From positions 1-37,874 of the IMG/VR virus record IMGVR_UViG_3300032516_005724: a DNA stretch of 37,874 bases, one strand, 5' to 3'. Of the stretch, positions 1 to 37,874 are shown piece by piece (the first letter of the stretch is position 1; each line of letters begins with the position of its first letter). Under the pieces are notes generated by a model, which ran no database searches, was not told the DNA's origin, and saw only the letters and a program-made list of their open reading frames with translations. The stretch comes from a virus. A program made the translations under genes and the position numbers.

Positions 1-11
1 GATGAGTTGTC

Positions 12-701
12 ATGGGCAAGCAAGAAATCGATTTCAATGACGAGGATGCGGTCCTCGCGGCGATGGCGGCGGAATTGGAGCTGGACGACCTAGCCATCGA
101 CGATGGCGGCCGGGGCTTCAGCTCGTTCGGAACGGACACGTTCTACTTCATTGAGACAAGCGGCGGACGGCGTAGCTGGGTCGTGGCGCGCGACGATGAC
201 GCCATGGAGGAACTGGCGCTGGCCGTGATCAAGCAAGACCTGGAAACACAGCCAGAGCTATTCAGCCGACACCTGATCGAGTCCAACATCAACATCGAGC
301 GTTTGCGTCGGAATCTGGAGTCGGACACGCACAGCTCCAACTACGATTACTTCAACGACATGAGCGACAGCAAGCTGGAGAGCGAACTGGACAGATCATC
401 TCTGGACCGAGACGACTACATCACCACGGATGACGAGGGGGACGACGAGCTGGAGCGCGACAAGCTCGTCGAGGATCTCGCCGAGGCGAAGACGGAACGG
501 GATCTCGAAGATCCGGTCGCCTACCTGCAAGAAATCTTAGGCGACGAGGACGGCATCAAACAGGCCGCCGAAATTGGCGGTTTCGACATCGACGCGGCAG
601 CGCAAGAGGCTGTGGACACCGACGGCGCCATTCACTTTCTCGGCTCGTACGACGGCAACTACACGGAGCTGGGCGAGCTGCGCTACTGGCGGGTGGACTG
701 A
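12..701 (+). CDS. Acidic hypothetical protein
   Basis: A 229-residue, very acidic protein that I do not recognise. Asp and Glu are abundant throughout, with a densely charged stretch at about residues 115-165 (DDEGDDELERDKLVED and neighbours). No signal peptide, membrane segment or cysteine motif is visible. The C-terminal part (GAIHFLGSYDGNYTELGELRYWRVD) looks like a small folded beta-rich tail. The ATG lies 12 bases into the window, so its promoter and any upstream partner cannot be seen. It is followed after 26 bp by the next gene with a good Shine-Dalgarno region, so the two are probably co-transcribed with the helicase. Acidic phage proteins can be DNA mimics or scaffolding-like factors, but nothing here allows that to be claimed. 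Confidence 0.75.
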   Translation: MGKQEIDFNDEDAVLAAMAAELELDDLAIDDGGRGFSSFGTDTFYFIETSGGRRSWVVARDDDAMEELALAVIKQDLETQPELFSRHLIESNINIERLRRNLESDTHSSNYDYFNDMSDSKLESELDRSSLDRDDYITTDDEGDDELERDKLVEDLAEAKTERDLEDPVAYLQEILGDEDGIKQAAEIGGFDIDAAAQEAVDTDGAIHFLGSYDGNYTELGELRYWRVD

Positions 702-727
702 ACCAAGGGAAAGAAGGGAAGGAACGG

Positions 728-1039
728 ATGGCGAAGCAGCGTGCAGAAATCTTTGGCAGCCCCGACCGGGCGCTAACTGTGGGTGAGCCGATAGACGCGC
801 TAGCAACGTATCCGCGTCGGAGCCGCGTGCTGATTTGGGCGACCGCCACCAAAGATAGCGTGGCGGCCATGAACCGCATGCGGGAGAGCGGCAAGCGGCC
901 CAAGGAGCTGATGCCGATGCTCACCCAGGTTGTCGGGCTGATGCGGACGGGAACCAACAAAGACACGCCCGAGCTAGAAACAAGTGAGTGCCTGGAGCTG
1001 ATCACCCTGCAACAAGAGCTGGACCGACGGAGCAAGTGA
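728..1039 (+). CDS. Small hypothetical protein upstream of the helicase
   Basis: A 103-residue soluble protein with no recognised domain. It is preceded by a purine-rich ribosome site (AAGGGAAGGAAC, just upstream of the ATG). Its stop codon overlaps the ATG of the helicase gene (TGATG at 1037-1041), which implies translational coupling and perhaps a shared process. The sequence is mixed alpha/beta with a basic middle (MRESGKRPKELMP) and an acidic, leucine-rich end that may form a helix. Function unknown. The context alone suggests an accessory of the helicase or of DNA metabolism. Confidence 0.75.
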   Translation: MAKQRAEIFGSPDRALTVGEPIDALATYPRRSRVLIWATATKDSVAAMNRMRESGKRPKELMPMLTQVVGLMRTGTNKDTPELETSECLELITLQQELDRRSK

Positions 1040-3651
1040 TGCTGCACGAACACCCCGACTACGCGCCGAACCGCTACGAGCAAGAGGGCGGCACGCAGAT
1101 GCTGGCGCAGCGCTGCATCTTCTGCCAAGTGCAGGGGCGCCCCGGTATCCTGCGCGACCCGGAGAGCATCGAGCGCGGGTGCGGCCCAGTGTGCGCCGCG
1201 AAGCACGGGATCTATACCGAGGCGGGCCCAGTGGATCAGGAGGCGTTGAAGCATGCGCTCGAAACGGCCCCAGCGCTCATGCGAGAGGCCGTCGAGGGCA
1301 AGCTCCCCGACGCTCGTAAAGCGGTCAGCGCGGCGATCCACGCTTCGGGCCGAGCTTGGGAAACGGGAGCGGCGGACGCAGCTTCGTACGTCGGAAGTGC
1401 AATGGAACTGTCGAGCGCGCTCGGCTACCCCGGAACCTACGACGCTCTGATGAACGTCGCCATCCTGGGTGTGAAGTACGACGAGCAGGGCAACGTCATC
1501 GACAGCGGCAAGAAGCCGAAGGGGATCGTTCTCAAAGATGCCGGCCAGGGTATGTGGCAACTGGCGTTGCCGTTCCTCAAAGACAACGTGTGGCGGCCGA
1601 CGCTGGAGGCGCTGAAGGCTGCCGGGATTCGCAATCGCAAGAACCAGCTAGGCAAGTGGGAGTCCCTGTTCCCTGGCACCGAGATTGGCTGGATCAGAAT
1701 CCTGAACGCAATGGTGCCGACGCTGGCCGGCGCGCTCGGCGTGATGCCCGACGGCGAAATCTTCGTCGTGCCCAACGCGCCATTGCCGCTGCCCGCGCCG
1801 CCAGCGCCAGCTCCACCCAGCGTGGGGGCAGAGAAAGCGGCCAACCCGCCCGAGCCGGGCAAGCTCGACGCCGAGGCACGCGAGGTCCAAGAGGGCGGCA
1901 CGGTGTTCCTGAAGGACAAGCCGATGGTCGTGGCCTGGATCAGCAACGACCGGGTGAGAGCGATCTTGCTCACGCCCGAGGCTGCCGCCAGGTCGATGGA
2001 GGAGCTTGGCTTCCTGCATGGGAAACGCTTCGGCGGAGTCAGTGTCGGCATGCGCGAGGTGAAGACCACGCCGGTCACTCAGGCCGAGGTCGCAAGGGTC
2101 GAAGAAAAGACCGCGGAGCCCATGCCGCCGCCAGCGCCCGATTTTGAGCTGCCCGAGGGCTTGCACCCGTGGCAGCGCGACGGAGCGATTTGGCTCCGCC
2201 AGCGCAAGGCCGGCATTTTGGCGTTCGAGCAGGGCGTCGGCAAGACGGCTACAGCCATCTGCGCTGCGCAGACGCCGATGCTGGTTGTGTGCAACAAGTC
2301 GCTGCGGGTCAACTGGCAGCGCGAGATCAGCAAGCTCTGGCGCCCCGACCTGGCGGTCTACACGATCAGCACGGGCGCCAAGCGCGACCTGGCGAGCTTC
2401 AGCGCGGCTGACGTCGTGATCGTGAACTACGACATCGTGCACAAGCTCATCGACGACTTCGCCGAAAAGGGCTTTCGCACGATCATCTGCGACGAGTCAC
2501 AGAAGCTCAAGGATTTCAAGCTCTCGTGGAAAAAGGACGATAGTGGCCGCTGGCAGCCGCGGCTCGGCGGTTCGCGGCGCGCACAGTCGATCTGGGAAAT
2601 CGCCCAGCCCATCGAGTACCGCTTTATGCTTTCTGGCACGCCGATGGACAACGGGCGTCCGCGAGAGCTGTTTGGTCAGCTCAACCTTGTGTCACCGCGG
2701 CAATTCACCAACTTCAGGACGTTCTGCGAGTATTTCTGCGGCCCCGACGACGTGTTAGTTAAAGGCGGTCGCAAGGTCCGCACGTATGACGGCGCCACCA
2801 ACACGCTGGAGCTACACGAGGCCATCCAAGGCAAGTGCTACATGCGCGTGACCAAGGACGTACTGAACCTCCCGCCCAAAGCCCGCGAGACAGTGCTGCT
2901 TTCGCTCGATGACGTGACCGCAAAGGAATACAACGCCGCGGCGCGCGATCTGTTGAGCTACATCGAAAAGAACTATGGCTGGGCTGCCATGAACTCGGCG
3001 GCCAAAGCGGAGGCCCTTCGGCGGCTGGGAGTGCTCCGGCGGCTATGCGGAATCGGCAAGGTCGAAGCATTTGCGGAGCAGTGCCGCGACAACTGGGAAG
3101 GCTCGCACCGTCCGTTCCTGGTGTGGGCCTATCACAAAGAAGTGCAGCAAGCGTTGCTGGCCGCGTTCAAGCAGTTCACTGATTGGAAAGTCGGGTCGAT
3201 TTTGGCGGAGGACAAGCCGGACGAGCAAACGCGCATGAAAACTCACTTCCAAGATGGGCTGCCAGAGTCTGCGCCGCCCGAGCAGCGCGACTACCTCGAC
3301 GTACTCGTGTGCTCTCTCTCGATGGCGCGCGAAGGACACACGCTCACGCGGGCCGAGGAAGCGTATTTCATCGAACGCCTGTGGTCGCCGTTCCACTTGG
3401 AGCAGGCCGAGGATCGCATCCACCGCATCGGCACGAAAAACCAAGTGACGATTTTCTACTACGATGCGCCGGGCACGGTAGACGAAGAAATCGGCGTGAT
3501 GCTGGATCGCAAGTTGCGTGCTGGCCGAGAGGTCATCGAGGGCTACACGCTGACCGATGCACAAGTAGCTGACACGTTGTTCGGCAAGACTCGGGAATTG
3601 AAACGGAACCCGAGCAAGCCGACGCAGTGTGACTGGCTCGAAGCGGAGTGA
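1039..3651 (+). CDS. SNF2-family DNA helicase/translocase with N-terminal cysteine cluster
   Basis: An 870-residue superfamily 2 ATPase of the SNF2 type. The helicase core starts near residue 375 (LHPWQRDGAIWL). Motif I is QGVGKT at about 398-403, motif II is DESQ near 485, motif III is LSGTP near 531, and the C-terminal RecA-like lobe carries QAEDRIHRIG near 787, the SNF2 motif VI. The first 60 residues hold CxxC and GCGPVC elements, a probable treble-clef zinc site like those on phage SNF2 proteins (DUF6011-like from memory). The middle, about 265-290, is a Pro/Ala linker. I chose ATG 1039 rather than the upstream in-frame start because it overlaps the previous stop. The expected role is ATP-driven remodelling of DNA or of protein-DNA complexes during phage replication, recombination or repair, as for phage UvsW/SNF2-like helicases. 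The precise substrate is unknown. Confidence 0.92.
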   Translation: MLHEHPDYAPNRYEQEGGTQMLAQRCIFCQVQGRPGILRDPESIERGCGPVCAAKHGIYTEAGPVDQEALKHALETAPALMREAVEGKLPDARKAVSAAIHASGRAWETGAADAASYVGSAMELSSALGYPGTYDALMNVAILGVKYDEQGNVIDSGKKPKGIVLKDAGQGMWQLALPFLKDNVWRPTLEALKAAGIRNRKNQLGKWESLFPGTEIGWIRILNAMVPTLAGALGVMPDGEIFVVPNAPLPLPAPPAPAPPSVGAEKAANPPEPGKLDAEAREVQEGGTVFLKDKPMVVAWISNDRVRAILLTPEAAARSMEELGFLHGKRFGGVSVGMREVKTTPVTQAEVARVEEKTAEPMPPPAPDFELPEGLHPWQRDGAIWLRQRKAGILAFEQGVGKTATAICAAQTPMLVVCNKSLRVNWQREISKLWRPDLAVYTISTGAKRDLASFSAADVVIVNYDIVHKLIDDFAEKGFRTIICDESQKLKDFKLSWKKDDSGRWQPRLGGSRRAQSIWEIAQPIEYRFMLSGTPMDNGRPRELFGQLNLVSPRQFTNFRTFCEYFCGPDDVLVKGGRKVRTYDGATNTLELHEAIQGKCYMRVTKDVLNLPPKARETVLLSLDDVTAKEYNAAARDLLSYIEKNYGWAAMNSAAKAEALRRLGVLRRLCGIGKVEAFAEQCRDNWEGSHRPFLVWAYHKEVQQALLAAFKQFTDWKVGSILAEDKPDEQTRMKTHFQDGLPESAPPEQRDYLDVLVCSLSMAREGHTLTRAEEAYFIERLWSPFHLEQAEDRIHRIGTKNQVTIFYYDAPGTVDEEIGVMLDRKLRAGREVIEGYTLTDAQVADTLFGKTRELKRNPSKPTQCDWLEAE

Positions 3652-3687
3652 CGGTTCCGCGCACAACGGAATTGCGCTTCTGAGAAG

Positions 3688-3716
3688 TTGCCCAGCACAG
3701 AGCGCGTCGGTATGGT
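3688..3716 (+). promoter_or_regulatory. Leaderless promoter of the 3724 gene
   Basis: TTGCCC (3688-3693), a 17-bp spacer, and TATGGT (3711-3716), followed by exactly 7 nt before ATG 3724. A transcript starting about 7 nt after the -10 box would begin at the start codon. An in-frame TTG at 3688 is the -35 box, not a start codon. The 3652-3687 gap contains only a weak TTCCG/CGGAA inverted repeat and no T-run. Confidence 0.7.
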
Positions 3717-3723
3717 GCCGCGC

Positions 3724-4365
3724 ATGACAGACCCGACTTTGGTTGCTGGCATCATCGCCGCCGCGATCTCGCTTCCGGGCGTGCGCGACGAAGGACACCT
3801 CCAGGCGTACGCAGCGGGCACCGCGTGCGCTGTCGAGGCCGCTACGTGCACAGGCGACTGGGCAACGCTCGACTTCTGTCAGCCCGTGTGGCGACGCTCG
3901 AAGCGGGAGCTGGCCGCGCTGCTCGTGGACATCGCGTGGTTCGAGTCTGGACTGATCAAGCGCATCGCCGCGGGGCGCTGTCGGCCGGAGGAGTGCGACG
4001 CGGTGAAAATGCCCGGCGGTCGCATCCTGCATCGCGCCCGAGGCGTGTACCAGATCCAGTACACCGGAGCAGTCAGCTCGACCGAGTGGTGGGAAATGGT
4101 CGGGGTGACGGATTACAGCTTTTTCGTCGCCAGCTACGCCGCAGCGCGCATGCTCAGCGCTCACGAGCGGAGTTGCAAGAGCGTGTCCGGCGCGATTTCT
4201 GGTTTCGCAACCGGAGGACGCTGTGGCTGGGGAGGCACGCCTAACCGCTTTGCGGTGTATCAGAAGCTGCTGATCCGGGTTTCCGCGCCGCCCATAGAGA
4301 AACCAACGTCCCCCGTCGAGGTGCCGGCTGCGGTGGCCACCTCGGAAGCGCAAAAGTTTCCCTGA
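3724..4365 (+). CDS. Lytic-transglycosylase-like protein
   Basis: A 213-residue protein resembling soluble lytic transglycosylase or lysozyme-like folds. Such enzymes cleave the MurNAc-GlcNAc bond of peptidoglycan. The candidate catalytic glutamate is E74 in WFESG. The segment RGVYQIQ (about 106-112) sits where the SLT family has its G-h-M/F-Q-h strand, and a helix with ARMLSAHERSC is followed by FATGGRCGW, which resembles the family's C-terminal active-site wall. Six or more cysteines suggest disulfides and extracytoplasmic action. The N-terminus is mildly hydrophobic (LVAGIIAAAISLPG) and could be an export or anchor segment. The start is ATG 3724 because a leaderless promoter ends 7 nt before it. 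The Pro-rich tail is probably unstructured. The family call is by motif only and the sequence is divergent. Confidence 0.65.
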   Translation: MTDPTLVAGIIAAAISLPGVRDEGHLQAYAAGTACAVEAATCTGDWATLDFCQPVWRRSKRELAALLVDIAWFESGLIKRIAAGRCRPEECDAVKMPGGRILHRARGVYQIQYTGAVSSTEWWEMVGVTDYSFFVASYAAARMLSAHERSCKSVSGAISGFATGGRCGWGGTPNRFAVYQKLLIRVSAPPIEKPTSPVEVPAAVATSEAQKFP

Positions 4366-4385
4366 GCTGGGGAAGCGGCTAGGCT
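4357..4385 (+). promoter_or_regulatory. Leaderless promoter of the 4392 gene
   Basis: TTTCCC (4357-4362), 17 bp, TAGGCT (4380-4385), then 6 nt to the GTG start at 4392. The -35 box is a weaker match than its relatives, but the -10 box and its distance to the start fit the window-wide pattern. It overlaps the end of the preceding gene. Confidence 0.55.
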
Positions 4386-4391
4386 TTTGGC

Positions 4392-4814
4392 GTGGCACCC
4401 GAGTTTGTGGCGCAGCCGATCAGTGAGTACGAGGGCGAATTTGCCCGGTCGGCTCCCGCGCCCGCCCAAGCTCCGGTCGCGCTCCAGCCCCAGGCGGTCC
4501 TGACCCCAGCGCTATTCACCGCGCCGGCCCCGGGAGGGGCTCCCGAGGCGACCGCGCTGCGCCGCAGAGCTGGCGTCGGCCTGCTGCTGGTCGCCGGAGC
4601 CGCCGGAGCTGGCGCCGTGCTGGCGGGGCCTTGGGGCGCCGGGGCGGGGCTACTGCTGCTGGGAGCTAGCCGCAACGTGCTGCGGGCTCACCGGCTCTGG
4701 TCAGCTCCCGAGGGTCGAGCGGAGGCGTCGCGCAGCGGCACCGTGGCGCTGGTCGGCCTCGGCGTCGGTGGCTACTGTGCCTACCGAGCCTACCAAGCGA
4801 GGAACGTGAGATGA
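4392..4814 (+). CDS. Small membrane protein
   Basis: A 140-residue protein with a Pro/Ala-rich N-terminal 45 residues followed by hydrophobic Gly/Ala-rich helices at about 60-75 and 80-95 (GVGLLLVAGAAGAGAVLAG and AGAGLLLLGA). A further weak helix near residue 120 (TVALVGLGVGGY) precedes a basic C-terminus. No soluble domain is recognised. GTG 4392 is supported by the -10 box 6 nt upstream and by the ATGA overlap (4811-4814) with the next gene. It could be a virion membrane protein, a holin-like protein or an inner-membrane anchor; the sequence does not decide between these. Confidence 0.7.
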   Translation: MAPEFVAQPISEYEGEFARSAPAPAQAPVALQPQAVLTPALFTAPAPGGAPEATALRRRAGVGLLLVAGAAGAGAVLAGPWGAGAGLLLLGASRNVLRAHRLWSAPEGRAEASRSGTVALVGLGVGGYCAYRAYQARNVR

Positions 4815-5668
4815 GCGATGTAGTTCTTGCTGATGCACAGTTCACCCTTGAGAGGGTGCTGCGGCCGTTCGACAATTTTGAGAACGTCTATCAAGGCCAA
4901 GAGGCGGGTGTCCCAATAGCGTTTCCCGGCGTCGTCGATGCCGACGCTGGAACGCCGGGATTCTCACCCTACCTGCTCGCCGGGCTCGAAGTGCCGCTCG
5001 GAGCAAAGGTCCAGATTTGGTTTCCGGTCGTGTCCTACGGCGGCCTGGGCACGGTAGAGCCCCCCGAAATCTTCCCGTACACGTACGGCATCCATTGGCG
5101 CATGCGCAACGTCGCCGACTTTCGCCGTCGGCGAAAGCCATATCACATCAGCAAGCAGACCGGCGGCGCTCCAGATCCAACGGGTACTCCTGTGGGTTAC
5201 AGCCCGCAGCGACTGCTGCTCCCGAGCGCGCTCGAATCCATCCTGTACCAGCAGCCTGAGCCGAGCGGCGCCCCGGCCGTCAGCAACTTGCGCGCGACGA
5301 CGATCAACGTGCCGGGTGATGGGATCTTGACGAGCGCGACCGGAGCTGGCCGCCCGTTCTTGCCTCCGGGCACGCCGCCGCCGCCTGGCGGCGGTCCGCC
5401 GTTTGGACAGTTCGAGCAAGGCGTGGCGGACCCCAATTTCAGCGACCAGGCCACGCTCTCAATGTTTCGCACGTACTTCACCATCGCAAAGGGAGACGAG
5501 CTGATCATCACAGCGTCGCGCACTGACCAGATGATTCTTGGCACCTGGGATTTCTCAGGCATCGACCAGGGGTTCTCGAATTTGTACGGCACGAACGTCG
5601 GAGGGCCGCCCCACCGGGCGTTCCCTGACATGGGCATCTATGTCTGGACGGGGAGCAACCCGTCGTGA
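4811..5668 (+). CDS. Putative virion structural protein
   Basis: A 285-residue protein, beta-rich by eye, with a Pro/Gly-rich loop (GTPPPPGGGPPFG at about residues 183-195). It has no transmembrane segment or enzyme motif. The pattern of short beta strands with aromatic residues (KVQIWFPVVSYGG, MFRTYFTIAKGDELIIT) and its position between membrane-protein genes suggest a virion or spike component, but I recognise no family. It is translationally coupled to the upstream membrane protein through an ATGA overlap. An 8-bp perfect inverted repeat (CTTTCGCC/GGCGAAAG, 5119-5137) lies within the gene and probably reflects codon choice. Confidence 0.6.
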   Translation: MSDVVLADAQFTLERVLRPFDNFENVYQGQEAGVPIAFPGVVDADAGTPGFSPYLLAGLEVPLGAKVQIWFPVVSYGGLGTVEPPEIFPYTYGIHWRMRNVADFRRRRKPYHISKQTGGAPDPTGTPVGYSPQRLLLPSALESILYQQPEPSGAPAVSNLRATTINVPGDGILTSATGAGRPFLPPGTPPPPGGGPPFGQFEQGVADPNFSDQATLSMFRTYFTIAKGDELIITASRTDQMILGTWDFSGIDQGFSNLYGTNVGGPPHRAFPDMGIYVWTGSNPS

Positions 5669-5678
5669 TGGGAGTGAT

Positions 5679-6029
5679 ATGGACGTTTCCACGCTCGACG
5701 CACTCGGAGCCCTAGTGGGCGCTGCCGCGGCCAGCTTCGGCGCAAGCTGGGTCGCCATCGGGCGTCCGATCAAGAAGCAGCTCGCGGAGTCATCGGAGCC
5801 CTTTGCAAAGGCCGAGTTGCTCACGCATCGAGTCGCTGCGGTTGAGACTGTCATCACCAAGCTCACCGAGCGCGTGGAGCACTACGAAGCTCGCGCGAGT
5901 CGCACGGTTACGGATGAGGAGTTCGCGACCTACACCAACCACACGACCAAGGCCGTGCAAAACCTCACTGAAAAAGTTGGCCACGTAACGGGAGCGCTAG
6001 AAGCATGGTATCGCCAGCCGCCAAAGTAG
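5679..6029 (+). CDS. Membrane-anchored coiled-coil protein
   Basis: A 116-residue protein that begins with a hydrophobic segment (about residues 6-27, LDALGALVGAAAASFGASWVAI). This is followed by a heptad-like helical region (about 55-105, VAAVETVITKLTERVEHYEA and VQNLTEKVGHVTGALEAW). The ATG at 5679 is chosen over an upstream in-frame start because it has a GGAG site at 5671-5674. Phage lysis cassettes often contain small one-helix coiled-coil proteins beside holins (XhlA-like accessory factors, spanins), and a holin-like gene lies just downstream. No lipobox or catalytic motif is visible. The role is inferred from context. Confidence 0.7.
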   Translation: MDVSTLDALGALVGAAAASFGASWVAIGRPIKKQLAESSEPFAKAELLTHRVAAVETVITKLTERVEHYEARASRTVTDEEFATYTNHTTKAVQNLTEKVGHVTGALEAWYRQPPK

Positions 6030-6247
6030 AGTTTCCGCTCGAAGAACCGCCGACGTACCCGGTCAAGCTATCGGGGGGCTCGGTCAAGCGTCGCATCGTG
6101 GCCGCGTTCAGCCAGCAGGTGAGCGCGGAGCACGACGCTCACCACGCGCTCGACAATCTGATCCAACTGGTGCGCCGGGTAGACTCGGTGCCACCAGTTG
6201 GAGCGAGCGCGCAACGCAGGCTCTCGCTGCTAACAGAAGAAGAGTGA
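6005..6247 (+). CDS. Small hypothetical protein
   Basis: An 80-residue protein starting inside the end of the preceding gene (25-nt overlap, different frame), with GGAG upstream at a usable distance. The N-terminal third is Pro-rich (EFPLEEPPTYPVKL). The rest is predicted helical and carries a histidine-rich patch (SAEHDAHHALDNL). No family is recognised. Its tight packing between a coiled-coil membrane protein and a holin-like protein suggests that it belongs to the same functional block. Confidence 0.6.
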   Translation: MVSPAAKVEFPLEEPPTYPVKLSGGSVKRRIVAAFSQQVSAEHDAHHALDNLIQLVRRVDSVPPVGASAQRRLSLLTEEE

Positions 6248-6254
6248 GGACAGA

Positions 6255-6686
6255 ATGATCCCATGGCTTAGCCACCTGCGCGCGCAGGTAGACGCAATCG
6301 ACCCGCAGCTTTGGTTTGCCGCCGTCGCCGTCGCGGTGGGCACCCTGGTGTTCGTGTGGCGCAAGCTCGCTCCGAGCACGTGGGACAAGCTACCCTCGCG
6401 CTTCAAGGTGCTGCCGGCCGCCATTGTCGGCTCATTGCTCACGGCCGGAGCTGGCGCAAATGCGCGCCACATCATCATCAATCTCGTAATTGGCGCGTTT
6501 GCGGGCCTCGCCGCGGCCGGTGGCCACGAGATGGGCGTTCGGCTACTCTCCGGCGCGGGCAACGACCGCAAGAAAGCGATCCCCAAGACGGCCGCCAAGA
6601 AGCCTGAGAAGAAGGCCGCCAAGAAAGCGGACGCCGACGACGCGCCGGAGCCCAAGAAAGACCCTGAGGAGGAAGCGGACAAATGA
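6255..6686 (+). CDS. Holin-like membrane protein
   Basis: A 143-residue protein with three hydrophobic segments, at about residues 18-36 (WFAAVAVAVGTLVFVWRKL), 50-66 (VLPAAIVGSLLTAGAGA) and 72-90 (HIIINLVIGAFAGLAAAGG). They are followed by a long Lys/Asp/Glu tail (about 100-143) with an alanine-lysine repeat. Size, topology and the charged C-terminal tail match the general pattern of phage holins, which permeabilise the inner membrane and time lysis. Holins share little sequence, so the call rests on architecture and on the surrounding wall-hydrolase genes. The stop overlaps the next start (ATGA). Confidence 0.55.
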   Translation: MIPWLSHLRAQVDAIDPQLWFAAVAVAVGTLVFVWRKLAPSTWDKLPSRFKVLPAAIVGSLLTAGAGANARHIIINLVIGAFAGLAAAGGHEMGVRLLSGAGNDRKKAIPKTAAKKPEKKAAKKADADDAPEPKKDPEEEADK

Positions 6687-7105
6687 GCAGCGACGACTTT
6701 GCGGACATTCGAGGCGTGCTCTCCGGGTTTGGGTGTCTCGGCGGGATGGGCGCTGACGCGCATCACACCGCGCAGCAGAATCGAGCGGAGGACGGCACCG
6801 GGATCACCTACACCGTGCCGTGCGACAACTGCGGCATCCCCAACGCGATCACAGTGAGCTGGGACGAATTCATCTACGGCCTCGCGCGCCAGGTGCCTCC
6901 GGGCTGGAAATACGAACCGCGATTTGGAGCGATCCACCCCAACGTCGGCTGCCGGAGTTGCCGCGGCCTGTTGATGATCACGCTGACGCCCGACGAGTGC
7001 CAACGGCACCTCAAGGCCGGCGAAGCCGAGGGCAAGGTCAGCGGGCCCTACATTGCCAATGCCATGGCGACGCTGAAGGCGCGAGGGCAGGGCGTCCGAG
7101 GCTGA
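6683..7105 (+). CDS. Zinc-ribbon hypothetical protein
   Basis: A 140-residue protein with two cysteine pairs, CDNC near residue 47 and CRSC near residue 92, spaced as in a zinc ribbon with a long insertion. The remainder is mixed helix and strand without a recognised domain. It is coupled by an ATGA overlap to the holin-like gene. Its own TGA at 7103-7105 directly abuts the GTG of the metallopeptidase-like gene. A metal-stabilised structural or nucleic-acid-binding role is possible, and nothing more specific can be said. Confidence 0.65.
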   Translation: MSSDDFADIRGVLSGFGCLGGMGADAHHTAQQNRAEDGTGITYTVPCDNCGIPNAITVSWDEFIYGLARQVPPGWKYEPRFGAIHPNVGCRSCRGLLMITLTPDECQRHLKAGEAEGKVSGPYIANAMATLKARGQGVRG

Positions 7106-7639
7106 GTGGGCGCCGCCGAGTGTCAAGACCTCGCGACGGAGCTGACGGCTGACGACGCTTTTCTGATCGTCGAGCCGTACTACCTCGCGGTGCAGGAGAT
7201 ATTCCTGGCGGCGGGGCTAATGCTGACGAAGCGCACGCGCCTGTACTGCGCGCCGTGGGTGCATGACAGCCCGCGGCACTTCGCGGCGTGCCGGGACGAC
7301 GGCCGCGGCGTCGTGGTCGCGCCCGAACTGGCTGAACTGGACGAAGGCATTGTGCTGGCCGTCATGGCGCACGAACTGGGCCACGCAACGGACTTTCTTT
7401 ACCCCGGACGCTACGCGCTCGGGAAAGAGCGCAAGGTGCTAGAGCGCAAGCGAGAGGACTTTACCGATGCGCAGTGGGCGCGGTGGATCAAGAGCTGGGA
7501 GAAGCGCGACCACGACGCGACCGAGATGACCGCCGACGCCATCGCCGAGGCGGTCACGGGACATCGCATCGGCTACGTCGGCCCGTGCCAGCTCCAGTGC
7601 TTCGACGCGGGCAAAGCTCGGCCGCAGGGGCTGCGGTGA
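7106..7639 (+). CDS. HELGH zinc-metallopeptidase-like protein
   Basis: A 177-residue protein with a clear gluzincin-type motif MAHELGHATDF (H89, E90, H93). E140, in a second helix (DATEMTADAIAEAV), is well placed to be the third zinc ligand. The order helix-HExxH-helix with ExxAD resembles compact phage-borne metallopeptidases of the ImmA/SprT-like type in layout, although I cannot assign it to either. It starts with GTG immediately after the previous stop, and no other start is better placed. Possible roles are processing a virion or host protein or cleaving a repressor. There is no export signal, so cytoplasmic action is more likely. Confidence 0.7.
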   Translation: MGAAECQDLATELTADDAFLIVEPYYLAVQEIFLAAGLMLTKRTRLYCAPWVHDSPRHFAACRDDGRGVVVAPELAELDEGIVLAVMAHELGHATDFLYPGRYALGKERKVLERKREDFTDAQWARWIKSWEKRDHDATEMTADAIAEAVTGHRIGYVGPCQLQCFDAGKARPQGLR

Positions 7640-7657
7640 AGACGCGGCACCGGAAAG

Positions 7658-7687
7658 TTGACCCTCCACAACCCGGCACCGTAGCCT
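7658..7687 (+). promoter_or_regulatory. Leaderless promoter of the 7695 gene
   Basis: TTGACC (7658-7663), an 18-bp spacer, TAGCCT (7682-7687), then 7 nt to ATG 7695. The layout is the same as at 11149-11178, including the identical TAGCCT and 7-nt gap. No Shine-Dalgarno sequence precedes the ATG. Confidence 0.75.
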
Positions 7688-7694
7688 CTGACGC

Positions 7695-8303
7695 ATGTCC
7701 TTTCCCGTCGCCGCGCTCACTTGGGGCGTGTTGGGTTCCGCAGCTCTGTTCCGCGCGCTCTACCACCCGGCGCGTGCCGTGGTCGCTGACGGCTTCGCGG
7801 TGCGGTGCGCCGGAGGCACGCCATGCGTGAACGGCATGACCATCGACTCGTTTTTGGGCAAGGGGCCGGTCTACGCCGGCTCTAGCGGCACGGTGTTCCG
7901 CACGACCGCGAACACCGTCTGCCTCGCGTCCGGCATCGAGCCCACCGTGCTGGTCTACGAGGGCGACCCGAGCAAGGGCGGCATGCAGGTGCAGGTGCAG
8001 CCGGGCGAGCGCGTCACCGTAGGGCAACAAATCGGATTGGCGGAGCGCGTGACGTTCAGCGTCTACGTGCTCTGGCGCAGCCCGGACGGCACGGTCAAAA
8101 GCATCCCCAACGAACCTGCCGCGTGGCTCGCTACGCACGGCATGAAGGTGTCGCGCAAGCAACGCGCTGGCGGCGGAGTGGGAGCGCAATGGTGCGAGGC
8201 GGGGCGCAAGCTCACTGTGCCGCAGGACGTCGCCCAGTGCGGGCTCAAGCTCGCGGCGCCGGGCGCGTTCATGCTTTTGCCCGTCAGCGCGACGATGGAG
8301 TGA
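7695..8303 (+). CDS. Degenerate M23 (LytM)-like protein
   Basis: A 202-residue protein with an N-terminal hydrophobic segment (about 5-22) that could be a membrane anchor or signal. Residues 56-125 resemble the beta core of LytM/M23 peptidases: GKGPVYAGSSGTVF corresponds to the family's G-x-P-V-x-A-x-x-x-G-x-V strand. VQPGERVTVGQQIGLAE corresponds to V-x-x-G-x-x-V-x-x-G-Q-x-I-G. The usual zinc ligands (HxxxD and HxH) are absent, so any peptidoglycan role would be binding or structural rather than catalytic. Four or more cysteines in the flanks suggest disulfides outside the cytoplasm. The leaderless promoter fixes the ATG at 7695. The assignment is pattern-based. Confidence 0.6.
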   Translation: MSFPVAALTWGVLGSAALFRALYHPARAVVADGFAVRCAGGTPCVNGMTIDSFLGKGPVYAGSSGTVFRTTANTVCLASGIEPTVLVYEGDPSKGGMQVQVQPGERVTVGQQIGLAERVTFSVYVLWRSPDGTVKSIPNEPAAWLATHGMKVSRKQRAGGGVGAQWCEAGRKLTVPQDVAQCGLKLAAPGAFMLLPVSATME

Positions 8304-8308
8304 TGGAG

Positions 8309-8587
8309 ATGAAGACGGTCGTGATCGACTCGTTCGCGCCGCTCGAAGAAGGCTGGCACGGCCGCTGGAAAGCCGAGCTGAGCGAAAAAGACTACGACGA
8401 GTTAACAAACCTTTGTGACGAGTACGGGGTGCATCTTCTCGTCGCAGCGCTCGCGCAAATTTCCGAAGATCAAGGCTGGATGACGGCTTGGGCGGCTAAG
8501 CAAGTTGCCCAAAGAGCCGCTGACGATTTGCAGGACCAGTGGCAATCCGAAGCTGAGCTAGCAGAAGAACGACGGCGGGACCGCTAG
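8309..8587 (+). CDS. Small hypothetical protein
   Basis: A 92-residue acidic, mostly helical protein (SEKDYDELTNLCDEYGVHLLVAALAQISEDQGW). Two in-frame ATGs are available: 8303, which overlaps the previous stop (TGATG), and 8309. I prefer 8309 because GGAG at 8297-8300 lies 8 nt upstream of it and only 2 nt from the other. The protein has no membrane segment or recognised domain. The ending is charged (EAELAEERRRDR), and the stop directly abuts the next ATG. Confidence 0.65.
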   Translation: MKTVVIDSFAPLEEGWHGRWKAELSEKDYDELTNLCDEYGVHLLVAALAQISEDQGWMTAWAAKQVAQRAADDLQDQWQSEAELAEERRRDR

Positions 8588-8884
8588 ATGGAGCACCAAA
8601 ACGCCCAGCTTATGTTGGCGGGGGCCTTGGCGGTCGGCGGGTTCGTGCTGGGCAAAGCCGTCGTCGATCACGTGGTGTGGTCGCGCGCGCCCGCACGTGA
8701 TCTCGACGAAGATGCGGCCACGTTCGAGGAGGCGCACTACCGCGCCGCCGGATTCCGACGCAGTAGTGAGGTGCCGAATGCCGCCCGCGACATGGCGGCT
8801 CTGGCCGCCGCACTGGTCGGGATGGGCATGCTGCTCGCCACCGTGCCGGAAACAATCGACGAGCTGAAGAAGCTGGGAGAGTAA
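8588..8884 (+). CDS. Small membrane protein with two helices
   Basis: A 98-residue protein with hydrophobic segments at about 8-27 (LMLAGALAVGGFVLGKAVV) and 66-86 (MAALAAALVGMGMLLATV). They are separated by a polar, acidic loop and followed by a short charged tail. It starts immediately after the previous stop and precedes the endolysin gene by one base. Position and topology fit a holin, pinholin or virion membrane protein, but the family is not recognised. Confidence 0.65.
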   Translation: MEHQNAQLMLAGALAVGGFVLGKAVVDHVVWSRAPARDLDEDAATFEEAHYRAAGFRRSSEVPNAARDMAALAAALVGMGMLLATVPETIDELKKLGE

Positions 8885-8885
8885 A

Positions 8886-9686
8886 GTGAACCACCAAGAG
8901 GCACGCGATCACGTCGTCGAGGGCTTTCGGCGCACGTTCGGCCACGCCCCCAAGATTGCCGAAGCGCAGATCCTTCAAGGCATCGGCTGGTTGGAAACCC
9001 AATACGGCCAAGGCTGGCGCGGCAACGGCAAAGGCAGCCACAACTGGGGAGCCATTCAGAGCGGACGAACGCCCTGCGACCCCGCCAAGAGCTTCGAGTA
9101 CACGGACACCACTCCGACCAGTTCGGGCACCAGTGTCCCGTACCGCATTTGCTTCCGCAAGTACGCCGACGATGATGCGGGGGCAGCCGACCTGGCGCGC
9201 GTGGCGTACCAGCGACGGCCGACGGTGCTGGTGGCGGCGACGAAGGGCGACATCATGGCAGTGAGCACGGCTATGTATGACACGACCTACTACCAGGGCT
9301 TTGGCCCGACGCGGGAAGCGCGGATCGCGAACCACCACCGCGCACTGCTAGCCGCGATCCAAAAGGGAGCCCAGGCGCTCGGCGAAGCGATGCCCGACGG
9401 ATCGGTGCTGCCGCCGCGTACGCTGCGGCTCCAAACACCGCGCATGTCTGGGACGGACGTCGAGCGCGCTCAGCGTCTGCTCTGCGGCAACGCTGACGCA
9501 GCCGAGGTACTGGTCGTATTGGCCGGAGAGCAGTTTGGCACGTTCGGTTCCGTCACCGTTAAGATGGCACGAGCTTTCCAAGCGGCACACGCCGGGCTTG
9601 CGTGCGACGGCATTGTGGGTCCGAGGACGTGGGCGGCGCTCGAAGCCAGCGCGGCCGGGCCACCAGCAAAGTGCGATCACCAGTGA
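8886..9686 (+). CDS. Endolysin: glycan hydrolase-like domain plus peptidoglycan-binding domain
   Basis: A 266-residue peptidoglycan hydrolase. The N-terminal domain (about 1-165) has an early glutamate motif, IGWLETQYGQGW (E37), followed by GSHNWGAIQSG, as in glucosaminidase or lysozyme-like phage enzymes where N-W-G-A follows the catalytic Glu helix. The C-terminal domain (about 185-255) is a PG_binding_1 repeat: DVERAQRLL, then VKMARAFQAAHAGLACDGIVGPRTWAAL with the hallmark DGIVGPRT. It starts with GTG 8886 after a GGAGAG site. There is no signal peptide, so release would need a holin; small membrane proteins lie directly upstream. It could equally be a virion-associated wall enzyme. Confidence 0.85.
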   Translation: MNHQEARDHVVEGFRRTFGHAPKIAEAQILQGIGWLETQYGQGWRGNGKGSHNWGAIQSGRTPCDPAKSFEYTDTTPTSSGTSVPYRICFRKYADDDAGAADLARVAYQRRPTVLVAATKGDIMAVSTAMYDTTYYQGFGPTREARIANHHRALLAAIQKGAQALGEAMPDGSVLPPRTLRLQTPRMSGTDVERAQRLLCGNADAAEVLVVLAGEQFGTFGSVTVKMARAFQAAHAGLACDGIVGPRTWAALEASAAGPPAKCDHQ

Positions 9687-9692
9687 GGCAGC

Positions 9693-11138
9693 ATGCAAAC
9701 GAACAAGCGCGCCAAGCTCTCGGTTAAGGCCGGCTCCGAGCCGACGCGCACGAACATCGGCATCGTGGCCGGCGAGCTGGCGCAGGATGCCTTTGGTAAA
9801 GGAGTCCGTTACGACGCGGCCAACGCACGCTTTCAAGCCGGGCTCCAGCGCGCTGCCGCGGAGCGCGTGTTTGGCAAGTTCGACGCCGCGCAGGCCAAGC
9901 TGTTCGACGAGTCTTACTCTCACCAGCTCCGGCAGTTGTCAGAGCAGACCGGGTTTGGATTCGCGAAGGAGCGTAGCCCCCTCAAGCTGTTTGGGAACCC
10001 GAGCAGCAACGAAAGCCCCGCTCTCCGCGCCGCGCACGACATCAACCACTTCGCCCAGTACATGGGCGGGTACGACGTGGACATCAAGCCGTCGCACGAG
10101 ATCCCGCATCGGGAGCGCTACACCGTGCAGGTCTGGCAGCGCGGGCGGCCACGCAATCACGCGACGCTCATGGGGCAGTTCTGGGTGTATGACAATCACG
10201 TCCTGGGATGGCGCAGCGCCGCGGACCCCGGCCTCGGCCAGTACGTCAAAGAGCTGAGTGCCAAGCTCGGCGAGGTGCAGACGGCGCCGGCACCGCGCCC
10301 GCCCGTATTGCGCCCGCCTGCGCCGGAACCATCACAAACAGAAAGCGACCGCATGATGAGGGAGGACGAGCGAGCCATGCGACGGTACGCAACGGGGATT
10401 CGTCGCGAGGAGCGCCAAGCGGTCAAGAAGCACAAGCGCAACGACGCCTACTCGCCGTTCGCGGAGCAGCTCCCCGGCGGGCGAGCCGCTGGCATGCAGA
10501 CCGAGGATTTCGAGCCTGCCGAACTGGAGCGCGGAGCCAAGCACGAGCTGGAGCATACGCAGGTGCCAGGCCAACCGGCGACGCCGGAGCAGTGGCAGCT
10601 AGCTCAAGAGATCGCGATGGATCACCTCGCTGAAGACGGGACGTATTACCAAATGCTGGCGCAGATCGAGCAGACGCCCAATCGCCGCTCGCGTCACCGC
10701 GAAGGCGACGAATTGGTGATGGGGATGACCGTGAAGTTCACCGGGCCCTGGCTTTTGGCAGGGACGCCTGTGGAAGTGTTGGAAGTGAAAATGCAGCGAG
10801 GCCAAGAGCCGCGCTTGCTGGTCAAGGCGCTCAACCGGGCGGAGCAGAGCTACCGGCTCGAATACTGGGTGGACGAGTCGGCCATCGAAAGCTACGGGGC
10901 GATGCAGCCGAACGCCACGGGCTACTACGTGTGGCCGCTGACGCGGGACCACAAACCGATGGTGGGTGAGGGGCCGTGGGGTCCGTACCCCGAGCTGACC
11001 GGGGCCAAGACGTTTGCGCGCATCGGCGCGGCGCTGGGCAAACACGACCGAGCGGTCACGGTTGGCCGCGAGCCATCCTCTCCGAGCTTCAAGATCGTGC
11101 GCGTTTACGCGGCGAAAACCGGAGAGCGGCGAGTCTGA
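9693..11138 (+). CDS. DUF5661-like domain protein
   Basis: A 481-residue multidomain protein. The first 190 residues are of unknown family. About 197-215 is a Pro-rich linker. About 273-325 matches what I recall of DUF5661: LERGAKHELEHT followed by AQEIAMDHLAEDGTYYQML. This helical domain is common in phage and mobile-element proteins and has no known activity. About 335-375 (ELVMGMTVKFTGPWLLAGTPVEVLEV) looks like an SH3-type barrel. A basic stretch (IRREERQAVKKHKRNDAY) precedes the DUF. GAGG lies just upstream of the ATG. A virion-internal or DNA-associated role is possible. Only the DUF5661 call has real sequence support. Confidence 0.7.
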   Translation: MQTNKRAKLSVKAGSEPTRTNIGIVAGELAQDAFGKGVRYDAANARFQAGLQRAAAERVFGKFDAAQAKLFDESYSHQLRQLSEQTGFGFAKERSPLKLFGNPSSNESPALRAAHDINHFAQYMGGYDVDIKPSHEIPHRERYTVQVWQRGRPRNHATLMGQFWVYDNHVLGWRSAADPGLGQYVKELSAKLGEVQTAPAPRPPVLRPPAPEPSQTESDRMMREDERAMRRYATGIRREERQAVKKHKRNDAYSPFAEQLPGGRAAGMQTEDFEPAELERGAKHELEHTQVPGQPATPEQWQLAQEIAMDHLAEDGTYYQMLAQIEQTPNRRSRHREGDELVMGMTVKFTGPWLLAGTPVEVLEVKMQRGQEPRLLVKALNRAEQSYRLEYWVDESAIESYGAMQPNATGYYVWPLTRDHKPMVGEGPWGPYPELTGAKTFARIGAALGKHDRAVTVGREPSSPSFKIVRVYAAKTGERRV

Positions 11139-11148
11139 CGCAGAAAAC

Positions 11149-11178
11149 TTGAGCGGCCATGGGTCGGCCGGTTAGCCT
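11149..11178 (+). promoter_or_regulatory. Leaderless promoter of the 11186 gene
   Basis: TTGAGC (11149-11154), 18 bp, TAGCCT (11173-11178), then 7 nt to ATG 11186. It sits in the 47-bp gap after the DUF5661-like gene and shows that the upstream in-frame ATG at 11159, which lies inside the spacer, is not the start. Confidence 0.72.
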
Positions 11179-11185
11179 TGCGGGC

Positions 11186-11545
11186 ATGTCAGAAGTCGTC
11201 CTTTCCCTCACGCCAGAACAGTACGCCCAGCGAGTCAAGGTCGCCGTCGCGGCGGGCGCGCTCGGGGCGACCATCGCCGTGCTCGTCGGCCGGCGCATCA
11301 CGCGCATCGACAACGTGGTGATTGGCGGACTGTTCACCGGCTTTGCGGCGTACCGCGACCCCCGTGGGACAACGACCGGGACAATGATCGTCGCGGCCAT
11401 CGAGGGAGCCATTTGGGGAGCGACCGACCAGTTCGTGCCGAAGCTCAAGGACTACCTCATGCCGCCGCCCGAGCTGCACAAGGGCCTGGTGCCGTCGAGC
11501 ATGGCACTGGAGCCAGCCGTGGCCGGCTACGGCCACGGCTACTGA
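11186..11545 (+). CDS. Small membrane protein
   Basis: A 119-residue protein with hydrophobic segments near 20-37 (VAVAAGALGATIAVLVG), 43-57 (VVIGGLFTGFAAY) and 66-80 (GTMIVAAIEGAIWGA). It ends with a His/Gly tail. The Gly/Ala-rich helices resemble those of the 4392 and 6255 products. The start at 11186, not 11159, follows from the promoter whose -10 box ends 7 nt upstream. Function is unknown; it could be a virion membrane protein or a holin-like protein. Confidence 0.68.
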   Translation: MSEVVLSLTPEQYAQRVKVAVAAGALGATIAVLVGRRITRIDNVVIGGLFTGFAAYRDPRGTTTGTMIVAAIEGAIWGATDQFVPKLKDYLMPPPELHKGLVPSSMALEPAVAGYGHGY

Positions 11546-11552
11546 GTTCGCC

Positions 11553-14117
11553 ATGAGCAGCGACGCGCTGTTTGTCACCGAGCTGTCCGAGGATCAGTTT
11601 CCGCCGCCCGGCAAGTACGTCGCGGCCTCGACGACGCAAGCCTACGGCATGCTGACGGCGATGGTCGCAGCCGGCGATGCAACGCTGCTCGGCGAGCGTT
11701 GGGAGAAAGGCGGACCGAGCGGCAGCACCAAGTACGTCGCTGTGCAGGTTGGAGCGGCACGCCGCATGGGCCGCAACGGCTACTTGCTTTCGGTGCACGA
11801 TGGCTACCATGCCAATGCGCGCAAGATCCAGGTCAAGGCCGGCAAGCGGTTCTTCAGCAACGCTTTGAAAGACTACGGGCACAACTGGCCGGAGAAATGG
11901 TGGCGCGAGGCGATTCAGAATTCAGTGGATGCCGGGGCGCGCAACGTCCAGTGCGTGATCAAGACGCAGGACGACGGCAACGTGCTGGTGTCGGTGATTG
12001 ACGATGGCAAGGGCATGGACCCGTACACCGTCGAGCACAAGTTTCTGGTGCTGGGCGAGACGACCAAGGAAGGCGAGGCGGGAGCTGCCGGCGGGTTTGG
12101 GAAGGCTAAGGAGCTACTGATCCTGCCATGGCTCGGATGGGAAGTGCAGTCACACGAAACCGTTGCGCGCGGCGTCGGAGACGAAGGCGAAATCGAAACC
12201 GCTTCCGAGTACCTGAATGGCACGCGCCTGAGCGTGCTCATGCCGAGCGGTCAGCACACGTCGGCCTCGGACGCAATGGCGTTTCTGCTCAAGTGCAACC
12301 TGCCGCGGGTGAAATTCACCGTGGACGGCGAAGTTGTGCAAGCGAAGCTCGGTGTGCGCCAGGAGATTCTAAATATCGACGACAAGGTGGCCGTTTACTA
12401 CGACGAGAAGAACACCAACTACCCGTCCTACATACTGGTGCGTACCAAGGGACTATTCATGTTCGAGGCGTACGCATCAAGCAAGCCGCCGGGTGCGATT
12501 ATGATCGAATTGCTTCGGCCATCCATCGAGTTGCTCACGGCCAACCGTGACGGTTTTGCGGACTGGGAGCTAAGGCGCCAGGTCGCAGACTTCACGCAAC
12601 GTCTCGCCGTCGAAAAGAAGGAGGCAGTGCGCGCCAAGGAAAAGAAGATCCGAAAGAAATTCCGTGGCAAGGGCGGGTTTAAGGCAGCGCCGGCCGAGCG
12701 CGTCAAAGCGGCCATGCTCGAACGTCTGGGCCCCATCGAGGCCGAAGGTAAGAAGCTCCGCGGCGGCGACCGCGAGCTATCGGAAGAACAAACGGACGCG
12801 CTGATCGACATTCTGAGCCACGCGCAGGCGGGGACGCTGGGAGCGTTCAGCGAGGGCCCAGTGCCAATCGTACCCCGCGCAGGCGAGTACGGCGGCGGAA
12901 CCAACGAGCCCGGCGAGTACACCGAGTACGGTGCGCCGGGGCCCAAAACTAAGTGGGAGCCAGTTGCAGAAGGCGCCGAATACGAAGAAGGCGCCGAATA
13001 CAGACTGGGGTTGAGCGAGACGGCCACTGGGACACTGCTCACCATCACGCCGGAGATTGCGGAGCAGATGCTCAAGAACCTCGCGGTGTCCGGGGCCTCG
13101 CATGTCGAGAACATCGTGAAGCAACTGGCGTGGGAGCCGGACTTCTATCTGATCAACGAGACGGCCAACTGGAACATCCCAAAGAAGTTCTATCCCGAGT
13201 CGATGACGGCGGACGTGCGCAAGCTCGCGCGGTTCTGGGCAGAAATGTGTCGGTTCGTTTTGGTGTGCGTAAACAGCGCGGCCGAGTTTGGCGTGGGCTT
13301 CATTTTTGATCGGCACGTCGTCGCCCAGTACGTGCAAGAGGAAGACGAACACTGGCTCATGCTTAACCCGTTCGACGACGGCGACCCGCAGAGCGGCAAG
13401 CTCAAGAAGCTCGACGACGCGAACATGGCCGACGTGTACGCGAGCGCACTGCACGAGGTCACGCACATGGCGGACCGGACCAGCGATCACGACGTGGACT
13501 TCGCCATCGCGCTGACAAAGAACATCGGGCTGATGTTCGGCAAGGAGAAGCAGGCCCGAGCGATCAAGAGCTTGGTGCTAGCCGCGGAGAAAGAAGTGAC
13601 TGCGAAGATCAAGGCGACGCGGGGCCCGGCGCCTCCACGCAGAGCGCCGAAAGAGCGAAGGCGGGACTATGTGGACATTCGCACGAGCGCCCCGCCGGGC
13701 GGGCGGCACGACGGGGAGAGTGCGGACGCCTGGGAGCGACCTTCGTCCAAGTGGACGGTAATTTGGGTCGGCAACCCGGTTGGTGGCGCCGACGTGTTCG
13801 AGCTGGGCTACGCCTACGGGCCAGCAGGCCCGGATACCGTGGAAGTTGTGCGCTTGCCGTTCGAGCGAGGCGGACTGATCGACCAGCTCGGGCTCAACGA
13901 CAACGACGTGCGTTGGGTCAACGACTCGACTCTGCTGGGCAGCTCGATGTTTGAAATGGAAGCAAGCAGTGAACTGATGGGCCACCGCATCGACGCGCTG
14001 AAGTGGATACTGGCGGCGATGGAACTGAGCGCGCAGGACGTTGCGAGGCGGGCGGGGGTGCCGGTCTACCAAATCTCCATGAACGAGTGGGACGACCGTT
14101 GGCTGATCCGACGCTAG
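11553..14117 (+). CDS. GHKL (Hsp90/MutL-type) ATPase fused to HEVTH metalloprotease-like domain
   Basis: An 854-residue protein with a Bergerat-fold ATPase near the N-terminus. The N-box helix is REAIQNSVDAGA (about 118-129), the G1 box is DDGKGM (about 150-155), and the G2 box is GGFGKAK (about 180-186). A transducer-like region follows (LSVLMPSG, KFTVDGEVV) with a conserved-looking R-PSIE-L-TANRDG segment. About 345-395 is a lysine-rich helix. The second half carries LHEVTHMADRT (H634, E635, H638), a potential zinc-protease site, and a C-terminal alpha/beta tail to 854. The 11545-11553 gap has no promoter, so it is probably expressed with the upstream membrane protein. ATP-driven clamp closure coupled to proteolysis, or to a non-catalytic metal site, is the natural reading but is inference. 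No family member with this exact pairing comes to mind. Confidence 0.8.
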   Translation: MSSDALFVTELSEDQFPPPGKYVAASTTQAYGMLTAMVAAGDATLLGERWEKGGPSGSTKYVAVQVGAARRMGRNGYLLSVHDGYHANARKIQVKAGKRFFSNALKDYGHNWPEKWWREAIQNSVDAGARNVQCVIKTQDDGNVLVSVIDDGKGMDPYTVEHKFLVLGETTKEGEAGAAGGFGKAKELLILPWLGWEVQSHETVARGVGDEGEIETASEYLNGTRLSVLMPSGQHTSASDAMAFLLKCNLPRVKFTVDGEVVQAKLGVRQEILNIDDKVAVYYDEKNTNYPSYILVRTKGLFMFEAYASSKPPGAIMIELLRPSIELLTANRDGFADWELRRQVADFTQRLAVEKKEAVRAKEKKIRKKFRGKGGFKAAPAERVKAAMLERLGPIEAEGKKLRGGDRELSEEQTDALIDILSHAQAGTLGAFSEGPVPIVPRAGEYGGGTNEPGEYTEYGAPGPKTKWEPVAEGAEYEEGAEYRLGLSETATGTLLTITPEIAEQMLKNLAVSGASHVENIVKQLAWEPDFYLINETANWNIPKKFYPESMTADVRKLARFWAEMCRFVLVCVNSAAEFGVGFIFDRHVVAQYVQEEDEHWLMLNPFDDGDPQSGKLKKLDDANMADVYASALHEVTHMADRTSDHDVDFAIALTKNIGLMFGKEKQARAIKSLVLAAEKEVTAKIKATRGPAPPRRAPKERRRDYVDIRTSAPPGGRHDGESADAWERPSSKWTVIWVGNPVGGADVFELGYAYGPAGPDTVEVVRLPFERGGLIDQLGLNDNDVRWVNDSTLLGSSMFEMEASSELMGHRIDALKWILAAMELSAQDVARRAGVPVYQISMNEWDDRWLIRR

Positions 14118-14752
14118 CCGTCTTCGTCCAGACCATTGCGGGGCGGGAGAAGGCACTGGCCCACACGTGCGCCCAGCTTGAGGCGAGCGACGTCGGGACG
14201 GACTACACCGTGCTCACGGGCGAGCCAGGCAAGAGCGCGCGAGAGCACCTGCTGGCGGTGCTGGACGTGATGGGCAGCTCCGACGCGGACCTCGTGCTGC
14301 GGTTGGAGGACGACATCGACGTGGCCGCGCACATGAGGCACAACCTCACGCACTGGCGGGAGCTGCATGACCCGCGGTTCGGGCTCGGCTGGGCGTTCTC
14401 GCCGGGTGGGGTGCGGACCATCATTGACTACTGGCACCAGCGTCCAGGCACGTCCAAATGGGTTTCCGCGCCGTACGGGTACTCGCAGGCGGTGCTGGCC
14501 TGGAAACGCGACCTAGAGGCGCTCCGGGCGGCCTGCACGGCCTGGTGCGCCAAGACTCCCGGCGACGCCGGCCAGGACTTGTGCCTGTCGGCCGCGGCGG
14601 TCGCCATCGGCAAGCTCGTGTGCATTCACGCCCCGAGCCAGGTCGAGCACCGGCTCGACTTCGGCACGACGCTCAAGCACCCTCCCAATCCGCTCTACGG
14701 GACGAGCCGGGGTGAGTTTGCTAAGTTTGCCCAATGGAAGCGCCCGGCCTAG
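14099..14752 (+). CDS. Glycosyltransferase-like protein, first tandem paralogue
   Basis: A 217-residue protein of glycosyltransferase-A-like appearance. An N-terminal strand LAVFVQTIAGRE is followed by a Rossmann-like stretch. The DXD-like signature LVLRLEDDIDV (about 77-87) is where GT-A enzymes bind nucleotide-sugar and metal, and QVEHRLD occurs near the end. I chose the TTG start at 14099 because it aligns with the ATG of its paralogue, has a purine-rich stretch upstream, and overlaps the previous gene by 19 nt, exactly as the paralogue overlaps this gene. Possible roles are sugar modification of phage DNA, of virion fibres or of host surface polysaccharide. The substrate cannot be read from sequence. 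Confidence 0.62.
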   Translation: MADPTLAVFVQTIAGREKALAHTCAQLEASDVGTDYTVLTGEPGKSAREHLLAVLDVMGSSDADLVLRLEDDIDVAAHMRHNLTHWRELHDPRFGLGWAFSPGGVRTIIDYWHQRPGTSKWVSAPYGYSQAVLAWKRDLEALRAACTAWCAKTPGDAGQDLCLSAAAVAIGKLVCIHAPSQVEHRLDFGTTLKHPPNPLYGTSRGEFAKFAQWKRPA

Positions 14753-15360
14753 CGACGTTCGTGCAAACGGTGCCGGGTCGCGAGCTTGTACTCGCTGGCT
14801 TGGAGCAATCGCTGCGCGAGTCGGACGCGGGCGACTACACGGTGGTTGCTCACCCTCCGGGCCTGACGGTGGCCGAGTTTTTCCTGGCACTGCTCCGCAC
14901 GATGGCCACCTCCGACGCCGAGCTGCTACTGCGCCTGGAGGACGACGCGCTGGTCAATCGCCACCTGCGGCACAACCTCACGCACTGGGCCGCTGTCGCC
15001 CAGGCCGACTTCGGCGCCGGCTGGGTCTACTCGCCCGCCTTGACGAGCTGCGACGTAACACACGGGCGACGCCTACAGACCAAGCTGCGGCGTCGAATCA
15101 TCGGCGGCGGAGTGGGCATCCTGTTCCGGCGCTCCGACATGCCGTGGATGATCGCCGGCTGCGAGCGGTGGTTCGAGGAGAAGGGCGGCGACGCGATGGA
15201 CTACGCCGTGAGCGACACGGTGTATCGCGCTGGGCGCCAGCTCTACCTGCACGACCCGCCGCTTGTAGAGCACCGCATGGTGATAAGCGCGCTGGGACAC
15301 GTCGTGTGGCCGTACCACTGCACGCAGGGAGCGTTCAGGCGCGACTGGAGGCGCCCGTGA
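14734..15360 (+). CDS. Glycosyltransferase-like protein, second tandem paralogue
   Basis: A 208-residue protein clearly related to the preceding gene. Shared elements include FVQT near the N-terminus, LRLEDD followed by HLRHNLTHW in the middle, GAGW-YSP, and VEHR near the C-terminus. The copies differ strongly in the acceptor-side half, where this one has RRRIIGGGVGILFRRSDMP. That pattern fits duplication followed by specialisation. ATG 14734 lies within the end of the first paralogue. It is coupled by GTGA to the small zinc ribbon gene downstream. As before, LEDD is the candidate metal and nucleotide-sugar site. Confidence 0.65.
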   Translation: MEAPGLATFVQTVPGRELVLAGLEQSLRESDAGDYTVVAHPPGLTVAEFFLALLRTMATSDAELLLRLEDDALVNRHLRHNLTHWAAVAQADFGAGWVYSPALTSCDVTHGRRLQTKLRRRIIGGGVGILFRRSDMPWMIAGCERWFEEKGGDAMDYAVSDTVYRAGRQLYLHDPPLVEHRMVISALGHVVWPYHCTQGAFRRDWRRP

Positions 15361-15536
15361 CCTACGAGTACCTGTGCACCGCCTGCGGGCACAAGTGGGA
15401 GCAAGAGCAGAAGATCACCGACGAGCCCGAAAAGCGCTGCCCGCTCTGCGAGCTAGAAACGGCACAGCGCCAGGTGTCGGGCGGCCTGGGGTTTCAGCTC
15501 ACCGGCAACGGCTGGTTCAAGACTGGCGGGTACTAG
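15357..15536 (+). CDS. FmdB-type zinc ribbon protein
   Basis: A 59-residue protein with the FmdB/CxxC-CxxC layout: TYEYLCTACGHKWE (first CxxC), EKRCPLCEL (second CxxC), then GFQLTGNGWFKTGGY, which matches the usual F-x-L-x-G-x-G-W-x-x-T-x-Y ending. These short zinc ribbons were named as putative regulators, and their molecular role is poorly defined. The GTG at 15357 overlaps the glycosyltransferase-like stop. Its own stop overlaps by 4 bp the 3' end of the convergent gene on the minus strand. Confidence 0.8.
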   Translation: MTYEYLCTACGHKWEQEQKITDEPEKRCPLCELETAQRQVSGGLGFQLTGNGWFKTGGY

Positions 15537-16891
15537 CGGCGAATCTTGGTGTCCACGTGGTCGTACTCGCCCGACCGAACGGTAGCGAGAAACTGATCTG
15601 CAAGGGTCTGTGCGGCCAGCTCCCGCGTCGCCGGATTGAACATCACGTTCCAAGACACGCCTGGCTGCATTTCTTTGACGTACAGCTTCGCCCCGGACTC
15701 CACGAGGTAGCCCCAGAGCTTCGGCGCCTGCGCGTGATCGTAGGTGCCCTTGCGCCACTTGCGAAGCAGGTTCAGCACAATGCTCCAGCCCTGGCTTGGG
15801 TCGCCTACCAGTTCGGCGGTGTTCTCGATGAAAAGCACCAAGTCCTCAGCAGCGCCGGAATCGGCAGAAGCGCGGGCGCGGGCGTTTGGCTCCAGCTCGT
15901 CATACGTTCTTTCCAGCACATCGACCTCGGAGGCCAGCGGCTCGACGGGCCAAGGTTCGCCGTTGAAGTGACTCACTCGCAGGCGCAAGTGCCCATCTTC
16001 CTCGCGCACGCCTTTCACGTCCCCGAGTAGTTCTCTGCCTTCCCAGAAAAGCGTCACCTGCGCACCAATGAGGGCCGATGCCTCGGCTTCTGCCGCAAAC
16101 ACCTCACGGTTGTCGATTTCGCGCAACGTGTACGGTTGCCCTTCTAAGTGAGCTGCCGCCCAGGCATGAGCTTCCTCTGGCGTGGGAAAAGCACCGCGGC
16201 TAAGCACCGCAAACGGGCCGAAGCGTTCGGTGGGATGCCACTTGGTGCGTCGCTCCTCCGAGTAAGGAATCAGCACCGTCCAGTAGCGTTCCCACGACGA
16301 GTGGGCATTGGGAACCAGCGCGTGCAACGGTCGCCACGCTCCCGCGTCTCCGTCCCACATTTGATCGGCGACGCGCAGCTTGAAGCGTGTGGCGGCTTCC
16401 AGCGCCTCGGCAGCCGTGCGCTTGTCGGGCGAGATTGGTATGCCTTGGCTGATGACCCGGTACTTGCCGTCGGAAGCCGAGAGGTAGACCTTCGGAGCCG
16501 ACTGGTTGGGCGCCATGTCTAGCCAGCCCTTGTGCACCATCAAAGCTCGGCGGCGTGCATCTGCAAGGTCAGCTCCCTGCACCTCCAGAATGGTGCCCTC
16601 GCCCTGCCAGGAGCCGGTCAACCCTTCCTTGGCATTTACGGCCTCGATGTAGCTCGCGTAGGGCTTGGAGTAGCTACCAGGCGTGTCACCCGCGACAAAG
16701 AAGAACGTCCGCTGCGAGCGCAGGTGTTCTCGCGACTGGTTGATCGCGAAGTGGTGGGGCTTGGCGTATCGCATTGGGGGAGCCTCGGGGGTGAACGGTT
16801 TCTCGGATTGCACCAGGCGCTGCATGCGGCGACGCACGTCGAGCTTACCGGGACGCGGCGGCGGTGGGGACGGTGGTTGCTGGGGCTTCAT
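15533..16891 (-). CDS. Conserved phage-type hypothetical protein (minus strand)
   Basis: A 452-residue protein encoded against its neighbours. Residues 1-20 are Pro-rich. Residues 190-250 contain a module with W-TVLIPYSEERR and FPTPEEAHAWAAAHL, a layout common in phage proteins that carry a small alpha/beta domain. About 275-315 looks like an SH3-like barrel (GAQVTLFWEGRELLGDVKGV). The last 95 residues (GWSIVLNLLRKWRKGTYDH..LWGYLVESGAKLYVKEM) resemble a conserved tail found on many phage hypothetical proteins, from memory. No catalytic motif is seen. Upstream, a possible but weak promoter (AGCACC, 17 bp, TAGTTT on the minus strand) lies in the divergent gap with the M15 gene. Function unknown. 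Confidence 0.72.
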   Translation of the reverse strand: MKPQQPPSPPPPRPGKLDVRRRMQRLVQSEKPFTPEAPPMRYAKPHHFAINQSREHLRSQRTFFFVAGDTPGSYSKPYASYIEAVNAKEGLTGSWQGEGTILEVQGADLADARRRALMVHKGWLDMAPNQSAPKVYLSASDGKYRVISQGIPISPDKRTAAEALEAATRFKLRVADQMWDGDAGAWRPLHALVPNAHSSWERYWTVLIPYSEERRTKWHPTERFGPFAVLSRGAFPTPEEAHAWAAAHLEGQPYTLREIDNREVFAAEAEASALIGAQVTLFWEGRELLGDVKGVREEDGHLRLRVSHFNGEPWPVEPLASEVDVLERTYDELEPNARARASADSGAAEDLVLFIENTAELVGDPSQGWSIVLNLLRKWRKGTYDHAQAPKLWGYLVESGAKLYVKEMQPGVSWNVMFNPATRELAAQTLADQFLATVRSGEYDHVDTKIRR

Positions 16892-16932
16892 GGGTCAGTA
16901 CCGAAAACTATCAGCGCTCCCGGCTCCGGTGC

Positions 16933-16938
16933 TACTTT
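16933..16938 (+). promoter_or_regulatory. Candidate leaderless -10 box of the 16946 gene
   Basis: TACTTT (16933-16938) lies exactly 7 nt before the GTG start at 16946, matching the spacing seen at the other leaderless promoters. No convincing -35 box is present at 17 or 18 bp upstream. The site lies in the 54-bp divergent gap shared with the minus-strand 452-residue gene. Confidence 0.45.
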
Positions 16939-16945
16939 CTGGCGC

Positions 16946-17518
16946 GTGGCGGTCTACGACCCCAAAAACCACCTGGCAGGGGTGGACTGGCAGATGCGCG
17001 AGGCGTTTGCTGAGCTAGCAAACCGCTTTACCACGCAGACCGGGATGCCGCTCACGGTGCGCTCGGGCGCGCGGAGCTGCGCCCAGCAAAACGAGCTGTA
17101 CGGGATCGGCCGCACGTACAACCTGGGCAGCAAGCCGGTGACCTATGCGCGCGGCTGCCAGAGTTGGCACGTGCTCGGCCGAGCCATTGACGCCGATCCG
17201 GCCGACCCGAGCACGGGAAAACCGACAAGCGCGACGCAGAGCTGCGCAAACGCGACCATCGCCGGCCAGCTCTGGGAGCAGATGGGCGGCGTGTGGGGCG
17301 GACGCTTTGGCGGCTTTGGGAGCTGCGGCGACCAGGGCCACTTTGAGTGGCATGCCGGCCGCAAGCTCGTCGAGTTGTGCCCGGACCCGGACCGCTGCGG
17401 CGAAGCGACGCTGGCCATTGCCACAATGAAACCTTCCGTCCCGTGGGCGTGGAGCCTCGCGGGTGGCGTGCTGGTGCTTGGAATAGGCTTGTTTCTGATC
17501 GGACCCAAACGCAGATGA
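16946..17518 (+). CDS. M15-family peptidase (VanY/endolysin-like) with C-terminal membrane anchor
   Basis: A 190-residue D-Ala or L-Ala-D-Glu type peptidase that cuts peptidoglycan stem peptides. The M15 signature is clear: SWHVLGRAIDAD supplies zinc ligands H75 and D82, and QGHFEW supplies the third ligand H132, with E134 nearby. SGARSCAQQNELY (about 40-52) is the family's substrate-side loop. After the domain comes a Cys-rich linker and a transmembrane helix (about 166-186, PWAWSLAGGVLVLGIGLFLIG) with a short basic tail, unusual for an endolysin. The GTG at 16946 is supported by a -10 box 7 nt upstream, while upstream in-frame starts would prepend sequence antisense to the divergent gene. 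It is either a tethered lysis enzyme or a virion enzyme. Confidence 0.85.
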   Translation: MAVYDPKNHLAGVDWQMREAFAELANRFTTQTGMPLTVRSGARSCAQQNELYGIGRTYNLGSKPVTYARGCQSWHVLGRAIDADPADPSTGKPTSATQSCANATIAGQLWEQMGGVWGGRFGGFGSCGDQGHFEWHAGRKLVELCPDPDRCGEATLAIATMKPSVPWAWSLAGGVLVLGIGLFLIGPKRR

Positions 17519-17565
17519 CCCAAAAGTGGCGGCGCGGCCAAAGCCGTCGGTAGAGTAGTGCCCGA

Positions 17566-18513
17566 ATGATTCCGCGGTCCAAAGATGGAACCTACATCGT
17601 CGATCCGCCGGGCGGATCGGGCCCGGGTTCCATCTCGATTCTCGACGAAGGCATTCTCGTCGGAGCGTTCACCAAGATCAACTTCATCGGCTCGTCGGTC
17701 ACGGCGGTTAACGCGGGTGGTGGCCAGGCCAACGTCACCATCCAGGCGTACAACACCGTCGAGGAAGAAGGCGGCGCCCTTACGCAGCGCTCCACGATCA
17801 ACTTTGTCGGAGCCGGCGTCACCGCCGCAGACGCTGGCGGCAAGACGGTCGTCACGATCTCTGGCGCCATCTCGATTCTCGACGAAGGCATTCTCGTCGG
17901 AGCGTTCACCAAGATCAACTTCATCGGCTCGTCGGTCACGGCGGTCAACGCGGGTGGTGGCCAAACCGACGTCACCATCCAGGCGTACAACACCGTCGAG
18001 GAAGAAGGCGGCGCCCTCGCACAGCGCTCCACGATCAACTTTGTCGGAGCCGGCGTCACCGCCGCAGACGCTGGCGGCAAGACGGTCGTCACGATCCCTG
18101 GCGTCACGGGCACCGACTCGTGCGAACTGGAGTGGGGCGCGGGCAGCATTCTGGTCACGACGACCACGCGCTACCTGTTCCCCACCGGGACGTCGGGCGG
18201 CTCGGGAGGAAACGCGCCCGTCAACCCGATCCAAATCCGCATCTTCAAGGCGGGCACGCTCAAGAATCTGCGCATCAGGCATCGGACAACCGGCGGCAAC
18301 GCGAACATCGTCACGTACACGGTGAGAATCAACAACGTCGCGACGACAATCGCCGCGTCCATCGCGGCGAACGCCGCTGGGCTCAACACGCAGGATCTGG
18401 TGAACACCGCGGCCGTCGCGGCTGGCGACCTTGTGGATATCCGAGTCACCAAGGCTGCGAACATTGCGACCAGCCCGAATGACATCACCGCAACGCTGGA
18501 GTGGTCGCTGTGA
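17566..18513 (+). CDS. Fibre protein with duplicated repeat module
   Basis: A 315-residue virion fibre-like protein. After a short N-terminal tag (RSKDGTYIVDPPGGSG) it has two nearly identical 79-residue modules (about 22-100 and 101-179). Each contains ILDEGILVGAFTKINFIG and EEEGGAL-QRSTINFVGAG, a pattern typical of phage fibre beta repeats. The last ~125 residues form a distinct head (AGTLKNLRIRHRTTGGN through NDITATLEWSL) that resembles the C-terminal head of the 28243 product. A TAGAGT box 9 nt before the ATG may be a -10 element, but I find no matching -35. It is coupled by GTGA to the next gene. It opens the fibre cassette. Confidence 0.75.
   Translation: MIPRSKDGTYIVDPPGGSGPGSISILDEGILVGAFTKINFIGSSVTAVNAGGGQANVTIQAYNTVEEEGGALTQRSTINFVGAGVTAADAGGKTVVTISGAISILDEGILVGAFTKINFIGSSVTAVNAGGGQTDVTIQAYNTVEEEGGALAQRSTINFVGAGVTAADAGGKTVVTIPGVTGTDSCELEWGAGSILVTTTTRYLFPTGTSGGSGGNAPVNPIQIRIFKAGTLKNLRIRHRTTGGNANIVTYTVRINNVATTIAASIAANAAGLNTQDLVNTAAVAAGDLVDIRVTKAANIATSPNDITATLEWSL
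17630..18103 (+). repeat. Tandem 237-bp direct duplication
   Basis: Two adjacent in-frame copies, 17630-17866 and 17867-18103, differ at only about a dozen bases by eye. Several differences are synonymous (for example GTT/GTC), with the clearest change at GCCAAC versus ACCGAC. Near identity at the DNA level points to recent duplication or ongoing recombination that could change fibre length. Confidence 0.9.
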
Positions 18514-19232
18514 GCACCCATCGCTATCGCACCACCGGACCGGACAGCGCGTCGCTGGAGGACGTCATCGAGTCCGGGCTCAGCGTGTCCAATACGAGCG
18601 GTGCGTTCGAGGTGGACGTCGTACTTATCACTGACGCGCTGCTGCCCGATCTCGACATAGTGATGGCCCAGTTGGGCTACCAGTACGTCGGCACCTCGCC
18701 GACGGACCCCCGAGCGACTTCGGCGGGTGACATTCTCGACTGGGTGGGAAGCGCGACGCCGCCGGTTGCGACGGTGGGAACGGCGCGGGTGTACTTCGAC
18801 TCGGGCACGAACCAACTGATGCTCTCACAGAACGGCGGCCCGTTTCTTCCGTTCGGGTCGCCAGGTGGAACGTCCGGGTCGGTGTCCGGGCAATACACGT
18901 GCCCCGTCGGAGTGGCGCTGACTGACGCGGTGTATCTCTCCGCTGCGAACGTGGTGGACAAAGCCGACTCGGACGACGCCCTCAAGCAGCCGCTCATCGG
19001 CGTCGTGACGGCGAAGCCAACTCCCACTACCTGCACTGTCACGAACTACGGCGAAGCGAACGTATTCGTGGGACTGGCTGTGGGCGCCACGTACTACCTC
19101 GGCGTCGCGCCAGGAACGATCACAACGACGGCGCCCAGCGTGCCCGGCAACATCGTGCAGCGCATCGGCTTTGCAAAGAGCACAACGACACTGGTCGTGT
19201 TCACAGATCGCGACTGGGTGGAGATTACCTAA
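18510..19232 (+). CDS. Fibre or head-decoration-like structural protein
   Basis: A 240-residue protein. The middle has a strand-turn motif seen in neighbouring fibre genes (GTARVYFDSGTNQLMLSQNG). The C-terminal ~100 residues (QYTCPVGVALTDAVYLSAAN through IGFAKSTTTLVVFTDRDWVEI) share their layout with the C-terminus of the 1572-residue protein: a 'GDxVYL..A' strand, then a 'GATYYLGVAPGTIT' loop, then 'GfA.STT'. I chose the GTG at 18510 because it overlaps the previous stop (GTGA). It is beta-rich with no enzyme motif. The stop overlaps the next ATG (TAATG). It is likely a component of the receptor-binding apparatus. Confidence 0.7.
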   Translation: MSTHRYRTTGPDSASLEDVIESGLSVSNTSGAFEVDVVLITDALLPDLDIVMAQLGYQYVGTSPTDPRATSAGDILDWVGSATPPVATVGTARVYFDSGTNQLMLSQNGGPFLPFGSPGGTSGSVSGQYTCPVGVALTDAVYLSAANVVDKADSDDALKQPLIGVVTAKPTPTTCTVTNYGEANVFVGLAVGATYYLGVAPGTITTTAPSVPGNIVQRIGFAKSTTTLVVFTDRDWVEIT

Positions 19233-19462
19233 TGGCGCAATTCAAATGGCTCGGAGAAGACCAGCTAGATCCACCGCAACAGTGGGTCAAGGAGTACGGC
19301 CCGTGCGAGCAGGTAGCGGTGCCAAAAAAAGACGGCACGACCACGGTAGTGGAGGCGCCGCCTGGTGGCTTTCCCATCAACAGCATCATCCCGTACGATT
19401 TCACTGATGAGCGCTCGATTCGAGTGCTGCGCGCTGACCCAAGATTTCAAGAAGTGGTTTGA
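19232..19462 (+). CDS. Small hypothetical protein in the fibre cassette
   Basis: A 76-residue protein (MAQFKWLGEDQLDPPQQW...) with a predicted beta-rich core and an acidic or aromatic start. No domain is recognised. The TAATG overlap with the fibre gene upstream and the 12-bp gap with an AGAAGGAAC ribosome site before the giant fibre gene place it firmly in the cassette. It may be an adaptor or a small structural subunit, which is inference from position only. Confidence 0.7.
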   Translation: MAQFKWLGEDQLDPPQQWVKEYGPCEQVAVPKKDGTTTVVEAPPGGFPINSIIPYDFTDERSIRVLRADPRFQEVV

Positions 19463-19474
19463 GAAGGAACAACA

Positions 19475-22400
19475 ATGGCCAACAGCAAAGCTCTAGTCAT
19501 TCAGTCTGGCGTAACGAAGCAGATCCCCGACGCGGATACGCTGATCGTTTCCACGGGCATCCTCTCCGCCACGGGCATCAACCTGAACGCGGATACTCCC
19601 GGCGCGCAGACCGTGGAAATCGGGCGGGTGAACGCCACGGCCGTCAACATCGGGCGCGTGGGTCAAACAACCACGATCAAAGGCGCCTTGCAGGTGGACG
19701 GTGCCGAAACAGTGACCGGGATCTCCACGTTCAACAACAACGCGCTTTTCAATGGCGACGTGACATTCGGCGATGCTGCCGCCGACACGGTTACGTTCAC
19801 GGGCAAAGTGGCCGGTGACATCAACTTCAAGACTGAGGGGGTCACGCACAACATCGGCATCGGAGCTGCGCCGGCAGCGACGGTTGCGGGTGACGACGTT
19901 GAGATCGACGGCGGACTTGGTGGTGTGGGCAGCGGCGGCTCGCCAGGCGGCCAAGGTGGCTTTGCGGCAGCCGTCGGCGGGCTAGGAGGCACCGGCACAG
20001 CAGTCGCTGGCGACAATGGTGGCGTGGGCGGCGACGCTCGTACGGTAGGCGGCACGGGCGGCGCGACGCTGGGAGCGAATAACCCCGGCACGGGCGGGCA
20101 AGTGATCATCGCGGGCGGCGCCGCGGGAACTGGTGGCTCTGGTAACGCGGACGGCGGCGCGGTCTTCCTCAATGGTGGCGCCAAGAGCGGCACGGGTGTG
20201 AAGGGCCAGGTGCTCATCGGTTCGCTCGCAGCGAGCGCAATCTTCATTGGTAACGGCACGGACAATCCAAGCACGACGTTCCAGGGAACAGGGAAAGTCC
20301 GGCTTGGCGCTGGCTTCGAGGAGTTCGCGAACGGTGTTGCTGCGGCCGTGAGTCCGGCGGGAGAAGGCCGACTCCGTTACAACAACACCAGCGGCACGTT
20401 CCAGGTGTCCATCAGCGGCGGTGTTTACACGGACCTCGCGGTTGGAGGCGCCGAATCTCTGGCGACCACGCTGGCCGCCGGCAACACGACGGGCGCCAAC
20501 GCAACGACGGTCGGCAACAACATCGTCTTCTCGGGTTCCGGCGTATCGCAGGACGGCATTCGCGTCGGTGGTGTTGCGGGACTCGCGTTTGCGCTCTCCT
20601 ACAGCTCCGTGGCCACCGCTATCGGCGGCGCGGTGAACATCACTGCTCAGCAGGGCGCAGCGGGTAGCGCGGGCGGCTCTGCGTCACTGGCCGGTGGCCC
20701 CGGAACCGGCGCGGGCGACGGCGGCGCCGCGTCACTGGCCGGAGGGGTCGGCGGCGCAGGCGGCGCCGACATCGGCGGCGCCGCGACGGTAAACGGCGGC
20801 GCAGGCAAAGGCGGCGGCGGCGCACTCAATCTCTACAGCGGTCAGGTCACGCCAACTGGAGCAGGCGCGGGCGGCAACATCACCATGACGGCTCGCCCCG
20901 GCGTTGGCGGCGCCGGTAACGGTGGGACAATCACTGTCCTTGCTGGCGATGGCACCGGCACTGGCGCGGCGGGCACGATTTCGCTCACCGCGGGTGCGGG
21001 CGGCTCTGGCCTTGCCGGCGGCGCCATGCAGCTTCAGGCCGGCACGGGCGATGGAGCTGGCAACGGCGGACCAGTGAATATCAGCGGCGGCGCCAGCAAT
21101 GCCACGAGTGGCACGGGCAACGGTGGAGCGACCACCGTGCAAGGCGGCACAGGCGGCAAAACGTCCGGCAGTGGCGGCGATCTGAATCTGTATAGCGGGC
21201 TGCCACACCCGACCAGCGTTTCGGGTGGTGACGGTGGCTCAGTCGTCGTGATTGCACGCAACGGCAAGGGCGCGGCTGGCATTGGAGGAGCAGTCACCAT
21301 CGACGCGGGCAATGGCACCGGGACTGGCTCGGCGGGCTACATTGCCCTCACCGCAGGCGACGGCGGAGCCAATGTCATTGGCGGCGCGGTAGACATTTTG
21401 GGCGGCGTCGGTGGTGGCAGCAGCTCTCCCGCAGGCGGCGCGGTGACAATGAAGGGTGGTCAAGGTGGGCTGCCCAATGGCTCCGGCGGCAGGGCCACCG
21501 TGAACAGCGGCGAGCTGAGCGGGTCAGGCAATCCCGGTGACATTCGTCTGGGCCTTGGGGATACGACGCTCGGGATATTCACAGGAGTCCTGGCGGACAG
21601 GGGACGATTCACCTACGGCGCAGAGATGACGCCGCAGTTCGTGCAAGCGACCGCGACACTCTCCGCGGGCCGAGATTTCACAATCCAGCCTCAGACGGGG
21701 ACCGTTGGCTCTGGTGGCCAGCTCACCATGTACGGCGGAGGCGGCACCGGTGCAGCCGTCGATGGTGGCGACATCATTTTCCAGGGCGGCACCGTGACCG
21801 ATGGCTCCGCTGGTGCCTTCCGCTTCTTCGGCGCGAATGGCGTGGGCACGGGCATGCTGGGAGGCGGGTTCTCCGTCACCTTGGGCGCGGCTACCGACGC
21901 TGTGGCGGGTGCTGACATCGCGTTGAACGCCGGCACGGGTGGTGCGACCGGAGGCGTGGGAGGAAATGCCTCCCTGGTTGCCGGAAGCGGCGGAACCGTA
22001 GGCGACGGCGGCCAGGTCTACATTTTTGGTGGCTTCCCCACCACGAACGGTAGCGGCGGCAACGTCAACTTGACCGGCCCGGATGCTGTTGGCGGCACCG
22101 CCAACAACGGCGGCAGCATCGTGGTCGAGAGCGGCGCCAAGACCGGCACGGGCGTCGCCGGGGCCATCGATCTGAACGTCACCTCGGGCTTCTTGACTCG
22201 CGTCGGCGGCCAACTGCTGCTCAAGGAGCTGTCGGCATTCCCGACGCCAGCGAGCACATTCGGGGCGCTCTACACGAAGTCGGCCGACAGCAACCTGTAC
22301 TTCAAGACTGACGGTGGAGTTGAGACTCAACTCACCCCCGCTGCCGTACCGGGCACCGAAACCCTTGCCACCACGCTGGTCGCCGGCAACACGACGGGCG

Positions 22401-24193
22401 CGACGGCGACGACCGTCGGAAACAACATCGTATTCTCGGGCGCCGTCACGCAGGACAGCATCCGTCTGGGAGGCACCGCGGGAGCAAACTTCTCCATCGC
22501 GTACTCGGGAGCTTCTACCATCGCGGGGGGCGACATCTCGTCCACTGCGCAGACCGGCGCAGTCACGACAGCGGGTGGCAGCACCTCTGGCATTGGCGGC
22601 ACCGGCGGCGCGGCTAGCGCTGGCACCCCTGGCGGCGCGGGCGGCACGGGTCGCGTCCGCGGCGGCGTAGGCGGCGCGGCTGCCGGTGGGGCAGGCGTAG
22701 GCGGAGCTGGTGGTGTGGCGAGCATCCTGGCAGGCGCAGGCGGAGCTGGCACGGCCACGGGCGTAGCCGGAGCTGGCGGCGCCGTGAACCTCATTGCGGG
22801 CGATGCTGGCGCCGCTGCCGGAGCTGGCGGCGGCGTGGGCGGGCAGGTCTACATCGAGGCTGGCACCGGCACCGACGCTGGGCCCACGCACGGTGACATC
22901 CACATCGGAGAAGACCTCGTTTCTGGCAAGACGCGCAGGATCTACATCGGCAACGCCACCACAAACCCGCCGACTCTGTTCCAGGGCTCCGGCACCGTTT
23001 CTGTGACAGGGCTCTTGGCTGCCAACGGGGACGTGGATCTGGGCGACGCTGCCGCTGATACCATCAGCATGATTGGCCGCGTGGACACCAGCGTCGAGTT
23101 TACCAACGGTGCAAACAGGCTCATCTCTGTGCAGGACGCAGCGGCTGGCACCGTCGGTAAGCGCATCGCGCTCGCAGGCGGAGCGGGCGCCCCGGATGCC
23201 GGAGCGGGCGGCTTTACTGGCGGCCCCGGTAACCTGAATGGCGGCAACGGTGGCGCCAGCGTGGGCACGGGCGCAGGCGGTGCAGGCGGCACCTCGAATG
23301 TCTCCTCCGGCACCGGCGGAGCTGGCTCTGGCGCTTCGGCCGGTGGGGCTGGCGGCATTACTGCCGTGGCGGGCGGCGTTGGCGGCGCGAGCGGCACGGG
23401 TTCTGCCGCGGGCGCAGGCGGCGACATCTCAATCACAGGCGGAGCAGCCGGCGCAATCACAGGCGGTGGCACTGGCAGCACGGGCGGCAACGTCACGGTC
23501 AACGGTGGCCTCGCGACAGCCGGCGCCTCCGGCACCCTCGGCCTGGGCACAGTCAGCACGAGCGCCGTGAACATCGGCAACGCGACCAACAACCCGATCA
23601 CGACGTTTGCGGGCACCGGCACCGTCCGGCTCACTGGCTCCAACCAGCAGCTCTCACTGGTCGGCTCGGGAGCGGGCACTGGCGGCGGCATCCTCACGAT
23701 GTTCGAGGCGGCCGATCCGGCGACCGCAGCCAACACGGGCGCGGTCTACACGAAGGATGTTTCGGGAGCCACGCAACTGTTCTTCCGGTCGGACAGCAGC
23801 GGCGTCATCACGCAGCTCACTCCCGCGGGCGGGTCCGCGAGCAGCGGAGTCGTCATCACTGGCTTGACCACAACGGCAATGACGATCTCGGGCCAAGCCG
23901 GGTACGTCAGCGGTAACGATACCGTGTCTCCATGCGACGCGAACAACACCGCAGCGCAGGCACGCCTGTTCGGGTTCTACGAGGGCACCGCGGGCTCAAT
24001 GCGGGTGGCCGGAGTAGTGACGCCGATCTTCACCGTGGCAGCGGCTGCAAACGACCCCATCTATCTGTCGCTCGTGGCAGGCGAGGTCACCCCGACCGCG
24101 CCGACGGGTAGCGGAGAGTTTGTCTCTCCGGTGGGCATTGCGCTGAGCACAACCAGGATGCTGATTCAGACCCAGGTGGTGGTCGGCCTCTAA
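19475..24193 (+). CDS. Giant glycine-rich repeat fibre protein
   Basis: A 1572-residue virion fibre-like protein. The N-terminus (ALVIQSGVTKQIPDADTL) matches the attachment tag of the 24226 product (PLVINAGAIQQVQSGDTL). Long blocks are built of 16-20-residue units, each with a short strand (x-V-x-I/L) followed by a Gly/Ala/Thr-rich turn such as AGDGTGTGAAG. These units are punctuated by conserved spacers (TTGNNIVFSG type, about residues 325-370 and 960-1005) and by FGALYTKSADSNLYFKTDGG motifs. The C-terminal domain (about 1460-1572) resembles that of the 18510 product. The composition recalls polyglycine-II or beta-solenoid fibre tips such as the glycine-rich motifs of phage S16 gp38, although no homology is claimed. 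A receptor-binding or surface-adhesion role is likely. Confidence 0.82.
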   Translation: MANSKALVIQSGVTKQIPDADTLIVSTGILSATGINLNADTPGAQTVEIGRVNATAVNIGRVGQTTTIKGALQVDGAETVTGISTFNNNALFNGDVTFGDAAADTVTFTGKVAGDINFKTEGVTHNIGIGAAPAATVAGDDVEIDGGLGGVGSGGSPGGQGGFAAAVGGLGGTGTAVAGDNGGVGGDARTVGGTGGATLGANNPGTGGQVIIAGGAAGTGGSGNADGGAVFLNGGAKSGTGVKGQVLIGSLAASAIFIGNGTDNPSTTFQGTGKVRLGAGFEEFANGVAAAVSPAGEGRLRYNNTSGTFQVSISGGVYTDLAVGGAESLATTLAAGNTTGANATTVGNNIVFSGSGVSQDGIRVGGVAGLAFALSYSSVATAIGGAVNITAQQGAAGSAGGSASLAGGPGTGAGDGGAASLAGGVGGAGGADIGGAATVNGGAGKGGGGALNLYSGQVTPTGAGAGGNITMTARPGVGGAGNGGTITVLAGDGTGTGAAGTISLTAGAGGSGLAGGAMQLQAGTGDGAGNGGPVNISGGASNATSGTGNGGATTVQGGTGGKTSGSGGDLNLYSGLPHPTSVSGGDGGSVVVIARNGKGAAGIGGAVTIDAGNGTGTGSAGYIALTAGDGGANVIGGAVDILGGVGGGSSSPAGGAVTMKGGQGGLPNGSGGRATVNSGELSGSGNPGDIRLGLGDTTLGIFTGVLADRGRFTYGAEMTPQFVQATATLSAGRDFTIQPQTGTVGSGGQLTMYGGGGTGAAVDGGDIIFQGGTVTDGSAGAFRFFGANGVGTGMLGGGFSVTLGAATDAVAGADIALNAGTGGATGGVGGNASLVAGSGGTVGDGGQVYIFGGFPTTNGSGGNVNLTGPDAVGGTANNGGSIVVESGAKTGTGVAGAIDLNVTSGFLTRVGGQLLLKELSAFPTPASTFGALYTKSADSNLYFKTDGGVETQLTPAAVPGTETLATTLVAGNTTGATATTVGNNIVFSGAVTQDSIRLGGTAGANFSIAYSGASTIAGGDISSTAQTGAVTTAGGSTSGIGGTGGAASAGTPGGAGGTGRVRGGVGGAAAGGAGVGGAGGVASILAGAGGAGTATGVAGAGGAVNLIAGDAGAAAGAGGGVGGQVYIEAGTGTDAGPTHGDIHIGEDLVSGKTRRIYIGNATTNPPTLFQGSGTVSVTGLLAANGDVDLGDAAADTISMIGRVDTSVEFTNGANRLISVQDAAAGTVGKRIALAGGAGAPDAGAGGFTGGPGNLNGGNGGASVGTGAGGAGGTSNVSSGTGGAGSGASAGGAGGITAVAGGVGGASGTGSAAGAGGDISITGGAAGAITGGGTGSTGGNVTVNGGLATAGASGTLGLGTVSTSAVNIGNATNNPITTFAGTGTVRLTGSNQQLSLVGSGAGTGGGILTMFEAADPATAANTGAVYTKDVSGATQLFFRSDSSGVITQLTPAGGSASSGVVITGLTTTAMTISGQAGYVSGNDTVSPCDANNTAAQARLFGFYEGTAGSMRVAGVVTPIFTVAAAANDPIYLSLVAGEVTPTAPTGSGEFVSPVGIALSTTRMLIQTQVVVGL
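20451..20535 (+). repeat. Dispersed 85-bp repeat, copy 1 (partner 22356-22440)
   Basis: This stretch and 22356-22440 encode nearly the same spacer (S/T-LATTL-AGNTTGA-ATTVGNNIVFSG), with clear DNA similarity including shared runs such as GCCGGCAACACGACGGGCG. The two copies mark the boundary between a structural module and the next glycine-rich block, so the protein appears to have grown by block duplication. Confidence 0.8.
20641..21560 (+). repeat. Glycine-rich solenoid-type repeat block
   Basis: This region codes for a continuous run of about 16-20-residue units. Each unit has a hydrophobic strand triplet (TITVL, TISLT, AMQLQ, DLNLY, SVVVI, AVTID, YIALT, AVDIL, AVTMK, DIRLG) followed by a glycine-rich turn. 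I count about fourteen units. Shorter blocks of the same kind lie at roughly 19900-20200, 21690-22180, 22530-22870 and 23160-23560. Confidence 0.75.
22356..22440 (+). repeat. Dispersed 85-bp repeat, copy 2
   Basis: Second copy of the spacer-coding repeat described at 20451-20535, with synonymous drift at several codons (GTC versus GCC, GGAAAC versus GGCAAC). Confidence 0.8.
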
Positions 24194-24206
24194 AATCACT
24201 ATAGAA
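24167..24206 (+). promoter_or_regulatory. Candidate promoter of the 24226 gene, with SP6-like core
   Basis: CAGACC (24167-24172), 18 bp, and TAAAAT (24191-24196) fit the window's sigma70-like pattern with a short leader. The same spot contains CACTATAGAAGA (24197-24208), identical to the core and initiation region of the SP6 RNA polymerase promoter. The upstream specificity bases of SP6 (GGTGA) are not conserved. I favour the sigma70 reading. The 24194-24225 gap is unusually AT-rich for this window. Confidence 0.45.
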
Positions 24207-24225
24207 GACAGGTCGAGTTGCTGAC

Positions 24226-24783
24226 ATGACCGCCCGCATACCGCTGGTAATCAACGCCGGGGCCATTCAACAGGTCCAGAGCGGCGATACGCTGAACGCA
24301 ACCATTCAGGGCGTGAGGATCTACGCTGTCAGCGCGACAGATCCTAGCTCGCCCACGCCAGTGAACGGTGACCTCTACTACAACAGCGCCATCGACGAGT
24401 GGATGTATTACGACGGCTCGCGCGCCAAGTGGCTCTCCGTTGCAACCTACACGTACTCTGGCGGAGCTAAGGACGACACGGCAGCGGGGAGCTACTACCG
24501 GGCCATCGGAGAGCTGGCGTACGGCACGAACATCGGCGACTCGGTGCCCAAGGGAACGGTGACGGGCCTTGCATGGTCACGCACAGACGCCGATGCGGCA
24601 ACGATGGAGGTCGTCATCGACACGACGTCGGTGTCCACATTGGCGTCCAGCGCAGCCGGCAAGACGGCGAGCTGGACGAAGAATGACGACTTCTCTGAGG
24701 GCCTACTCAAGTTCCGCAATCAAGCGGGAGGCAATACCACCAGCAACGTGATTGCCGTGGTGCTCGTGAAGCGGAGGATCTGA
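24226..24783 (+). CDS. Short fibre protein
   Basis: A 185-residue fibre-like protein with three recognisable parts. The N-terminal tag is PLVINAGAIQQVQSGDTL. A central strand-turn motif, PVNGDLYYNSAIDEWMYYDG (about 46-65), is typical of phage fibres. The C-terminal beta domain is about 80-185 and ends NTTSNVIAVVLVKRRI. The tag is shared with the 1572-residue protein, so both probably attach to the same structure. Its stop overlaps the ATG of the 1150-residue fibre (TGATG at 24781-24785). Confidence 0.75.
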   Translation: MTARIPLVINAGAIQQVQSGDTLNATIQGVRIYAVSATDPSSPTPVNGDLYYNSAIDEWMYYDGSRAKWLSVATYTYSGGAKDDTAAGSYYRAIGELAYGTNIGDSVPKGTVTGLAWSRTDADAATMEVVIDTTSVSTLASSAAGKTASWTKNDDFSEGLLKFRNQAGGNTTSNVIAVVLVKRRI

Positions 24784-27700
24784 TGACGCAGCCCATATTC
24801 ATTGCCGCGAATCAGACGGCGAGTCCCATCGATCTCGAACAGTTGCGCCTGGTGGTGCCAGCGAGCAGCACCGTCAATCTGTCGGATTTCAATCCGACAT
24901 CTGACATTCAGGCAGACAAGCAACTTTACGCGCTCGTGACAGCCGGCGACATCAGGATCAACAACGGAACGACCACGCTCAGCACCGCTCTGTCGCTGCA
25001 ATATCTGACGTCGGTGGCGTCAACCGCAAATTTGGGGCAGCCCGCCACGGTGACGACGCCGGGCTACAGCACGCTGCTGAACAAAACGCTTCGCGTCGCG
25101 TCGGCGGGAGGAGACTACACCAACATCAAGGGGGCAGTGGACGCGGCCGTCACGGCCGGAGCATCGGCCTCTGACTGGTGGCTCGTCGAAGTAGCACCCG
25201 GCACGTACAGCGAAAGCCCGATGACGATCCCCGCGGGCATCATCGTCTCGGCGATGCCCAACGCACGATCAGAAGGCGTGTACGTGACCGCAGCGAATGC
25301 GCTGCAAAACCTGTTTTTGCTACAGGGCGGCACCCTGGCGGGTTTGACGGTTAGTGGCGTGACGGATGCGGCCAAGGCGTGCGTGCTCGTCAATAGCAGC
25401 TCGGTGCCGTCGTCCACGGTGTGGAACCTGGGGGTGAGAGGTTGCAGCGTGGGGGTGCGTGTTACCTCGGGCGCACTACTGCTGGGAGCGACGCTGACGT
25501 GCCAAATCACCGCAGCGGGGCAGCGCGTGTCGGACGCGGTGCTCAAGGTGGAATCGGGGTCGTCAGCCACTATCAACGGAATGCTATGCTTGGTGCCGAC
25601 ATCGGTGCTGTCGCTCTACGCGGACAATCCCATCCAGACGGGTGTGTTTGTGGACGCCGGTTTCTGCACCATCCTGAATTGGAGAGGGGACATCGCGCCG
25701 AAAGACTCCACGCAGCGCAGCGCGGTGGCGACGAACGGAGCAGACCTGCACGTGCTCAACGTCGAGCTGAAGAACGCTCAGGTCGCGGTAGAAATTGCAG
25801 CGGGCGGCTCGAACACTGAGGTGGAGATCACCGGCAGCCTGGAAGACAACACAACAAACTTCCTCGTAAATTCGGCGACCGGAGTGGTATTCGCGATGGT
25901 CACCGCCGACGACAGCAAAGCGACCGTCGTAACGGGCGGAACGGTCACAGGCGTCGTGCTCGAAGCCGAAGGGAAAGCCACCGAGCTACGCGGCGGCCTC
26001 GCGTATGAGTACGCCACCGGCAGTGGCTTCGACATGGTGGCGTGGATGTTCGACCAGACCGGCTCTGGACTCAGCTCGGGCGGAGCTGTCACCGACGGGG
26101 GCGGCCTGTTTGTGGCCGTGGCCGGCGGCTCCGGGTTTGCAGCAACCACCGGTCCCAGCGAGGTGAAGCAGTCTACGTGGTCGGCCAACAGCGCTCTCGC
26201 CATCACCGCAAGCTCCACCAACTACATTTACTACAACACGACGTCGAACACGCTCGTGGCAAGTACGAGCGCTCCAGGCGCGACCAGCATTCTACTGGCC
26301 ATTGTCATGGCGACCGGAAGCGCGGTGCGGTACATCCACACCGCGGATACGCCGTTCCCGGCAATGCTGACGTCGGTGCAGAACTACCTGATGGCGACAC
26401 AGGGGATTCTGCTCAACACGGGCTTGGGCGTCACCGTGGGCTCAGGCGCCCGCAACTTCATTGTGGACGGAGGCAGCTACTACCGCGGCCTGGCACTGCT
26501 CACCGTGGCCGGCACGAACCCGTCGGACGCGACGTTCTCTTATTTCTACGGTACGAACGGAGCAACCGAAGTCGCATCGCAAACCCAGGTGTCGATCACT
26601 CAATACGACCTGGCGGGCACGCTCACCGGCATGACCCCGACGTGGTATCGCGCCGACCTTGCCGTCATCACGAGCGACAACCGTGTTGCGGTCATCTACG
26701 GGCAGGCCGAGTATGCGACGCAAGGCGCTGCTGAGACGGCGGCATTGCCAGCGATACCCTCGTTCCTGCAACCCAGCGGCGTACCTCTGGCGAGCTTGGT
26801 GACGCAAGACGGAGTTGGCATCGCTAGCATCGTCGATAGGCGCCCACGTCTCGGCGGCGCGACGAGCACCACAGGAGGAGTAAGCGCTCACTCTCTGCTC
26901 ACAGGACTGGTCGCGCCTGCTGACGACCACACGCAGTATCTGCTTGCGTCGGGCAGTCGCGCGATGGCCGGCAACTTGGCCATGGGAGGCAGCAGCATCA
27001 CGGGCGTCAATTTGGTGGACGGTGTGGACGTCTCCGCTCACGCGACCCGCCACGACCCCGGCGGAGCTGACGCGATTGCGACGGCGACGCCAACGGCTGT
27101 GCTTGTGGGCGCCTCGGCCGCAGCGGGCAGTGCTGGGTCGGTGGCGAGGTCGGACCACCAACACGGCATCGCGTCGGGCACGCCGGGCACCACCACCCCG
27201 GGAGACTCGGCCGCAGCGGGCAGTGCGTCCTCGGTGGCGCGCTCGGACCATGCCCACGCGCTGGCGGCGTTTGGCTCCGCCGTTTCCACGTTTTGCCAGG
27301 GTAATGACTCGCGGCTCGCACCGGCCGGATCGACCACGCAAGTACAGTACAACGCGGCGGGGGCGTGGGGCGGCGCCGCCAAGCTCGTTATCAACGCCGC
27401 GGGTTTTGCGACAGTCGGCGAGGCCAGCTCGACCACCCCAGCGGCGCCCGCAGCGGGCGCCACGGCGTTTGCTCGTTTGCGCGCTGGGCGCAGCATGCTC
27501 TCCCAGATTGGTCCGGTCGGAATCGACTACCAGTGCCAGCCTTTCCTGGCGTCTCCCAAAATTGGCTGGTGGACCGCTCTGGGCAACAGCACCACGCTGG
27601 CCAGCAACGGCCTGGGCATCAGCTCCACCGGGACCGCTACTATCCGCAACGTCGCGGTAACGAACTTCGCCACCTCGCTGCGCCAACTGGCGTACGTCAG

Positions 27701-28235
27701 CGGCAGCGGCGCGGGTAGCTCGTGTGGGTCTAGGCACAACGCACTCCAATTCTATCGTGGCGACGCCGCCGGCCGTGCCGGATTCTTCTACGTGGCGCGG
27801 TTCGTGATCGATACCGTGCAGACTAACATGCGGTGGTTCGTCGGCATGTATGGCACGGCCGCAGTCATTGGAAGCGTAAATCCCAGCACACTGCTCAACA
27901 TCGTCGGCTTTGGCATCGACAGCGGTCAGACCACGGTGCGTTTCTTCTACAACGACGGCTCCGGCACCGCGTCTTCGTCGGACATGGGCGCGAGCTTCCC
28001 GGCAACTACGGCGAACGTGGTCTACGAGGTGAGGATCTACTCGCCGCCCAACGGAAGCGCGGTCTACTACTCAATCGAGCGTCTGGACTCGGCGGCTCTC
28101 GCCGAGGGTAACCAGACCACGGACATCCCCGCGAACACGACACTGCTCAGCCCGCAAATATGGATGAACAACGGCACGACGGCGGCGGCGGTTGCCATTG
28201 CCATCGTCTCGCAGTACATCGAAACCGACAACTGA
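24783..28235 (+). CDS. Large beta-helix tail fibre or spike
   Basis: An 1150-residue virion protein. About 100-400 reads as a right-handed parallel beta-helix of the pectate-lyase type: LRVASAGGDYTNIKGAVDAAV, VEVAPGTYSESPMTIPAG, then repeated short strands with valines and serines. About 700-840 carries well-known phage-fibre signatures: HSLLTGLVAPADDHTQYL, HATRHDPGGADAIA, and a duplicated ARSDHQHG/ARSDHAHA element, including a local DNA duplication at about 27100-27270. The last ~220 residues (GIDYQCQPFLASPK... IVSQYIETDN) look like a jelly-roll, lectin-like head with Trp and Tyr patches, a probable receptor-binding domain. No polysaccharide-lyase catalytic residues can be named with confidence, so depolymerase activity is possible but unproven. 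Confidence 0.85.
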   Translation: MTQPIFIAANQTASPIDLEQLRLVVPASSTVNLSDFNPTSDIQADKQLYALVTAGDIRINNGTTTLSTALSLQYLTSVASTANLGQPATVTTPGYSTLLNKTLRVASAGGDYTNIKGAVDAAVTAGASASDWWLVEVAPGTYSESPMTIPAGIIVSAMPNARSEGVYVTAANALQNLFLLQGGTLAGLTVSGVTDAAKACVLVNSSSVPSSTVWNLGVRGCSVGVRVTSGALLLGATLTCQITAAGQRVSDAVLKVESGSSATINGMLCLVPTSVLSLYADNPIQTGVFVDAGFCTILNWRGDIAPKDSTQRSAVATNGADLHVLNVELKNAQVAVEIAAGGSNTEVEITGSLEDNTTNFLVNSATGVVFAMVTADDSKATVVTGGTVTGVVLEAEGKATELRGGLAYEYATGSGFDMVAWMFDQTGSGLSSGGAVTDGGGLFVAVAGGSGFAATTGPSEVKQSTWSANSALAITASSTNYIYYNTTSNTLVASTSAPGATSILLAIVMATGSAVRYIHTADTPFPAMLTSVQNYLMATQGILLNTGLGVTVGSGARNFIVDGGSYYRGLALLTVAGTNPSDATFSYFYGTNGATEVASQTQVSITQYDLAGTLTGMTPTWYRADLAVITSDNRVAVIYGQAEYATQGAAETAALPAIPSFLQPSGVPLASLVTQDGVGIASIVDRRPRLGGATSTTGGVSAHSLLTGLVAPADDHTQYLLASGSRAMAGNLAMGGSSITGVNLVDGVDVSAHATRHDPGGADAIATATPTAVLVGASAAAGSAGSVARSDHQHGIASGTPGTTTPGDSAAAGSASSVARSDHAHALAAFGSAVSTFCQGNDSRLAPAGSTTQVQYNAAGAWGGAAKLVINAAGFATVGEASSTTPAAPAAGATAFARLRAGRSMLSQIGPVGIDYQCQPFLASPKIGWWTALGNSTTLASNGLGISSTGTATIRNVAVTNFATSLRQLAYVSGSGAGSSCGSRHNALQFYRGDAAGRAGFFYVARFVIDTVQTNMRWFVGMYGTAAVIGSVNPSTLLNIVGFGIDSGQTTVRFFYNDGSGTASSSDMGASFPATTANVVYEVRIYSPPNGSAVYYSIERLDSAALAEGNQTTDIPANTTLLSPQIWMNNGTTAAAVAIAIVSQYIETDN

Positions 28236-28242
28236 GGAGCCC

Positions 28243-28872
28243 ATGGCCGTCACCGTCCCTTACACCGTCTGCGAGTACACCATCGACTCCGACGGCACCT
28301 TCCCGAACAAGGCGGTAGACTTGCCGTCGTTCATCGACGAAATCGAAGCGAGCGCCATCGCAAAAGTGCTCGTCGCCGTAATCATCGTCGCCGGCAATTG
28401 CAGGATCACGTTTGCGACGGACCTATCACAAGCCGAGGTGGACATCCTCGACGGTCTGGTGCTCGCGCACCAAGCACTCAAGGTTGGTGAGCCCCACACG
28501 CTGCCTTTCATTTGGCAGGTAAAGAACCCGGTCGCAAACCAAGCGTCGGTAAAAATGAACGTGATGGGCCTCGCGAACGCAATCGACGGCTACGTGCTCA
28601 TGCGACCCGCGATGCTGGTAGGCGCCATCCTTCGGTTCAAAAACGCGCTGACGACGGGGACACTGACTATCCACGTCAGTCGCAACGGCACGGCGGTCAA
28701 GAGCTACGTCCACACGCCAGCGAAGGGCACGCGCAAGCTCTGGAACATCATCCCCGGCACGGTCACGTACGCCAAGGGCGACGTGGCGGGCTTCCGGTAC
28801 GAGACGAGTGCCGACATGCTGCCGGCGGCCGACAACGAAATCGACATCACCATGGAAATGGGCTGGGTATAG
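28243..28872 (+). CDS. Structural protein with fibre-type C-terminal head
   Basis: A 209-residue protein started at ATG 28243, which has GAGGAG at 28234-28239, rather than at an in-frame codon inside the previous gene. Residues 1-100 (YTVCEYTIDSDGTFPNKAVDLPSF and following) form an unrecognised alpha/beta region. Residues 120-209 resemble the head of the 17566 product in order and spacing: 'GAILRFKNALTTGTLTIHVSRNG', 'VTYAKGDVAGFRYETS', 'NEIDITMEMGWV'. It closes the fibre cassette and is probably a minor virion component or fibre cap. Confidence 0.7.
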   Translation: MAVTVPYTVCEYTIDSDGTFPNKAVDLPSFIDEIEASAIAKVLVAVIIVAGNCRITFATDLSQAEVDILDGLVLAHQALKVGEPHTLPFIWQVKNPVANQASVKMNVMGLANAIDGYVLMRPAMLVGAILRFKNALTTGTLTIHVSRNGTAVKSYVHTPAKGTRKLWNIIPGTVTYAKGDVAGFRYETSADMLPAADNEIDITMEMGWV

Positions 28873-28903
28873 CCGGGCAAGAACTGCCCTGGTGCTGGGA
28901 TAG

Positions 28904-28932
28904 TTGCGGCGAACACCAAGCCTTGGTAGAGC
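28904..28932 (+). promoter_or_regulatory. Leaderless promoter of the 28940 gene
   Basis: TTGCGG (28904-28909), 17 bp, TAGAGC (28927-28932), then 7 nt to ATG 28940. The in-frame TTG at 28904 is the -35 box and not a start. This promoter separates the fibre cassette from the following enzyme block. Confidence 0.7.
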
Positions 28933-28939
28933 AAACACC

Positions 28940-29281
28940 ATGGGAAAAGCAGTGCGCAGGCTCTCGAATGGCAATGGCAAACTCGACCCGTCCAAGCTCC
29001 CCATCGGAGGCAAGGTTTCTCTGACCGAAGGGGAGAGGGAATCATTGCGCAAGCTCGACCAGACGAGCGCCCAGCTCAAGATCGAGCTGGCCAACGTCGA
29101 GCTTCAGATCGCCGGGCTCAGCCGTTCCAAGGCCACCATCATCGAGGCGCTGGAGAAGCAAGGCGCGCTCGTGCGCGAGCAGGCCGCAGCCGTGGTGCGC
29201 TCGCACGGGATCGACCCCGAGATCAAGGATCGCGGGTGGTCGCTCAATCTGCAAGAGATGGCGATCATTCGGACGGCGTGA
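28940..29281 (+). CDS. Coiled-coil hypothetical protein
   Basis: A 113-residue protein with a basic N-terminus and a long helical stretch (about 30-85, EGERESLRKLDQTSAQLKIE and ELQIAGLSRSKATIIEALEKQ) with heptad-like spacing. It ends in a short domain (GIDPEIKDRGWSLNLQEMAIIRT). This layout is typical of small phage proteins placed next to lysis or tape-measure accessory genes, but no family is recognised. The start is fixed by the leaderless promoter. It is probably co-transcribed with the two downstream anchored proteins, with 3 bp to the next ATG. Confidence 0.7.
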   Translation: MGKAVRRLSNGNGKLDPSKLPIGGKVSLTEGERESLRKLDQTSAQLKIELANVELQIAGLSRSKATIIEALEKQGALVREQAAAVVRSHGIDPEIKDRGWSLNLQEMAIIRTA

Positions 29282-29284
29282 TGA

Positions 29285-29959
29285 ATGTCCGTGACGCTCG
29301 CCGACGTGCAGATTGACGGAGGCGGGCATCATGGCGTGCTGCACGTCACGACGGACTACCTCGGGTGTCCGGCGAGCGCCGTCAGCGCTCAGCAACTGGC
29401 TGATGCGTACGGGGCGCTTCTGCCAACGCCGCGAATGGTGGACGCGATCTGGGCCGCGGCGAGCGTCAAGCTGGCCCCCCAGCCGATCCCTGGCGGAACG
29501 GCGATGCCAGCGGCGCAGGCCGCGGCGCAGCACGAGGCGATGATCAAGGGCCAGCTCGCGGGGCGCTCGGGCCTGATTGCCGGAAACAAGAAAGACATTG
29601 TGCTCAGCGCGAAGCTGGTGCCGGGCAAGGTCGCCATCTATGGCTGGCACCAGCTCACCGGCAAGCCCATCCAGCCGCTCTACCTTGGTCACTCGTCGAG
29701 CTACGCCGACTACTCGCATGGCGTGCGGCTGGTGGCCTCCACGATGGTCGTGGACGGCGTGGAGCGCCGCGTGGCAGACGTGCTCGCGGATCCGGCGCTT
29801 GCGGCCCTGGTGAGTCACGAGGGGCCGGTGGCGCCCCGCTATCCGGGCATCGCGCCAGGGCCCCAGCAATACAGCCTGGCCTCGGCCACGCCGACGTGGG
29901 CGCTGGGCGGATTAGTGGCGCTCGCGGTCGTGGTCGGCGGATACTGGCTTCTGCGTTGA
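29285..29959 (+). CDS. C-terminally anchored conserved hypothetical protein
   Basis: A 224-residue protein. The central block VAIYGWHQLTGKPIQPLYLG followed by YADYSHGVRLV (about 118-150) is strongly patterned, with paired Trp/His, Gln-Pro and Tyr-Ser-His-Gly. It resembles a conserved motif I recall in bacterial secreted proteins of unknown function, possibly enzymatic. After a Pro/Gly linker (PRYPGIAPGPQQY) comes a C-terminal transmembrane helix (about 202-222, PTWALGGLVALAVVVGGYWLL) ending in Arg. The preceding Pro-Thr-Trp is shared with the next gene's anchor. The catalytic role is unproven. It begins 3 bp after the upstream stop and ends 1 bp before the next ATG. Confidence 0.7.
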   Translation: MSVTLADVQIDGGGHHGVLHVTTDYLGCPASAVSAQQLADAYGALLPTPRMVDAIWAAASVKLAPQPIPGGTAMPAAQAAAQHEAMIKGQLAGRSGLIAGNKKDIVLSAKLVPGKVAIYGWHQLTGKPIQPLYLGHSSSYADYSHGVRLVASTMVVDGVERRVADVLADPALAALVSHEGPVAPRYPGIAPGPQQYSLASATPTWALGGLVALAVVVGGYWLLR

Positions 29960-29960
29960 G

Positions 29961-30767
29961 ATGGCCACCGACGTCGTTTTCTATCTGAAGGCAATGGCCA
30001 GCAAGGCGGAGCAAGCTCTGCCGTGGCCTGGTCCGGTCAAGCTCGTCGGGCTCGACCCCGTAGCGATGGGCCTCGGCTGCGGCGGCGTGGACAAGTATTG
30101 CTCAACGTCGTTCAGCAATCTGTGGCAAGCGCTGCGCGGTCCCGACGGCAGCGTGATGGATCGCTTGCTCGGTAAGTACCTGCCGGGTGTCGAGGTCGGC
30201 CGCGTTGCGTTCCTCGGGTTCAGCGCAGCACACGGCTTCCTCAACCCGATGCTCAACGATGATCGCGACCGCGCTCGCACGTCAGCGGTCGTGATGATGG
30301 ACACCTGCTTCGGCTCGGGAAAGAAGGGCTTCATCAAGGCGCTGCAAGACGCTGCTGCTGGTAAGATGCTGTGGGCGACGTTCACATCGCATCAAGGGGG
30401 AATGAAGGTTGGTTCAGCCGGGGTCTTGCAGTCAGGCACTGAGTGCTTTGAGCAACAGGTGCTCGCGCCGAGCGGCCTCACTGCCGAGCGCGTGGCAGCT
30501 CGGCCGCCGATGTTCGAGCCAGCGGGCGGAGCGTGGCAGCTTGGCGACTTGGGCTTCTGGCTGCGCGGCACCGACAACGCGGGGCACGTGGACGTGCCGC
30601 ACTACGAGCTGGGGAGCAAGCAACAGCGCGCGATGATCGAGGCGTACCTGTTGCCCTACTGGCGCGGCGAGCTAAGCGGTGGCATCCCGACGTGGGCGTA
30701 TGCGCTGCTCGCTGCCGCAGCGGTCGCAGGCGGCGGCTACCTGCTGCTCCGAAAAAAGATCGCCTGA
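29961..30767 (+). CDS. Alpha/beta-hydrolase-like protein with C-terminal membrane anchor
   Basis: A 268-residue protein with a nucleophile-elbow-like motif, VAFLGFSAAHGF (candidate Ser88 in G-F-S-A-A-H-G). This is followed by a beta strand ending in an acidic residue (AVVMMDTCFGS, D114) and, late in the domain, GHVDVPHYELGS with candidate catalytic His residues. This order, Ser-Asp-His, fits an alpha/beta-hydrolase such as an esterase or lipase, though the fold assignment is by motif only. The C-terminus is a transmembrane helix (about 243-262, PTWAYALLAAAAVAGGGYLLL) with a basic tail. Phage esterases (LysB, for example) attack host envelope lipids, and membrane tethering would suit that. The substrate is unknown. 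Confidence 0.6.
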   Translation: MATDVVFYLKAMASKAEQALPWPGPVKLVGLDPVAMGLGCGGVDKYCSTSFSNLWQALRGPDGSVMDRLLGKYLPGVEVGRVAFLGFSAAHGFLNPMLNDDRDRARTSAVVMMDTCFGSGKKGFIKALQDAAAGKMLWATFTSHQGGMKVGSAGVLQSGTECFEQQVLAPSGLTAERVAARPPMFEPAGGAWQLGDLGFWLRGTDNAGHVDVPHYELGSKQQRAMIEAYLLPYWRGELSGGIPTWAYALLAAAAVAGGGYLLLRKKIA

Positions 30768-30896
30768 TTGTCAGAGCCCAGCCCGCTCCGGCGTCGAGCA
30801 GGCATGAGGACAGCGGAGGCAAACCTGGCGCGGCTCAGCCGTCGCCAGGCGGGAAGACGGCTCCCGACACAGCCTAAAACGGCTGCGTCATAGTTG
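30768..30896 (+). other. Intergenic stretch with a doubtful small basic ORF
   Basis: The region between the hydrolase-like gene and the promoter of the MoxR operon could encode a 41-residue Arg-rich peptide from TTG 30768 to the stop at 30891-30893. It has no good ribosome site, and I do not call it a gene. Two inverted repeats are present (AGCCGTC/GACGGCT and CAGCC/GGCTG, near 30836-30886) without T-runs. They might slow transcription but are not classic terminators. Confidence 0.3.
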
Positions 30897-30942
30897 TTGG
30901 CCCGGGTGGGCTAATGCGCTATCATTGCTGTCAGTGCTGTCA
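30897..30942 (+). promoter_or_regulatory. Regulated promoter of the MoxR/VWA operon with 17-bp operator
   Basis: TTGGCC (30897-30902), 17 bp, TATCAT (30920-30925), followed at once by the direct repeat TGCTGTCAGTGCTGTCA (30926-30942), which covers the predicted start of transcription. The same 17 bases occur inverted at 37674-37690. Unlike the leaderless units, this one leaves about 58 nt of leader and uses a strong ribosome site (AAGGGAAGGAAC) before ATG 30992. The placement fits repression by a bound protein. Confidence 0.75.
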
Positions 30943-30991
30943 CCTGGCAGGGAAGCTAAGTCTGGGCCAGCGACGTAAGGGAAGGAACAAA

Positions 30992-32125
30992 ATGGACTTC
31001 AACCACACCGTACAGGCTGTCTCGGTTACGCTCCAGACGCACGTGCCGGCGCTACTTGAGGGCGAGCCTGGCGTCGCGAAAACGGCCATCGTTGGGGCGG
31101 TGCTCGACCAGCTCTGCGACGAGGTGCACACGAGCATAGTGGCGCTGCACGAGCCGCCCGAGTACGGGGGATTTCCGGTGCCGCAAGCGGCGACGAAGGA
31201 CGCGCCAGCGCGCGTCGCGCTGCTACCGAACGACTGGGTGATCCGACTGGCCGGCGCGGAGAAGCGCGCGGGCCTATTCCTCGACGAGTTTTCGTCGGGC
31301 GCTCCCGCCACCCGCGCCGCCAGTATGCGCGGCGTGCACGAAAAATGGTGGGGCGCGGTGCAGATCCCAAACCTCGCCGTCGCCGCGGCGATGAACCCCG
31401 CCGAGTACGCCGAGAACGGATTCGAGCTGGGCGCCGCGCTCTCGAATCGGTTCTGCCACCTTGATTGGAACATGCCCACGAGCTACTGGGTAGATCAGCT
31501 CGTGGCCGGCTTCCCAGCGCCGACCGCCACGCGCGTTCCGAGCAACTGGCGCGAGTCGAAACACATGCGCGACGCCACCACCTGGCTGGCGACGTTCGCA
31601 AATGCGCGGCCGGCGGTAATCCAGGCCATGCCCGCGAGCGCTGCGCTGCGCGCCAAAGCGTGGCCGTCGTTCCGCTCATTCACGAACACCCGCGACTTGC
31701 TCGCGGCCTGCCTTGCAACCGGCTTCGGGCTCGACCACGCGGTCACGATTCTGTGCGCGTCGGGCTGCGTCGGCGCGGGCGCAGCGCACGAATTTTTGAC
31801 CTTCTGCTCGGAGTGCGACCTGCCGGACCCCGAGGCCGTGCTCGCGGCCCCGGCGTCGCTAGTGCTGCCGGCTCGTGGCGACCGTGCGTTCGCCGTTTTG
31901 ACCAGCGTCGTGCTGGCGGTGCTCGGCAACAACACGCCCCAGCGCTGGGGGCGGGCGTGGGACGTGCTTGCGGTGGCCGTGGACGCGAACCGCGTGGCAG
32001 TCGCCGCCAGCGCGGCGCGCTCGTTGGCGCAAGCGCGACCGAAGGGCGTGCGTGAACTGCCCAAAGCATGCACGGCGTTCGTCCCGATGCTCAAGCTCGC
32101 GGGCCTGATCACCGGGAGCAAGTGA
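30992..32125 (+). CDS. MoxR-like (CobS-type) AAA+ ATPase
   Basis: A 377-residue AAA+ ATPase. Walker A is GEPGVAKT (24-31), Walker B is LFLDE (95-99), and the sensor-1 asparagine is N135 in AAAMNPAEY. The run WLGAALSNRF-like ALSNRFCHL (about 150) is the arginine-finger region. This is the MoxR/CobS-type clade, whose members remodel or assemble protein complexes together with a VWA partner; CobS/CobT-like pairs occur in many phages. The VWA-metallopeptidase partner is two genes downstream. I chose ATG 30992 because of the strong ribosome site AAGGGAAGGAAC; an upstream in-frame ATG (30914) would lie inside the promoter. It is coupled to the next gene by TGATG. Confidence 0.9.
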   Translation: MDFNHTVQAVSVTLQTHVPALLEGEPGVAKTAIVGAVLDQLCDEVHTSIVALHEPPEYGGFPVPQAATKDAPARVALLPNDWVIRLAGAEKRAGLFLDEFSSGAPATRAASMRGVHEKWWGAVQIPNLAVAAAMNPAEYAENGFELGAALSNRFCHLDWNMPTSYWVDQLVAGFPAPTATRVPSNWRESKHMRDATTWLATFANARPAVIQAMPASAALRAKAWPSFRSFTNTRDLLAACLATGFGLDHAVTILCASGCVGAGAAHEFLTFCSECDLPDPEAVLAAPASLVLPARGDRAFAVLTSVVLAVLGNNTPQRWGRAWDVLAVAVDANRVAVAASAARSLAQARPKGVRELPKACTAFVPMLKLAGLITGSK

Positions 32126-32589
32126 TGAGGAAGCGCGTCGAGGCCGAGATGGCTGTGGGCATCCTGAGCGGCGGCAACGCGACGGTTGTGCAACTTATCG
32201 AGGCCGGGCTGCGCAGCTTCGAGGGTGTGCGCCGCGGCCTGGAAGCCATGACGCGCACGGTACTCGCGAGTGCGAGCAAGCGCCGCCGCTACGTCGCGAG
32301 CGGGCTCCCCTTCGGCGCCAAGCTCGTTTTGCCGCTGGGGCAGAGCGAGTCGCGCACAGTGTTTCGGCCGGATGGCAGCGCGACAAGCAAAAACACCGGC
32401 TGCCCCGTGGTGGAACTGGTGCTGCGCTCGGGACGCAAAGAGCGAACTTTCGACGTTTATGTCGCTTCGCTTTGGGTGGCGGAGCGCGTGCAGGGGAACC
32501 CGGATGCCGCGGTGCGCGTGCTCATGGCCATCGAGCGGGCTCGGCGCCAGGTGTTCGCGCTCGCCGAGGAAGGCACGCGGTGGCAGTGA
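32125..32589 (+). CDS. Hypothetical protein between the MoxR and VWA genes
   Basis: A 154-residue basic protein whose ATG overlaps the MoxR stop (TGATG). The N-terminal ~50 residues are helical. The centre (PFGAKLVLPLGQSESRTVFR... CPVVELVLRSGRKERTFDVYV) is beta-rich. The C-terminal helix pair (VASLWVAERVQGNPDAAVRVLMAIERARR) resembles the end of the 34560 product (RAALSLYRVLRHEPEEALRVLRLIEDATR), so the two genes are probably distant paralogues. Its location between ATPase and VWA suggests an adaptor or substrate, which is inference. Confidence 0.72.
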   Translation: MRKRVEAEMAVGILSGGNATVVQLIEAGLRSFEGVRRGLEAMTRTVLASASKRRRYVASGLPFGAKLVLPLGQSESRTVFRPDGSATSKNTGCPVVELVLRSGRKERTFDVYVASLWVAERVQGNPDAAVRVLMAIERARRQVFALAEEGTRWQ

Positions 32590-33869
32590 TGGCGATTTTT
32601 GGGATGCAGGCCGTCCAGCTCCGAGCCGCGTACGAGCGGCCCTACTTCGCGCTGGCCATCTACGCGGCGACCATCGTCGAGCGACCTGGCCTCGGGACGT
32701 TCGCGGTGGATAAATACTGCCGCATCTACGTGGACCCGGAGAAACTGGGCTCCGGCAAGGGCAAGTGGAACGTGCAGCAGGCGGCGTGGGTATTTATACA
32801 CGAAATCAGCCACTGGCTGCGCGTGCACCATGAGCGCGCCGAAGCGCTGGTCGCGGCCGGCGAATGCAGCGACTGCGCTGCCGAGCTAGTCAATGTCTGC
32901 GAGGACGCCGAGATCAACGGCGACGACCCGGACATCGTGCGCTGCGCGCCGGATCCAATGCTGCCCGAGCACATCGGGCAGCCGCCTCACCTGCTCTGGG
33001 AGGAATACTACGCGGCGCTGCAAAAGCAGGGTGGCAAGCGCTTGTGCAACGGTGGCAATCACAAGCCCGGCGAAGGTGCGGGCGAGGTCAGCAATCCCGG
33101 CGCGGGCCAGCCGCGCGACTGCGGTTCTGGCGCTCACGGCCAGCCGCGCGAGTGGGAGCTGCCGGCGCCGACCGACGAGACGCCCGGCATCGGCGAGGGC
33201 GAAGCTGCGCTCTTGCGCAAGGCGGTCGCGCGCGAGGTCGCTGACGCGGCGAAGAAGGACCGCGGCAGTGTGCCCGCGGGCTGGCAGCGTTGGGCGGACG
33301 CGCTGCTGACGCCGCCGACGATCCCCTGGGAGCGCGAGCTAGCGGCGCTGATGCACAATGCAATAACGATGGCGGCGGGCTGCGTCGATTACAGCTACGC
33401 GCGCCCGAGTCGCCGCGGCACGTTCGGGGGTGTGATCCAGCCGGCGCTCCGGCGCCCCCAGCCCGAGGCGACTGTGGTGCTCGACACGTCGGCCTCGATG
33501 AGTCAGCGCGACGTGACCGCGGCGCTCTGTGAAATCGACGGCATTCTGCGCGCGGTGGGACAACGGCGCGTGCCAGTGATCTGCTGCGACGCCCAGGCCG
33601 CTCCCGTCCAGCGGGTGAGCAGCGCCATGAACGTGACTCTGATCGGCGGCGGCGGCACCGACATGGGTGCTGGCATCGCGGCGGCAGTGAAGCTCAAGAG
33701 CAGGGTGATCATCGTGCTCACCGACGGCGAGACGCCGTGGCCAACCGAAGCTCCGCGCGGCGCGCAGCTCGTCGTCGGCTTGGTGCGCCAGGAAGGGGCG
33801 GGACCGCCGGGGTACTGCCGCGTGCCGGACTATGCCAAGCGCGTACTCACCATCCCGGTGGCGGCATGA
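32589..33869 (+). CDS. VWA-domain metallopeptidase-like protein (CobT/DUF2201-like)
   Basis: A 426-residue partner of the MoxR ATPase. The N-terminal domain carries WVFIHEISHWLRVHH (H71, E72, H75), then CAAELVNVCEDAEINGDD, the pattern of the DUF2201 metallopeptidase-like domain in which an acidic residue of the second helix completes the metal site. A Gly/Pro/Asn-rich linker spans about 150-200. The C-terminal von Willebrand A domain has a full MIDAS: DTSAS (299-303), the threonine of GGTDMG (T357) and TDGE (D379). MoxR-VWA pairs act as metal- or cofactor-insertion or complex-remodelling machines. ATG 32589 overlaps the previous stop. It is coupled to the next gene by ATGA. Confidence 0.88.
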   Translation: MAIFGMQAVQLRAAYERPYFALAIYAATIVERPGLGTFAVDKYCRIYVDPEKLGSGKGKWNVQQAAWVFIHEISHWLRVHHERAEALVAAGECSDCAAELVNVCEDAEINGDDPDIVRCAPDPMLPEHIGQPPHLLWEEYYAALQKQGGKRLCNGGNHKPGEGAGEVSNPGAGQPRDCGSGAHGQPREWELPAPTDETPGIGEGEAALLRKAVAREVADAAKKDRGSVPAGWQRWADALLTPPTIPWERELAALMHNAITMAAGCVDYSYARPSRRGTFGGVIQPALRRPQPEATVVLDTSASMSQRDVTAALCEIDGILRAVGQRRVPVICCDAQAAPVQRVSSAMNVTLIGGGGTDMGAGIAAAVKLKSRVIIVLTDGETPWPTEAPRGAQLVVGLVRQEGAGPPGYCRVPDYAKRVLTIPVAA

Positions 33870-34276
33870 TCTACTGCGCGAAGTGCACATGGTCAGGACC
33901 AAACGTGCCGGGCGTGTGTCCCAAATGCGGTGTGATACCGGAGCTTGCCGTTGTGGCGCGCGAGCACAAAGACGCCGCGCTGGTCAGTCTCGCGGGCTTT
34001 GAGGAATTGGCAGGTAAAATGTTGACACAGCTCCGCGATCTGAAAGGAAACCTATCCGTTGACCGCCTGCGCGCCGCGGATTTGCTAGCCCTGCTAGCCT
34101 CGTACGAAAGGCTCGTGAGACTCCCTGAGCAGGAGCGCATGCTGACGGCCATCGAGCACTGCCGCCGCGCGATGGCCGCGCTGCACGAGGCGGAGAGCCA
34201 AGCGCTCGACCGTCTGCTGACGGACACCGGGCTTGACGCGGTGGTGGCGGTGCAGGCCATGCGGGGTAAGCCGTGA
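33866..34276 (+). CDS. Zinc-ribbon plus helical hypothetical protein
   Basis: A 136-residue protein with an N-terminal zinc ribbon (YCAKC... CPKCG, within the first 25 residues) followed by a long helical region with leucine and arginine repeats (about 45-135). ATG 33866 overlaps the VWA stop, and its own end overlaps the next start (GTGA at 34273). It probably belongs to the MoxR/VWA machinery as an adaptor or DNA/protein-binding factor. No family is recognised. Confidence 0.72.
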   Translation: MIYCAKCTWSGPNVPGVCPKCGVIPELAVVAREHKDAALVSLAGFEELAGKMLTQLRDLKGNLSVDRLRAADLLALLASYERLVRLPEQERMLTAIEHCRRAMAALHEAESQALDRLLTDTGLDAVVAVQAMRGKP

Positions 34277-34563
34277 AGTACCGAGTCGTCTGCGGCGACG
34301 CGAAGCACACCATCATGCTCGACGACGCCGGGCGCGTAAGTTTTATCGATCACCCAAACGCGCATGCGCAGGCGTACGCCGAGACTGCACTGGCGATTCT
34401 GGCGGGTGCCGACGACGCGGAGCTGCATGGCTGCATTCGCGTTGCCCGACGCATTCAGAGCAAGAGCTACTCTGGCCCGTGCCCCGCCGAAGGCGACGAG
34501 CGCCAGCTCTACGCTGCGTTGCGAGGAGTGCAAATTGGCCGTAGGTTGCGGAGGAAGCTATGA
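34273..34563 (+). CDS. Small hypothetical protein
   Basis: A 96-residue protein beginning with a short beta hairpin (YRVVCGDAKHTIMLDDAGRVSFIDH), followed by a helix (AYAETALAILAGADD) and a basic tail. Both ends overlap neighbours (GTGA upstream, ATGA downstream), so it is translationally coupled within the operon. I recognise no domain. It could be a subunit or regulator of the MoxR/VWA system. Confidence 0.7.
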   Translation: MKYRVVCGDAKHTIMLDDAGRVSFIDHPNAHAQAYAETALAILAGADDAELHGCIRVARRIQSKSYSGPCPAEGDERQLYAALRGVQIGRRLRRKL

Positions 34564-34883
34564 GCGGCGCTGCCGAGGAACTAGAGTGCCGAGCGGTGCT
34601 ACTGGCGTTGTCCGGTGAGTATGTGGGGACCACGCCGCTGCTGAGCTTGCTGCGTGTGGCGCTTGACGAGTACGCAGAAGCAGAACCGGGAGCACTGCTC
34701 CGCCTTCCGCTGGTCGAGGGATACGAGGTGGTGGGCTCCCGTGTCTATAACGAGAGGGACAATGAAATGCTGCCACCCGTGCGCGCGGCGCTGAGCTTGT
34801 ACCGCGTCCTGCGCCATGAGCCCGAGGAGGCGCTGCGCGTGCTGCGGCTGATCGAGGACGCTACCCGGAGCATGCAACCGTGA
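34560..34883 (+). CDS. Small hypothetical protein, likely paralogue of the 32125 product
   Basis: A 107-residue protein with a helical N-terminus, a central strand region (LLRLPLVEGYEVVGSRVYNERDNE) and a C-terminal helix pair (RAALSLYRVLRHEPEEALRVLRLIEDATR). The last part aligns by eye with the end of the 32125 product, suggesting duplication inside the operon. It is coupled to both neighbours by ATGA/GTGA overlaps. Function unknown. Confidence 0.7.
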   Translation: MSGAAEELECRAVLLALSGEYVGTTPLLSLLRVALDEYAEAEPGALLRLPLVEGYEVVGSRVYNERDNEMLPPVRAALSLYRVLRHEPEEALRVLRLIEDATRSMQP

Positions 34884-35068
34884 CGTGCCGGAGCTGCGGT
34901 GCGGCCCATCGGTGGAGCGAGCTGCCGTTGCTCGGCGTGCAGCGCGTGGAGGCAGACGAGGACGGGCCAGAGCTGGAGCTGGAGCTGCGCAACTGCACCG
35001 CCTGTCACACCACGCTGGCGCGCGAGCTAGCGCCGGATGCGCGGCAGGATGACGAGCCCGACGCCTAG
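34880..35068 (+). CDS. Zinc-ribbon small protein ending the MoxR operon
   Basis: A 62-residue protein with two CxxC motifs, CRSC near the N-terminus and CTAC near residue 39, and a highly acidic middle and tail. It is the last gene of the coupled operon (GTGA overlap at 34880). Its 3' end overlaps by 42 bp the convergent SLT gene on the other strand, so the two transcripts are antisense at their ends. Function unknown. Confidence 0.65.
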   Translation: MTCRSCGAAHRWSELPLLGVQRVEADEDGPELELELRNCTACHTTLARELAPDARQDDEPDA

Positions 35069-35695
35069 CACTGCGACCGCGCCGAACAGGGACCAGCCGA
35101 GCGTCGAGGCCAGCGTGCTCTTGGCGCCGCCGATGCCGAGCGCGACTGCGGCGTTGTTGTAGCGCAGGACGTTTCCGACGTACTGGCCCTTGTAGCCGCG
35201 CAAGTTGAAGCGGTCATTGCCGGTGCGACACGTGCCACCGGAGTTGTACTTGGCGGCGACAGTGGGGAAGCCGTTGGCGTCGAGCTGCTTGCCCATGAGC
35301 TTCGCGCCCATGTCGATGTTGAGCTGCGGGTCGTAGCGGTCGGCGGCGGAGTAGCCGAGCATGACCGCCGTGCTCGGGATGGGCTGCATGATGCCGATAC
35401 TGCCGTAGGCGTCGCCCGACGTGATGCTGGCCTGCTTTGCGGGATTGTTCGACCAGAGCCCTGTCTCTTGTGTGGCCGCGGCCAGTAGCCACGTCACCGG
35501 GACGCCGAAGCGGGCCGCGCTCGACTCGAACTGCGGCGCCCAGTTGGCCCACGTCTGCGTGAGGTATTTGTGCTCTAGGCTGCCTGGCGGATACACCGGG
35601 ACGCCTTCGCCCTCCACCTCGATGGCACCGCTGGGCAGCGTACGCCAGCGTTTCCCGCCACACGGATTGACCCACGCACTGCTCAGCGCAATCAC
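35027..35695 (-). CDS. SLT lytic transglycosylase with C-terminal membrane anchor
   Basis: A 222-residue peptidoglycan transglycosylase. The SLT domain (about 55-185) has the catalytic glutamate E77 in AATQETGL, the G-S-I-G-I-M-Q-P motif (98-105), then YDPQLNIDMGAKLMGKQL (121-138) and AAKYNSGG (147-154), all in the canonical order. The C-terminus is a transmembrane helix (about 200-218, GWSLFGAVAVLGVGLVILP) followed by RIRR. The GTG start is confirmed by a leaderless promoter whose -10 box lies 6 nt upstream. The first 45 residues are a module that I do not recognise. It is the only fully canonical SLT in the window, and unusual for its C-terminal, rather than N-terminal, anchor. Confidence 0.88.
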   Translation of the reverse strand: MIALSSAWVNPCGGKRWRTLPSGAIEVEGEGVPVYPPGSLEHKYLTQTWANWAPQFESSAARFGVPVTWLLAAATQETGLWSNNPAKQASITSGDAYGSIGIMQPIPSTAVMLGYSAADRYDPQLNIDMGAKLMGKQLDANGFPTVAAKYNSGGTCRTGNDRFNLRGYKGQYVGNVLRYNNAAVALGIGGAKSTLASTLGWSLFGAVAVLGVGLVILPRIRR

Positions 35696-35701
35696 GGCTC
35701 C

Positions 35702-35731
35702 AGCCTAGGCGCAAAGGCGGGCGCGACGCAA
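35702..35731 (-). promoter_or_regulatory. Leaderless promoter of the minus-strand SLT gene
   Basis: On the minus strand: TTGCGT (35726-35731), an 18-bp spacer, TAGGCT (35702-35707), then 6 nt to the GTG start (35693-35695). It lies back to back with the plus-strand promoter at 35735-35764, only 3 bp separating the two -35 boxes, so the two genes could be co-regulated. Confidence 0.75.
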
Positions 35732-35734
35732 AAA

Positions 35735-35764
35735 TTGACCCACGTCCCCGGCCGCCGATACGCT
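35735..35764 (+). promoter_or_regulatory. Promoter of the 35775 gene
   Basis: TTGACC (35735-35740), 18 bp, TACGCT (35759-35764), then 10 nt to ATG 35775, giving a leader of only a few bases. It is arranged divergently with the minus-strand SLT promoter. Confidence 0.7.
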
Positions 35765-35774
35765 CTGTTGGCAA

Positions 35775-35978
35775 ATGAGCGCCGAGCGCGTTCCCCCACG
35801 TCGGACTGGCACATCCGCCGAGTGCGTGCTGGTCCCCGTGCGAGATGTTCACGAGCTGCTGGAGAAACTGATTGAACTGGAAAACGCGATAGAGTCGATG
35901 GGAGCCGCACGCTTCGAGCTGCGCATGGCACGCATGAGAATCGAGAGCCTTCTGACAACTGAGACGGTAACGAAGTGA
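35775..35978 (+). CDS. Small coiled-coil-like protein
   Basis: A 67-residue protein. The first ~18 residues are Pro/Arg-rich, and the rest is a helix with leucine/isoleucine spacing (VHELLEKLIELENAIESMG) suggesting a coiled coil. It has no domain call. Its stop overlaps the GTG of the SGNH hydrolase gene, so the two are translationally coupled. It might be a partner of that enzyme or a small structural protein. Confidence 0.6.
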   Translation: MSAERVPPRRTGTSAECVLVPVRDVHELLEKLIELENAIESMGAARFELRMARMRIESLLTTETVTK

Positions 35979-36589
35979 GCCTGGACCGACGATGGGTGTA
36001 TGCGGGACTGGTAGTTGCCGCTGCCGGAGCTGGACTCGCCAAGCTCTTGCCGTCCGGGCCGCGCATTCGCGCGGGCACACGGCTCATGGTGGTGGGCGAC
36101 TCGCTGGCCGTAGGCATGGCGCCGTACTTCGCTTGCCTGAGCAAAGAGCAGAAGCTCCCCTTCGACGCGCTCGCCAAGGTCAGTACGCGCATTGACCAGT
36201 GGGCGGCGAGCCAAGTGCTCGCGGAGCACGTCGCGACGTTCAAGCCGACCCTTGTGCTCGTCAGCCTCGGCACCAACGACGCTTTTATGATGGGCGACGT
36301 CGCCGCCAAACAGCGCCCAGCGCTCGCGCAGCTCATAGCGCAGCTCACGGTAGGCGGCGCCGAACTGGCGTGGATAGGCCCGCCGCAGCTAGCGGGCAGG
36401 CCGAACGCCGGGCTGCTCACTCTGCTCAAGAGCGCCATCCCGGCGTCTAACTATTTCGCCTCCGAGACGCTTCCGATCCCACGCGGTCCCGACAACCTGC
36501 ATCCGACCGCCAAGGGCTACGCAGGCTGGTCTGGAGCCATCTGGCAGTGGCTCTCAGGGCCGCCTGGCTCGGGCTCGTGCGGCGCTTGA
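35975..36589 (+). CDS. SGNH/GDSL-family hydrolase with N-terminal membrane anchor
   Basis: A 204-residue hydrolase. The N-terminal helix (about 7-26, WVYAGLVVAAAGAGLAKLLP) anchors it or directs export. The SGNH blocks are present: GDSLAVGM (Ser43, block I), SLGTND (block III, N101) and DNLHPTAKGY (D173 and H176, block V). SGNH enzymes act as esterases or acetyl hydrolases. In phages they often deacetylate cell-wall or capsule sugars, or serve as lysis or adsorption factors. The GTG start overlaps the previous stop. Its neighbours, an anchored SLT transglycosylase and coiled-coil protein, support an envelope-directed role. Confidence 0.82.
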   Translation: MSLDRRWVYAGLVVAAAGAGLAKLLPSGPRIRAGTRLMVVGDSLAVGMAPYFACLSKEQKLPFDALAKVSTRIDQWAASQVLAEHVATFKPTLVLVSLGTNDAFMMGDVAAKQRPALAQLIAQLTVGGAELAWIGPPQLAGRPNAGLLTLLKSAIPASNYFASETLPIPRGPDNLHPTAKGYAGWSGAIWQWLSGPPGSGSCGA

Positions 36590-36622
36590 CCCCCATGCTG
36601 TCAGCGACTACAGTGACAGCAT
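36586..36622 (+). promoter_or_regulatory. Autoregulated leaderless promoter with palindromic operator
   Basis: TTGACC (36586-36591), 17 bp, TACAGT (36609-36614), then 6 nt to ATG 36621. A perfect 9-bp inverted repeat, ATGCTGTCA (36595-36603) and TGACAGCAT (36614-36622), brackets the -10 box with a 10-bp spacer. Its half-sites match the TGCTGTCA units at 30926-30942 and 37674-37690. A protein bound here would block RNA polymerase, so the downstream gene is the prime candidate for encoding that repressor. Confidence 0.8.
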
Positions 36623-36836
36623 GGTGACCCGCAAGAAAAAGGCACGTGTTAGCAAGCGCGCAACCGGCAGGCAACACAAGGGGCCGGAACGCCCCAATGG
36701 GATGCACGTGATCACGTTGAGGATCGACGCGGCGAGCAAAGGCAAGCTGCATGAGCTGGCCTTGAAGTCGAGCCTGAAGACCGGCAGGAATATGTCCTAC
36801 AACGCGACGATCCTGCAACTAATCCAAGCGGGATAG
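36621..36836 (+). CDS. Ribbon-helix-helix-like small DNA-binding protein, candidate repressor
   Basis: A 71-residue basic protein. After a Lys/Arg-rich N-terminal arm (about 1-27) comes a short beta strand (MHVITLRID), then two helices (AASKGKLHELALKSSLKTG and MSYNATILQLIQAG). This strand-helix-helix order and size match the CopG/Arc type of ribbon-helix-helix DNA-binding proteins, which bind inverted or direct repeats of short half-sites as dimers of dimers. The gene is leaderless and its promoter contains such repeats. It may therefore control itself, the MoxR/VWA operon and the gene at 37742. The regulator-operator link is inferred from adjacency. Confidence 0.68.
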   Translation: MVTRKKKARVSKRATGRQHKGPERPNGMHVITLRIDAASKGKLHELALKSSLKTGRNMSYNATILQLIQAG

Positions 36837-36837
36837 C

Positions 36838-37068
36838 GTGGCGTGGCGTCTCAAGCACGGTGCGAGCAACTACAACTTTGTGGATCTGACGGGCCAGATC
36901 CTAGTGGGCTGTACGGTGCTGGGGCGCGCACCAAACACCGTTCGCGGGAACGCCGCGTGGTGCGTGCGCGCGGCTTGTGGCCACCGGATAGTGATCCAAG
37001 GCATCACGCTGCGCGCTAAACACAAGAGCAATCCGGCGCTGGAGCACCGCTGCAAGCCGTGTCGTTAG
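36838..37068 (+). CDS. DLTGQ-type zinc DNA-binding-like protein
   Basis: A 76-residue protein with the segment VDLTGQILVGCTVLGRAPN then AAWCVRAACGHRIVIQGITL and a C-terminal HRCKPC. This resembles the common phage module D-L-T-G-Q-x-F-G-x-L-T-V plus C-x-C-x-C-G and C-G-C, often found near or fused to HNH or AP2-type DNA-binding domains, though here the fusion partner is absent. It starts with GTG one base after the repressor candidate's stop. Its end overlaps by 4 bp the convergent gene on the minus strand. Confidence 0.62.
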   Translation: MAWRLKHGASNYNFVDLTGQILVGCTVLGRAPNTVRGNAAWCVRAACGHRIVIQGITLRAKHKSNPALEHRCKPCR

Positions 37069-37346
37069 CGCCGCCAAAGGTGAGGAAACATGCGGTTGAG
37101 CGCCGCCTGGCGCTGCGCGCAGGGCGAGCAGTTGGGATCGAGCCCGAGCGCGCGCGCCACCGGCTTGGCGACTGCCGCCACGGCGTCGCCAGCTCCAACG
37201 CTGCCGCACCGGGCGTGCTGGGCCGCGAAGGCGTTGGCGCCGGCTGGCGCGAACGCGCCGCCAACTCCGCAGCGCTCGCACTGCACCTGGAAGCCGCCGG
37301 GCACGGCCTGAAACAGAACCGACGGCGCTTGTGGATGCCGCTGCAT
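37065..37346 (-). CDS. Small zinc-binding hypothetical protein (minus strand)
   Basis: A 93-residue protein read against its neighbours. It has CERCG near residue 23 with AFAAQHARCG downstream, a C2HC-like cluster. A second part, GLDPNCSPCAQRQAALNRMFP, resembles a short conserved element of phage proteins (C-x-x-C-x-x-R-x-x-x-L-N). The ATG is supported by a TAGACT box 6 nt upstream. A nucleic-acid-binding role is plausible, but no family is assigned. Confidence 0.65.
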   Translation of the reverse strand: MQRHPQAPSVLFQAVPGGFQVQCERCGVGGAFAPAGANAFAAQHARCGSVGAGDAVAAVAKPVARALGLDPNCSPCAQRQAALNRMFPHLWRR

Positions 37347-37352
37347 GGGCAG

Positions 37353-37381
37353 AGTCTACGCGCGACCTGGGGGGCGGTGCA
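37353..37381 (-). promoter_or_regulatory. Leaderless promoter of the 37346 minus-strand gene
   Basis: On the minus strand: TGCACC (37376-37381), 17 bp, TAGACT (37353-37358), then 6 nt to the ATG (37344-37346). The -35 match is partial. The position of the -10 box relative to the start follows the same rule as the others. Confidence 0.6.
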
Positions 37382-37410
37382 CGTTTCTCGCGTCGAGGCC
37401 GGCGACTGGC

Positions 37411-37416
37411 TAGGAT
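37411..37416 (+). promoter_or_regulatory. Candidate leaderless -10 box before ATG 37423
   Basis: TAGGAT (37411-37416) lies 6 nt before ATG 37423, exactly as in other leaderless units. No good -35 box is present at 17-18 bp. It argues that ATG 37423 is the natural start of the following gene even though that frame stops after 20 codons. Confidence 0.45.
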
Positions 37417-37430
37417 GACGCCATGGACAA

Positions 37431-37664
37431 GTGGGACGCTATCAAGCTCGCGGCCACGATGCGCTGGGCGCCGAGGCGTTTCTAGCCAAGCACAAGTTCC
37501 GCCCCGGGCGCTACATGCTCGTCCGCGGTCGCAAGCGCTACCCCTCGAAAGCCGTCTTCGGCGTGGCGATGGGCCGCGCCGCGGCGAGCTTCTCGGGCGG
37601 CGCCGCCCACGTCCAGAAAGCCGCGAAACGCCTCGGGCTCCGCGTTGAGGCGCAGAGCAAGTGA
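37431..37664 (+). CDS. Stand-alone ScoMcrA-type head-domain protein, possibly frameshifted
   Basis: The frame opening at GTG 37431 gives 77 residues: HDALGAEAFLAKHKFRPGRY, then a strand (YMLVRGRKRYPSKAVFGVAMG) and FSGGAAHVQKAAKRLGLRV. This strongly resembles the small N-terminal head domain of ScoMcrA-like type IV restriction enzymes (D-x-L-G-x-E-x-F-L, R-Y-x-S-K-A, F-S-G-G). No nuclease or SRA domain follows, so it is not a restriction enzyme by itself. Immediately upstream, ATG 37423 reads MDKWDAIKLAA in another frame, resembling the missing first helix. A -1 shift near 37455 would join them, whether by sequencing error, mutation or a programmed shift. It is followed by the last operator-bearing promoter. 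Confidence 0.55.
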   Translation: MGRYQARGHDALGAEAFLAKHKFRPGRYMLVRGRKRYPSKAVFGVAMGRAAASFSGGAAHVQKAAKRLGLRVEAQSK

Positions 37665-37672
37665 CGGCGGCG

Positions 37673-37700
37673 TTGACAGCACTGACAGCACTGATAGACT
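37673..37700 (+). promoter_or_regulatory. Regulated promoter with inverted copy of the 17-bp operator
   Basis: TTGACA (37673-37678), 16 bp, and TAGACT (37695-37700). The sequence TGACAGCACTGACAGCA (37674-37690) overlaps the -35 box and spacer and is the exact reverse complement of 30926-30942. Downstream, GGTGTC/GACACC around 37706-37723 forms a small hairpin in the leader, before an AGGAAG ribosome site and ATG 37742. Confidence 0.75.
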
Positions 37701-37741
37701 GACGGGGTGTCAGAGCGGACACCAGGAAGAGTCTAGGAAGC

Positions 37742-37874
37742 ATGGGGAAACTCGAACGCACTCACCACGACGAACGCAACCGAGATGGGCGCTACCGCGC
37801 GTCGCCGCTATGCGATGGTTGCGGCAAGCCTGTCGGCACCAACTATGGCACGGACGCCGAAGTTTGCGGAGGGA
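37742..37874 (+). CDS. Partial gene, probable zinc-ribbon protein
   Basis: An open frame from ATG 37742 runs off the window end (44 codons seen): MGKLERTHHDERNRDGRYRA, then CDGCGKPVGTNYGTDAEVCGG. A CxxC pair and a later Cys suggest a zinc ribbon. It has an AGGAAG site a few bases upstream and lies under the operator-bearing promoter, so it is a probable member of the same regulon as the MoxR operon. The product cannot be identified from the fragment. Confidence 0.6.
   Translation, partial: MGKLERTHHDERNRDGRYRASPLCDGCGKPVGTNYGTDAEVCGG

Follow-up and report, generated by a model that had tools for sequence, protein, structure and literature searches.

Close to one end of a fragment from a little-known phage lies a short open reading frame that raises three questions: whether it encodes, on its own, the head domain of ScoMcrA-type restriction enzymes, where its gene begins, and what such a lone domain might do for a phage. 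Elsewhere, this domain mostly forms the N-terminal part of bacterial enzymes that cleave modified DNA. The window, i.e., the whole stretch of DNA analyzed here, is an entire viral record of 37,874 bases with 65% G+C, in which no terminal repeat of at least 10 bases was found. The features around the frame are listed below in window positions.

37065-37346, minus strand: upstream divergent ORF, with 47% identity over 38 aa to part of relative L012 (E 7e-5)
37411-37416, plus strand: TAGGAT, proposed earlier as a -10-like box; it contains AGGA (37412-37415)
37423-37485, plus strand: ATG ORF of 20 codons (MDKWDAIKLAATMRWAPRRF) with a TAG stop at 37483-37485; probable original start of the head gene, in another frame
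37431-37664, plus strand: head ORF with GTG start, TGA stop and 77 aa; ScoMcrA-type head without most of its first helix
37458-37661, plus strand: conserved core of the head domain, from the conserved Asp through the last residue, as taken from alignments A4 and A6
37673-37700, plus strand: sigma-70-like promoter TTGACA-16-TAGACT from the promoter scan, immediately 3' of the head ORF
37742-37874, plus strand: next ORF, CxxC-containing and cut by the record end

Identity of the head ORF

The motifs DALGAEAFL, RYPSKA and FSGG, named in the original prediction, are all present in the ORF that runs from GTG 37431 to 37664. Scans of the 77 aa against Pfam, PHROGs and NCBIfam gave no useful family, and the best match in a single-sequence phmmer search was ScoMcrA (5zmm), weakly so (E 0.034). 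A profile of 14 homologues, from which the window was left out, placed exactly one of the 840 window frames above threshold; this was the frame at 37419-37661, with 62.7 bits (E 1.1e-18), while the next window frame reached 4.5 bits and the maximum among 16,800 shuffled frames was 6.7 bits. The family alignment A4 (12 rows, the window row included) matched 5zmm residues 5-95 with an E of 1.5e-22. A structure model of the 77 aa, built from the homologue alignment, was of middling confidence (pLDDT 64.9, pTM 0.45). When this model was used in Foldseek, the top three rows were 5zmm chains, two of them with a prob of 1.00 (TMq 0.64), and VIA-align superposed it on 5zmm with a Z of 7.5 and an rmsd of 2.6 over 65 aligned residues, in a listing confined to 5zmm whose silence on other folds carries no weight. 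Collectively, profile, fold and homologues agreed with the proposed isolated head, and the ORF is a member of the ScoMcrA head-domain family.

All motifs are retained in the core of the domain, with an open frame that ends at its own stop and coding-like third positions, 53/60 of which are G or C. The net charge of the core, +11, was the highest of the 16 head cores compared, the 15 homologues ranging from -4 to +9, and several members of the family are not basic. The head core fills the 77 aa, and no SBD, SRA or other modified-base reader was found in the protein; likewise, no nuclease (HNH or other) was matched in it with Pfam or PHROGs, and the ORF stops at 37664. It had been described as a head with neither nuclease nor modified-base reader attached, and this was borne out; the ORF is thus not itself a ScoMcrA-like type IV endonuclease, an assignment that calls for both of these domains. 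Behind it, the promoter scan returned two sites of the TTGACA-16-TAGACT kind in 1,295 bases (shuffled mean 0.1), and the sigma-70-like site at 37673-37700 suggests that the next gene would be transcribed separately. The visible 44 residues of that gene (ORF 37742-37874) gave no nuclease signs, and the record ends 210 bases after the head ORF, with genes beyond 37874 out of view.

Start of the gene and the probable loss of frame

The ATG 37423 frame reads MDKWDAIKLAA and ends after 20 codons at the TAG 37483-37485, and TAGGAT lies 6 nt ahead of the ATG, both as predicted. The AGGA within this hexamer is 7 nt ahead of the ATG, and a putative ribosome-binding site is as good a reading of these letters as a -10 box; TAGGAT 37411-37416 did not appear in the list of the promoter scan, which required two hexamers. 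The claimed resemblance of MDKWDAIKLA to the first helix of the domain was within chance: joined to the downstream frame, the peptide did no better than random 10-mers, 739/3,000 of which equaled its best-of-four-spacings score. Against an ungapped helix matrix, it was equaled by 10.6% of 20,000 random peptides when the best of four offsets was taken, and by 2.6% at the best single offset. The ATG frame might nonetheless supply a first helix. The GTG-frame peptide had no helix 1 likeness, since 80% of random peptides scored as well.

The homologues and the codon usage were more informative about the start. The first helix was present in 11/11 homologues of alignment A4, and 18-22 residues precede the conserved Asp in 15/15 homologues, compared with 9 in the GTG product. 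When the homologue starts were collected, as had been suggested, 0/15 began at the equivalent of GTG 37431. A start at ATG 37423 would place about 12 residues ahead of the conserved Asp, fewer than in any homologue. With 20 window genes as the codon-usage reference (8,482 codons; 18 genes with relatives and two long ORFs), the ATG frame beat the GTG frame by 5.4 bits over 37426-37452. An equal preference for the equivalent wrong frame was seen in 57 of the 8,262 nine-codon segments drawn from these genes and, near gene starts (first 20 codons), in 12 of 400. From 37452 onward, the GTG frame scored -314 bits against -366 and -371 for the other two.

The possibility that GTG 37431 is the true start of a natural short form, with a functional helix-less 77-aa protein and a chance ATG at 37423, agrees with the uninterrupted ORF and with the model, in which the 77 aa are still predicted to fold as a head (TMq 0.64 with 5zmm). 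It is opposed by the short stretch before the conserved Asp, by the codon usage ahead of 37452 and by the lack of helix 1 likeness in the GTG-frame peptide, and we regard it as quite improbable. The codon usage and the homologue starts, not the helix likeness, make a frame break likely: ATG 37423 would have been the original start, with the frame lost in the deposited sequence between about 37450 and 37458, a conclusion that is likely, though short of proven. The frame shift proposed around 37455 therefore stands on these two lines of evidence, but its helix argument lies within chance. Because the deposited gene does not encode the first helix in frame, its product may be inactive.

As to how the break arose, either a recent mutation or an error near the contig end could account for it. 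If assembly or sequencing were at fault, the virus would have an intact gene from ATG 37423, and this overlaps with the reading that we prefer, the sole difference being where the break arose. Some 420 bases separate the break from the contig end, the core is otherwise intact, and no other frame breaks were seen when the relatives' proteins were compared with the window genes that have relatives, which makes a decayed genome unlikely. The absence of other breaks fits an isolated error, but it also speaks for a generally accurate assembly; we consider an error a serious possibility that we would nonetheless not presume. Programmed -1 frameshifting was not favored: judged by the general rule for such sites, no slippery heptamer of the usual type was seen by eye around 37450-37458.

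Head domains in other genomes and phages

About 20 genes link the divergent window phage to two records of about 125 kb. A search of these two relatives for head domains gave none, indicating that the head gene is accessory in the window phage.

Outside the head locus, the window has a SNF2-type helicase gene at 988-3651 (phrog_62, SNF2-rel_dom) that includes, close to its beginning, a DUF6011 stretch, and two adjacent ORFs at 14003-14752 and 14734-15360 that match one protein of relative G002 and look like a tandem duplication. A 1,572-aa ORF at 19475-24193 had no PHROG match. An ATPase gene at 30914-32125 (phrog_1297) adjoins a gene for a DUF2201 metallopeptidase/VWA-like protein at 32472-33869; this pair is kept in the two 125-kb relatives and looks like a phage ATPase-VWA pair. 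An SGNH/GDSL hydrolase-like protein, encoded at 35975-36589, is also kept in both.

The head domain occurs elsewhere in several settings. Six records of Roseomonas plasmids contain a related domain. Three were examined: in two, which the domain scan covered, an HNH protein begins with the head, and the remaining one is a frame without recognized HNH. The head is N-terminal to HNH in L010, L018, L019, L020 and the plasmid proteins L002 and L004, and N-terminal to T5orf172 in L005; in L006 (Sphingomonas hankyongi) it is fused to a MrcB_N/AAA_5 protein, a McrB-like NTPase architecture. As the head precedes different nucleases or a McrB-like NTPase, it is a module and not part of a nuclease. The genome-contig scan gave six head loci, five of them frames of 247-849 aa and the sixth a free-standing 95-aa bacterial head from Streptomyces griseoflavus (L009:2950-3237), with no obvious nuclease, by eye, among the adjoining listed ORFs. 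Five head loci came from the viral-contig scan. L022 is free-standing, and the frames of the other four (L018-L021) span 324-424 aa; Pfam detected HNH in 3/3 scanned (L018, L019 and L020). Further genome scans matched heads in 2/282, 3/289 and 1/296 genomes, each count including the center genome, which indicates that the family is rare; no further free-standing heads were found in them, the open frames being of 379-816 aa. Among phage records, tblastn gave nothing with the window protein and one chance-level row (E 0.5) with the Streptomyces head, and two early viral scans, together with one scan using a 1,150-aa window protein, gave no relative. Of the later viral head-domain scans, one gave only the L022 contig and the last only the L022 and L045 contigs.

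L022 (IMGVR_UViG_3300028840_002598) and L045 (IMGVR_UViG_3300017963_000068), the latter found by a search with the neighbor gene of the L022 head, are related 52-kb phages with one intact free-standing head each. The L022 head is of 88 aa, with AGGAGG ahead of its ATG, and the L045 head is of 89 aa. They have 68/88 residues in common, and the NG86 estimates over 88 codons (dN 0.157, dS 0.409) give a dN/dS of about 0.38, indicating purifying selection. That both phages keep an intact lone head suggests that the domain on its own is a genuine protein of phages, not debris. In a tree of 17 heads, the nearest neighbors of the window head by tree path were the Roseomonas plasmid proteins, its own branch was 1.81, and its highest identity was to the plasmid HNH protein L002 (49%). 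A grouping of the window head with L022 and L045 was not recovered by the tree, the three being monophyletic in 24% of 200 bootstrap trees.

These data bear on whether the window ORF is what is left of a restriction gene for a head joined to a nuclease, acquired from a host or plasmid, then truncated and frame-broken, and now without function. The likely frame break, the lack of an in-frame helix 1, the long branch, the top identity to a plasmid HNH protein and the two relatives without a head gene would all agree with such debris. However, the core keeps its motifs, open frame, own stop and coding-like third positions, and intact lone heads are under selection in two other phages; we think this origin unlikely, though worth keeping in view.

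In both L022 and L045, the stop of the head overlaps the start of the next gene as ATGA, forming the following modules.

L022, 4983-7458: head plus DpdA-like gene, ATGA coupling
L045, 3723-5941: head plus DpdA-like gene, ATGA coupling

A RecE-like nuclease precedes the L022 module and a C5-cytosine methylase follows it; with the same model, no C5-cytosine methylase was found in the L045 record, and neither the window nor its two relatives gave any C5-methylase. The partner downstream of the heads (434 or 650 aa) weakly resembles DpdA, a DNA base-exchange enzyme of 7-deazaguanine DNA modification known, for example, from phage 9g. DSGAF and GIGD occur in both the partner and phage DpdA, and hhalign gave a P of 0.004 against the phage 9g DpdA and of 4e-4 (probability 35%) against a profile of seven phage DpdAs, while two unrelated window proteins gave P values of 0.67 and 0.53 against DpdA. 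The comparison with phrog_887 (queuine tRNA-ribosyltransferase) gave an E of 0.04. Since Pfam TGT and QueC were each found in 0/5 records and the AF2 model of the L022 partner (pLDDT 35) was uninformative, the likeness to DpdA is only a lead. No relative of the partner was found in the window by tblastn and profile up to the record end at 37874, and the ATGA coupling of head and partner is also missing there, the next ORF beginning at 37742 behind the promoter-like site.

Possible role and relation to known systems

Our leading reading, which is tentative, is that the head gene of the window is an accessory phage gene that has likely lost its frame and whose intact protein would bind DNA as a small adaptor, working with phage DNA-modification enzymes by guiding or assisting them. 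Alternatively, the head might cover modified sites against host enzymes with the same head domain. The DNA binding is deduced solely from charge and domain architecture; the head is the one recognized domain besides HNH in the short Roseomonas proteins, making a DNA-reading role plausible. The original prediction offered two uses for a lone head. Recognition of modified DNA, or help with it, fits the neighbors in L022 and L045 better than a decoy does, but the window is without such a neighbor.

The other use, as a decoy or inhibitor, would have the lone head blunt restriction by competing for DNA, or for a partner, with those type IV enzymes of the host that carry a head. This would suit a free-standing copy, in a phage, of a domain otherwise seen in restriction-type enzymes, and its retention under selection by two phages, yet it gained no direct support. 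PMC6224610, the one paper in the literature searched that discusses ScoMcrA with a 'head domain', describes the head as small and of unknown function; according to the same paper, it is flexibly attached and the dimer contacts are made by the other three domains, so that poisoning by mixed dimers is unlikely. Moreover, L022 and L045 place the head with a modification-type gene. We hold a decoy to be improbable and tentatively favor a DNA-associated accessory protein of modification or anti-restriction over decoy or debris.

A more specific proposal is that the head could be the DNA-recognition subunit of a phage DpdA-like base-exchange enzyme, the same module that hosts join to nucleases, with the window head as a diverged member. 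We offer it as a long shot. If it were true, reading DNA would be the first role for the head domain. Lone phage heads beside a modification-type gene offer a simple route to the head's own function, and they would link host type IV restriction and phage DNA modification via one module.

Among known systems, the weak likeness to phage DpdA is confined to the partner in L022 and L045, no counterpart having been found in the window. The heads of these two phages are free-standing like that of the window and share with it the same short loop, YPSKA and FSGGAAH, at 48-49% identity; in contrast, they belong to a different phage group and have a complete first helix and the ATGA-coupled DpdA-like gene. 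The Roseomonas proteins WP_207419913.1 and WP_027297480.1 are 45-48% identical to the window head over the domain, but there head and HNH_2 nuclease, in this order, form a single 252-aa protein, whereas the window head is alone. Compared with ScoMcrA, the window head is free-standing, its frame lacks the first helix, the loop from GVAxG to FSGG is shorter, and SBD, SRA and HNH are missing; nevertheless, it is like the N-terminal head of that enzyme (5zmm, about residues 5-95) in profile, in fold and in the motifs DxxG..aF, Y.SKA and SGG.
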